From contig NZ_KB235939.1 of NCBI RefSeq assembly GCF_000332315.1, positions 41,294 through 79,540 of the forward strand: a DNA stretch of 38,247 bases, written 5' to 3'. Below the pieces are notes generated by a model that was given only the letters and a program-made list of their open reading frames with translations, was not told the origin of the DNA and did no database searches. Source of the stretch: Prochlorothrix hollandica PCC 9006 = CALU 1027. GTDB lineage: Bacteria; Cyanobacteriota; Cyanobacteriia; Prochlorotrichales; Prochlorotrichaceae. The translations under genes and the position numbers were made by a program. Below, piece after piece: positions 1 through 38,247 of the stretch. How positions within the stretch are numbered: position 1 is the stretch's first letter; the number at the start of each line of letters is the position of its first letter.

Positions 1-36
1 TTTTTTCAGAGCGTCTCGATAGGGGCGCTCTTTCTC

Positions 37-258
37 TTATTGTAGTACCCCCCCAACCTCTGGATGCGCCCGATTTGCACCGATGCGTAATGGTATGTTT
101 GATTGGGTATTGCAATTCGTTAAACTGATTCCCACAATCACTGTTAACAGGCTAAGCGTTAGATATTTTAGATTGCGACTAATTTTACCCGTAAATTTGT
201 TATGGACTCGTTTTAGCCATTTATGGGGAAAAGTCTCTGAACTAGTAGATTCAGTCAT
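37..258 (-). pseudogene. truncated N-terminus of an ABC-type solute-binding lipoprotein
   Basis: A 73-codon reading frame starts at an ATG at 258. It encodes a basic N-terminus, a hydrophobic segment (about residues 30-48, YLTLSLLTVIVGISL) and a Cys (LTNC) resembling an imperfect lipobox. It then reads NIPLRIGAN, which resembles the first strand of SsuA/NMT1-like periplasmic binding proteins, normally about 320 residues long. After this match (about position 72) the frame runs into unrelated sequence and stops. The gene therefore looks like a remnant whose C-terminal four-fifths is gone. A family A palindromic element begins 17 bases upstream of the start codon and may have separated it from its promoter. 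The family assignment rests on a short motif and is an inference; it could also be a small lipoprotein of unknown role. Confidence 0.4.
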
Positions 259-274
259 AAGATATCTCTTGAAA

Positions 275-377
275 TACAGCAGTCCGAAATGGGTCGTGGG
301 GTGTGCGCCTCCGGGACGGACACCCCACCAAGGGTTTCAGCCATCGAGATCCTTACAACTGATTTAGGATTGCTGTA
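275..377 (+). repeat. family A palindromic element, copy 1 (TA-flanked MITE)
   Basis: This 103-bp element has terminal inverted repeats TACAGCAGTCC / GGATTGCTGTA and an internal GC-rich hairpin around 296-330. Two other copies lie at 18594-18687 (opposite orientation) and 36092-36194. The outermost TA on each side fits a TA target duplication, as generated by IS630/Tc1-type transposases. No transposase is encoded. Confidence 0.75.
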
Positions 378-378
378 A

Positions 379-476
379 GGGCATCTCGATTAATTGGGTT
401 GGGCGGCTTCACCGCCCGCCACAACCCCTATTCTTGCGTTGGTACAGGGGCGAGAATTTAGATTTTTTGAGGTGCC
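379..476 (+). repeat. family E palindromic element, copy 1
   Basis: This is an element of about 97 bp with ends GGGCATCTCGA / TTTGAGGTGCC, which are imperfect inverted repeats, and the core GGTTGGGCGGC...GCCCGCCACAACCCC. It matches 27408-27502 on the same strand and 35811-35908 inverted. It abuts family A copy 1 almost directly, making a compound of two small elements. Confidence 0.7.
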
Positions 477-483
477 TGTAAGT

Positions 484-818
484 GATTCATTATTAGAAAA
501 CCGTACTCTAAGTAGGCGGGGAAAATAAACAGGGTTGAAAACGGCTGTAACCCTCACTCTGCCGTCATCTCCGCCTCGGATTAATGATCCTGACCTACTT
601 AGTATTCCTTAAATAGTATCCCTTAAATAGTACCCCTTAAATAGTACCCCTTCAACAGGACGTAACATGACGTTTCCTGGATCCTGGTGCTGTCAGGAGG
701 TCAAGCCTTAGGGGCACGGTTACGTTGCTCAAGGCTAGCGTCTGGGTCTACTGGGATGGCTCGCCTCGCAATACCCCGATGATGGGTTAAGGCAGTCCTG
801 GTTTCCTTGGGTTTGCCC
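484..818. other. gene-less stretch with weak repeats
   Basis: No coding frame is supported here. Positions 505-605 form an imperfect inverted repeat (TAAGTAGG ... CCTACTTA) of about 100 bp that could be another small element. Directly after it, about 603-655, a 14-bp unit (CCTTAAATAGTAYC) is repeated three to four times. The rest up to the ribF stop shows nothing recognisable. Confidence 0.45.
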
Positions 819-1907
819 TTAGGTTTTGGGTAGATCCGAAACCCCTCGCCCTAGGATCTGTGATGCAATGGCGCAGTCTTGGGCAATTTGATCTTTCAGG
901 GCTTCCAGGGAGGCAAAGGTTTGTTCCGATCGCAAAAACTGCACCAGATCGACCCGTAACACTTGGCCATAGAGATCTAATGCCAAGGGATCTAACGCCG
1001 AGGGATCTAACGCCGAGGGATTTAATGCCGAGGGATTTAATGCCGAGGAACTTAACACCGAGGGATCTAAATCCGACGGCGATCGCCCGCCTCTTTCCCC
1101 CAGAATATGCACTTCCAAGGTTTGATCCTGGCCGGCAATGGTGGGGCGGGTGCCAATGTTCATCACACCGGGGCGGGGCTGGCTCCACGGACGATCGAGA
1201 TTGTGTACCCAAACCCCATAAACCCCCTGGCGCGGGACAAACTTATGGGGCGGCAATTGGAGATTGGCGGTGGGGAATCCGAGGGTGCGCCCCAGTTGCT
1301 GGCCCCGCACCACCTGGCCTTGGATGCCATAGGGACGACCCAGTAAGGCGTTGGCCCGGTGCAAATCCCCCTGGAGCAGGGCGTGGCGAATGGCGGAACT
1401 ACTGATGCGCTCTCCCTGCCAGATTTCCAGGGGGGTGATGTTGACAGGGATCTGGTGACGGGCGGCGATCGTTTGGAGATCCTGGGCGCTGCCCGATCGC
1501 CGCGATCCGAAACAAAAGTCTTGGCCCACGCTCAGCCCCTGGGCTTGCAATTTCTGCAATAAAATCTCTTCCACAAATTGGGTGGGGGAGAGGGTCGCCA
1601 GTTCTCGGTTAAAGGGCAACAACACCAGTTGCTGCACCCCCAGGCTTGCCAGTTGCTGGGCTTTTTCCGGGATGGGTGTGAGGAGGGCTTTGGGCTGGCC
1701 GCTGAAGAATTCCTGGGGGTGGGGGCTGAAGGTGACGACGGTGCTGTGGGGGGCAGCGGCGAGGGAGGATCCAAGCTTGGGCGGGCGATCGGCTCCGGGC
1801 AACATCGGGGCAATGACCTGGACGTGACCTTGATGCACACCGTCAAAGTTGCCTAATGCCGCCAGGATGGGGGTTCGGACTTGATCGAAAGAAGAGGCTA
1901 TCCACAC
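819..1907 (-). CDS. ribF: bifunctional riboflavin kinase / FAD synthetase RibF
   Basis: The enzyme phosphorylates riboflavin to FMN and adenylylates FMN to FAD in the cytoplasm. The N-terminal nucleotidyltransferase domain shows GNFDGVHQGH (residues 19-28), then VVTFSPHPQEFF and VGQDFCFGSRRSG. The flavokinase domain follows with GRTLGFPTANL, GVYGVWV and GVMNIGTRPT. The length of 362 residues exceeds the usual 300-330 because of a low-complexity insert (about residues 278-308). The insert is built from a 15-bp unit coding S-A-L-[ND]-P, repeated about six times (positions 960-1075), between the strand LEVHILG and the conserved C-terminal YGQVLRVDLVQFLR. Both flanking blocks are intact, so the insert is probably a tolerated surface loop. 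The gene is monocistronic as far as visible; the next minus-strand gene upstream ends at 2266. Confidence 0.95.
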   Translation of the reverse strand: MWIASSFDQVRTPILAALGNFDGVHQGHVQVIAPMLPGADRPPKLGSSLAAAPHSTVVTFSPHPQEFFSGQPKALLTPIPEKAQQLASLGVQQLVLLPFNRELATLSPTQFVEEILLQKLQAQGLSVGQDFCFGSRRSGSAQDLQTIAARHQIPVNITPLEIWQGERISSSAIRHALLQGDLHRANALLGRPYGIQGQVVRGQQLGRTLGFPTANLQLPPHKFVPRQGVYGVWVHNLDRPWSQPRPGVMNIGTRPTIAGQDQTLEVHILGERGGRSPSDLDPSVLSSSALNPSALNPSALDPSALDPLALDLYGQVLRVDLVQFLRSEQTFASLEALKDQIAQDCAIASQILGRGVSDLPKT

Positions 1908-2049
1908 GGTTTAGATTGTGCCATAGTTTCGGCTTGGGGCGGATGAGTTATCCTAACCCGGTCATTTATCCTAACCTGATCCGTTGGTTTGCCTGGGTTT
2001 GGTGTTGAATCGGGCGATCGCTCCAGGGGATTAAAGGGATCACCCCCGT

Positions 2050-2170
2050 TGGGCAACTTGCTCTTCATCCCTCATCCCCCAGCCCCTTCTCCCAGGACGG
2101 GAGAAGAGGAGCCAGAACGTTCAAAGTCCCTCTCCCGTTCTGGGAGAGGGATTTAGGGTGAGGGCAGCCC
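2050..2170. repeat. family D dispersed repeat, copy 1
   Basis: About 120 bp with the run CCCTCATCCCCCAGCCCCTT, then a 22-bp block beginning GAGCCAGAACGTTCAAAGTC and an end GGGAGAGGGATTTAGGGTGA. The same blocks recur at 27084-27198. It contains short internal inverted repeats (TCCCGTTCTGGGAGA). It lies between ribF and the LD-carboxypeptidase gene; nothing else is recognisable between 1908 and 2265. Confidence 0.6.
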
Positions 2171-2265
2171 CAGCGGGATGCTCCCGGATTAAAAGACTTC
2201 GAGTGATGGATACAGGGTAGGGGAGATCAGGGGGGCAGCGGCAACGTCAGGGAGACTTTCAGGAC

Positions 2266-3243
2266 CTAGGCGACGATCGCCAAATTCCCCTCATCGCCAT
2301 CCAAAACCGCCATGGATCCCACCGGCAACAGGGCATTAGCCCCATCATGGCCAAAGGGCAGACCGGAGACAATGGGAATGCCCAGATCCCCCAGGCGATC
2401 GTGGAGCACCTCGGCCAGGGTCAAACTCGGGACTCCTGGGGGCGGGTCACAGCGGCTAAAGCGGCCCAGGGCAATGCCCCGCACCCCGTTGAAGGCTCCC
2501 GTCATGCGCCATTGGGTCAGGTCTCGATCGAGGCGGTAGGGCACTTCCCCCACATCCTCTAGGGCCAAAATCACCCCCGTTAAGTCCGGCTGCACAGGAG
2601 TTCCCAGCAACCGGGTTGCCACCGTTAGATTTCCCGGTAACAGCCGTCCCCTCACTGTTCCACCGCCCCACCCTTCCCCCCGCAGGGGATCCAGATCCCC
2701 GCCCCGCAGGTAGCCAAAGAGCCGATCCTGGGACCACTGGGGTTCCTGGGCTAGGGTCGTCAGCACGGGACCATGGAGTCCCACGCCCCCCGCCCGGTAG
2801 AGGCTCCACAGGAGCGCGGTCATATCGGAAAATCCCAGCAGCCACCGAGGAGAACCGGCGGGGGAAACGCCAGAGAAAGCGCCAGAGAAAGCGCCAGAGA
2901 AAGCGCTAGGGGAAGCGCTAGGGGAGCTAGCCCCAGTCGCTACACCAGCCTCTGGCCAGTGCCACTGTTCCAGCAGCCGCGCCGCGCCCCAGCCCCCCCG
3001 AACCCCCACCACGCCCCGGTAGGTGCAATCGGTCCACGCTGCCGCCAGTTGCTGTCGCCGTTGGTCATCGCGGCCCGCCAGATAGCCCCAGCGATCGCCG
3101 TAGCCCGCCGCCAGATCGACCCTATACCCCTGATTGCGCCACAGATCCAGGCTCTGGTGCAGCACCTCTGTTTCCCGGAGGGTGCCGCTGGGGGTGATGG
3201 CGATGAGGCGATCGCCCGCTTGGAGGGGATAGGGGAAGGCCAT
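2266..3243 (-). CDS. LD-carboxypeptidase, peptidase family S66 (MccF/LdcA type)
   Basis: This is a serine peptidase of the S66 family, which trims the terminal D-alanine from muropeptide tetrapeptides during murein recycling or cleaves aminoacyl-nucleotide toxins (MccF). The nucleophile is Ser139 in LLGFSD, and the other triad residues fit Glu229 (LALEDVG) and His299 (GLPFGHDG). The N-terminal Rossmann-like half shows LIAITPSG and VRGGWGA. The length of 325 residues is normal once a short AFSG tandem insert (12-bp unit, about 2866-2930, residues 112-125) is discounted. That insert lies before the nucleophile block in a likely loop. No neighbour links it to a particular pathway. It has no signal peptide, which fits cytosolic recycling. 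Confidence 0.9.
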   Translation of the reverse strand: MAFPYPLQAGDRLIAITPSGTLRETEVLHQSLDLWRNQGYRVDLAAGYGDRWGYLAGRDDQRRQQLAAAWTDCTYRGVVGVRGGWGAARLLEQWHWPEAGVATGASSPSASPSAFSGAFSGAFSGVSPAGSPRWLLGFSDMTALLWSLYRAGGVGLHGPVLTTLAQEPQWSQDRLFGYLRGGDLDPLRGEGWGGGTVRGRLLPGNLTVATRLLGTPVQPDLTGVILALEDVGEVPYRLDRDLTQWRMTGAFNGVRGIALGRFSRCDPPPGVPSLTLAEVLHDRLGDLGIPIVSGLPFGHDGANALLPVGSMAVLDGDEGNLAIVA

Positions 3244-3290
3244 AGTGGGGGGTGAAATAGTGGGTAAACTGTTTAAGGTGAGAATAAAGG

Positions 3291-3369
3291 CTTACCGCTG
3301 AAAGCGGGATAAGATTAATGAGACAGTGGAGCGCGGAGCGCCCCACTGTCTCGGCTTAAGTTGATACCC
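3291..3369 (+). repeat. family B palindromic repeat, copy 1
   Basis: About 79 bp with the blocks CTTACCGCTGAAAGCGGGAT, AAGATTAATG, a near-perfect palindrome AGTGGAGCGCGGAGCGCCCCACT and GGCTTAAGTTGATACC. Six further copies occur at 11380-11455, 18560-18754 (interrupted), 19401-19475, 34252-34330, 35923-36000 and 38148-38238. All are intergenic. Confidence 0.8.
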
Positions 3370-3378
3370 AGAATAAAT

Positions 3379-3516
3379 ATGACCAATCATGTTTTGGCCT
3401 TGGGGGGCGTGGTTTTGGGGCTAGGGTTTTGTTTAACCTTTTTGGTGGTGGTGATTAGTTTGGTGGAGATTTTAGGCCGCTGGTTAACGGGGGTTGAGTC
3501 CGATCGTTCTGCCTAA
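3379..3516 (+). CDS. small single-span membrane protein, 45 residues
   Basis: An ATG frame of 45 codons encodes a polar start (MTNHV), one long hydrophobic segment (about residues 5-32, GVVLGLGFCLTFLVVVISLV) and a charged tail (GVESDRSA). One membrane-spanning helix with a short cytosolic tail is likely. It resembles in style the small OadG-like or photosystem-associated membrane peptides, but no specific family is recognised. It stands alone on the plus strand between a family B repeat and a minus-strand gene, and no strong ribosome binding site is visible. It could be a chance frame. Confidence 0.4.
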   Translation: MTNHVLALGGVVLGLGFCLTFLVVVISLVEILGRWLTGVESDRSA

Positions 3517-3585
3517 GACCTGGGATCCTGACCCTAGTACGCCAGGGGCTAAGTTCCCCTGCTCGGCAAAATCCCAGCCCATTGG

Positions 3586-4581
3586 CTAGTCTTTCTGGCG
3601 CTTTTCCTGTTGGCGCTTTTCCTGTTGGCGCTTTTCCTCTTGGCGCTGCTGGGCCTCCCGCCGTTCCTGTTCTAATTGGGCTTGGCTGTGGCGATCGTGG
3701 GCTTGGCGGTTTCGTTCCTGGCGATCCCGTTCTGCATCCGCTTGGGCTTGTTCTAGCCGTTGCTGGCGATCGTACTCCCGCCGTTGGCGATCGAGGGTCT
3801 TGTCCTGGCCCTGGCTGGGGGATGAGGGCAGACCTTTCCCAGAGGAAAACTGCCGTTTATCTTGCTGTTGCTGGCGTTTTTGCTGTTGGCGGTCTTGGGT
3901 CAGGTGCATCTGGATGATCCCATCTTGAAAATGAGTAATCCCACTGAAGCAGGCAATCGCAAAGTAAAACAAGCGCAAGATCCAGGTATTGAAGGAGAGC
4001 CAACCGATAACCCTGGCCTGATCCCAACCCACCAATCCCCCCACCAAGGATCCCACGCGATCGGCCCCCAGGGTGGCTTGACGCACTTGGTCTGGCTCCA
4101 GGGGTAGCACCGTATACTGGGCCGTGAAGCGATAGTAGCCCCAAAATCCCGTATCCCCTAGGGTGCTTTGGAGCCATTCATTGGTGAGGGTTTTGGCGGT
4201 GGCATAGGTCAGGTCATTGGCAGTACTGACCCCATTCACCCAAAGCTGGTAATGCAGAAGACTGCCGCTAAGAAACAAGAGGGGCATGAGGACAACCAGC
4301 AGACCATAACTGATGTGATAGCGGGAGTCCGGGGGCAAAAACCGGGTCAACAGTCCCAAACCCATGCCCACAATGGCAAAAATGAGAATGTTGAGCAAAT
4401 CCAAGACTTCTAGGCTGCGCACCAATCCCCCCACCAGGGGCAGGGGATACAGCAGTCGCTGGGCCACAATCACAGCGGCTGCTTTGGCCATGAAGGCAAG
4501 GCCCACCAACAGGGTGGTCAGGATACCATAGATGATTAAATTCCGCGATCGTGGGGAAGAGGTCGGCGCTGAAGCAGCCAT
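3586..4581 (-). CDS. polytopic membrane protein with Gln/Arg-rich coiled-coil tail
   Basis: The product of 331 residues is not assigned to a named family. The first 230 residues contain about four hydrophobic segments (roughly 16-38, 58-80, 90-110 and 200-222) separated by a soluble loop of about 80 residues. The last 100 residues are almost entirely Q, R, E, D and K (QQQKRQQQQDKRQ, RQQRLEQAQADAERDRQER) and end in three copies of the five-residue unit QEKRQ, encoded by a 15-bp tandem repeat at about 3590-3650. The tail should form a long charged helix in the cytoplasm. The start ATG at 4581 gives a short Ser/Pro-rich leader before the first helix. It lies 119 bp downstream of glmS on the same strand and could be cotranscribed; no functional link is evident. 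Confidence 0.75.
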   Translation of the reverse strand: MAASAPTSSPRSRNLIIYGILTTLLVGLAFMAKAAAVIVAQRLLYPLPLVGGLVRSLEVLDLLNILIFAIVGMGLGLLTRFLPPDSRYHISYGLLVVLMPLLFLSGSLLHYQLWVNGVSTANDLTYATAKTLTNEWLQSTLGDTGFWGYYRFTAQYTVLPLEPDQVRQATLGADRVGSLVGGLVGWDQARVIGWLSFNTWILRLFYFAIACFSGITHFQDGIIQMHLTQDRQQQKRQQQQDKRQFSSGKGLPSSPSQGQDKTLDRQRREYDRQQRLEQAQADAERDRQERNRQAHDRHSQAQLEQERREAQQRQEEKRQQEKRQQEKRQKD

Positions 4582-4700
4582 AAGCGCTGGTATCCTTGCC
4601 TAGGTATGAAATGAGTCTGGGGCTGGATTGGGGAAACGGGTTCTGTCCAGGTTTTGTTGGTCCAGTCTCTGGAAAATTTACCCCACTTTTGACCGATTTC

Positions 4701-6674
4701 CTATTCTACGGTGACACTCTTGGCCAAGTTACGGGGCTGATCCACATCTAAACCCCGCAGGGCAGCAATGTAATAGGACAGTAACTGAAGGGGAATCACC
4801 GTCAGCAACGGAGAAACCAGCTCATCCACCGGCGGCACCGCCAGGAGATCATCAAACATATCTGCTTCTCGTCCTATGGTGCTGACCCCAATGATTCGGG
4901 CATCGCGGGCTTTGGCTTCCTGGGCATTGGACAGGACTTTCTCATACACGGCACCGGGCACCGCGATTGCCACCACCGGCACCTTGGCATCCAACAGGGC
5001 AATGGGTCCATGCTTCATTTCCCCAGCGGGATAGCCTTCGGCGTGGATATAGCTAATTTCCTTGAGCTTCAGCGCCCCCTCCAGGGCAATGGGGAAATTA
5101 ATCCCCCGCCCCAGAAAAATGAAATCGTGGGTATCCACAAACTCATGGGCCAGGGTGGCGATCGGTTCCTCCTGATCCCTCAATAACGCCTCCATTTGCT
5201 TGGGTAGCTGGTGCAGGGCGCTGACCAGGGCGAGGAGACGATCGCTGGGCAAGTGGTGGCGATGGTGGGCCAAGTCCAGGGCCAGGGCATAGAAGGCCAT
5301 CAGTTGGGCCATAAAGGTTTTCGTGGCCGCTACCCCCACTTCCACCCCTGCCGGGGTCAGGATCACATTGGGCAGGACATGGGCCAGGGTACTTTCGGGG
5401 CGGTTGGTGATGCCCAGCAGTCTAGGCCGGTAGTCGCCGCCCTGGGGAGAGCCTTGGTGGTGGTTGCGCCGCTCCTGTTCCATTTCCAGGGCCGCGAGGG
5501 TGTCGGCGGTTTCCCCGGACTGGGTGACCCCAATGGTGAGGGTGTGGGGCATCAGGGGCGTGGGGGCATAGCGGAACTCGGAGGCATAGTGAACCGTGGT
5601 GGGAATGCCCGCCACCTGTTCCAGCAAATATTTGCCCACCAGGCTGGCGTGCCAACTGGTGCCGCAGGCCACAATCTGCACCTGTTGCAGATCGCTATAG
5701 AGATCGTCGCTAAACCGCAGTTGAACGGGGGATAACGGGTTTTGGGTTTCTTGGTTTTGGATTTCTTGGTTTTGGGTTTCTTGGTTTTGGGTTTCTTGGT
5801 TTTGAGTCGCTTTCTCTAGCCACTGGCCATTGAAGTAGGCTCCTAAACAGGCCCGCATGACTTCCGGCTGTTCGTGGATTTCCTTGAGCATGAAGTGGCG
5901 GAACCCTTGTTTCTCCACTTGGCTGGGGTTCCAGTCCAGGGTGCGGGGTTGCTTGCGGAGGCGCTCCCCCTGGAAGTTATAGACCTCTACGCCCAGGGGG
6001 GTGAGCTTGGCGATTTCCCCATTTTCCAGGGAGAGGACGGTTTGGGTATGGTTGGCGATCGCCGTCGTATCCGAGGCGCAGAAAAATTCCCCTTGGCCAA
6101 AGCCAATACAGAGGGGGGCTTGCTGGCGGGCAATGATTAACTCGTCGGGATAGGCGGCACAAATCACCGCGATCGCAAAGGCTCCCTCCAACTCCTGGAT
6201 GGCGCGGCTGATCGCTTCCAGCAGGGGCGAGAACGGTTGGGCAGTTTCGGCGGCGATCGCCGTCAGGTGGTGGGCAATGAGGTGGGGGATGGTTTCGGTG
6301 TCGGTATCCGACTCAAAGGTATAACCGAGGGCACTGAGGCGATCGCGCAAATCTCGGTGATTTTCAATGATGCCGTTTTGCACCACCGCCACCCCCTGTT
6401 CCCGGTTGAGGTGGGGGTGGGCGTTGCGTTCTTCCGGTTTGCCATGGGTGGCCCAGCGGGTGTGACCAATGCCAATTTGGGCAGGGCTACTGTGGTCTTG
6501 GAGCCGGGTTTGGAGGTTATACAGTTTGCCCTTGGCGCGAATACACTGAATCTCCCCCTCCCATAGGGTGGCGATACCGGCAGAGTCATAACCCCGATAT
6601 TCTAGTTTGCGCAGGCCATCCAAGAGGATATCGGTCGCGGTCTGGGTGCCGATATATCCCACAATTCCACACAT
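4701..6674 (-). CDS. glmS: glutamine-fructose-6-phosphate aminotransferase (isomerizing) GlmS
   Basis: The enzyme makes glucosamine-6-phosphate from fructose-6-phosphate and glutamine, the first step to UDP-GlcNAc for peptidoglycan and lipopolysaccharide. The sequence starts MCGIVGYIG with the catalytic Cys2 (after Met removal) of the class II amidotransferase domain, followed by GIGHTRWATHG and QNGIIENH. The two SIS domains carry VACGTSWHA, TQSGETADT and FLGRGINFPIALEGALKLKE, and the C-terminus LAKSVTVE is the conserved end. The length is 657 residues against about 610-630 usually. The excess is a tandem NQETQ insert (15-bp unit, five units, about residues 286-314) in the linker between glutaminase and SIS halves. 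No glmS ribozyme is visible upstream, as expected for cyanobacteria. Confidence 0.97.
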   Translation of the reverse strand: MCGIVGYIGTQTATDILLDGLRKLEYRGYDSAGIATLWEGEIQCIRAKGKLYNLQTRLQDHSSPAQIGIGHTRWATHGKPEERNAHPHLNREQGVAVVQNGIIENHRDLRDRLSALGYTFESDTDTETIPHLIAHHLTAIAAETAQPFSPLLEAISRAIQELEGAFAIAVICAAYPDELIIARQQAPLCIGFGQGEFFCASDTTAIANHTQTVLSLENGEIAKLTPLGVEVYNFQGERLRKQPRTLDWNPSQVEKQGFRHFMLKEIHEQPEVMRACLGAYFNGQWLEKATQNQETQNQETQNQEIQNQETQNPLSPVQLRFSDDLYSDLQQVQIVACGTSWHASLVGKYLLEQVAGIPTTVHYASEFRYAPTPLMPHTLTIGVTQSGETADTLAALEMEQERRNHHQGSPQGGDYRPRLLGITNRPESTLAHVLPNVILTPAGVEVGVAATKTFMAQLMAFYALALDLAHHRHHLPSDRLLALVSALHQLPKQMEALLRDQEEPIATLAHEFVDTHDFIFLGRGINFPIALEGALKLKEISYIHAEGYPAGEMKHGPIALLDAKVPVVAIAVPGAVYEKVLSNAQEAKARDARIIGVSTIGREADMFDDLLAVPPVDELVSPLLTVIPLQLLSYYIAALRGLDVDQPRNLAKSVTVE

Positions 6675-6786
6675 AGCGTTGGCTCCAATCCATGGGCATT
6701 TGAGCTATGGTAGCGCAGTTTATGGGGAGCCATCGGCCCAGGAGGGCAGGCTGTGGCTAGCCCTAGCCCAGGAATTTAAAAGTTTC

Positions 6787-6894
6787 ACTCAAAAATCCCC
6801 CTGGGAGAGCCGACTTGTAGTCGGCTTCGGGTCGAGTGCAACTCAAAAATCCGCCTGGGAGATCCGACTTGTAGTCGGCTTCCGATCGAGTGCA
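6787..6894. repeat. two tandem 54-bp repeats with internal hairpin
   Basis: Positions 6787-6840 and 6841-6894 are near-identical 54-bp units starting ACTCAAAAATCC. Each contains the perfect inverted repeat GCCGAC-TTGTA-GTCGGC or its one-base variant. They lie about 110 bp upstream of the glmS start. They could form two stem-loops in the glmS leader, or be a small mobile repeat. The rest of 6675-7063 shows no gene; 6990-7010 carries GCACTACCCACAAGTTGG, which resembles the end of the inverted-repeat element at 34654-34751. Confidence 0.6.
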
Positions 6895-7063
6895 ACTCGA
6901 CCATCCCAGGTGATGGATGGTCGGGAGGTGGGGGTGAGCGAGGGGAGCAGTTATCGATCGTATTGCGGCTAGTATAGCGGTGACCTGAATCATGAGGCAC
7001 TACCCACAAGTTGGAGATAAAGTGAGAGCAAAAATAGACCATAGTCCTATTGAAATGTGAGCC

Positions 7064-7633
7064 ATGATCGCCATCCCCCACCACATCGCCCCCGATGAAT
7101 ACCTGATCATCGATCGCGACAGCCCCACCCGCCACGAATACCACCATGGTCTCGTCTACGCTATGGCCGGTGGCAGCGGTAACCACGCCCGCATTTCGAT
7201 TAACCTGCTTAGCCTCATCAACATCCACCTCGGTAATGACATAAATTGTCGCCTCTACAATGGCGATGTCAAAGTGAACTACGCCGAAGACTTTTACTAC
7301 TATCCCGATGCCTTTGTTACCTGCGATCCCCGCGATCGGGCCGATCGCTACATCAAACGCCACCCCAAACTCATCGCCGAAGTCCTCTCCCAAAGTACCG
7401 AAGACTTTGACCGCACCGATAAATTCACCGACTACCAAAAACTCGACAGCCTCGAAGAATACATCCTCATTTCCCAAGACACCGAGCGCGTCGAATGCCG
7501 CCGCCGCCAACCCGACAACACCTGGACAACCACCGTGTATCAAACCGGCGATCGCATCACCCTCACCAGCATCAACCTCGAATTTGACATCGACCAACTC
7601 TATCGCGGCCTGGATACCGACCTAGAGCAGTAA
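7064..7633 (+). CDS. Uma2-family (DUF820) PD-(D/E)XK nuclease-like protein
   Basis: This 189-residue protein belongs to a family hugely expanded in cyanobacteria and often linked to mobile DNA; its biological substrate is unknown. The fold residues are visible: SPTRHEYHHGLVYAMAGGS near the N-terminus (Glu25), YYPDAFVTCD (Asp82), KLIAEVLSQST (Glu106) and DKFTDYQKL (Lys120). The conserved C-terminal strands YILISQDTERVECRRR follow. Length and motif order are normal, so it appears intact. It is alone on the plus strand between glmS and infB. The start ATG is preceded by GAAATGTGAGCC with no clear Shine-Dalgarno sequence. Confidence 0.88.
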   Translation: MIAIPHHIAPDEYLIIDRDSPTRHEYHHGLVYAMAGGSGNHARISINLLSLINIHLGNDINCRLYNGDVKVNYAEDFYYYPDAFVTCDPRDRADRYIKRHPKLIAEVLSQSTEDFDRTDKFTDYQKLDSLEEYILISQDTERVECRRRQPDNTWTTTVYQTGDRITLTSINLEFDIDQLYRGLDTDLEQ

Positions 7634-7651
7634 GCGAGACAGAAAATTTGG

Positions 7652-7727
7652 CGTTGGTAAACGACGGGTTGAAGTCGGGCTGAAACCCCTATCACCTCGT
7701 TCAGTTTCAGCTTTTGATGTACCAACG
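7652..7727 (+). repeat. family F palindromic element, copy 1
   Basis: This 76-bp element has inverted ends GTTGGTA / TACCAAC and the internal block GGGCTGAAACCCCTATCACC. An inverted second copy is at 29402-29475. The block AGGGTTTCAGCC on the other strand is shared, in variant form, with families A and C. Confidence 0.65.
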
Positions 7728-7767
7728 CCCACTTCGGCATCTAACCCCCCCGGCAGTAAATCCCCAC

Positions 7768-7794
7768 AAAAAAAGGGCGGTCAAGAACCGCCCT
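7768..7794 (-). terminator. Rho-independent terminator of infB
   Basis: On the minus strand the hairpin GGGCGGTT-CTTG-ACCGCCC is followed by a run of seven or more T. It lies about 115 bp beyond the infB stop and is well placed to end the rimP-nusA-infB transcript. Confidence 0.85.
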
Positions 7795-7907
7795 AGGGAT
7801 TGGCTGGAAAACAACCAGCAAGGCAGGGAAACCAAGCTACCTCGATTGACCGTGATTAACCGTGATTAACTAGGGGACAACCAGGGTTACCCCCCGTTAG
7901 GCCGAAG

Positions 7908-10900
7908 TTAGGCCGATAGAGTGCGGCGCTTCGTCGCCATGCGATAGGACTCAATAATGTCCCCATCCTGCCAGGTGTTGAAGGAGTCCACAGACACCCC
8001 ACACTCATAGCCGGAATTGACTTCCTTGACATCATCCTTGATCCGGCGCAGGGAATCCAGGTTGCCGGTGTAGACCAGGGTATTGCCCCGGTGAACCCGC
8101 ACATTGCAATTGCGGATGAGCTTGCCAGATTGGACATAGCAGCCCGCCACCGAGCCACGACCCACTGCAAACACGGCCCGCACTTCTGCTTGGCCCAGGG
8201 GTTCTTCCACCATCTCCGGTTCCAACAGACCTTCCATGGCCCCTTGGACATCTTCCAGGAGTTTGTAGATGATGTCGTATTCCCGCACGTCCACCCCGGC
8301 CTCATCAGCGGCCCGTTTGGCACCACTGGCCAGGGTTGTGTTGAAGCCCAGAATCACAGCGCCACTGGCAGCGGCCAAATCCACATCCGTTTCGCTGATT
8401 TCCCCCGGTGCGGCCAACAGGGTGCGCAATTGGACTTCCTTCTGGGGCAACTGATCCAGGGAACCGAGAATGGCCTCCAAGGAACCCTGCACGTCAGCCT
8501 TGAGCAGCAGGTTGAGTTCTTTGAGTTCCCCTTCCTGGGCTTGGGCAGACATGGAGGTGAGGGTAACCCGGCGGGAAGCCAGGGCTTGCTGGAGGCGAGA
8601 GGTGCGCTGTTCCATGGTGCGGGTGATGGCCACCGATCGGGCCTCCTTCTCATCCAGGAACACCTCAAACTCATGGCCAGCGGCGGGCACATTGCTCAGA
8701 CCCAGAATTTCCACGGGGACGGATGGGGCAGCGGAATCGACCCGGTTGCCCTGATCGTCGATCATGGCTCGCACCTTGCCGAACACCGATCCGGCCACCA
8801 GCACATCTCCCACCTTGAGGGTACCGTTTTGCACCAGGAGGGAAGCCACAGGACCACGGGCTTTGTCCAAGTGGGCCTCGATGATGGTGCCCTTGGCGGC
8901 TCGATCGGGGTTGGCCGACAGTTCCTCCACCTCCGACACCAGCAGAATCATTTCCAAGAGGGTGTCCAGGTTTTCCCCCTTGATGGCGCTGACAGGCACC
9001 ATGATGGCATCACCGCCCCATTCTTCAGGGACTAGGCCATGCTCCATCAATTCCTGTTTGACGCGATCGGGGTTCGCATCTTCCTTGTCCACCTTATTGA
9101 TGGCCACAATGATGGGCACCTTGGCCGCTTTAGCATGGCTAATGGCCTCAATGGTTTGGGGACGCACGCCGTCGTCCGCCGCCACCACCAGAATGGCAAT
9201 GTCCGTGACCCGTGCCCCCCGTGCCCGCATGGCCGTGAAGGCTTCGTGACCAGGGGTATCTAAGAACACCACCTGCTGCACCAAGCCCCCATGTTCCACA
9301 TCCACATGGTAGGCACCGATGTGCTGGGTAATGCCTCCGGCTTCCCCTTGGGCCACCTTCGTTTTACGGATGGAATCCAAGAGGGTGGTTTTGCCATGGT
9401 CCACATGGCCCATGACCGTGACCACCGGCGGACGACGCTTCAGGCGATCCATATCACTGAGATCCAGCACTTCCATGACCTTCGTGGCCTTGGACACCTG
9501 TTCTGGCTTCTCAATGGTGACCCCAAATTCCTTGGCCACCAGTTCGATGGTGGGGAGATCCAAGGTCTGGGTAATGTTGGCCATGATCCCCTTGAAGAAG
9601 AGGGTGCGGATAATGTCCGTTTCGGGGGTGACCAACAAGTCTGCTAACTGTTGCACCGTAGCACCCCCCGCCAAAACCACCGATTCAGGCCGCTGACGGG
9701 CCGGGGGCATTTGCCGTTCCCGCCGTTGGCGACTTGTTTCCCGGCTACTTTCGGACCTGGGTTTGCGGCCAGAGGTGGGGGTGGGCTTGCTGACGGCGGT
9801 GGTGCTCTTGGGCTTAGGTGGACGCACCAAGGACAGGTTATTGAGGGTGCTATCCCCATCCCCATCCCCATTGAGGGCATTCAAGGGATCGTCCTCATCT
9901 TCATCAATGATGTGGGGGCGGCGCTTCGTTTTGGTGCCGGCTTTCAGTGCCTTGCGCTTCTCCTCATCTTCTTCTTCACTTTCCCAAACCTTGACCTTGC
10001 GATTGGTACGGGGCGGTTCAATGGAGCGACGGGGCCGGTTCAGTTCCGGCGTATCGTCTTTATCCAAGGGCAAGGTATCGGTTTCTTCCTCGTCTGGCGG
10101 GTTGGGGGGTGTGGCAACGGGGGGATCATTGGGTCGCAGGGGACGGGGTCGCCGCAATTCCATGACTTGGGGCGGTTTGGCGACTTTCTTTTCAGGGGGC
10201 TTGCCTTCGCCCAAGCGACCCTCTGGACGGCCTTCCCCTTTGCCCTCGCGGGAGGGGAGACCTTTGCCATCCGCACTGCGGCGCACGACGGGCTTGATGG
10301 GTTTGGCCCTGACGGGGCGATCGCCATTGCTTTCACCGTTGCTGTCACCAGGGCTAGAGGGAGCGGCGGTGGGAGATTTGGGACGGAGAACGGGACGATC
10401 GGCGGGGGCAGTGGTGACGGCTTTGGTGCCGGAAACTCCGTTTTTGTTGGGACTCTGGGGTTTGGGGCTGGGACTCTTGCGCGATCCATCAGCTCCGCTC
10501 ACCTGAGGGGATGGGGCGATCGTCGCAGTGGCTGGGGTCGCCGATCGCTGGGGTGGGCCTTGGAGGGTGGGTGCGTCGGCAGCAGGGGAGGTAGGGGAGG
10601 GTGAGATAGGGGGTTTAGACTCAATAACGGCAGGGGTAGCGACCGGTTTAGGTGCTGGGGACGGGGTGGCAGGAACAGGGGCGGTGGGGGCGGTGACAGA
10701 GGGAGTGGTAGGGGAAGTAGAGGGGGAGGGCACGGGTCGAGTCGGTGGTTTCACAAGCGTAGCGTCAGACTGAGAGTCAGGGTCGTTGGATGAGGGATAG
10801 TGGCTGCGAATTTCTAAAATCTGCTGTTTTTGTCCGTCACTACTGGGTTTGCGAGGACGTTTGTCAAGGCTAGCAGGTCTTTGAGCCGTTGCACTGCCAG

Positions 10901-11072
10901 AGGGGAAGATCTCTAGGGCTTTCGATCGAATTAGCCCCGCTTCCTCTTCTGAAATCGTGCTGCTGTGGCTTTTCACTGCAATATCCAGCCGCTCACACAC
11001 CGCTAATATATCTTTATTGTCCAGATCCAACTCCTTAGACAACTCATAAATTCTGACTTTGCCGTTGTTCAT
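7908..11072 (-). CDS. infB: translation initiation factor IF-2
   Basis: This GTPase delivers fMet-tRNA to the 30S subunit. The N-terminus [15 protein letters not shown] is the cyanobacterial IF2-N start, so the ATG at 11072 is preferred over an in-frame GTG two codons upstream. Residues about 60-440 are a long Pro/Ser/Lys-rich linker, typical of cyanobacterial IF-2. A second IF2-N domain follows ([21 protein letters not shown]), then the G domain with [10 protein letters not shown] (P-loop), DTPGHEAF (switch II) and NKVD, and finally domains II-IV (VLLKAD-type, here [15 protein letters not shown]). The length of 1054 residues is within the cyanobacterial range. It is the last gene of the rimP-nusA-infB cluster, but 1.2 kb separates it from nusA where ylxR would be expected. 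An independent promoter in that gap is plausible. Confidence 0.97.
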
Positions 11073-11379
11073 CCACACTGCCCTCTTGGTAGTTGATTAC
11101 TGTTTTAACTGTTCATCGGCTTCATGGGAGCTATCCCCTTTATGACGACAAGCAAGGTTTGATTCCGAAACTATGGTTAGGGTAACAATCCATACCCCAG
11201 GATCACCACTGTCCTTAATGCCCTAAACCGATTTTCATCGATGCCTTAAACCCTGAACGCTGTGGTGATGGGTGATGACCACAGGGGTTGGGTCTGCCGT
11301 TGTGCTGCCTCCACAGGGCACCGGGTGGATGCCTCGGTAACCGCGACGGGTGGGGGACTGGCTGGCTTAGGCCCAAAAG

Positions 11380-11455
11380 GGTTATCAACTTAAGCCGGGA
11401 CAGTGGGCGCGGAGTGCCCCACTGTCCCGTTAATCTTCTCCTGCTTAAAGCGGGA
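11380..11455 (-). repeat. family B palindromic repeat, copy 2
   Basis: Inverted relative to copy 1: GGTTATCAACTTAAGCCGGG, the palindrome CAGTGGGCGCGGAGTGCCCCACTG, then GTTAATCTTCTCC and CTTAAAGCGGGA. It lies in the infB upstream region. Confidence 0.75.
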
Positions 11456-11831
11456 ACCCCCCAAAAGTGGGTTAAGGGAAGATCAATTCGGCTAGGATCA
11501 CGGGGGTGGGATGATGGGGTTAGGACAACACGGTACGACCCCTAATCCTACACAATAGAAGCAGTAGACCCCCTGTCGCAAGGGCTACAGATTCTTATTT
11601 TGTTACGTTGCTCAAGAATTTGCAAAGGTGTCTGAAGGCTGTATGGGGTGTGGAGTAACCCTAGAAACGGTGATGTCGAGGGGTAGATAGGGGGGGTGGA
11701 AACCCCTACCTGGAGGGGGTGGGTAGAGCCGTTGATCCGGGCAGATGGGGCTAGGGTTAACGCTGACAGGTTGTTTAGCGATCGCTGGCCGTAGGGGCCG
11801 ATGGCGGGGGGTTAGGCCGATCGTCACCGTT

Positions 11832-11922
11832 TCCTTGGGCTTATCCTTGGGCTTATCCTTGGGCTTATCCTTGGGCTTATCCTTGGGCTTATCCTTGGGC
11901 TTATCCTTGGGCTTATCCTTGG
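11832..11922 (+). repeat. 12-bp tandem array between nusA and infB
   Basis: The unit TCCTTGGGCTTA is repeated about seven times with no variation until the last unit (TCCTTGGCATCC). No reading frame there is credible, so the unit length of a multiple of three is not explained by coding. The homogeneity suggests recent expansion. Confidence 0.85.
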
Positions 11923-11973
11923 CATCCAGGGGCGATCGCCCGCCTCCACACCCATTGCCCCTGGGTTGGCTCC

Positions 11974-12256
11974 GTAATTATTCAGGGGGTCACGGGAGAA
12001 TGAGGGTTTCAGGCTTCAGAAAACAGACCTGAGGCGATGGGAGAGGGTCTATTTCACCTTGGCAGATTCCCCGATTTTGGTAGGGGCAATCCCCCCGTGG
12101 TTGCCCCGGCTGTGGGTTGCCAAGAGGTTCGGCACGGGGGCGAGAACCCTACCCGAGGTCGATGGTTCCAAGGTGAAGTGCATACCGTTGATCCGGCTCT
12201 GACCGGCGATCGTGGGGCTGAAACCCTACTCACTTCGTCCCTCCCTGAATAGTTAC
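11974..12256 (+). mobile_element. family C MITE, copy 1, with 9-bp target duplication
   Basis: This 283-bp element has terminal inverted repeats GTAATTATTCAGGG / CCCTGAATAGTTAC (a few mismatches). It is flanked by a perfect 9-bp direct duplication GTTGGCTCC at 11965-11973 and 12257-12265. The interior (GGTAGGGGCAATCCCCCCGT, GGGGGCGAGAACCCTACCCG) is shared with 32390-32670 and, inverted, 37122-37404. It ends 12 bp beyond the nusA stop codon. It has no transposase, so it would need one in trans. Confidence 0.85.
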
Positions 12257-12268
12257 GTTGGCTCCTTC

Positions 12269-13843
12269 CTATAGTTCAGGTTCAGCTTCTTCAGGTTCAG
12301 CTTCTTCAGGTTCAGCTTCTTCAGGTTCAGCGTCTTCAGGTTCAGCTTCTTCAGGTTCAGCGTCTTCAGGTTCAGCCTCTTCAGGTTCAGCTTCTACCTC
12401 TGCCCCTGGGGGAGTGCTGAGGTCTTCTCCTGGGGCTAACCCTAGATTTTGATGGGCTACGGCATTATCGGCTACGGCATTATGGGTATCCGTCTCTGGG
12501 GTTGCCTCCAGGTTTTCTGGTTCTTCGGCCTGATGGTTATCTAGGTCATGGTTATCGAGGTCATGGTTATCGAGGTCATGGTTATCTAGATCTAAGGGTT
12601 CTGGGTCTAAGGTAGACTCAGCGTCTTCATCGTCAGCGTTATCATCCTGACCCGGATCCTCCTCGTCATAGTCCCGGTTCAGAACCGGCGTAGCCCAAAG
12701 CTCAGGATTAAACTCATATTTGGCCGTATCTTTGATGTCAATTTTCCAACCCGTCAGCTTAGCAGCAAGGCGAACATTTTGGCCGTCTTTCCCGATGGCT
12801 AAGCTCAGTTGATCCTCATGGACCAAAACATGGGCTTGGCGCATTTCGGAGTTAACCAAGTGAATGTCATCCACCCGTGCCGGACTTAAGGCATTGGCAA
12901 TGTAGGTGGCCGGATCCAGGGACCAGCGAATGACATCAATCTTTTCGCCCCGCAGTTCGTTGACCACCACTTGAATGCGCGATCCCCGCGCCCCAATGCA
13001 GGCTCCCACGGGATCTACGTCTTTTTCCAGGGTGTCCACGGCGATTTTGGTGCGGGGACCCACATGGCGGGAGGGGGGGTTGGCTTCTCGGGCGACGGCC
13101 ACAATGCGCACAATGCCGTCTTGAATTTCCGGCACTTCATTTTCAAACAGGTACACCACCAGTCCTGCATTGGCGCGGGAGACGATGATTTGGGGACCCC
13201 GGCGGGGAATATCAGCCACTTCCCTCAGGAAGACCTTAAAGGTGGAATTGGCCCGGTAGTTATCGTTGGGGAGTTGTTCCCGGCGGGGTAGTTCTGCTTC
13301 CACTTCTGGGCGGCCAAAGCCACTGCTGACGGCTAGGACCACGGATTGCCGCTCAAACCGCAGCACCTTGGCGGAGAGCACAGGGTCTTCTAGATCCTGG
13401 AATTCTTCTTGGATTAAACGCCGCTGATGATCCCGCAGTTTTTGGGCTAAAACCTGTTTGGTTTGGATGGCTGCCATGCGACCGAAGTCTTCTTTTTCGG
13501 GGGTCACATCCAGCACCACCGTATCCCCCATTTGGGCTTCTGGGGCGACTTCCTGCACTTCCCGCAGGGCGATTTCATGGTCGGTGCTGGTGACCTCTTC
13601 CACAATGCTTTTGGTGGCTAGAACCCGGAAGCCTTCTCCATCCACATCCAGTTCCACTTCAAAGTTCTCAAAGTATTCTTCCTCAAAGTGGGTATTACCC
13701 ATGTGCTGGGTGCGGCGGTAGCGCTCATAGCCTTTGAGGAGGGCTTCTTTCAAGGCTGCTTCCACGACGGATGTGGGCAGTTTTTTTTGTTCACTAATGG
13801 CCTCAATCATTGTTTGCAGATTGGGCAAGCTAACCATGGTCAT
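12269..13843 (-). CDS. nusA: transcription termination/antitermination factor NusA
   Basis: NusA binds RNA polymerase and nascent RNA, controlling pausing, termination and antitermination. The N-terminal domain begins MTMVSLPNLQTMIEAIS and contains ALLKGYERYRR. The S1 domain follows, then the KH region with DPVGACIGARGSRIQVVV, GEKIDVIRW and LSLAIGKDGQNVRLAAKLTGW. Cyanobacterial NusA usually ends soon after this (about 400-430 residues). Here an acidic tail of about 130 residues follows, including four HDLDN units and about seven EPE[ED]A units, each from 15-bp tandem repeats (12276-12400 and 12535-12590). The tail resembles acidic RNA-polymerase-binding extensions only in charge. The start is 42 bp after rimP. 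A family C element sits directly behind the stop codon. Confidence 0.96.
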   Translation of the reverse strand: MTMVSLPNLQTMIEAISEQKKLPTSVVEAALKEALLKGYERYRRTQHMGNTHFEEEYFENFEVELDVDGEGFRVLATKSIVEEVTSTDHEIALREVQEVAPEAQMGDTVVLDVTPEKEDFGRMAAIQTKQVLAQKLRDHQRRLIQEEFQDLEDPVLSAKVLRFERQSVVLAVSSGFGRPEVEAELPRREQLPNDNYRANSTFKVFLREVADIPRRGPQIIVSRANAGLVVYLFENEVPEIQDGIVRIVAVAREANPPSRHVGPRTKIAVDTLEKDVDPVGACIGARGSRIQVVVNELRGEKIDVIRWSLDPATYIANALSPARVDDIHLVNSEMRQAHVLVHEDQLSLAIGKDGQNVRLAAKLTGWKIDIKDTAKYEFNPELWATPVLNRDYDEEDPGQDDNADDEDAESTLDPEPLDLDNHDLDNHDLDNHDLDNHQAEEPENLEATPETDTHNAVADNAVAHQNLGLAPGEDLSTPPGAEVEAEPEEAEPEDAEPEEAEPEDAEPEEAEPEEAEPEEAEPEL

Positions 13844-13885
13844 GGGGCAAAACTCCGTTAAAACCGGTTATTTAGGGATGGGGGC

Positions 13886-14356
13886 TTAGGGTTCTAGGTC
13901 GCTGTCTAAGAGACGCACGGTTTCCACGTCCGATCGCAGAATCTTGATCAACCGGCCTTTCTGGTTGAGGTGAACATGGGTGTCGTCCCGACCCACCAGC
14001 AGCCCTTGCCGTTGTGGGGTGCCCTTGGCCGAAGCCTTGAGGTGCACTGCGATCGGAAACCCTTTGAAGGACGTAAACTCGCGATCGGTGGTCAGGTCAT
14101 CGGGAATGCCGGGACTCGACACCTCCAAAACGTAAGCACTGGGGATAATTTCAGCCCCATCCAGCACTTCATCCAAGGTCCGGCTCATCAGCGCACAGTC
14201 TTCCAGGACAACATCACGGCTAGGGTGGCGAATATCGATGCGGAGAACGGGGGGGCTTTGGTTAGTCTGGAGCACAGCCTGGACAATTTCCAGGCCGAGG
14301 GAGGTGGCTACGGGGTTGGCCAGGGTCAGAATGGCGGGAATCAGGGGGTGAACCAT
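13886..14356 (-). CDS. rimP: ribosome maturation factor RimP
   Basis: RimP assists late assembly of the 30S subunit. The 156-residue protein has the two expected parts: the N-terminal alpha/beta domain with LVIP-like start HPLIPAILTLANPVATSLGLEI, CALMSRTLDEVLD and YVLEVSSPGIPDDLTTDREF (the family signature VSSPGxxxPL in variant form), and a C-terminal Sm-like barrel (FPIAVHLKA, LVGRDDTHVHL). It is the first gene of the cluster rimP-nusA-infB, 42 bp ahead of nusA. The variant signature (GIPDDL rather than G-hydroxy-RPL) is slightly unusual, but length and context leave little doubt. Confidence 0.93.
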   Translation of the reverse strand: MVHPLIPAILTLANPVATSLGLEIVQAVLQTNQSPPVLRIDIRHPSRDVVLEDCALMSRTLDEVLDGAEIIPSAYVLEVSSPGIPDDLTTDREFTSFKGFPIAVHLKASAKGTPQRQGLLVGRDDTHVHLNQKGRLIKILRSDVETVRLLDSDLEP

Positions 14357-14675
14357 AGGTATGGAGCGAAATCAGCCAAGGTTAAGGGAGGGGGCCAAAT
14401 CCCAAGGGGGTTGACGGCTAGGGAGGGAAGGTGGGGGGATGAATCCAAAAGTTGGGGCGGTGGGGGGGTATCTGATTCCAGGCAGATCCCAGGCAGAACC
14501 GCTGGCGATCGCCCAGAACCCCATCCAGACCCCTTGCCCCTGAAGCAGTACAACCGTCGGGACTCTGGCGGCGGTTATCGCCGGGGGGAGGTGCCTGATC
14601 CCCTCTCTGGAGGGGCTGTGCTGCCCTAAGCCTGGGCCTTTGCCAGGAAGCCTGGGCCTAGGGACAACCGGAGCC
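14357..14675. other. upstream region of rimP, no gene seen
   Basis: This is GC-rich non-coding sequence with G-runs and no supported reading frame. It probably contains the promoter of the rimP-nusA-infB transcript, but no clear -35/-10 pair stands out. Confidence 0.4.
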
Positions 14676-14810
14676 GCAGACCAGAACATTGCAGACCAGA
14701 ACATTGCAGACCAGAACATTGCAGACCAGAACATTGCAGGCAATCACGGTGCAGGCAATCACGGTGCAGGCAATCACGGTGCAGGTCATCACGGTGCAGG
14801 TCATCACGGC
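14676..14810 (+). repeat. two adjoining 15-bp tandem arrays
   Basis: Four copies of GCAGACCAGAACATT are followed without a break by about five copies of GCAGGCAATCACGGT / GCAGGTCATCACGGT. Both units share length, phase and the start GCAG, suggesting one array that diversified. The array is intergenic and just downstream of the minus-strand terminator at 14825-14852. Confidence 0.85.
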
Positions 14811-14824
14811 AATTGGCAGGCAAT

Positions 14825-14852
14825 AAAAAAAGTGGGCTATCTACCCACTTTT
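14825..14852 (-). terminator. Rho-independent terminator on the minus strand
   Basis: On the minus strand the hairpin AGTGGG-TAGATAG-CCCACT is followed by seven T. On the plus strand it has only four T. No protein gene ends here on the minus strand, which supports an RNA gene between it and about 14979. Confidence 0.8.
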
Positions 14853-14979
14853 GTCGTGCGATGAATACGCCTGAAGAAGGCGGTTGTAGTACGGGATTTG
14901 ACCCTGGACTGGAACCCCTGAGGGCCACCCAGTATTTACCCGGCCTAGTACCGCTATCCGCAACTGTCGTAGCCATTGC
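14825..14979 (-). ncRNA. candidate structured non-coding RNA, about 155 nt
   Basis: On the minus strand a promoter-like pair TTGCGA (15007-15012) and TATATT (14986-14991, 15-bp spacing) precedes a region with no reading frame. It could fold as a long irregular hairpin: GCGGT pairs with ACCGC, GGG with CCC across an A-rich internal loop, and CTGG with CCAG at the tip. A second hairpin CGCCT-TCTTC-AGGCG follows. A strong terminator closes it. A long rod with internal loops recalls 6S RNA in outline, but sequence identity to a known family cannot be claimed. It could be a leader of no gene, since no minus-strand gene begins downstream for 460 bp. Confidence 0.4.
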
Positions 14980-15009
14980 CCCTCTAATATAGCAAGCTTT
15001 GGTTACTCG

Positions 15010-15437
15010 CAAGCTTGGGTCGCTCAGGAGACGCGGAAAACTCAACTGGGTCCTGAAGCCCTGCCTACGAACCGGAGCAGGGCTAAGCATAGGGTTTTTG
15101 TGGTGAACTGGGGAATGGCTGAGGGTCTTTGTGGCGAACCGGAGCAGGGCTGAGGCTGACTGACTGACACAAGTCCCTGACTAGACAAGGGGCTTCGCTA
15201 AACAAGGGGCTTAAACCCCTTGCTCCTGACTGACTGACACAAGTCCCTGAAGCGACGCAAACTCGTAACGAAATTCCAACGGTTTCAGGAGATCTGTCAG
15301 TCAAGCAGGGGCTGAGGTGCTGACTACGAACTGGGGAAGGGCTGAGGTGTGTTCCGGGCTTGGGGCAAAATTGCTAGGTTTTCGGAAAAGAATGGCGGCA
15401 AAAATAGATCTGTAGTGTACGCTATGGGCAACTCGCT
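15010..15437. other. gene-less stretch with direct repeats
   Basis: A 25-bp direct repeat containing GACTGACTGACACAAGTCCC occurs at 15156-15180 and 15226-15250, separated by a small palindrome ACAAGGGGCTTAAACCCCTTG. Variants of CGAACCGGAGCAGGGCTGAG occur at about 15069, 15137 and, weaker, 15330. No coding frame is supported. The stretch upstream of 15438 probably contains the promoter of the next gene. Confidence 0.5.
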
Positions 15438-15467
15438 GTGCCCCGGAATGCAGCCGTCACCCAACCC

Positions 15468-18400
15468 ATGTCTACTAGTCTCAATCTCCAGCCTTCAACC
15501 TCTCGCCAAGCCCGCCCCCTTCACCCCTGGATCAGTCGCATCCTCAAGGGGTTCAATCTGCGACCCGAAGAGGTGGAACGAACCCTGTGGATGTTCATCT
15601 TCTACATGGCGTTTTCCATGGGTATGACCTGGCTAGAAGCCAGTAGTATCGCCCTCTTTCTCAGTGAGTATGGCGCTGAGTTTTTACCTTGGATTGCCGT
15701 AGTCACGGCTCTGACAGGCTCTGTCATGGGGGCCACCTACTCCTGGTTACAGCGGGTTTTGCCCCTACGAACCCTGGTGGTGTTGGTGCCCACGGCCATG
15801 GCTGCGGTGTTGTTGCTGCTGCGCGTGGGGTTAAGTTTTTCCAACGTTTTGATCCTTAACCTGTCGGTTCTGAGCCTGACTATTTTTTTGTTGCGGCTCT
15901 GGGCCGAAGCCCTGTTCACGATTAGCGAGTTGAACACGGCGATCGCCGCCAACCAGCTTTTTAATATTCGGGAAATTAAGCGCACCTACCCCATCATTAG
16001 TAGTGGGGTACTGGTGGCGGATGTGGTCAGTGGTTTTGCCTTGCCCCTCCTGTTGTTGGCCCTGGGGGGAGAGACGGCGGGCTTGCACAATGTCATCGTT
16101 GTCGCCTCTCTGATGATGATCGGCGGCTGTGGGGCGTTGTTGTACCTGTCCAATCGCTATGAGCAGGCGTTCCCCAACACCGTGGGCCGCATCCAAAGTA
16201 TCGATCAGGTGGAACTCACCTCTCGCCGCATCCGGGGTCCCCTGAAGCGCTACACCACGGCATTGGTGCTGTTTTTTGTTTTTGCCCAACTGCTATTGGT
16301 GCTGATTGAATTCCAGTTTTATTTCCAGTTGGGAGAACGGTACGATGCCGCCCAAATTGCCAGCTTTTTAGGGCTTTTTAATGGAGTTTTGGGCCTTTTT
16401 GAAATTACTACCCAATGGTTTCTCTCCAGTCGCCTCATTGAGCGGTGGGGGGTATTTTTGACGGCTTCGATTTTACCGGGCTTTATTGTTCTCCTCAGTT
16501 TCCTGTCCCTGACCCAAATCATCAGCCTCTTAAGCGGCCTGCTGTTTCTTAAGTTTTTTGATGAACTGCTGCGCTACACCTTGATTGCCAGCACGGGTCC
16601 CGTGCTGTTCCAGCCCATTCCAGACTATGTGCGATCGCAAATCCAATCGATGCGGGGCATTTCCGACCCCATTGCCTCCGGCATCATGGGGGCTATTATT
16701 CTCTTCTCTCTGTGGTACTTGCAACGGTTCTATCCGGGATCCCCAGACCTGCGTAACTACTTCTTCTTGGCTCTCACGGTCTTTTTCGGGGTGATTTGGA
16801 TTTATTCCGTGTGGCTGTTGCGGCGAGGCTATGTGCGCCTACTGGTGTTAAGTGCCGAACGAGGCCAGTTGAGCGGGGCTAATTTTGATTTGCGGGCCTT
16901 GAAACAGGCGGTGATTGGCGCGTTGGAGAACAACAGCCCGGAGGCGGAAAAGCGATCGTGCATTGAACTGCTGAGCCAGTTGTATCCGGAAAGTGTGGCG
17001 GAAGTGTTAGCTCCCCTGCTGCGGCGCTTCACCCCCAAGCTCCAATACCAGAGCCTGGAACTGATGCTGGAACACCCCGATCCCAACTATCTGGGGGATG
17101 TGCGGGAATTACTGGATGCGTCGGTGCCCCCCGATGTCCTGGCGGTGGCCCTGCGCTATGTGTGGCTAACGGAGTCGGATCCCAAGCTGGACCAACTGCG
17201 GCGCTATTTGCGGCCTGAGGTGGATGCCACGGTACGGGCCACGGCGGGAGCGTTGATGTTGCGCCTGGGCAGTCCCCAGCAGCGGGCGGAGGCGACCCAA
17301 ACCCTACGGCGGATGTTAACCCATAAGCGGGAACGGGAACGGGTCAAAGGCTGCGAAGCCCTGGGGGATGCGGTGCATATGCAGGCGTTACGCCTTTATA
17401 TCCCGGATCTGTTGCAGGATCCCTCGTTGCGGGTTCGACAGGCTATTTTGGAGGCGATCGCCGCCACTCGCATCGAAGAATATTACCCCTCCCTGATTCG
17501 GGGGCTGTACTACAGTTCGACGCGGGAATCCTCCATGGTGGGCTTGGTTCGCCTGGATAATGCCGTCTTGCCCCAGTTGGTGGCCTTGGCCTCCAATGCC
17601 CATAAGCCGACGGTGGTACGGATCCAGGCTTGGAATGTCATCGGTAAAATTGGCACCTTGGAAGCCCTGGATCAGTTGGTGGTCAATTTAACCGCCAGTT
17701 GGGGGGATACCCGCCGTAATATTTTGCAAATTTTGCTGAAGTTGCCCTATGAGAACGGCATCAATGCGGTTCTGGATCGCCTGGATGGGCGGCGCGGGGT
17801 GGAAGATTTGGTGGATCAGGAGTTAATTTTGGTGGGCAAACTCCATGCCGCCACCCTCGATCTTCCCCCAGAGGAACTAGGGGGTCTGGAAGCTGATTTA
17901 TTACGCCGAGCCATTGAGGATCAGCAGTCTGATGCCATCGATCGCATCTTTTTGTTACTGCGTTTTCTCTACCCCGCCAGTGCCATCCAAGCCGCCGACT
18001 TCTGTTTGCGCTCCAATGTTTTGGGCAGCATTGCCCGAGGCATTGAAATTCTGGACAATACCCTGGATATTCCCAATAAGCGTAAACTCTTAGTGATCTT
18101 AGACAAGCGGCCTGTCCTGGAAAAGTTCCAAGCCTTGGCGGACTTGCTGGATCGAGAGGATACCGATCGCCTCGCCCCCAGTGGCCGCCTGCGCAAGTTA
18201 CTGGACTCCAGCGACTACCTAGGGGATTGGCTGTTGGCCTGCTGTTTCCACGTTGCCCGTCGTTATCGCTGGAGCATTGCCCCGGACAAAGCCCTAGGTT
18301 CCCTGCGCCACCCCACTGGCTTTGTGCGGGAGGCGGTCATTAGCTACATTGCCATGGCCTCTCCCCGTGCCCTCTACAAGCTCCTACCCCTGATTCAAAC

Positions 18401-18515
18401 TGACCCCGCTCCCTTGGTGGCGGCTCAGGCCCATGTTTTGCTGGGACACATTGAAGAACAGCGGCGAATCCAGGGAACATCGACCCCCGCTTTTATGCCC
18501 AGTGGGACTCCATGA
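15468..18515 (+). CDS. MFS/ATP-ADP-translocase-like membrane protein with C-terminal HEAT repeats
   Basis: The N-terminal half (to about residue 470) has about 12 hydrophobic segments and resembles Npt-type nucleotide transporters (TLC/AAA family) and related MFS proteins found in many cyanobacteria. The C-terminal half (about residues 480-1010) is a series of HEAT-like helical repeats (for example YLGDVRELLDASVPPDVLAV and LRRMLTHKRERERVKGCEAL). A fusion of transporter-like and HEAT parts suggests a scaffold or regulated carrier rather than a plain exchanger; the substrate is unknown. The ATG at 15468 (MSTSLNLQ) is chosen; an in-frame GTG at 15438 would add ten residues. Neither has a convincing ribosome binding site. 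The gene stands alone, and the sequence downstream is occupied by repeats. Confidence 0.85.
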   Translation: MSTSLNLQPSTSRQARPLHPWISRILKGFNLRPEEVERTLWMFIFYMAFSMGMTWLEASSIALFLSEYGAEFLPWIAVVTALTGSVMGATYSWLQRVLPLRTLVVLVPTAMAAVLLLLRVGLSFSNVLILNLSVLSLTIFLLRLWAEALFTISELNTAIAANQLFNIREIKRTYPIISSGVLVADVVSGFALPLLLLALGGETAGLHNVIVVASLMMIGGCGALLYLSNRYEQAFPNTVGRIQSIDQVELTSRRIRGPLKRYTTALVLFFVFAQLLLVLIEFQFYFQLGERYDAAQIASFLGLFNGVLGLFEITTQWFLSSRLIERWGVFLTASILPGFIVLLSFLSLTQIISLLSGLLFLKFFDELLRYTLIASTGPVLFQPIPDYVRSQIQSMRGISDPIASGIMGAIILFSLWYLQRFYPGSPDLRNYFFLALTVFFGVIWIYSVWLLRRGYVRLLVLSAERGQLSGANFDLRALKQAVIGALENNSPEAEKRSCIELLSQLYPESVAEVLAPLLRRFTPKLQYQSLELMLEHPDPNYLGDVRELLDASVPPDVLAVALRYVWLTESDPKLDQLRRYLRPEVDATVRATAGALMLRLGSPQQRAEATQTLRRMLTHKRERERVKGCEALGDAVHMQALRLYIPDLLQDPSLRVRQAILEAIAATRIEEYYPSLIRGLYYSSTRESSMVGLVRLDNAVLPQLVALASNAHKPTVVRIQAWNVIGKIGTLEALDQLVVNLTASWGDTRRNILQILLKLPYENGINAVLDRLDGRRGVEDLVDQELILVGKLHAATLDLPPEELGGLEADLLRRAIEDQQSDAIDRIFLLLRFLYPASAIQAADFCLRSNVLGSIARGIEILDNTLDIPNKRKLLVILDKRPVLEKFQALADLLDREDTDRLAPSGRLRKLLDSSDYLGDWLLACCFHVARRYRWSIAPDKALGSLRHPTGFVREAVISYIAMASPRALYKLLPLIQTDPAPLVAAQAHVLLGHIEEQRRIQGTSTPAFMPSGTP

Positions 18516-18559
18516 GCGGGATCCAGTCTGCCGTTAACTTAGGTTATGGCTGCTCCCTG

Positions 18560-18754
18560 GGTATCAACTTAAACCGAGATACTTAAACCGAGATACAGCA
18601 ACCCTCAATCAGTTGTAGGCATCTCGATGGCTGAAACCCTTGGTGTGGTGTGCCGGCACACCACACGGCCCATTTAGAACTGCTGTAGTGAGGCGCAGTG
18701 AGGCGCTCCGTGCCCCACTGTCTTGGTAGCCCTGTCCCCCTTGAAGCGGCAACC
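18560..18754 (-). repeat. family B repeat interrupted by a family A element (nested)
   Basis: The left half of a family B copy (GGTATCAACTTAAACCGAGA) lies at 18560-18593. The right half (AGTGAGGCGCTCCGTGCCCC, then CTTGAAGCGGCAACC) lies at 18688-18754. Between them sits a complete family A element at 18594-18687. The joint shows that A inserted into B. Confidence 0.7.
18594..18687 (-). repeat. family A palindromic element, copy 2
   Basis: This 94-bp copy has ends TACAGCAACCC / GAACTGCTGTA and a central palindrome GGTGTGGTGTGCCGGCACACC. It is inverted relative to the copies at 275-377 and 36092-36194. The TA at each end fits a TA target duplication. Confidence 0.75.
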
Positions 18755-18814
18755 CTGATCCCTCAGCGTCGATCGAGGCAGTTTGTTCCCCTGTCCACCT
18801 TATCCCGACTAGCT

Positions 18815-19294
18815 TTGACCCCTCAATCTCCCACAAATCCCGCCCCAAAACCTCCCCCCTTCTCCCCCCTGCCCATCTTAGGCTGGCGAGAATGGGTGGC
18901 TTTCCCCGATCTAGCCCTGCCTCGCATTAAAGCCAAAATTGATACGGGGGCGAGGTCTTCGGCTCTCCATGCCTTTGATGTCAAAACCTGGATCGAAAAT
19001 GACCAAGCGATGGTGCGGTTTAAGGTGCATCCCTATCAGCGGGATAGCCATCGGACTATTGGCGCGATCGCGCCCCTCTTGGAACGTCGCCCGGTGCGCA
19101 GTTCCAATGGCCATGTGGAGGAGCGGCCCGTGATCCAGACCACCATTGTTTTGGGGGGGCAATCTTGGCCCCTGGAGCTGACCCTCACCAATCGAGATGT
19201 GATGGGGTTTCGGATGTTATTGGGTCGCCAAGCGATTCGACACCGGTTTTTGATTGATCCGGGACGATCGTTTATCCAAAGTCCAGCACCCTAA
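18815..19294 (+). CDS. RimB-like retropepsin-type protease (COG4067)
   Basis: This small aspartic-protease-like protein belongs to the family annotated as RimK-associated ATP-dependent Zn protease (RimB). In some bacteria it acts with RimK in turnover of glutamyl tails on ribosomal protein S6. The core reads [28 protein letters not shown] (catalytic DTG), [24 protein letters not shown] and [12 protein letters not shown]-like [19 protein letters not shown]. The frame is open back to a GTG at 18698, but that part lies in the family B repeat. The TTG at 18815 is the first start beyond it and gives 159 residues, near family length. rimK follows 600 bp downstream on the same strand. The stop codon is itself part of the first unit of a 15-bp tandem array. 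Confidence 0.85.
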
Positions 19295-19396
19295 CGTCCA
19301 GCACCCTAACGTCCAGCACCCTAACGTCCAGAACCCTAACGTCCAGCACCCTAACGTCCAGAACCTTAACGTCCAGAACCCTAACGTCCAGAACCG
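19281..19396 (+). repeat. 15-bp tandem array grown from the 3' end of the RimB-like gene
   Basis: The unit CGTCCAGCACCCTAA is repeated about seven times with small changes (AGAACC for AGCACC). The first unit encodes the last residues S-P-A-P and the TAA stop of the preceding gene, so the array appears to have expanded out of coding sequence. Family B copy 3 follows at 19401. Confidence 0.85.
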
Positions 19397-19400
19397 GGTT

Positions 19401-19475
19401 CCTGCTCAAAGCGGGACAAGATTATCGGAATAGTGGGGCGCTCCGCACTCCATTATCCCGGTTGAAGTTGATACC
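19401..19475 (+). repeat. family B palindromic repeat, copy 3
   Basis: The blocks CTGCTCAAAGCGGGACAAGA, the palindrome AGTGGGGCGCTCCGCACTCC and GGTTGAAGTTGATACC are present. It lies between the RimB-like gene and rimK. Confidence 0.75.
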
Positions 19476-19527
19476 CCCAGCACCCTAAGGTCCAGAACCC
19501 TAAACTGTAGAATTTCAGGATAGGGTG

Positions 19528-19586
19528 TCACTGGAGCATCACTGGGGTATCACTGGGGTATCACTGGGGTGTCACTGGGGTATCAC
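19528..19586 (+). repeat. 12-bp tandem array upstream of rimK
   Basis: The unit TCACTGGGGTAT occurs about five times with single-base changes. The remainder of 19587-19894 has no gene. GACCGGAGATTTTTT is partly duplicated just before the rimK start (GGAGATTTTTTGACCGGAGA). Confidence 0.75.
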
Positions 19587-19894
19587 CCTGATCCCATGGG
19601 GGGAACCGGGCCATCCAAGGGGGGCGATCCCAGGTCTGAACCCTGACCCTAAACGGTTGGTCGTGAAAGACCCTGGTCCCGGTTTTGAGGGGTGAGGACT
19701 GTGGCCGGGACGGGTCAGGAACGGGTTGGGGACGTGGTGGGGACGTGGTGGGGCGATCGCGGCCCTGGGAAATTCACTAGACTGTCCATTCCCCCCTCTC
19801 CTATGCTGGGGGTTGAGGGTATTGTCTGAACACAGAGGACTCCCTGGTCTTCCCCACGGGCTACCGGAGATTTTTTGACCGGAGATTTTTTATT

Positions 19895-20800
19895 GTGCGC
19901 ATTGCCATTCTGTCCCAAAAGGCTTCCCTCTATTCCACGGCCCGTTTGCGGGAGGCCGGAGAACTCGCTGGCTATGAGGTGAAGGTTATCGACTATCTGC
20001 GCTGTTACATGAATATTACGGCCCATAAGCCCCAGGTAGTGTATCAAGGGCAACCCTTGGAGGGGTTTGACGCGGTTATTCCCCGCATTGGCGCGTCCCG
20101 CACGTTTTATGGCACGGCGGTGGTGCGGCAGTTTGAAATGATGGGGGTCTACACCACCAATTCCTCCCAGGCTATTTCCCGATCGCGGGATAAATTGCGC
20201 TGTTTACAAATCCTGGCCAAACAAGGTTTGGGATTACCGGTGACCGGCTTTGCCCACTCCACCAAGGATATTGACGGTCTCATTGACATTGTGGGGGGTG
20301 CCCCCTTGGTGATCAAAATGCTGGAGGGAACCCAGGGAATTGGGGTGGTCTTAGCGGAAACCTACCATGCGGCCAAGTCGGTGATTGAAGCCTTCCGGGG
20401 CATGGATGCCAATATTTTGGTGCAGGAGTTCATCAGCGAGGCGGGGGGCATGGATATTCGCTGCTTTATCGTCGGCGATAAGGTGGTGGCCTCCATGAAA
20501 CGGCAGGGGGCACCGGGGGAGTTTCGCTCCAATTTGCACCGGGGGGGCACAGCGGAAAAAATCAAGCTAACCCCGGAGGAACGCAGTACGGCCCTGCGGG
20601 CTGCCAAGGCCATGGGGCTACAGGTGGCGGGGGTGGATTTGTTGCGATCGAACCATGGACCGGTGGTGATGGAGGTCAATTCTTCCCCCGGCCTAGAGGG
20701 CATTGAGGAAGCCACGGGGGTTAATGTGGCGGGCAAGATTATTCAGTTCATTGAAAAGGCTGTCAATTCAGGGCAAAGCGGCGATCGAGGCAAGTACTAA
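19895..20800 (+). CDS. rimK: ATP-grasp ligase RimK (ribosomal S6 glutamate ligase family)
   Basis: RimK adds glutamate residues to the C-terminus of ribosomal protein S6; cyanobacterial homologues may have other acceptors. The 301-residue protein begins [15 protein letters not shown] at a GTG codon with GGAGA about ten bases upstream. The ATP-grasp fold shows [37 protein letters not shown] (nucleotide binding), [20 protein letters not shown] and the metal-binding [15 protein letters not shown]. Length and motifs are complete. The RimB-like protease gene lies upstream on the same strand, which supports a shared role in protein glutamylation and its reversal. Confidence 0.93.
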
Positions 20801-20932
20801 GGGATCCGGACTACCTGGCCCAGGTATCGATAGGGTTGACTGAAGGTTAACGGCGATCGTCCTGGGTTCGGGATTCCCCCCCCAGCCCTAGCCTTTGCTT
20901 TGCATTCCCGTCCTCATCAGATCGCGATAGCC

Positions 20933-23900
20933 ATGGGTCTTGGTCAACTGCCCTGTTCCACCACCACCGTCCCTCAGGTTTTGGCCCTGGGTTCCTGCCT
21001 TGGGTTCTGGGGGGCGAGTCTCCTGGGGTTTGTGCCGGGGGCGATCGCCCAAATCAGTCCCGACAGCAGCCTGTCCCCCTCTGGCAACAGTCAGGTCACC
21101 CGCACGGGCAACCTGTGGCACATCAGCGCTGGCACCACTGCCGGAGACAACCTCTTCCATAGCTTTGCCACCTTTCAACTGGGCACGGGCGAAACAGCCT
21201 ACTTTGACAATGCCCCGTCCATTGCAACGATCTTTGCCCGGGTCACGGGGGGCAGTCCCGCTATCCTCAACGGCATTCTCCAGGCCAACGGCAGCGCCAA
21301 TCTTTTTTTGCTCAGTCCCCAGGGTATCCAGGTGGGCAGCGGTTCCCGGCTCCAACTGGGGGGTTCCTTTGTGGCCAGCACCGCCGATCGCCTCCTCTTC
21401 CAGTCCGGTGAATTCAATGCCAGCCAGCCCAATCTGCCCCCCCTCCTCACCATTAATCCCCCCCTGGGCTTCCAGTTCGATCGTCCCGCCCGTCCCATTA
21501 GTCTCCAGGACAGTGGCCATGGTTTAAGCAGTAGTAGTTCCGTTGCGCCCCTGGTCTTGGGCAGTGCCCCTGCCAACGCGCTCCAAGTGGCTCCTGGCCA
21601 GTCCCTGGTGCTGTTGGGGGGGGCGCTGGAGTTGGACGGCGCGGGCTTGGTGGCCTATGGGGGTCAGGTCAGCTTGGGATCCGTGAATCAGGGGTTTGTG
21701 GGGTTGAACTGGGGGCAATCCGATCGGGGCACTCCCGCCTTGACCTTGGACTATGGCCAAACCCAGGGCTTCCAGTCCCTCCGCCTCCGCCGCCAAGCCC
21801 TGGTGGATGTTAGTGCTTTGCCCCCTGCCTTCGGCGGTGTGCGGGCCGGATCGGTGCAGGTACAGGCCCAGGATCTGACCCTGGAGGATGGCTCCGTAAT
21901 CATGGGTCAAAACTTTGGTCCCCAGGCGGCGGGTACCCTGGCGGTGCGGGCGGCGGGGAATATTACCTTGACGGGCACGGATCCGCGATCGGGGGGACTG
22001 CTGCGATCGATGGTGCTGACCAACAGCCTGGGGGGGGATGCCGCTGCCATCACCGTGACTGCCGGGGGCGACATCATGGTGGACGATGGGGGAGCCATTG
22101 CCAGCATTAACTTTGGCCCTGGGGCGGGGGGCGATGTGACGGTGCGAGGGCGTTCCCTGACCATTGTCGGGATCTCCGCCTTCACCAGCGCCACCAATAG
22201 TGCTGTGGCCTCCCAGAGCGTCGGAGCCTTGGGACGGGCGGGCAATCTTAATGTGGCGGTCGATCGCCTGCGCTTAGAAGACGGGGGGCTGTTGGTGTCC
22301 AACACCTTTGGACCAGGGCAGGGGGGGACTATTACCGTGGCGGCGAGGGAATCGGTCATTCTCCAGGGCTTTGATCCCAGTTCTCGCCTCAGCAGTATCA
22401 TCACACCGGCCACCTTTGGCAGTGGTAATGCGGGATCTGTGATTCTCACCACCCCCAGCTTGCGGCTGATTAATGGGGGCCAAATTAGTACGGCCACCTT
22501 TGCCGGGGGGGATGCGGGCAATGTCAGTATCACCGCCCAAGATATTGTGCTGGAGGGCAATGACACAGGCTTGCTCAACCAAACCCTCATTGGTTCTGAT
22601 GGGGGAATTCTGTCCCTAGAGTCCCAGATTCGCTTTGGGGTGACGGCTCCCAGCGGGCGATCGGGGGATGTGCAGATTAGCAGCCAAACCCTAACCTTGC
22701 GCAACAATGCCCTGCTTAGTGTCAATAATCTGGGTAGTGGTGCTGGGGGCAATCTGAGGCTCTTTTTACAGACTCTCCTCCTGGATACCCAGGCCCAAAT
22801 CACCGCCGCTGCCCAGTCCGGGGAAGGGGGCAATATTGTGGTGGAGGCCGATCGAGCCATCTTTCTCCGCCAAGGCAGTCGCATCACCGCCGAAGCGGGC
22901 GGCAGCGGCAATGGGGGGAATATAACCCTGACCACGCCCCTGTTAGTGGCAATTCCCAGGGAAAATAGCGATATCATTGCCAATGCCTTTGAGGGCAATG
23001 GGGGCAATATTCAGATCAACGCCCAGGCCATTTTGGGGTTGGATGCGCGACCAAACCTGACTCCCCGCAGCGACATCACCGCCAGTTCCCAGTTGGGGCT
23101 GTCGGGTACGGTTCGGTTTAATGGTCCCGAAGCGGATGTTAGTTCTGGGTTGGCGGACTTGCCGATTCAGGTGGCGGATGGGGGGCAGCCGGTGGCCGAT
23201 CGCTGTGCCGCCGCCACGGGTAACCAATTCACCGCCACGGGGCGGGGGGGACTGCCGGAAAACCCCCTGGATCCCCTCCGTAGCCCCAGCCTCTGGATCC
23301 CTGCCCCCGTCACCCCCCCTGCCCTGATCCCAGAAGCCCAAGGTTGGCACCGGGATCCCCAGGGACGGATCTTATTAGCCAAAACTTCCTTGGCCAAAAC
23401 TTCCTTGGCCAAAACTCCCTTGGCCGCAACTCCCGTCACCCCAGCCGCCCCCGATCCCCAATCCCTCGGATCCCTGGTCAATCGGGTACAAGATCTGCGG
23501 CAGGGGGGCTATTATCGCCAAGCTCTGGCGTTATTGCAGCCCTGGGTTGAGGCTAGGGAATCCGGCGTTGTTCAACCCGACAGCCCCCAACAGGTTATCG
23601 CCCTCCGCAGTCTGGGGGTTTTGCGCCATCTGACGGGGGATCTCCTGGGGGCGAAGCCGTTGCTGGAAGCCAGTTGGGCCATGGCCGATCGCCTGAACTT
23701 GCCCCTGGAACAAAGCCAAACCCTCCTGGAGTTGGGGAATTTGGCGCGGGACTTTGCCCTAGCCGATGTGGCCCAAGGCTATTACCGCGATGCCGCCACC
23801 CTAGCCACAGGTGTAGGGTTTGACCTGGCTGTTAACCCGGCTGTTAACCCGGCTGTTAACCCGGCTGTTAACCCAACGATTAACCCAACGATTAACCCAA

Positions 23901-25822
23901 CGATTAACCCACCTGAAGCCCTGGATCTCCCGTCCCACCCCACCGCTGCCCTGGTGTCTGTCCAAGCCCGCCTCAATAGCATCAGCCTTGCCTTAGATCA
24001 ACAACAGCCCCAGGTGGCTGCTGCCCTGGTTCCTGCTGTCGTCGCCGATCTGGCCCTGATTCCCCCCCAACGGGCCACCGTCTACGCCGTCCTTAACCTG
24101 GTCGCTAGCCTAGGACGGATCCCCGCCCCCCTCCTGTCCCCCGCCGTCCCAGAACCCACCGCCCTCTTAGCCCAGACGGCCCAACAGGCAGAAACCCTGG
24201 ACGATCGCCTTGCCTTAGCCCAGGTTTGGCTACACCAGGGTCAGCAAGCCCTAGAGGCCGATCGATCCGCCGATGCCCTTGCCCACAGCCGCCGGAGCCT
24301 TGCCCTGGCCCAAGAACTCCAGGAATCGGATCTGGTGGCCCGTGCCGCCACCCAATTGGGGCAAATTTACCTGCACCAGGGCCAACCCAGTGCCGCTCTG
24401 CCCGCCTATCAGGTGGCCTATGCTGCCCTGCAAACCCTCCGTAGTGATCTGGTGGCCACAAACCCAGATCTGCAATTCTCCTTCCGGGACAGCGTAGAGC
24501 CGGTGTATCGGCAATTGGTGAGCCTGCTCCTGACCGTAGCGCCTGCGGCTAGTGCCAGCGCCTCTAGTGCTGCCAGTGCCATCCCCGACCCTAGCCACCA
24601 GGCCCATCTGCGCCAAGCCCTGGCAGTGATTGAAAGCTTGCAACTGGCGGAACTGGATAATTTCTTCCGGGATGCCTGCCTCACGGCCCGTCCCCAGGAC
24701 ATTAATCAAATCGATCCCCAGGCGACGGTTATTTATCCCATTCTCTTGGACGATCGCCTAGAGGTCATCGTGGCCTCTGCCGATCGCCCCCTCCAGCACT
24801 ACAGCACCCCTGTTCCCCGCCCCCGGGTGGAAGCCGTCTTACAAGAGCTATACTCCTCCCTCCATCCGGGCTATCCCCAGAATCTCCACCGCCAAGTTGC
24901 CCAACAGGTCTATGACTGGTTGATTCGCCCTGCGGAAGGGGAACTGGCCCAGGCCCAACCGGAAACCTTGGTCTTTGTTCTTGATGGTGTCCTGAAAAAT
25001 ATTCCCATGGCTGTACTACAGGATGGGGAGCAGTATCTAGTCGAACGTTATGCCCTCGCCCTCAGTCCTGGTCTCCAACTCTTGCCTCCCCGTCGTCCCG
25101 ATCGCCATGGCCAGGTCCTCGCAGCAGGTCTCACGGAAGCCCGCCAAGGGTTCTCCCCCCTGCCCGCCGTGGCCCAGGAACTCCAGGATATTACGGCCCA
25201 TCGATCGGGCACCATTCTCCTCAATGAACAATTTACCCCCTTGACCCTGGCCCAAACCCTGAGCCAGAATCAAGTTTCCATTCTCCATCTGGCCACCCAT
25301 GCCCAGTTCAGTGCCGACCCTGACCAAACCTTTTTGGTGACTTGGGACGATACCCTAGGGCTGGGGGATCTCGGTCGCTTGCTCCAACCCAGCCAGTTGG
25401 GATTAGCAGAACCCATCGATCTGCTGGTGATGAGTGCTTGTCAAACTGCCAAGGGCGATCGTCGCGCCGGGTTAGGCTTAGCGGGGTTTGCCCTGCGATC
25501 TGGTGCCCGCAGTACCGTGGCCAGTCTTTGGTCCGTCAGTGACAGCTCCACCGCCCGCTTGATGGGGGAATTCTATCAACACCTGAATGGTCAGGATCTG
25601 CCCGTGGGTGCCCACGGTTCTAGGATTGCTCCCCCTAACTCCAACGCCCCTAACTCCAGCGCCCCTAAACCCAGCGCCCCTAACTCCAGCGCCCTTCAAT
25701 CCAGCGCCCCTAAACCCAATAAAGCCGAAGCCCTGCGTCAGGCTCAATTGGCCCTTCTCCACGACCCCCAATATAGCCATCCCTACTTTTGGGCCGCGTT
25801 TGTTTTGGTGGGGAACTGGTAA
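20933..25822 (+). CDS. secreted TpsA-type (haemagglutination domain) protein with TPR and C-terminal CHAT protease domain
   Basis: This giant exoprotein has about 1629 residues. The ATG at 20933 gives a signal peptide ending near GAIAQ; an earlier in-frame TTG at 20900 is less likely. The TPS secretion domain follows (GDNLFHSFATFQLGTGETAYFDN-type sequence and NLFLLSPQGIQVG), then a Gly/Asn-rich beta-helix to about residue 740, closed by the conserved ADRCAAATGNQF and GRGGLPENP block. A linker and TPR-like helices span about residues 850-1240. The CHAT caspase-like domain ends the protein, with His1456 (ILHLATHAQF) and Cys1503 (LLVMSACQTA). Three tandem low-complexity inserts are present: KTSLA, NPAV/NPTI and APNSS units of 15, 12 and 15 bp. 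A DUF928 gene follows 61 bp downstream. No TpsB outer-membrane partner is in the window. The protease substrate is unknown. Confidence 0.9.
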   Translation: MGLGQLPCSTTTVPQVLALGSCLGFWGASLLGFVPGAIAQISPDSSLSPSGNSQVTRTGNLWHISAGTTAGDNLFHSFATFQLGTGETAYFDNAPSIATIFARVTGGSPAILNGILQANGSANLFLLSPQGIQVGSGSRLQLGGSFVASTADRLLFQSGEFNASQPNLPPLLTINPPLGFQFDRPARPISLQDSGHGLSSSSSVAPLVLGSAPANALQVAPGQSLVLLGGALELDGAGLVAYGGQVSLGSVNQGFVGLNWGQSDRGTPALTLDYGQTQGFQSLRLRRQALVDVSALPPAFGGVRAGSVQVQAQDLTLEDGSVIMGQNFGPQAAGTLAVRAAGNITLTGTDPRSGGLLRSMVLTNSLGGDAAAITVTAGGDIMVDDGGAIASINFGPGAGGDVTVRGRSLTIVGISAFTSATNSAVASQSVGALGRAGNLNVAVDRLRLEDGGLLVSNTFGPGQGGTITVAARESVILQGFDPSSRLSSIITPATFGSGNAGSVILTTPSLRLINGGQISTATFAGGDAGNVSITAQDIVLEGNDTGLLNQTLIGSDGGILSLESQIRFGVTAPSGRSGDVQISSQTLTLRNNALLSVNNLGSGAGGNLRLFLQTLLLDTQAQITAAAQSGEGGNIVVEADRAIFLRQGSRITAEAGGSGNGGNITLTTPLLVAIPRENSDIIANAFEGNGGNIQINAQAILGLDARPNLTPRSDITASSQLGLSGTVRFNGPEADVSSGLADLPIQVADGGQPVADRCAAATGNQFTATGRGGLPENPLDPLRSPSLWIPAPVTPPALIPEAQGWHRDPQGRILLAKTSLAKTSLAKTPLAATPVTPAAPDPQSLGSLVNRVQDLRQGGYYRQALALLQPWVEARESGVVQPDSPQQVIALRSLGVLRHLTGDLLGAKPLLEASWAMADRLNLPLEQSQTLLELGNLARDFALADVAQGYYRDAATLATGVGFDLAVNPAVNPAVNPAVNPTINPTINPTINPPEALDLPSHPTAALVSVQARLNSISLALDQQQPQVAAALVPAVVADLALIPPQRATVYAVLNLVASLGRIPAPLLSPAVPEPTALLAQTAQQAETLDDRLALAQVWLHQGQQALEADRSADALAHSRRSLALAQELQESDLVARAATQLGQIYLHQGQPSAALPAYQVAYAALQTLRSDLVATNPDLQFSFRDSVEPVYRQLVSLLLTVAPAASASASSAASAIPDPSHQAHLRQALAVIESLQLAELDNFFRDACLTARPQDINQIDPQATVIYPILLDDRLEVIVASADRPLQHYSTPVPRPRVEAVLQELYSSLHPGYPQNLHRQVAQQVYDWLIRPAEGELAQAQPETLVFVLDGVLKNIPMAVLQDGEQYLVERYALALSPGLQLLPPRRPDRHGQVLAAGLTEARQGFSPLPAVAQELQDITAHRSGTILLNEQFTPLTLAQTLSQNQVSILHLATHAQFSADPDQTFLVTWDDTLGLGDLGRLLQPSQLGLAEPIDLLVMSACQTAKGDRRAGLGLAGFALRSGARSTVASLWSVSDSSTARLMGEFYQHLNGQDLPVGAHGSRIAPPNSNAPNSSAPKPSAPNSSALQSSAPKPNKAEALRQAQLALLHDPQYSHPYFWAAFVLVGNW

Positions 25823-25883
25823 TCGTCAGGTTGTATCTACCCTTAGCAGAACCCACCGGAAGCTTGTAGACACTCGTCACACC

Positions 25884-27023
25884 ATGTTTAAGTCTTTGTC
25901 CCTTCACCCTACTGCCCCTTCCCTGGCTACCCCTGCAATGGGTTCCACCCCAACCCTTCAGGCTTGGGGCTGGATCTCTGCCAGCCTGATCCCTTCCAGT
26001 CTGATCTCTGCCAGCCTGATCTCTGCCACCTTCACTGTCTGTACCCTTAGCCCAGCCCAAGCCCTGTCCTTCAAACCCCCCGCTGAGTCTGTGCCTGCCA
26101 ATAGCTTGGGAGGAGGTGTGCGGGGCAAGGTTCAGTTTACGGCCCCCAGTAGTGCCGCTCCTGTCAATAGCTTAGGGGGCGGAGTCCGAGGCCGTGTCCA
26201 GTTTGCCGTGCCAGCCCAAGCCACTCCCAGCGACAGTTTAGGGGGTGGCACCCGTGGCGGTGTTCGCTTCACCGTGCCCGCCCAAGCAACACCCAGCGAC
26301 AGTTTAGGGGGGGGTACCCGTGGCGGTGTTCGCTTCACGGTTCCGGCTCAGGCAGCCCCCAGGGCCAGTGTCAGTGGCGGCAGTCGAGCAGCAGACAGGG
26401 TCGCTGACTCGTTGGCTGTTACCCCTAACTCCGCGACGACGATCGCCGCCCTTGATCCGCATTTTGAGACCCTCTCCCGTCCCCTGGAACCCATTGCTCT
26501 GGTGCCCGATCGCCAATACCTGAGCTATACCGTCAGTCCTCGCCCCACCTTTTTTGTCTATATGCCCCCCATGGCCACCGATGGGGTTTTCTTCAGCATC
26601 CAAGCTGAAAACGGTGAACCCTTGTACCACACCCTGCTTCAGGTGCCCGCAGACGGGGGTATTGTGCGCTTTACCTTGCCAGACGATGCCCCTGCCCTCG
26701 CCCTGAACGAAAACTATGCCTGGTTTTTTGTGCCGATCGAAGCGGGGGGAACGCTGCGCCCTGACAGCCCCGGCACCGTGGCTTGGATTAAACGGGTGGA
26801 ATCTCCCCTAACTGCCTCGGATCTCGCCTCCTCTGTCCCAACCTTGGAGCAGGTGACCCAACTGGCCCAGGCGGGTATCTGGTACGACACCCTCGCTGCC
26901 TTGGATCAGGGACTGCAAGGGGAACCGGGCACCTCTGAACCCCTGGAGTCAGACCTGTGGGCTTCGGAATGGGACGATCTCTTGCAGTCTGTGGGCTTGG
27001 AAGCCGTCCTGTATCAACCTTAG
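25884..27023 (+). CDS. DUF928 family exported protein with N-terminal glycine-rich repeats
   Basis: This cyanobacterial protein of unknown function, about 379 residues, starts at the ATG at 25884 (MFKSLSLHP). It has a leader with SLISASLISATFTVCTLSPAQA that looks like a signal peptide. Then come four repeats of about 22 residues (SLGGGVRGKVQFTAP, SLGGGTRGGVRFTVPAQA). The DUF928 domain occupies about residues 190-330: YTVSPRPTFFVYMPP, GEPLYHTLLQVPADGGIVRF and ENYAWFFVPIE. It ends with a short helical part (TLEQVTQLAQAGIWYDTLAAL). The gene lies 61 bp behind the TpsA-CHAT gene, a pairing seen in other cyanobacteria. This suggests they act together at the cell surface, but no mechanism is known. 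Confidence 0.85.
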   Translation: MFKSLSLHPTAPSLATPAMGSTPTLQAWGWISASLIPSSLISASLISATFTVCTLSPAQALSFKPPAESVPANSLGGGVRGKVQFTAPSSAAPVNSLGGGVRGRVQFAVPAQATPSDSLGGGTRGGVRFTVPAQATPSDSLGGGTRGGVRFTVPAQAAPRASVSGGSRAADRVADSLAVTPNSATTIAALDPHFETLSRPLEPIALVPDRQYLSYTVSPRPTFFVYMPPMATDGVFFSIQAENGEPLYHTLLQVPADGGIVRFTLPDDAPALALNENYAWFFVPIEAGGTLRPDSPGTVAWIKRVESPLTASDLASSVPTLEQVTQLAQAGIWYDTLAALDQGLQGEPGTSEPLESDLWASEWDDLLQSVGLEAVLYQP

Positions 27024-27083
27024 GGATCAACCCTAGGGACCCGCTTAACCGAGGCTGCACACCAAAATTTGGGAGCCTCCCAG

Positions 27084-27198
27084 GTTGGCAACGTGCTGTT
27101 TATCCCTCATGCCCCAGCCCCTTCTTCCCGGGCAGGAGACGGGGAGCCAGAACGTTCAAAGTCCCGTTCTGGGAGAGGGATTTAGGGTGAGGGTAGCC
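27084..27198. repeat. family D dispersed repeat, copy 2
   Basis: This shares with 2050-2170 the blocks TATCCCTCATGCCCCAGCCC, GAGCCAGAACGTTCAAAGTC and GGGAGAGGGATTTAGGGTGA. One TCCCTC segment present in copy 1 is missing here. It sits 60 bp after the DUF928 gene. Confidence 0.6.
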
Positions 27199-27407
27199 AA
27201 GATTTCAGGCGATCGTAGGGGCGGGGTTCCCCCGTCCAAGGCAGGATTCAGGGGATACAATCCCAGATCTTGCGTTGGATTGGGTTTCCCAGACCCTACG
27301 GGTCGTTATGGACAGCTACGGCTCGCCGTATGGGTCACCAAACCGTCAGAAAGCCGCGAAATTAACTCTAATTGCCTTTTATATCTTATTCTTAAGCTTT
27401 TATTCTT

Positions 27408-27502
27408 GGGTACCTCGATTAATTGGGTTGGGCGGAGCCGCCCGCCACAACCCCTATTCTTGCGTTGGTACAGGGGCGAGACTTTGGATTTTTCGAGGTG
27501 CC
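27408..27502 (+). repeat. family E palindromic element, copy 2
   Basis: Ends GGGTACCTCGA / TTCGAGGTGCCC and core GGGTTGGGCGGAGCCGCCCG. It is nearly identical to 379-476 and inverted relative to 35811-35908. Confidence 0.7.
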
Positions 27503-28087
27503 CTCTTCTTAAGCCGCTATTCTTATCAATCTGAACGGCTCCCCTAGAAGGGCTGCGGGTCTGTCCCCCATCCAGATCTGAAATCGGAGTCGTTACAGGG
27601 GGAGCCGCATGGGGAATACTAAATAGACAGATAAAAAGCAGGGAAAAGCAACTGAGTTGGGCAGGGGTTTAGCCCTTACGAGCCAATGGCTACTTTTTTA
27701 TCGATGGGTTCGCTTTATGAACCTCGATCGCGTTATGGCGCTAAATCGACTGAGCTATCAAAAAAGCTAGCCATAAGAAAAGCCCCTGGGAGTCTTTCCG
27801 TGTTTCGACCCCAGAGGCATTTTCGCTCGAACTTTCACTCCTCACACGCCTATTAATGTACTAAACGATGCCTGCCCCTAGGGCTACTCTGTGCCACTTT
27901 CCTACACTGGCACAACTTGAGATGAGGGGTCATACTGCCTCAGAAGCCAGGAAAAAGTAGCCTCCATCCCCGGATTAGCCGTTCCCCTTAGCGCGATCGC
28001 CATCACTGACTTTTGGGGGGATGCTGTATGCTTATGCTAATGAAATCTGGTTTTGACCCCGACGTTCCACCAGGATTTAGGTGACCT
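27503..28087. other. gene-less stretch with several hairpins and RNA-like motifs
   Basis: No coding frame is supported. At 27686-27774 an inverted repeat (ATGGCTA ... TAGCCAT with T6/A6 inside) encloses a tRNA-like segment on the minus strand (GATAGCTCAGTCG, GGTTCATAAAGCGAACC) that does not complete a cloverleaf. At 27837-27847 the 11-mer ACTCCTCACAC equals the conserved core of the cyanobacterial sRNA Yfr1, but the flanking hairpins expected of Yfr1 are not clear. The promoter of the next gene should lie near 28030-28080. Confidence 0.4.
27777..27818 (-). terminator. hairpin with T-rich tail on the minus strand
   Basis: The stem GCCTCTGGG / CCCAGGGGC has one G-T pair and is followed by TTTTCTT on the minus strand. 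The loop contains GAAACACGGAAA inside a second short stem (GTC/GAC). It may end an RNA transcribed from about 27850 downwards, or be a structured RNA itself. Confidence 0.45.
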
Positions 28088-28771
28088 ATGACAACATTTT
28101 CCAGCGCAAGCGTCAGAACGGACATGAGTGAACTCCAGCGACTGAAGGGGTTGCTCCCGCCAGAACTACAGAGTTGGGTTTTTGTGGAGTCCTCCACTGC
28201 CGTGGACCCACCCCTGATTACCTGTGAGGAGATTGGTCGCGACGAGGTGGAAGTCCAGGTGGACTTAGTGCGTTGGGAGCAGTTTGCCTTAGATCAACGT
28301 AATCTTTTGTTCTGGCATGAAGTGGGTCGTATTCAAAACGACACTATTCCCCGCGATGGTTGGGAAATGGCAGCCCTGGCCATCGGTCTAGGGGGTGCTG
28401 TGGGCGAATTGTGGGTTCAGGATGGGGTGTTGTTGTTGCTGGCTTTGGGGCTGTCGGGTTTTGCGGGTTACCGCCTGTACCAGAAAAATAATAATGAGAA
28501 ACGGCTGCAAGAGTCGATCGAGGCCGATGAGCGATCCATTGCCCTGGCGACCCGCTTTGGCTACACCTTGCCCAATGCCTATAAAAGCCTGGGTAGCGCC
28601 CTGAAGACCTTGGTGGAACAAACCCCCAAAAAACGCCAGCGCAGCAAGTATGAAGCCCGTCTGCAAGCTCTACGCCGCAGTGCCGCCCGTGCCAAGGCCA
28701 AGGCCCAGGCCAGTACACCCGCCCCTGGAACCGTGAAGTCGTCTCGCCAGTCGGAAAATGTGTTTGGTTAA
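28088..28771 (+). CDS. DUF3318 family membrane protein
   Basis: This cyanobacterial protein of unknown function has 227 residues. The N-terminal conserved part reads ELQRLKGLLPPELQSWVFVE and VDLVRWEQFALDQRNLLFWHEVGRI, followed by DTIPRDGWEMAALAIGLGGA. Two close hydrophobic segments (about residues 97-125) form a membrane hairpin. A helical region follows (EKRLQESIEADERSIALATRFGYTLPNAY-type sequence) and then a basic Ala/Lys-rich tail (RRSAARAKAKAQAS). The HEVGRI motif is reminiscent of an HExxH-like site but lacks the second His. The start ATG is preceded by TAGGTGACCT. The acylphosphatase gene follows after 75 bp on the same strand. Confidence 0.85.
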   Translation: MTTFSSASVRTDMSELQRLKGLLPPELQSWVFVESSTAVDPPLITCEEIGRDEVEVQVDLVRWEQFALDQRNLLFWHEVGRIQNDTIPRDGWEMAALAIGLGGAVGELWVQDGVLLLLALGLSGFAGYRLYQKNNNEKRLQESIEADERSIALATRFGYTLPNAYKSLGSALKTLVEQTPKKRQRSKYEARLQALRRSAARAKAKAQASTPAPGTVKSSRQSENVFG

Positions 28772-28846
28772 GGATCGGGATTCCAGATTCAACCATCAGA
28801 ACCGGATCTCTGCCCCACAGCCTAGAGTTGTTGGGGAACGGCCATT

Positions 28847-29305
28847 ATGATCGAGGATCTACCCCAGACGGTGGCGGTGGATCAGGACCGGGCGATCGCG
28901 ATCCAGGGTTCTGGTGCCCTGGCGGGGTCCACGACTGCAGAGATTCCCGGTCAAGCCGCGAGTCAGGTGTCTGGTCAGGTGTCTGGTCCGGTGTCTGGTC
29001 AGGTGTCTGAGGGGGTTGCAGGAGCCGCGATCGCCCCCCTGGCAGCCCACGTTATCATCACAGGACGAGTGCAGGGGGTTTGCTACCGGCTGGCAACCCA
29101 GCAAGAAGCTCAACGCTTAGCCCTAGCAGGATGGGTGCGCAATTTGCCCAGTGGCCAAGTGGAAGCTGTATTTGAGGGCGATCGTGATGCGCTTGAGGAC
29201 ATGGTGCTTTGGTGCCACCAAGGGCCATCCCAAGCCCGCGTCACCCAGGTGGCTCTACACTGGCACGTTGCCCAAGGCTACGACTCGTTTACCATTCGGC
29301 CTTAG
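28847..29305 (+). CDS. acylphosphatase with repetitive N-terminal extension
   Basis: Acylphosphatases hydrolyse acyl phosphates such as carbamoyl phosphate. The catalytic domain occupies the last 88 residues: HVIITGRVQGVCYRLAT contains the phosphate-binding loop with its Arg, GWVRNLPSGQVEAVFEGD contains the catalytic Asn, and YDSFTIRP is a normal C-terminus. Acylphosphatases are usually about 90 residues. Here an ATG at 28847 adds about 64 residues of low-complexity sequence with a four-residue G-Q-V-S unit repeated three to four times (12-bp repeat, 28970-29010). The true start could be further downstream, though no ATG lies close to the domain. No operon partner is obvious. Confidence 0.88.
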   Translation: MIEDLPQTVAVDQDRAIAIQGSGALAGSTTAEIPGQAASQVSGQVSGPVSGQVSEGVAGAAIAPLAAHVIITGRVQGVCYRLATQQEAQRLALAGWVRNLPSGQVEAVFEGDRDALEDMVLWCHQGPSQARVTQVALHWHVAQGYDSFTIRP

Positions 29306-29401
29306 ACCCCTCCTAGAACCCTGTCCAGCCCCTAAACGGTGCCCCGCTCTTGTCCTAAGCTTGTCCTAAGCTTGTCCTAAATTCTGGACCCGTTTTTTGG
29401 T

Positions 29402-29475
29402 GTTGGTCAATCAAACGGTGAAACCGAACGAGGTGATAGGGGTTTCAGCCCGAATTCATCCCGTCGTTTACCAAC
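29402..29475 (-). repeat. family F palindromic element, copy 2
   Basis: This is the inverse of 7652-7727, with ends GTTGGTC / TACCAAC and the shared block GGTGATAGGGGTTTCAGCCC. It lies in the 350-bp gap before the glycosyltransferase gene. The rest of that gap (29306-29656) has short duplications such as CTAAGCTTGTC and CTAGGGTCTGG but no gene. Confidence 0.65.
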
Positions 29476-29656
29476 TTCCCCTAGGGTCTGGGCTAGGGTC
29501 TGGCTCAGCAAGAGGGTTCAGATCAGGGTTGTTTGGATTGGCTTGTGCTGTAGATTCTCCAGAATCAGTTAAGGTAGTCGGGACAGAGACCACAAGTTCG
29601 GCCCGGTTTCGGGTTACGGCCATGGGTGCCCTCGTTTCTTGCTGGCACAGGGGAAT

Positions 29657-31132
29657 ATGCTCAAAATTCTGATTTACTCCTATAACTACTATCCCGAACC
29701 CATTGGTATTGCCCCTTTAATGACAGAACTGGCCCAGGGTTTAGTGGCGAGGGGGCACCGTGTTCGAGTGGTGACTGGGATGCCCAACTACCCGGAGCGG
29801 CAAATTTACCCAGCCTATCGGGGCAAGTTTTACTGCACAGAAATTCTCCAGGGGGTTCAGGTTCAGCGCAGTTACATCATGATCCGTCCTAATCCTGGAC
29901 TCTTGGCCCGGATGTTGTTGGATGGCAGTTTTGTGGTAACCAGTATTCTCCACGCCCTCAAGGGTTGGCGACCCGATGTCATTCTCTACACGTCCCCGCC
30001 TTTGCCGGTGAGTGTTCCGGCGGTGATTTTAGGGCGTATCTGGCGAGTGCCCGTGGTGCTGAATTTGCAGGATATTTTGCCTGAAGCGGCCATCCATGTG
30101 GGTCTGCTGCGCAATCGCTTTGCCATTCAGGTGTTTGAAGCCTTGGAGCGGTTTGCTTATCGCCAAGCCACCGGTATTAGTGTAATTACTAAGAAATTTG
30201 CCGATAATTTAGTCCAGAAAGGCATTGAGACTAGCAAGATAGTCTGCATTCCCAATTGGGTCGATGTGAACTTTATTCGTCCTTTGCCGATCGCCGAAAA
30301 CCTTTTTCGTCAAACCTATGGCTTGGACGATCGCTTTGTGGTGTTGTATGCCGGTAATATTGCTTTAACCCAGGGCTTAGAAACCGTGATCGAAGCGGCT
30401 TATCAGTTGCAACATCTGCCTAATCTAGCGGTGGTGGTGGTGGGGGAAACCAAGGCATTGCAACGGTTGCAGCAATATTGTCAAAAGCGTCAGAGTCAAG
30501 CATTGGCGGCTAGTCAGGCATTGGCAGACCGTCAGAGATCCGAACGCGACCTATCAGATCGGGTAGTGTCCCATGATGGACAAGAGGCTCGGAAATCCCA
30601 CCTAGGCTTAGCTGGTGATGAACCAGCCCATAGGAACCCTCTCGACACCGACGCTCCCTCTACTGCCGAGGCTAGGGTGGGTAATCTCCATTTTCTGCCG
30701 TTCCAACCTAGGGAACAGTTGCCGGTGATGTTGGCGGCGGCGGATGTGGGGCTAATTGTGCAGCGCCGTAATGTGGTGTCCTTTAATATGCCCTCCAAAA
30801 CCCAGTTACTGTTGGCTAGCGGTCGCCCCATTATTGCTTCGGTGCCCGCAACGGGTTCTGCGGCCCAAGTGGTCGCCCAAAGCCAGGGGGGACTCGTGGT
30901 GGAGCCAGAAAATGCGACGGCCCTGGCGGAAGCCATTACGGCTCTGTACCACGATCGCGCCTATGGCCAGCGCTTAGGCCACCAGGGTCGCCAGTTTGCC
31001 CTCAAACACTATAGTTTTGAGCAGGCGCTCCAGTCCTATGAGGCGTTATTTGAGCGGTTGATTAAGGGGGAACCGATCGCCGACCCTCGGATCGAAGCCC
31101 CTCCCCAGTCCTCTGCTACCAATGGCTCCTAA
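29657..31132 (+). CDS. WcaI-type family 4 glycosyltransferase
   Basis: This GT-B fold transferase of the WcaI group probably adds a sugar in exopolysaccharide or capsule synthesis. The ATG at 29657 (MLKILIYSYNYYPEPIGIAP) has AGGGGA eight bases upstream and matches the family start. Further blocks are GHRVRVVTGMPNYPERQ, PDVILYTSPPLPVSVPAV, VVLNLQDILPEAA, FVVLYAGNIALTQGLETVIE and the donor-site region QLPVMLAAADVGLIVQRRN with MPSKTQLLLASGRPIIAS. About 65 residues of polar low-complexity sequence (around residues 275-345) interrupt the second Rossmann domain, between VVVGETKALQRLQQYC and VGNLHFLPFQPREQ, so the total of 491 residues exceeds the usual 410-420. No other polysaccharide genes adjoin it. 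Confidence 0.9.
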   Translation: MLKILIYSYNYYPEPIGIAPLMTELAQGLVARGHRVRVVTGMPNYPERQIYPAYRGKFYCTEILQGVQVQRSYIMIRPNPGLLARMLLDGSFVVTSILHALKGWRPDVILYTSPPLPVSVPAVILGRIWRVPVVLNLQDILPEAAIHVGLLRNRFAIQVFEALERFAYRQATGISVITKKFADNLVQKGIETSKIVCIPNWVDVNFIRPLPIAENLFRQTYGLDDRFVVLYAGNIALTQGLETVIEAAYQLQHLPNLAVVVVGETKALQRLQQYCQKRQSQALAASQALADRQRSERDLSDRVVSHDGQEARKSHLGLAGDEPAHRNPLDTDAPSTAEARVGNLHFLPFQPREQLPVMLAAADVGLIVQRRNVVSFNMPSKTQLLLASGRPIIASVPATGSAAQVVAQSQGGLVVEPENATALAEAITALYHDRAYGQRLGHQGRQFALKHYSFEQALQSYEALFERLIKGEPIADPRIEAPPQSSATNGS

Positions 31133-31290
31133 AATAAGTCCTAAACCGACTCCAGACACCGGCGATCGCCCCCGCCTGGGTTTGCCCCTGGGTTCCTGAC
31201 CCAGACCAAGATTCTTTCTGAAACCTGACCGTCCAACCCGGTGGGGGGCGTACAATGGGGGCACTGTCCGGTAGAGGAATATGGCACCCC

Positions 31291-31761
31291 ATGACTGAAT
31301 CCCCCCCCGTTGTCCCTTTGATTTCCCCCAACACCATGGAGCCGTCCCAGCCCTTAGCTGATGCGACGTTGGCCCTTGCTGCTGCTGAGGCTGCTGACGA
31401 TCGTAAAGGCGCTGATATTGTGATTTTGCGGGTAACAGAGGTGTCTTACCTGGCGGATTACTTTCTGTTGGTGACAGGATTTTCGCCGGTGCAGGTGAAA
31501 GCGATTGCCCGATCGATCGAAGCCAAGCTCAGCGTAGATCATCATCGCCACCCCAAGCGCATGGAAGGGCAGCAGGAAGGCCGCTGGGTTTTACAAGACT
31601 ATGGTGATTTAATCGTCCATATTTTCATGCCCCAGGAACGGGAATTCTACAATTTAGAAGCGTTTTGGGGCCATGCAGACCAAGTGCCCTTTATCCCCAG
31701 TGCCCCTGCCCTGTCCTCCGATGCCGCCCCGGCTGCTGGTGTGGCTGCTGATTTGTGTTAG
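31291..31761 (+). CDS. rsfS: ribosome silencing factor RsfS
   Basis: RsfS binds ribosomal protein uL14 and blocks joining of the 50S and 30S subunits, lowering translation under starvation. The core shows KGADIVILRVTEVSYLADYF, FSPVQVKAIARSIEAKL, QQEGRWVLQDYGDLIVHIF and FYNLEAFWGHA, all hallmark blocks. The ATG at 31291 gives 156 residues; an in-frame upstream ATG at 31255 is less likely, and a later ATG at 31336 is also possible. A short Ala/Pro tail follows the domain. The CGLD27 gene starts 18 bp downstream, an arrangement also found in other cyanobacteria. Confidence 0.93.
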   Translation: MTESPPVVPLISPNTMEPSQPLADATLALAAAEAADDRKGADIVILRVTEVSYLADYFLLVTGFSPVQVKAIARSIEAKLSVDHHRHPKRMEGQQEGRWVLQDYGDLIVHIFMPQEREFYNLEAFWGHADQVPFIPSAPALSSDAAPAAGVAADLC

Positions 31762-31779
31762 AACCCGCTGATTTGTGCT

Positions 31780-32280
31780 ATGACGCAACATTCTGCCCCC
31801 TGTCCTGTGCCCGAAGAGCAGCAACCCCTCAATGAATATCAGGAACTCCAGCGCTCCTGGTTCTTCCGGTGGGCGCTCTCTCCGTTTCCCCAGTTATGGA
31901 AACCCCTACTGTGGCTGTGGCTGGCCAGTTGGCTGGTGGCGGGTCCGGTGGCGGCGGCTAGCTTCATGCCCAGTCGCCATTGGGGTAAGTTTTTGCTCAC
32001 CAGTGCCACGGGAGCTTGGTTGCCCGTCGGCTTGATCCTGTTGCAGTTGTATTTGGGTTGGCGCTATGTGTGCGATCGCCTAGCCCGCCCCGTGGTTTGC
32101 TATGAAGAGTCCGGCTGGTTTGATGGTCAATTGTGGCAAAAGCCCCCTGATATCCTCAGCCGCGATCGCCTCATTGTTGCCTATGAGATCCGTCCCCTCC
32201 TGCACCGCCTCGAACAGCTTTTCGCCCTAGGGGGGGTGTGGATCCTGGGGGGGGTGTTAAGTTGGCCCTTTCTGCCCTAG
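31780..32280 (+). CDS. CGLD27/DUF1230 family membrane protein
   Basis: This protein is conserved in cyanobacteria and plastids; in green algae and plants the family (conserved in green lineage and diatoms) is linked to photosynthetic competence under stress, without a known biochemical activity. The 166-residue sequence shows QQPLNEYQELQRSWFFRWA (family signature), two membrane segments (about residues 43-65 and 78-100) and YVCDRLARPVVCYEESGWFD with QLWQKPPDILSRDRLIVAYE. A final hydrophobic stretch ends LGGVLSWPFLP. It directly follows rsfS and is probably cotranscribed. The start ATG at 31780 lies 18 bp after the rsfS stop. Confidence 0.9.
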   Translation: MTQHSAPCPVPEEQQPLNEYQELQRSWFFRWALSPFPQLWKPLLWLWLASWLVAGPVAAASFMPSRHWGKFLLTSATGAWLPVGLILLQLYLGWRYVCDRLARPVVCYEESGWFDGQLWQKPPDILSRDRLIVAYEIRPLLHRLEQLFALGGVWILGGVLSWPFLP

Positions 32281-32389
32281 CCCCACCATCTCTGCCCTAG
32301 CCCCACTGTCAGTCCACCAGCCCTTGTCCAGTCCGGTTGGGCGGGGAAGGTTACCCGGCAGGCTAGACAGACTGAGCCAACCCTACAAA

Positions 32390-32670
32390 GAATTATTTAG
32401 GGGTCCACAGGAGAATGAGGGTTTCAGGCTCTAGACAACAGACCTTAGGCGATTTGAGAGGGTCCATTGCACTGGGGTGGGTTCACCGATTTTGGTAGGG
32501 GCAATCCCCCCGTGGTTGCCCCGGTTGTGGGTCGCGAAGAGGGTCGGCACGGGGGCGAGAACCCTACCCGAGGTCGAGGGTTCCCCAGTAAACTGAACCT
32601 CTTTGAGACGGTTCTGATCGGCGATCGTGGGGTTGAAACCCTACTAACTTCGTCCCCCCTGAATAGTTAC
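32390..32670 (+). mobile_element. family C MITE, copy 2, with 9-bp target duplication at the gatA stop
   Basis: About 281 bp with ends GAATTATTTAGGGG (slightly decayed) / CCCTGAATAGTTAC. A perfect 9-bp duplication CCCTACAAA lies at 32381-32389 and 32671-32679. The right-hand duplicate contains the gatA stop codon (TAG, 32673-32675 on the minus strand), so the element inserted exactly at the 3' end of gatA without disturbing it. The interior is shared with copies at 11974 and 37122. Confidence 0.85.
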
Positions 32671-32672
32671 CC

Positions 32673-34121
32673 CTACAAACTGGGGTGTTGCTGATGCCAG
32701 GGGGTGGATTGTTCGTAGGCATAGGCCACGCGGAACACCTGATCTTCCCGCAGCACATTACCCACCAACTGGATGCCAATGGGTAACCTCTGGTCATCAA
32801 ACCCACAGGGCAAACTCAGCCCCGGCAGACCCGCCAGGTTCACCGGAATCGTCATTAAGTCCGAGAGATACATACTAATGGGGTCTTCCGTTTTGGATCC
32901 TGCCTTAAAGGCTGTGGTCGGAGCGGTGGGACAGACCAACACATCCACGGACTCAAAGGCGGTATCAAAATCCTGCTTGATTAGGGTGCGCACCTTCTGG
33001 GCCTTGAGGTAGTAGGCATCGTAATAGCCCGCCGACAGGGCATAGGTGCCTAACATAATGCGTCGCTTCACCTCTGCCCCAAAGCCCTGGGATCGGGTTT
33101 GGGTATACATGGACAAAATGTTTTCAGCGTCCGGTTGGCGGAACCCATACTTCACCCCATCGTAGCGGGCCAAATTGGCGGAGGCTTCCGAGGGGGCGAT
33201 GATGTAGTAGGTGGGCAGGCCATAACGGAACCGAGGGCAGGAAATTTCCTGAATTTCTGCTCCTAGGGCTTTTAATTGCTCGATCGCCCCTTGCACTGCC
33301 GTGGCCACCGACTCATCCAGCCCCTCCCCAAAGGTTTCCGTAATCACCCCCACCTTGATGCCCTTGAGATCCGGCAGCAAAAACTGGGTATAGTCAGGGA
33401 TTTTGACCGATAGACTGGTGGAATCCTTGGGATCATGGCCGGCGATCGCCCCCAGTAAAATCGCGGCATCCTCCACCGTGCGCCCAAAGGGTCCAATTTG
33501 ATCCAACGACGACGCATAGGCCACCAAGCCATAGCGGGACACCAAGCCATAGGTGGGCTTCATCCCCACCACGCCGCAGAAAGCCGCCGGTTGCCGAATC
33601 GATCCCCCCGTGTCTGAACCCAAGGCCACCACACACTGATCCGCCGCCACCGCCGCCGCCGATCCCCCCGACGATCCCCCTGGAACGGCCTCTAAATCCC
33701 AGGGATTATGGCTGCGCTGGAATCCAGAATTTTCCGTGGAACTGCCCATGGCGAACTCGTCCAGGTTGGTTTTGCCCACCATCACGGATCCTGCTGCTGC
33801 CAACTTGGTGGTGACGGTGGACTCGTAGGGGGGGACAAACTGGGCCAAAATCTGGGAACCGCAGGTGGTGGGAATGCCTTGGGTGCAGAGGTTGTCTTTA
33901 ATACCAATGGGAATCCCTGCCAACAGCCCAATCTCTTCCCCAGCCGCAAGGCGATCGTCCACGGCTTGGGCCTGGGCCAGGGCACGATCGGGGGTAATGG
34001 TCAAAAAACTATGGAGTTGGGGTTCTAGGCGTTGGAGGCGATCGAGGGCAGCCTGGGCTATGTCCACTGCCGATCGTTGTTTGGTTACAAGCTGTTGGTG
34101 CAGGTCGCGGATCGAGTCCAT
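32673..34121 (-). CDS. gatA: Asp-tRNA(Asn)/Glu-tRNA(Gln) amidotransferase subunit A
   Basis: GatA releases ammonia from glutamine for transamidation of misacylated Glu-tRNA(Gln) or Asp-tRNA(Asn) by GatB. The amidase-signature triad is visible as Lys75 ([11 protein letters not shown]), Ser150 ([13 protein letters not shown]) and Ser174 ([12 protein letters not shown]). Other family blocks are [37 protein letters not shown] and [12 protein letters not shown]. The 482-residue length is normal. The C-terminus [11 protein letters not shown] is complete, and its stop codon lies within the target duplication of a family C element. gatB and gatC are not in the window, as is usual in cyanobacteria where the genes are scattered. 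Confidence 0.96.
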
Positions 34122-34251
34122 GGGTATTGCTGTCGGTAAGATCGTCTATCCATCGCTAGCCATAACGCCAACGGGATGACGGGCGGACAAGTCCCAGGGG
34201 ATAACCCCCTGACAGACAGGTTCAATCCTACCCCGAACCCACCCCGAACGG

Positions 34252-34330
34252 CTTACCGCTTCCAGCGGGACAAGATTAACGGAAGAGTCAGGCGCTCCGC
34301 GCCCCCCTGTCCCGGCTTCAGTTGATACCC
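34252..34330 (+). repeat. family B palindromic repeat, copy 4
   Basis: CTTACCGCTTCCAGCGGGAC, AAGATTAACGG, the palindromic part AGGCGCTCCGCGCCCCCCTG and GGCTTCAGTTGATACC. It lies between the divergent gatA and ccmK genes. Further on, 34440-34510 has short duplications (GTGGTCACAACT twice; GGCTGTGTTGC three to four times) and no gene. Confidence 0.75.
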
Positions 34331-34653
34331 CCCCCAAACCGACCCCGTAGCCGTAAGAGTCCCCATTTAGGGCCAGGGGATAGCAGCCAGATGGGGGTGT
34401 CCGATCCAGTGGTCACAACTCCAGTGGTCACAACTCACTGCCATGGGTCACCCTGCACCCCAATGTTGCGGCTGTGTTACGGCTGTGTTGCGGCTGTGTT
34501 GCGGCTTTTTATGGAGACCCATGGGCTAAATCCTGGGTGATCCTAGGGAATTGCTGACAAAGCCAAAAGCCATGCTGTAGCCAACCCCCTTTCGACTAAA
34601 ATGTTCTTTAGATTGTTCTTAGGATTGCGGTTCTAGCCAGACAGACCAGCATC

Positions 34654-34751
34654 ACAATTGGGTAGTGATCCATAACGTAGTGAAGTCATAACGGTACGAC
34701 AAGGCTTATAGCCTGTCTTTTCATGACCTCAACAGCACTACCCACAATTGT
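34654..34751. repeat. 98-bp inverted-repeat element (family G) upstream of ccmK
   Basis: Ends ACAATTGGGTAGTG and CACTACCCACAATTGT are imperfect inverted repeats. The right-hand end is shared with GCACTACCCACAAGTTGG at about 6990-7008. It encodes nothing and may be a MITE or the remnant of an insertion sequence. The ccmK promoter probably lies after it; 34788-34850 contains a partly repeated TTTCTTGCCCTA. Confidence 0.5.
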
Positions 34752-34860
34752 TGTGGTTTCCCCCTTGGCTTTAGCTTAGTCAGGATTTCGTACCCGATTT
34801 CGTACCCGATTTTGTGCCCTATTTCTTGCCCTATTTCTTGCCCCATAGAGGAGTTCAGTC

Positions 34861-35181
34861 ATGTCCCTACAAGCAGTTGGATCCTTAGAAACCAAGGGAT
34901 TCCCCCCCGTATTGGCGGCAGCGGATGCCATGGTCAAGGCCGGTCGTGTCACCTTGGTGGGGTATCTGCGGGCGGGGAGTGCCCGGTTTACGGTCAACAT
35001 TCGCGGGGATGTGTCTGAAGTCAAAGCGGCCATGGAAGCGGGCATTGAAGCGGCGGAAAATACCCCCGGCGGCACCCTAGAAACCTGGGTTATTATTCCC
35101 CGTCCCCACGAAAATGTGGAGTGCATTTTCCCCATTGCCTACAGTGAAGTTGTTGAACCCTTCCGTCAAGCGGTGAACTAA
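34861..35181 (+). CDS. ccmK: carboxysome shell protein CcmK (BMC domain, CcmK4-like)
   Basis: This hexameric BMC-domain protein tiles the facets of the beta-carboxysome. The 106-residue sequence reads AVGSLETKGFPPVLAAADAM, VKAGRVTLVGYLRAGSARFT, NIRGDVSEVKAAMEAGIEAA and ETWVIIPRPHENVECIFPI. The pore loop RAGS, rather than KIGS, and the extended IIPRPHENV stretch point to the CcmK3/CcmK4 minor-shell group, most like CcmK4. The ATG at 34861 is preceded by AGAGGAG. Such genes usually occur as a ccmK3-ccmK4 pair away from the main ccm operon; here only one is present. A DUF1823 gene follows after 6 bp and is probably cotranscribed. Confidence 0.93.
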   Translation: MSLQAVGSLETKGFPPVLAAADAMVKAGRVTLVGYLRAGSARFTVNIRGDVSEVKAAMEAGIEAAENTPGGTLETWVIIPRPHENVECIFPIAYSEVVEPFRQAVN

Positions 35182-35187
35182 GGAGCC

Positions 35188-35595
35188 ATGGTTGATCTCC
35201 CTCCCCTAACCTCGGATCTGCTGTGGGCCATTCTTCGGGATGAGATCAGCGATGAGGTGGCCAATGGTTTGGTGTGGCAAGGGCTGGGGTATCGCTGGGA
35301 TAGCCATAGCCAGCAGTGGCAAACGGGGGAGGTGGCTGAGGACTGGCGCAAGGATTACCCAGAGCCACCCAATTTCATCGAAAGCCGCCCTGCAACGGTC
35401 AAGCTGACCCGATCGATCCCCCAGACCCACAAACAGTTACTAAAAGAAGAATTAGGCTTTAAGGGCTATACCCTCGATGAGTTGGTACCCCGCAAAACCC
35501 GCCGCGCCACCTTGGTCAACTGGCTCCTCAGTTATCGTAAAAATCTGGGGGAAGCCGTCACGGATGACGAGGTAACATCGCTGCCGGAATCGTAA
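35188..35595 (+). CDS. DUF1823 family protein
   Basis: This cyanobacterial/plastid-lineage protein of unknown function has 135 residues. Conserved-looking blocks are LTSDLLWAILRDEISDEVAN, VWQGLGYRWD and DWRKDYPEPPNFIESRPATV. The last part reads LKEELGFKGYTLDELVPRKT with RRATLVNWLLSYRK. It is soluble, with no membrane segment. It starts 6 bp behind ccmK with AAGGAG overlapping the ccmK stop region, so the two are translated from one message. A role linked to carboxysomes is suggested only by this position. Confidence 0.88.
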   Translation: MVDLPPLTSDLLWAILRDEISDEVANGLVWQGLGYRWDSHSQQWQTGEVAEDWRKDYPEPPNFIESRPATVKLTRSIPQTHKQLLKEELGFKGYTLDELVPRKTRRATLVNWLLSYRKNLGEAVTDDEVTSLPES

Positions 35596-35810
35596 ATGTC
35601 GGGGAAATTCCCCAGCCGCTGACCCAAGTCGGGCGCTGTCTGGGGGGTCTCTGGGGGATGGGCTGGCGGGAGTGGGCCTAGGGTGCCTAGGGAGTGACCA
35701 CGGCCATGGCGGGGCATTGCTGGGAGACTCAGCCTAAGGGAATCTTTGAAAACGGCGGCCATTCCAGGGTGTTATGGCACCCTAGCAACGTTTCTAAACA
35801 TTCCCTGAGA

Positions 35811-35908
35811 GGGCACCTCGAAAAATTCACATTTTCGTCCAGTGACCCACGCAAGAATCAGGGTTGTGGCGGGCGGCGAAGCCGCCCAACCCAATTAATC
35901 GAGATCCC
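35811..35908 (-). repeat. family E palindromic element, copy 3
   Basis: This copy is inverted relative to 379-476 and 27408-27502: GGGCACCTCGAAAAATTCAC at one end and CCCAATTAATCGAGATCCCC at the other, with GGGCGGCGAAGCCGCCC in between. It is the first of three different elements crowded into 35.8-36.2 kb. Confidence 0.7.
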
Positions 35909-35922
35909 CTAGAGTTTTGAGG

Positions 35923-36000
35923 GCTACCGCTGCAAGCGGGACAAGATAAACGGGACAATGGGGCGCGGATCGTCCCACTGTCCCGGCTTCAGTTGATACC
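35923..36000 (+). repeat. family B palindromic repeat, copy 5
   Basis: CTACCGCTGCAAGCGGGACA, AGATAAACGGGAC, the palindrome CAATGGGGCGCGGATCGTCC (part) and GGCTTCAGTTGATACC. It lies 14 bp from family E copy 3. Confidence 0.75.
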
Positions 36001-36091
36001 CTATTTTTCACCCCGAAACCATGGCATTTTAATGACTCTCCCGGCCAGAGACCGAGGGGGCGGTTACACTGGAGCTATGGGGGATCGGCCA

Positions 36092-36194
36092 TACAGCAGT
36101 CCTAAAGGGGTCATGTGGTGTGCGCCCTCCGGGCGCACACCACACAAAGGGTTTCAGAGATCGAGAGCCTTACAACTGATTTAGGGTTGCTGTA
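36092..36194 (+). repeat. family A palindromic element, copy 3
   Basis: 103 bp with ends TACAGCAGTCC / GGGTTGCTGTA and a strong central palindrome TGTGGTGTGCGCC / GGCGCACACCACA. It lies 70 bp upstream of the small membrane protein gene. Confidence 0.78.
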
Positions 36195-36264
36195 GATATA
36201 TAGATATTTAGATATTTAGATCCCTGGCCCATCCCCTGGCAGTCCCTTTTCCTCCCCAAAGACC

Positions 36265-36426
36265 ATGGCTAACCCAACCCCCGATCGCAACGATCGCCCC
36301 TCCCCCGCCCTGGAGTCACCGCCCAAGAAACCCCTCATCGTTGAGGTGGATGCCGGAACCCTCTTGGCGATCGTGGCCTTGCTACTGTTCGTCCCTCTGA
36401 TCCTGACTGGCTTCCTGGCCCAGTGA
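36265..36426 (+). CDS. small single-span membrane protein, 53 residues
   Basis: The frame runs from ATG at 36265 to TGA at 36424-36426. It encodes a Pro/Asp-rich soluble N-terminus (MANPTPDRNDRPSPALE), a basic stretch PPKKPLIVEVD and one hydrophobic helix (about residues 32-51, LLAIVALLLFVPLILTGFL) ending in AQ. It starts with two DRNDR-type motifs encoded by CGATCG-rich sequence. It precedes the YqeG phosphatase gene by 48 bp on the same strand and may be cotranscribed. The clear soluble/TM design and position support a real gene, but the function is unknown. Confidence 0.6.
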   Translation: MANPTPDRNDRPSPALESPPKKPLIVEVDAGTLLAIVALLLFVPLILTGFLAQ

Positions 36427-36474
36427 TGGAGGCAATCTCCCCGCTTTTCCCTATACCCCTGTTCCCTGATCCCT

Positions 36475-36993
36475 ATGTCTTGGGCTAACCTTCTCCAACC
36501 CAACCTGATCCTACCGGGATCCGTCATTGACATTACCCCAGACTTACTGCGACAACACCAGATCCAGGGACTGATTCTTGATGTGGATGATACCCTGGTG
36601 CCTTCGACGGTGCCCCATGTGTCTGAGCAGCTCTGCGACTGGGTTGAAGCCCTACGCCCCCATGTCAGCCTCTGGCTGGTGACTAATAATGTGAACCGCA
36701 ATCGCATTCGTCGCATTTCTGAGGCTGTCAAGGTGCCCTATCTGCTGGGGGCGGGCAAACCCTCCCGGCGCAAGCTGCGGGAAGCGGCCAACGCCATGGC
36801 CTTGCCTCACGCTGGTATTGCCATGGTGGGCGATCGGCTGCTGACCGATATCTTGGCGGGCAATCGCCTCGGAATGTTTACCATTCTGGTCAAACCCATG
36901 GGTCAGTCAACCTTCGGTCACCAGCGGTGCATCCACCAATTTGAATATTGGCTGTCCCAACACCTCAGTTCCCACCACACTGCCGATCTTTAA
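36475..36993 (+). CDS. YqeG family HAD IIIA-type phosphatase
   Basis: This small HAD-superfamily hydrolase has 172 residues. Motif I is LILDVDDTLV with the nucleophile Asp36 and the acid Asp38. Motif II is LWLVTNN. The Lys of motif III lies in LGAGKPSRRKLREA. Motif IV is MVGDRLLTDILAGNRLGM. YqeG proteins dephosphorylate small phospho-metabolites such as phosphatidylglycerophosphate in some lineages; in cyanobacteria a PgpP-like role in phosphatidylglycerol synthesis is plausible but not shown by the sequence. Length and motif spacing are normal. Downstream, 36998-37056 has a 14-bp unit (CGGGCTATTTTTAA) repeated about four times. Confidence 0.92.
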   Translation: MSWANLLQPNLILPGSVIDITPDLLRQHQIQGLILDVDDTLVPSTVPHVSEQLCDWVEALRPHVSLWLVTNNVNRNRIRRISEAVKVPYLLGAGKPSRRKLREAANAMALPHAGIAMVGDRLLTDILAGNRLGMFTILVKPMGQSTFGHQRCIHQFEYWLSQHLSSHHTADL

Positions 36994-36997
36994 CGGG

Positions 36998-37056
36998 CTA
37001 TTTTTAACGGGCTATTTTTAACGGGCCATCTTTAACGGGCCATCTTTAACCAGTCA
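36998..37056 (+). repeat. 14-bp tandem array after the YqeG gene
   Basis: Four units of CGGGC[TC]AT[TC]TTTAA lie directly behind the stop codon. The unit length is not a multiple of three, unlike most arrays in this window. Confidence 0.75.
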
Positions 37057-37121
37057 CTGTGCATCGCATATTTTTCACCACCCAGCTTTCACCAGCCACC
37101 GTTAAGAAAGTTATCCCGTTG

Positions 37122-37404
37122 GTAACTATTCAGGGGGGGACGAAGTTAGTAGGGTTTCAGCCCGACGATCGCCGGTCAGAGCCGGATCAACGGGGTGCAT
37201 TTCACCTTGGAATAATTGACCTCGGGTAGGGTTCTCGCCCCCGTGCCGACCCTCTTGGCGACCCCCAACCGGGGCAACCACGGGGGGATTGCCCCTACCA
37301 AAATCGGGGAATCTGCCAAGGTGAAATAGATCCTCTCCAATCGCCTCAGGTCTGTTTTCTGAAGCCTGAAACCCTTATTCTCCCGTGACCCCCTGAATAA
37401 TTAC
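37122..37404 (-). mobile_element. family C MITE, copy 3, inverted
   Basis: 283 bp with ends GTAACTATTCAGGG / CCTGAATAATTAC, inverted relative to copies 1 and 2. The flanks carry an 8-9 bp duplication TCCCGTTG(G) at about 37114-37121 and 37405-37413. The interior has GTAGGGTTTCAGCCCGACG and GGTAGGGTTCTCGCCCCCGT. Confidence 0.83.
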
Positions 37405-37524
37405 TCCCGTTGGATCCTCAAGGTAGGTCACGGGTCAGAACCCTCGATCGTTACACCCCACATTCAGCAGGTTGTTCAAAGGGATAAAATGTTTAAGAAT
37501 TTCACAAACAAAAGGGGTTAAGAG

Positions 37525-38112
37525 ATGAACTTAAAAGAACAAGAGATCGATGTCAAAGACATTGACCATTTAGGAATAATAGCAGGAATCATGGACGAAA
37601 TGGATTTGGTTGGCTTAATCGACCAGCTAATTCCTCCCCATTCCCTCGAAAAGATTAGTGTTGGCATTGCCGTCAAAGCAATGGTCTTAAATTGCATGGG
37701 CTTTCTGACCAGCCCATTTTATCTATTCTCTCAATTTTTCGAGGGGAAAGCCGTTGAACACTTACTCGGAGAAGGAATTAAAGCAGAACACCTCAATGAG
37801 AGTCGTTTAGGGAGAACCTTAGATGAAATCTTTAAGTATGGAGTGAGCCAATTATTTGTCCAAATCGTGATGGTAGCCGTAAAAGTGTTTGGGGTTGAAA
37901 TCACAAGCGGCCATGCCGACACCACCAGCTTATCCGTAGAAGGGGAATACAAGGACGGAGTTTGCGAGAAGCAGAAGAGGAAGAGGGGAAGAGGGGGAAA
38001 AAGGGGAGAAAGGGACAAAGCGGAAGAAGACGATGGTCTAAAACCCATTAAAGTCAAGGAGGGCTATTCACGAGACCATCGACCCGACTTAAAGCAAATC
38101 ATGATAACATAG
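37525..38112 (+). pseudogene. truncated IS1634-type transposase (DUF4277 N-terminal part)
   Basis: The 195-residue product matches in style the N-terminus of IS1634-family transposases (about 530-560 residues). The blocks are IDHLGIIAGIMDEMDLVGLI, KAMVLNCMGFLTSPFYLFSQ, FFEGKAVEHLLGEGI and HADTTSLSVEGEY (first catalytic Asp region), then GYSRDHRPDLKQ. The frame then passes into IMIT and stops, so the second and third catalytic residues are missing. The gene is more AT-rich than its neighbours, as expected for acquired DNA. AAGGGGTTAAGAG precedes the ATG. A family B repeat begins 36 bp behind the stop, so the right end of the insertion sequence has been lost. Confidence 0.85.
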
Positions 38113-38147
38113 GGGACTTGGGAACTCTCTAGGGCTAGGATGACGGG

Positions 38148-38238
38148 GTATCAACTTCAGCCAGGACAGTGGGGCGCGGAGCGCCCCATTATCCCGTGAA
38201 TCTTGTCCCGTGAATCTTGTCCCGATTGAAGCGGTCAG
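38148..38238 (-). repeat. family B palindromic repeat, copy 6, at the window end
   Basis: GGTATCAACTTCAGCCAGGA, the palindrome CAGTGGGGCGCGGAGCGCCC and CCGATTGAAGCGGTCAGCC. It contains an internal duplication of TCCCGTGAATCTTG absent from other copies. Confidence 0.72.
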
Positions 38239-38247
38239 CCGGATGAC

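Follow-up and report, generated by a model that had tools for sequence, protein, structure and literature searches.

The chromosome of the cyanobacterium Prochlorothrix hollandica PCC 9006 is pervaded by short tandem arrays with units of a narrow length range and of nearly always different sequence, which in genes almost invariably preserve the reading frame. We consider it likely that these arrays make visible a bias towards tandem duplication that acts on the whole chromosome and is filtered by the reading frame and by protein disorder. Our analysis centered on a window of 38,247 nucleotides (contig NZ_KB235939.1, positions 41,294 to 79,540), for which an earlier note had described in-frame 12- and 15-bp inserts in conserved housekeeping enzymes. 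While that observation holds, the reading was too narrow: the coding arrays are a share of a genome-wide process, and the note missed the intergenic arrays, which are denser and show other periods (11, 13, 14 and 16).

Arrays in the window and the proteins that carry them

Arrays were detected with TRF, and a second count of perfect repeats was made with no threshold of score or length. Every array named in the earlier note was recovered by TRF and by direct reading, and the gene names were confirmed by Pfam. On the reverse strand, the gene for RibF (riboflavin kinase/FAD synthetase, ORF 819-1907) contains 6.5 copies of a 15-bp unit coding for approximately SALDP (974-1070); that for an LD-carboxypeptidase (ORF 2266-3243), 4.7 copies of a 12-bp unit coding for AFSG (2864-2918); and that for GlmS (ORF 4701-6674), 4.5 copies of a 15-bp unit coding for NQETQ (5738-5804). 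NusA (ORF 12269-13843) has two 15-bp arrays, one at the C-terminus with 8.1 copies (EPEEA/EPEDA; 12275-12395) and another with 3.6 copies (HDLDN; 12533-12586). TRF and direct reading added one that the note lacked, a C-terminal array of 3.5 copies of a 15-bp unit (EKRQQ; 3596-3647) in ORF 3586-4581 of the same strand. On the forward strand, a large TPS/TPR/CHAT protein (ORF 20900-25822) displays three sets of repeats: 1) a 15-bp array coding for KTSLA (23378-23434); 2) two abutting 12-bp arrays, four copies of NPAV followed by three of NPTI (23823-23911); 3) an imperfect 15/45-bp array near the C-terminus coding for APNSS (25632-25718). On this strand, too, the gene for a DUF928 protein opens with a 15-bp array (25973-26028), and the acylphosphatase gene (ORF 28847-29305) contains four copies of a 12-bp unit (28962-29009). 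Between genes TRF recovered arrays of period 14, which is no multiple of three (600-652), of period 12 with 7.6 units that are 100% identical (11832-11922), two abutting ones of 15 bp (14676-14809), and two of period 11 (19523-19586 and 34464-34506); a further array of period 14 runs across the 3' end of ORF 36475-36993 (36986-37050). The window additionally contains copies of a dispersed repeat of approximately 200-290 bp (11974-12264, 32387-32670 and 37218-37405), found at many sites in the genome sample and probably a MITE-like or structured repeat, and, on the reverse strand, a match to the Cyano-1 sRNA above the gathering score (27774-27851).

The inserts keep the frame and occupy places that the proteins tolerate, as the note had proposed. 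Its claim that they are foreign to the respective families is proven for RibF, where the loop between '...VHLLDWSG' and 'DLYG' holds about 37 extra residues compared with none in 31 homologues. The loop belongs to a beta-hairpin in the flavokinase domain, and in an AlphaFold2 model based on a 22-sequence alignment residues 273-308 have pLDDT values below 50 between confident strands on both sides, which makes the insert a disordered extension of the hairpin. The claim is also fair for GlmS, in which, judging from homologues and Pfam, the array separates the glutaminase and SIS domains. The NusA arrays lie in a C-terminal tail that varies among relatives and is acidic in every one of them, and that of the acylphosphatase lies outside the domain (residues 68-150 in Pfam), in an N-terminal extension. 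In the LD-carboxypeptidase the array sits between the first Peptidase_S66 stretch (residues 16-97) and S66C (residues 198-313), as delimited by Pfam. The description of the repeats as uninterrupted was partly right: adjacent coding units in the genome sample differ at 8.4% of positions, and the RibF and APNSS arrays are visibly imperfect.

Density, unit length and the reading-frame filter

To place the window in its genomic context, we used a sample of 34 stretches of 20 kb that together with the window amount to 718 kb (G+C 0.538) of the 5.65-Mb genome (13 contigs). The division into coding and intergenic sequence rests on a home-made gene caller, which gave a coding fraction of 0.75 compared with 71% in the genome published for P. 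hollandica (5.5 Mb, 54.56% G+C; PMC5069947). Matches to phycobilisome genes were few in this genome (four, one of them strong), which, like its G+C content and coding fraction, agrees with the published data; its plastocyanin differs from chain 1b3i_A, the P. hollandica plastocyanin, at one of 97 residues. TRF recovered 419 arrays in the sample (0.583 per kb, 3.75% of bases) as against two after shuffling; since shuffling also leaves no perfect repeats of at least 11 bp (zero for periods 11-40), chance is excluded as their source. The survey that the note had proposed found arrays across the whole genome, with 93 of the 552 genes called in 0.72 Mb carrying one. Each of the long contigs represented in the sample (C1, C3-C7, C9, C10 and C12) has them, and they stand within and beside housekeeping genes; hence they are chromosomal and not located on a linear extrachromosomal element.

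For comparison we ran TRF with identical settings on 40 other cyanobacterial genomes, none nearer to P. hollandica than the class, and obtained a median of 0.1 arrays per kb, with most genomes represented by a single 20-kb stretch. Arrays of at least four copies number 136 per Mb in P. hollandica versus 2.1 per Mb in 39 of the 40 genomes. One cyanobacterial genome, G023, reaches 82 per Mb for such arrays (stretches L070 and L129-L138), and Elainella sp. Prado103 has 14 arrays in 18.6 kb (stretch L042). As these two are also rich, the richness in arrays is probably patchy among cyanobacteria and is likely to have arisen more than once.

In the threshold-free scan the unit length forms a separate peak at 11-16 bp after a trough at 9-10 bp: the intergenic perfect repeats of periods 8 to 18 number 17, 7, 10, 26, 32, 26, 43, 36, 13, 6 and 3, respectively. 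The TRF score threshold hides two-copy repeats shorter than 12 bp, and we had entertained the possibility that a peak at 12-15 bp is an artefact of this threshold, which was dismissed because the peak is retained in the scan of perfect repeats. Periods 5 and 7 lie near the shuffled level. In sequence the units are nearly all different, with two unit sequences recurring (four and three times) among 352 arrays. Their G+C content (0.537) equals that of the sample, they show no enrichment in A, and words containing TTAA are weakly enriched. Examination of the unit sequences also led us to reject purine-rich or triplex-forming units. The divergence of units showed no clear gradient from the ends of arrays (0.927) to their center (0.938).

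The unit-length spectrum is the same inside and between genes. The period is divisible by three in 149 of 154 coding arrays (97%) and in 102 of 242 intergenic ones (42%; Fisher p = 4.9e-33). Under the stricter rule used in the study of archaeal Borg elements (perfect arrays of at least 50 nt and at least three units, here with periods of 9-100) the corresponding counts are 24 of 24 and 15 of 35, and the genome G023 displays the same filter (29 of 31 versus 18 of 72). Intergenic DNA contains arrays of this size at about five times the density of genes, and 58% of the periods there are not multiples of three; the keeping of the frame is therefore a filter rather than a property of the process that generates the arrays. 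Even frame-keeping arrays have a derived density of 0.275 per kb in genes as against 0.575 per kb between them; about half of these were therefore also lost from genes, presumably where the protein was unable to accommodate them.

The surviving coding arrays are distributed evenly along genes, and not at the tails alone. Among the residues that they encode, P, E, N, S, A and T abound, and C, W, M and Y are nearly absent. Where neighboring coding units differ, the three codon positions are affected almost equally (165, 144 and 185), which reveals little selection on an existing repeat peptide. Since synonymous differences are not in excess, the near identity at the DNA level emphasized in the note shows that the arrays grew by duplication. 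Within our preferred explanation the repeat peptides have no common function and are tolerated new disordered segments.

A model for the origin of the arrays and its alternatives

Judging from the junction signature, DNA flanked by two short direct repeats at a spacing of about 11-16 bp would be duplicated (ABA becoming ABABA), either through misalignment of the nascent strand or through ligation of an unremoved 5' flap. In the two-unit intergenic arrays the extra match averages 4.9 bp versus 0.73 bp expected, and part of this match may be left over from arrays that once had more copies. Duplications of this kind are known from rad27-null yeast, including one with a 16-bp unit and an 8-bp A (PMC5677150). 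A new tandem pair would then grow or shrink by further slippage. Three paralogues with a C-terminal REEG array of 12-bp units carry 6, 7 and 10 copies (stretch L006, 19240-19311; stretch L091, 206-281 and 2283-2397), which is indirect evidence that array lengths change, and within the CHAT protein, where the NPAV array abuts the NPTI array, a mutated unit has itself expanded again. Between genes nearly all lengths persist; in genes, the statistics presented above show that frame-changing units were removed together with about half of the frame-keeping ones, the remainder lying where the protein is disordered, in loops, linkers and tails.

As to the pace, the dispersed ~200-bp repeats show few tandem-type gaps (5 of 24), and informative gaps are too few for a neutral clock. 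Given how few these gaps are, the formation of arrays is not extremely fast or avoids the dispersed-repeat sequences. Near-identical neighboring copies in stretch L013 have equal array copy numbers (one pair); together with the scarcity of tandem-type gaps this indicates that the rate of change may be modest.

We also looked for a repair gene whose loss might account for the arrays. None of those examined is missing: the genome has mutS, two recJ genes, sbcD, xseA and a polA that includes the 5' nuclease domain. An apparent 'MutS2' frame of about 2235-2246 residues (stretch L173) was false, as it runs through about 5 kb of masked N (at approximately 1150-6200) beside a mutS2-like gene. In the DNA polymerase I itself (stretch L179, 889-4008, contig C1) the linker that follows the 5' nuclease domain contains array-derived sequence (GSAPGSAPGSALDSVTGS...), and one of the recJ genes (stretch L174, 1698-1939, contig C5) has two 12-bp arrays, with 10.9 and 3.8 copies. 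No array lies inside rnpB, the gene for the RNase P RNA, and several of 11 and 17 bp adjoin it (stretch L108, 1-600). A stronger version of the duplication model would see here a Borg-like bacterial chromosome, in which a dedicated or defective replication step continually makes microhomology-primed duplications of 11-16 bp, the loop lengths of core enzymes vary between cells, and the polA linker could feed back on the process; we regard this as conceivable but doubtful.

A different view is that the coding arrays were selected for function, as binding linkers or for phase-variable tuning of enzyme length, along the lines of Borg proteins and the surface proteins of pathogens. The Borg authors argued for this in the case of Borgs (PMC9879509), and the occurrence of arrays in essential enzymes and the bias of their peptides to disorder-promoting residues would fit it. 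Nevertheless, the identical unit-length spectrum between genes, the near lack of units shared between loci, the even codon-position differences inside arrays and the rarity of in-frame arrays in genes relative to intergenic regions make such selection unlikely. Loss of mismatch repair, which acts on small loops, would indeed raise repeat numbers genome-wide through ordinary microsatellite instability; given that mutS is full length, that period 7 lies near the shuffled level together with period 5, and that the 11-16 bp class is absent from shuffled sequence, we hold this to be very improbable.

The clean appearance of the inserts in conserved proteins might instead suggest a mobile or programmed element that inserts units, either by CRISPR-like growth or as a palindromic element such as RPE. 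As the units are almost all different, have the G+C content of the genome and show merely a weak enrichment in TTAA, and as arrays grow from the local flanking sequence, a mobile unit has very little to recommend it. Tandem repeats are generally known to be error-prone in assemblies (PMC8161180), and an origin in assembly or sequencing would have to be taken seriously were it not that the arrays of the window are mostly shorter than 130 bp and that assembly errors cannot yield a 97% frame rule in genes; this, too, is very improbable. The evidence as a whole thus favors the tandem-duplication bias with its two filters.

Relationship to known repeat systems

A search of the literature available for this analysis found no report on repeats in Prochlorothrix. 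Other short tandem repeats of cyanobacteria, the STRRs, have heptanucleotide (7-bp) units, in contrast to the 11-16 bp peak described here, and period 7 is not clearly in excess in our data. The duplications of rad27/FEN1 yeast share with those proposed here the conversion of ABA to ABABA at short direct repeats (PMC5677150), though they are a mutant phenotype, whereas P. hollandica has the 5' nuclease domain of polA. The intragenic VNTRs of Legionella pneumophila are likewise in-frame coding tandem repeats, though with 26 intragenic arrays in one genome, of which 7 are polymorphic (PMC2639597), as against 93 of 552 genes in the single strain studied here. The prokaryotic satellites of Subirana and Messeguer combine, in some genomes, a constant unit size with variable sequence and vary greatly from species to species; however, their sizes are 20-21 or 52 nt, and their densities, counted with another program, reach 89 per Mb in Methanosarcina and 23 per Mb in bacteria (PMC6749651, PMC8161180), compared with 11-16 bp and 136 per Mb with at least four copies here.

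Several consequences follow from these observations. The sharp unit length constrains the mechanism, the coding arrays constitute a natural record of insertion-tolerant loops in essential enzymes, and the genome offers hundreds of candidate loci for strain typing; short-read assemblies and pseudogene calls for the species may be unreliable at arrays.

Of the systems described so far, the tandem repeats of archaeal Borg elements come nearest (Schoelmerich et al. 2023, PMC9879509). Borgs average 46 arrays per 0.83 Mb, covering 0.62% of bases (PMC9879509), and the same rule applied to P. hollandica gives 85 per Mb and 0.58%. In both, the arrays are pervasive and locally unique and obey a frame rule: all Borg units in ORFs are divisible by three, as are 14-38% of those between genes (PMC9879509), the values here being 97-100% and 42%. 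Common to both, too, are new disordered segments missing from homologues, exemplified here by RibF and by the composition of the coding repeats. They differ in that Borgs are linear extrachromosomal elements with A-enriched units, whereas P. hollandica has units that are not A-rich, often imperfect and confined to a narrow length, which strike core enzymes on a bacterial chromosome of about 5.6 Mb. A culturable bacterium thereby offers a repeat landscape that has so far been best described in uncultured archaeal elements.

What the first reader, a model, noticed from the sequence alone, without database searches (positions are those of the whole stretch)
20933..27023. Secreted TpsA-TPR-CHAT giant paired with a DUF928 protein
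A haemagglutination (two-partner secretion) domain, beta-helix, TPR-like region and a CHAT protease with intact His and Cys are fused in one chain, followed by an exported DUF928 protein. CHAT proteases are usually intracellular effectors; an exported one with a bacterial adhesin head could act on surface or neighbour-cell proteins. DUF928 could be its substrate, partner or inhibitor. The four 22-residue repeats at the DUF928 N-terminus might be the interaction sites.
Basis: partly seen in the sequence, partly recalled or inferred. Interest (0 to 1): 0.62.

Follow-up and report, generated by a model that had tools for sequence, protein, structure and literature searches.

The report
Adhesin fused to caspase-like secreted protease
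A cyanobacterial gene joins a surface adhesin to a caspase-like protease that is normally its separate neighbour, beside a repeat-bearing secreted partner protein, and many cyanobacteria keep these genes together with a membrane receptor gene, which hints at an unstudied protease-based signalling system in the cell envelope.

Summary
ORF 20900-25822 carries a TPS domain, TPRs and a CHAT protease with His1467 and Cys1514; a DUF928 gene with four 22-residue repeats follows. In 80 cyanobacterial loci with the closest CHAT relatives the protease is usually a separate gene with its own signal-like start (76 of 80), recurrently grouped with TpsB, TpsA, DUF928 and a CHASE2 receptor gene. The window protein is a complete TpsA joined to that TPR-CHAT. 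DUF928 genes are enriched near CHASE2 (24 of 40, 1.05 expected) and CHAT (15 of 40, 2.9 expected). The 22-residue unit multiplies a Gly-rich segment whose Arg is present in all 62 aligned DUF928s, and is under purifying selection. Searching by the repeat alone, 22 of 23 other sites lie within two genes of CHAT. Models resemble Csx29/separase (CHAT) and MtxA (DUF928); mtxA too is followed by a CHASE2 gene. Best reading: an envelope protease-signalling module in which CHAT acts on the disordered DUF928 repeats and DUF928 reports to CHASE2. Linkage is shown; cleavage and signalling are inferred. The window's DUF928 has no CHASE2 neighbour.

The parts
20933..25822 (+). Fused TpsA-TPR-CHAT gene (ATG 20933; ORF open from TTG 20900; residue numbers counted from 20900)
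20933..21049 (+). Signal-peptide-like N-terminus ending ...VPGAIA/Q
   Evidence: read from sequence; no signal-peptide program was run
21047..21823 (+). TPS domain PF05860 (residues 50-308); the NPXG position reads SPQG
   Evidence: TIGR01901 hit; sequence
23330..23386 (+). TpsA C-terminal tail motif (PEAQGWHRDPQGRILL); unfused TpsA proteins end shortly after this motif, so the fusion joint lies just downstream
23450..24664 (+). TPR solenoid (residues about 851-1255)
24893..25819 (+). CHAT protease domain (residues 1332-1640); His1467 at 25298-25300, Cys1514 at 25439-25441
25617..25733 (+). 15-nt tandem repeat coding a low-complexity insert in a CHAT loop (low confidence in the model)
25884..27023 (+). 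DUF928 gene (start 25884 or 25938; the 25587 ATG lies inside the CHAT gene)
25938..26063 (+). Signal-peptide-like segment ending SPAQA
   Evidence: read from sequence
26094..26357 (+). Four 22-residue units PxxSxGGGxRGxVxFxxPxxxx
26493..27020 (+). DUF928 core: beta-sandwich plus helices, MtxA-like in the model

Best explanation
The window carries a fused version of a recurrent cyanobacterial gene cluster: TpsB - TpsA - secreted TPR-CHAT protease - DUF928 - CHASE2 receptor. Here TpsA and TPR-CHAT have become one chain. Proposed working: the TPS head and a TpsB place the beta-helix at the surface, while the C-terminal TPR-CHAT, which replaces the cysteine-bearing tail of ordinary TpsA proteins, stays on the periplasmic side. 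An event sensed by TpsA or the TPRs activates CHAT. CHAT then acts on the disordered GGGxRG units at the N-terminus of the exported DUF928 protein, by cutting or docking, and the MtxA-like DUF928 core reports to a CHASE2 inner-membrane receptor. Shown here: the anatomy, gene linkage, conservation of and selection on the repeats, and predicted folds. Inferred: location, activation, cleavage, a cleavage site after Arg, and signalling. In this genome the CHASE2 step would have to act in trans.
For: Closest relatives of the TPR-CHAT part: 80 loci, TPS gene in 42, DUF928 in 35, TpsB in 16; at 70% clustering 24, 21 and 6 of 44. DUF928 is the next ORF after CHAT in 27 of 75 loci with sequence there; a same-strand TPS is the ORF before in 28 of 70. 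CHASE2 in 40 of 80; CHAT>DUF928>CHASE2 on one strand in 18 of 80. From the DUF928 side (40 neighbourhoods, 12 genomes): CHASE2 24 (1.05 expected), CHAT 15 (2.9 expected). From the repeat side (search by repeat profile only, 386 genomes): 23 sites besides the window; CHAT directly upstream in 18, within two genes in 4 more, absent in 1; CHASE2 directly next in 20. The window CHAT lies in a clade of 17, of which 14 are paired with repeat-DUF928. Independent TPS-CHAT fusion followed by DUF928: L216. Fold: Csx29/TPR-CHAT Z 31 over 570 residues, separase 5fby Z 24.7. DUF928 core best match MtxA 4z29 Z 9.1; mtxA is followed by a CHASE2-cyclase gene (PMC4439547, passages). Repeat region low-confidence in the model, likely disordered. 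61 of 62 unfused TpsAs with the GRGGLP motif have a Cys before it and one in the tail; the fusion keeps only the first; HMW1/HxuA C-termini stay periplasmic (PMC5422565, passages).
Against: No cleavage, binding or localisation datum exists. 25 of 40 DUF928 neighbourhoods have no CHAT, and the motif Arg is conserved also in DUF928s without a CHAT nearby (16 of 16), so the motif cannot serve a neighbouring CHAT alone. Under a looser repeat pattern, 2 of 5 multi-copy DUF928s in that same set had no CHAT in the fetched stretch. No CHASE2 gene adjoins the window's DUF928, and none of the four other own-genome DUF928 loci shows CHASE2 in the fetched regions. Neither of the two TpsB genes found lies beside a TpsA. 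The MtxA match (Z 9.1) stands only modestly above an Ig/FnIII crowd at 7.5 and below, and the DUF928 profile gave no sequence hit to MtxA in the PDB. Csx29 shows no strict sequence requirement (PMC10028731, passages), so Arg specificity cannot be read across.
Confidence: 0.42

Rival explanations
1. DUF928 is a docking adaptor or inhibitor: the GGGxRG units are multivalent binding sites for the TPR/CHAT or for TpsA, and are not cut.
For: Conservation spans the whole unit (P1, S/T4, V/I13, F15, P18) and not only the residues around Arg; TPR solenoids commonly bind extended peptides (general knowledge); copy number varies widely, up to 10 in L099.
Against: Does not by itself explain why a flexible Gly run is followed by Arg-Gly, a protease-accessible layout (inference); positions 7, 10 and 11 were fixed by the search pattern, so their strictness is partly built in.
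Confidence: 0.3
2. CHAT is a maturation or release protease for its TpsA partner, trimming the TpsA C-terminus; DUF928 is an accessory.
For: TPS is the ORF directly before CHAT in 28 of 70 loci; adhesin-processing proteases are known for other TPS proteins (general knowledge).
Against: In the fusion the protease is covalently joined to the TpsA whose tail it would trim; repeat-DUF928 tracks the CHAT clade and its presence predicts CHAT.
Confidence: 0.15
3. A CdiA-like weapon: the CHAT tail is delivered to or acts on neighbour cells, with DUF928 as immunity protein (near the first reader's view).
For: Overall layout (TPS head, long middle, C-terminal enzyme, small downstream gene) resembles CdiA (PMC5422565, passages).
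Against: The C-terminal part is not a variable toxin: the same TPR-CHAT is conserved as a separate exported protein in many genomes; DUF928 itself looks exported and is linked more often to CHASE2 than to CHAT.
Confidence: 0.05
4. Chance neighbours: TPS, CHAT and DUF928 families are simply numerous in large cyanobacterial genomes.
For: The own genome has 11 TPS, about 14 CHAT and 5 DUF928 places; four of its five DUF928s are not beside a CHAT gene.
Against: Enrichment over copy-number expectation and 22 of 23 repeat-DUF928 sites near CHAT.
Confidence: 0.02

Closest known systems
Csx29 (TPR-CHAT) with Csx30, the Craspase protease of type III-E CRISPR
   Same: TPR solenoid plus CHAT, model Z 31 over 570 residues; the known substrate is encoded in the same locus (PMC10028731, passages)
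   Different: Csx29 acts inside the cell with Cas7-11 and target RNA; this one looks exported, is joined to an adhesin, and belongs to a DUF928/CHASE2 neighbourhood
Separase
   Same: Protease domain fold, Z 24.7 over 319 residues (5fby); separases cut after Arg (PMC4626109, passages)
   Different: Eukaryotic; no profile match by sequence to separase in the PDB; specificity here unknown
MtxA of magnetotactic bacteria
   Same: Best fold match of the DUF928 core (4z29, Z 9.1, 149 residues); signal peptide; gene followed by a CHASE2-adenylate cyclase gene (PMC4439547, passages)
   Different: No repeats or CHAT partner mentioned in the passages read; no sequence match found
CdiA and FHA-type TpsA adhesins
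   Same: TPS domain and overall layout
   Different: C-terminal part is a conserved protease and not a variable toxin
DdvA transmembrane anti-sigma factor
   Same: Model matches DdvA structures at Z about 21 over 504-530 residues; a membrane-linked TPR-CHAT-like relative
   Different: Known here only from the PDB title; no paper naming DdvA was among those listed

Membership tests
Two-partner secretion TpsA | N-terminal TPS domain | tested here: met
   PF05860 E 1.4e-44; TIGR01901 71.4 bits, cut-off 29.1
Two-partner secretion TpsA | Cognate TpsB transporter | tested here: inconclusive
   Two ShlB genes in the genome, neither beside a TpsA in the fetched regions
Two-partner secretion TpsA | Secretion to the surface | not testable with these tools
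   needs a fractionation experiment
CHAT peptidase (PF12770) | CHAT domain above cut-off and caspase-like fold | tested here: met
   191.4 bits, cut-off 24; fold match to Csx29 and separase
CHAT peptidase (PF12770) | Catalytic His and Cys | tested here: met
   present in the window; conserved in 91 of 92 aligned rows, the exception being a distant own-genome paralogue that appears misaligned there
CHAT peptidase (PF12770) | Proteolytic activity | not testable with these tools
   needs enzyme assay
Csx29 / Craspase | Partner Cas7-11 in the locus | not tested
   PADLOC gave no hit for the giant or DUF928 and two weak ones for neighbours, but the whole window was not typed for Cas7-11
DUF928 (PF06051) | Profile match above cut-off | tested here: met
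   120.3 bits, cut-off 26
DUF928 (PF06051) | N-terminal GGGxRG-type unit and Cys pair | tested here: inconclusive
   Unit present four times; motif Arg in 62 of 62 aligned rows. The Cys pair (48 rows both, 13 neither, 1 one) is absent here, as in the other repeat-bearing rows of that alignment
MtxA-like domain | Shared fold over the whole domain | tested here: inconclusive
   Z 9.1, rmsd 4.3 over 149 residues; next rows 7.5
CDI toxin system | Variable C-terminal toxin with adjacent immunity gene | tested here: not met
   The C-terminal part is a conserved TPR-CHAT shared with separate genes

The most novel reading that the evidence does not exclude
The DUF928 repeat array is a tandem peptide precursor in the cell envelope. 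The exported CHAT protease cuts after the Arg of each GGGxR-G unit, releasing near-identical 22-residue peptides or freeing the DUF928 core, and a CHASE2 receptor reads the product: a bacterial outside-to-inside signalling route built from an adhesin, a caspase-like protease and a repeat precursor. The mature N-terminus that signal peptidase would leave starts in the same register as the units (LSFKPP against KVQFTAP, sequence).
Probability: 0.2. Interest if true: 0.88.

Novelty: new variant of a known kind. Interest (0 to 1): 0.66.

Why it matters
Only one paper in the library searched names DUF928, and the cyanobacterial genomes counted here carry 5 to 42 CHAT places each with no role assigned in anything I found. 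A conserved cluster that joins a surface adhesin, an exported caspase-like protease, a repeat-bearing DUF928 and a CHASE2 receptor gives each a candidate function that can be tested with two purified proteins. The fusion shows that adhesin and protease can exist as one chain. The DUF928-CHASE2 link, echoed by mtxA, suggests a general ligand or co-receptor for CHASE2 sensors.

Tried and rejected
Stop-codon read-through between separate tpsA and CHAT genes: 27 junctions fall 9, 10 and 8 in the three phases, so no sign of it. The open_frame figures suggested fusions in G119 and G128; the fetched DNA shows separate genes (L214, L215), and only L216 (G123) was truly fused. The same figure was misleading for own-genome L022 and L023.

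PDB searches by sequence with the CHAT part, the CHAT profile, the catalytic stretch and the DUF928 profile gave only chance-level hits; the TPR-CHAT profile hit only TPR proteins among the rows shown. So no residue-level alignment to separase was obtained. The idea that the conserved Asp of WxVxD (114 of 121 CHATs) forms an Arg-binding pocket as in separase rests on recall and is not tested. Defence role: PADLOC gave nothing for the giant or DUF928. Promoter/terminator scan: no more sites than shuffles.

Selections and dropped rows. The 80 CHAT loci are the best 80 of 175. The DUF928 sample of 40 neighbourhoods comes from rows listed for 12 complete or near-complete genomes; unlisted rows, and G060 and G113 (same genus as others), were left out. 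Expectations treat gene positions as random and ignore clustering. Alignment A1 holds 62 rows: the window plus 61 of 76 non-redundant DUF928s. A2 holds 49 rows: the window, 3 own paralogues and 45 of 57. A3 holds 30 and A4 9, chosen by hand. In one search L101, L103, L104 and L110 were left out as near-duplicates, and the unit pattern itself fixes positions 7, 10 and 11. The tree of 107 rows left out proteins under 700 aa among the 80 loci and used the quick method; some long branches meet, the window's among them. L255 has the same gene coordinates and contig length as L105, so the repeat-led set is not fully separate from the CHAT-led one. 'Signal-like' means a hydrophobic-window rule, met also by 195 of 614 other ORFs.

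Literature, by full-text search of one library: 'DUF928' 1 paper (PMC5587647, listing only); 'CHAT domain'+'hemagglutin'+'cyanobacteri' 0; 'two-partner secretion'+'cyanobacteri'+'CHAT domain' 0; 'CHASE2'+'CHAT domain' 0. Read as passages: PMC10028731, PMC4626109, PMC4439547, PMC5422565. All others: listing only.
Full report
What is there. ORF 20900-25822 (ATG at 20933) codes a chain with a TPS domain, a long middle part, TPR repeats and a CHAT domain; DUF928 follows. His1467 and Cys1514 are intact. The DUF928 ORF listed from 25587 starts inside the CHAT gene; 25884 or 25938 fits a signal peptide ending SPAQA (sequence). The repeats are four 66-nt copies whose differences are mostly synonymous: 31.3 of 54.3 synonymous sites against 20.7 of 143.7 nonsynonymous. 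A 15-nt minisatellite interrupts the CHAT match in a loop with low model confidence.

The giant is a gene fusion. In the same genome the nearest relatives of residues 850-1640 are three separate CHAT genes, two of them directly after a TpsA gene: L022 (87 nt apart) and L023 (18 nt apart). Unfused TpsA proteins end soon after a motif like QGWxxNxxGxVxLVA, often with a Cys; the window protein has the motif (PEAQGWHRDPQGRILL) and then runs on into the TPR part. Of 62 unfused TpsAs with the GRGGLP motif, 61 have a Cys before it and another in the tail; 22 others lack the motif; the window fusion keeps only the first Cys. A review reports that in HMW1 and HxuA the disulfide-bearing C-terminus stays in the periplasm and locks the protein in its TpsB (PMC5422565, passages). 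I infer that in the fusion the folded TPR-CHAT may take that anchoring place. Other TPS-CHAT fusions exist: L025 (own genome, different CHAT), L131 and L216; the L216 fusion is also followed by DUF928, without the strict multi-copy repeat.

The neighbourhood is conserved. With the TPR-CHAT part as query, 80 loci were kept. TPS, DUF928 and TpsB genes lie in 42, 35 and 16 of them (24, 21 and 6 of 44 clusters at 70%). A fifth family, CHASE2 proteins (CHASE2 plus SpoIIE by Pfam in L099), lies in 40 of 80, and CHAT>DUF928>CHASE2 on one strand in 18 of 80, seven with TPS in front. Starting from DUF928 instead (40 neighbourhoods, 12 genomes), CHASE2 is near 24, CHAT near 15, TPS near 12, TpsB near 5, and 13 have none of these; copy numbers predict 1.05 and 2.9 for CHASE2 and CHAT. 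So DUF928 is tied to CHASE2 even more than to CHAT.

The repeats belong to the partnership. Every aligned DUF928 (62 of 62) has the motif Arg in a Gly-rich N-terminal segment. The window subfamily multiplies a 22-residue unit of it: in the CHAT-led set 13 loci (three of them identical Nostoc sp. WHI copies) and the window show 2 to 10 copies by the strict pattern. Spacing is 22 in 92 of 143 intervals under a looser pattern, with 21 or 23 in 21 more. The CHAT tree puts the window in a clade of 17 with 14 repeat-DUF928 partners (the window counted), two without DUF928 (own L039, L100) and one cut by a contig end; the label needs 4 changes against 13.2 in shuffles. To avoid selecting by CHAT, I searched 386 genomes with the repeat profile alone: 22 genomes, 24 sites with the window. 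Of the other 23, CHAT is directly upstream in 18, within two genes in 4, and missing in 1 (L257); CHASE2 is directly next in 20. Many of these carry a second version of the unit (GGASRGNLFTP).

Folds. The TPR-CHAT model (mean pLDDT 84.8) is closest to Csx29/TPR-CHAT of Craspase (Z 31, 570 residues) and then to separase (Z 24.7, 319 residues, 16% identity). The DUF928 model has a low-confidence first 200 residues, repeats included, and a confident core of beta-sandwich plus helices. Its best match is the MtxA C-terminal domain (Z 9.1, 149 residues), ahead of Ig/FnIII-type domains at 7.5 and below. In magnetotactic bacteria mtxA is followed by a CHASE2-cyclase gene (PMC4439547, passages): a parallel found after the DUF928-CHASE2 count and independent of it. 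Most DUF928s have two cysteines that come and go together (48 both, 13 neither, 1 one), as expected of a disulfide in an exported protein; the repeat subfamily lacks both.

How it may work. Csx29 cuts a protein encoded beside it and so releases a signalling factor (PMC10028731, passages). By the same logic, and given that CHAT and DUF928 both look exported and are linked, I favour CHAT acting on the disordered DUF928 repeats, with the DUF928 core reporting to CHASE2. What is shown stops at linkage, conservation and predicted fold. Against it: the motif Arg is conserved also where no CHAT is near (16 of 16); 25 of 40 sampled DUF928s have no CHAT neighbour; the window pair has no CHASE2 beside it; and Csx29 itself has loose sequence needs. 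A docking role for the repeats is almost as likely.

Verdict. It is a five-gene envelope module, with two parts fused here, that the searches did not find described. The parts are known kinds; the combination is new as far as those searches reach.

Noticed in passing
L224:4934-9325 (G002): TpsA and TpsB fused in one 1463-aa ORF that overlaps the following CHAT start by 4 nt.
   Followed up: partly
L265, L267-L273: A second 22-residue-type repeat version (GGASRGNLFTP) at the N-terminus of DUF928s, also beside CHAT and CHASE2.
   Followed up: partly
window 25617-25733: 15-nt minisatellite inside the CHAT domain coding a Pro/Asn/Ser-rich insert.
   Followed up: no
L022:14360-14725, L023:2491-2886, L025:991-1533, L028:6231-6620: ORFs made of a recurring phrase like WDCRVVLDPKPTTSR, which looks like an interspersed DNA repeat family of this genome.
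   Followed up: no
L216, L217, L218: DUF928 genes near TPS and CHAT in differing orders, including two DUF928 copies in one locus.
   Followed up: no
window 37525-38112: DUF4277 protein, a family I recall as often belonging to transposases (domain hit).
   Followed up: no
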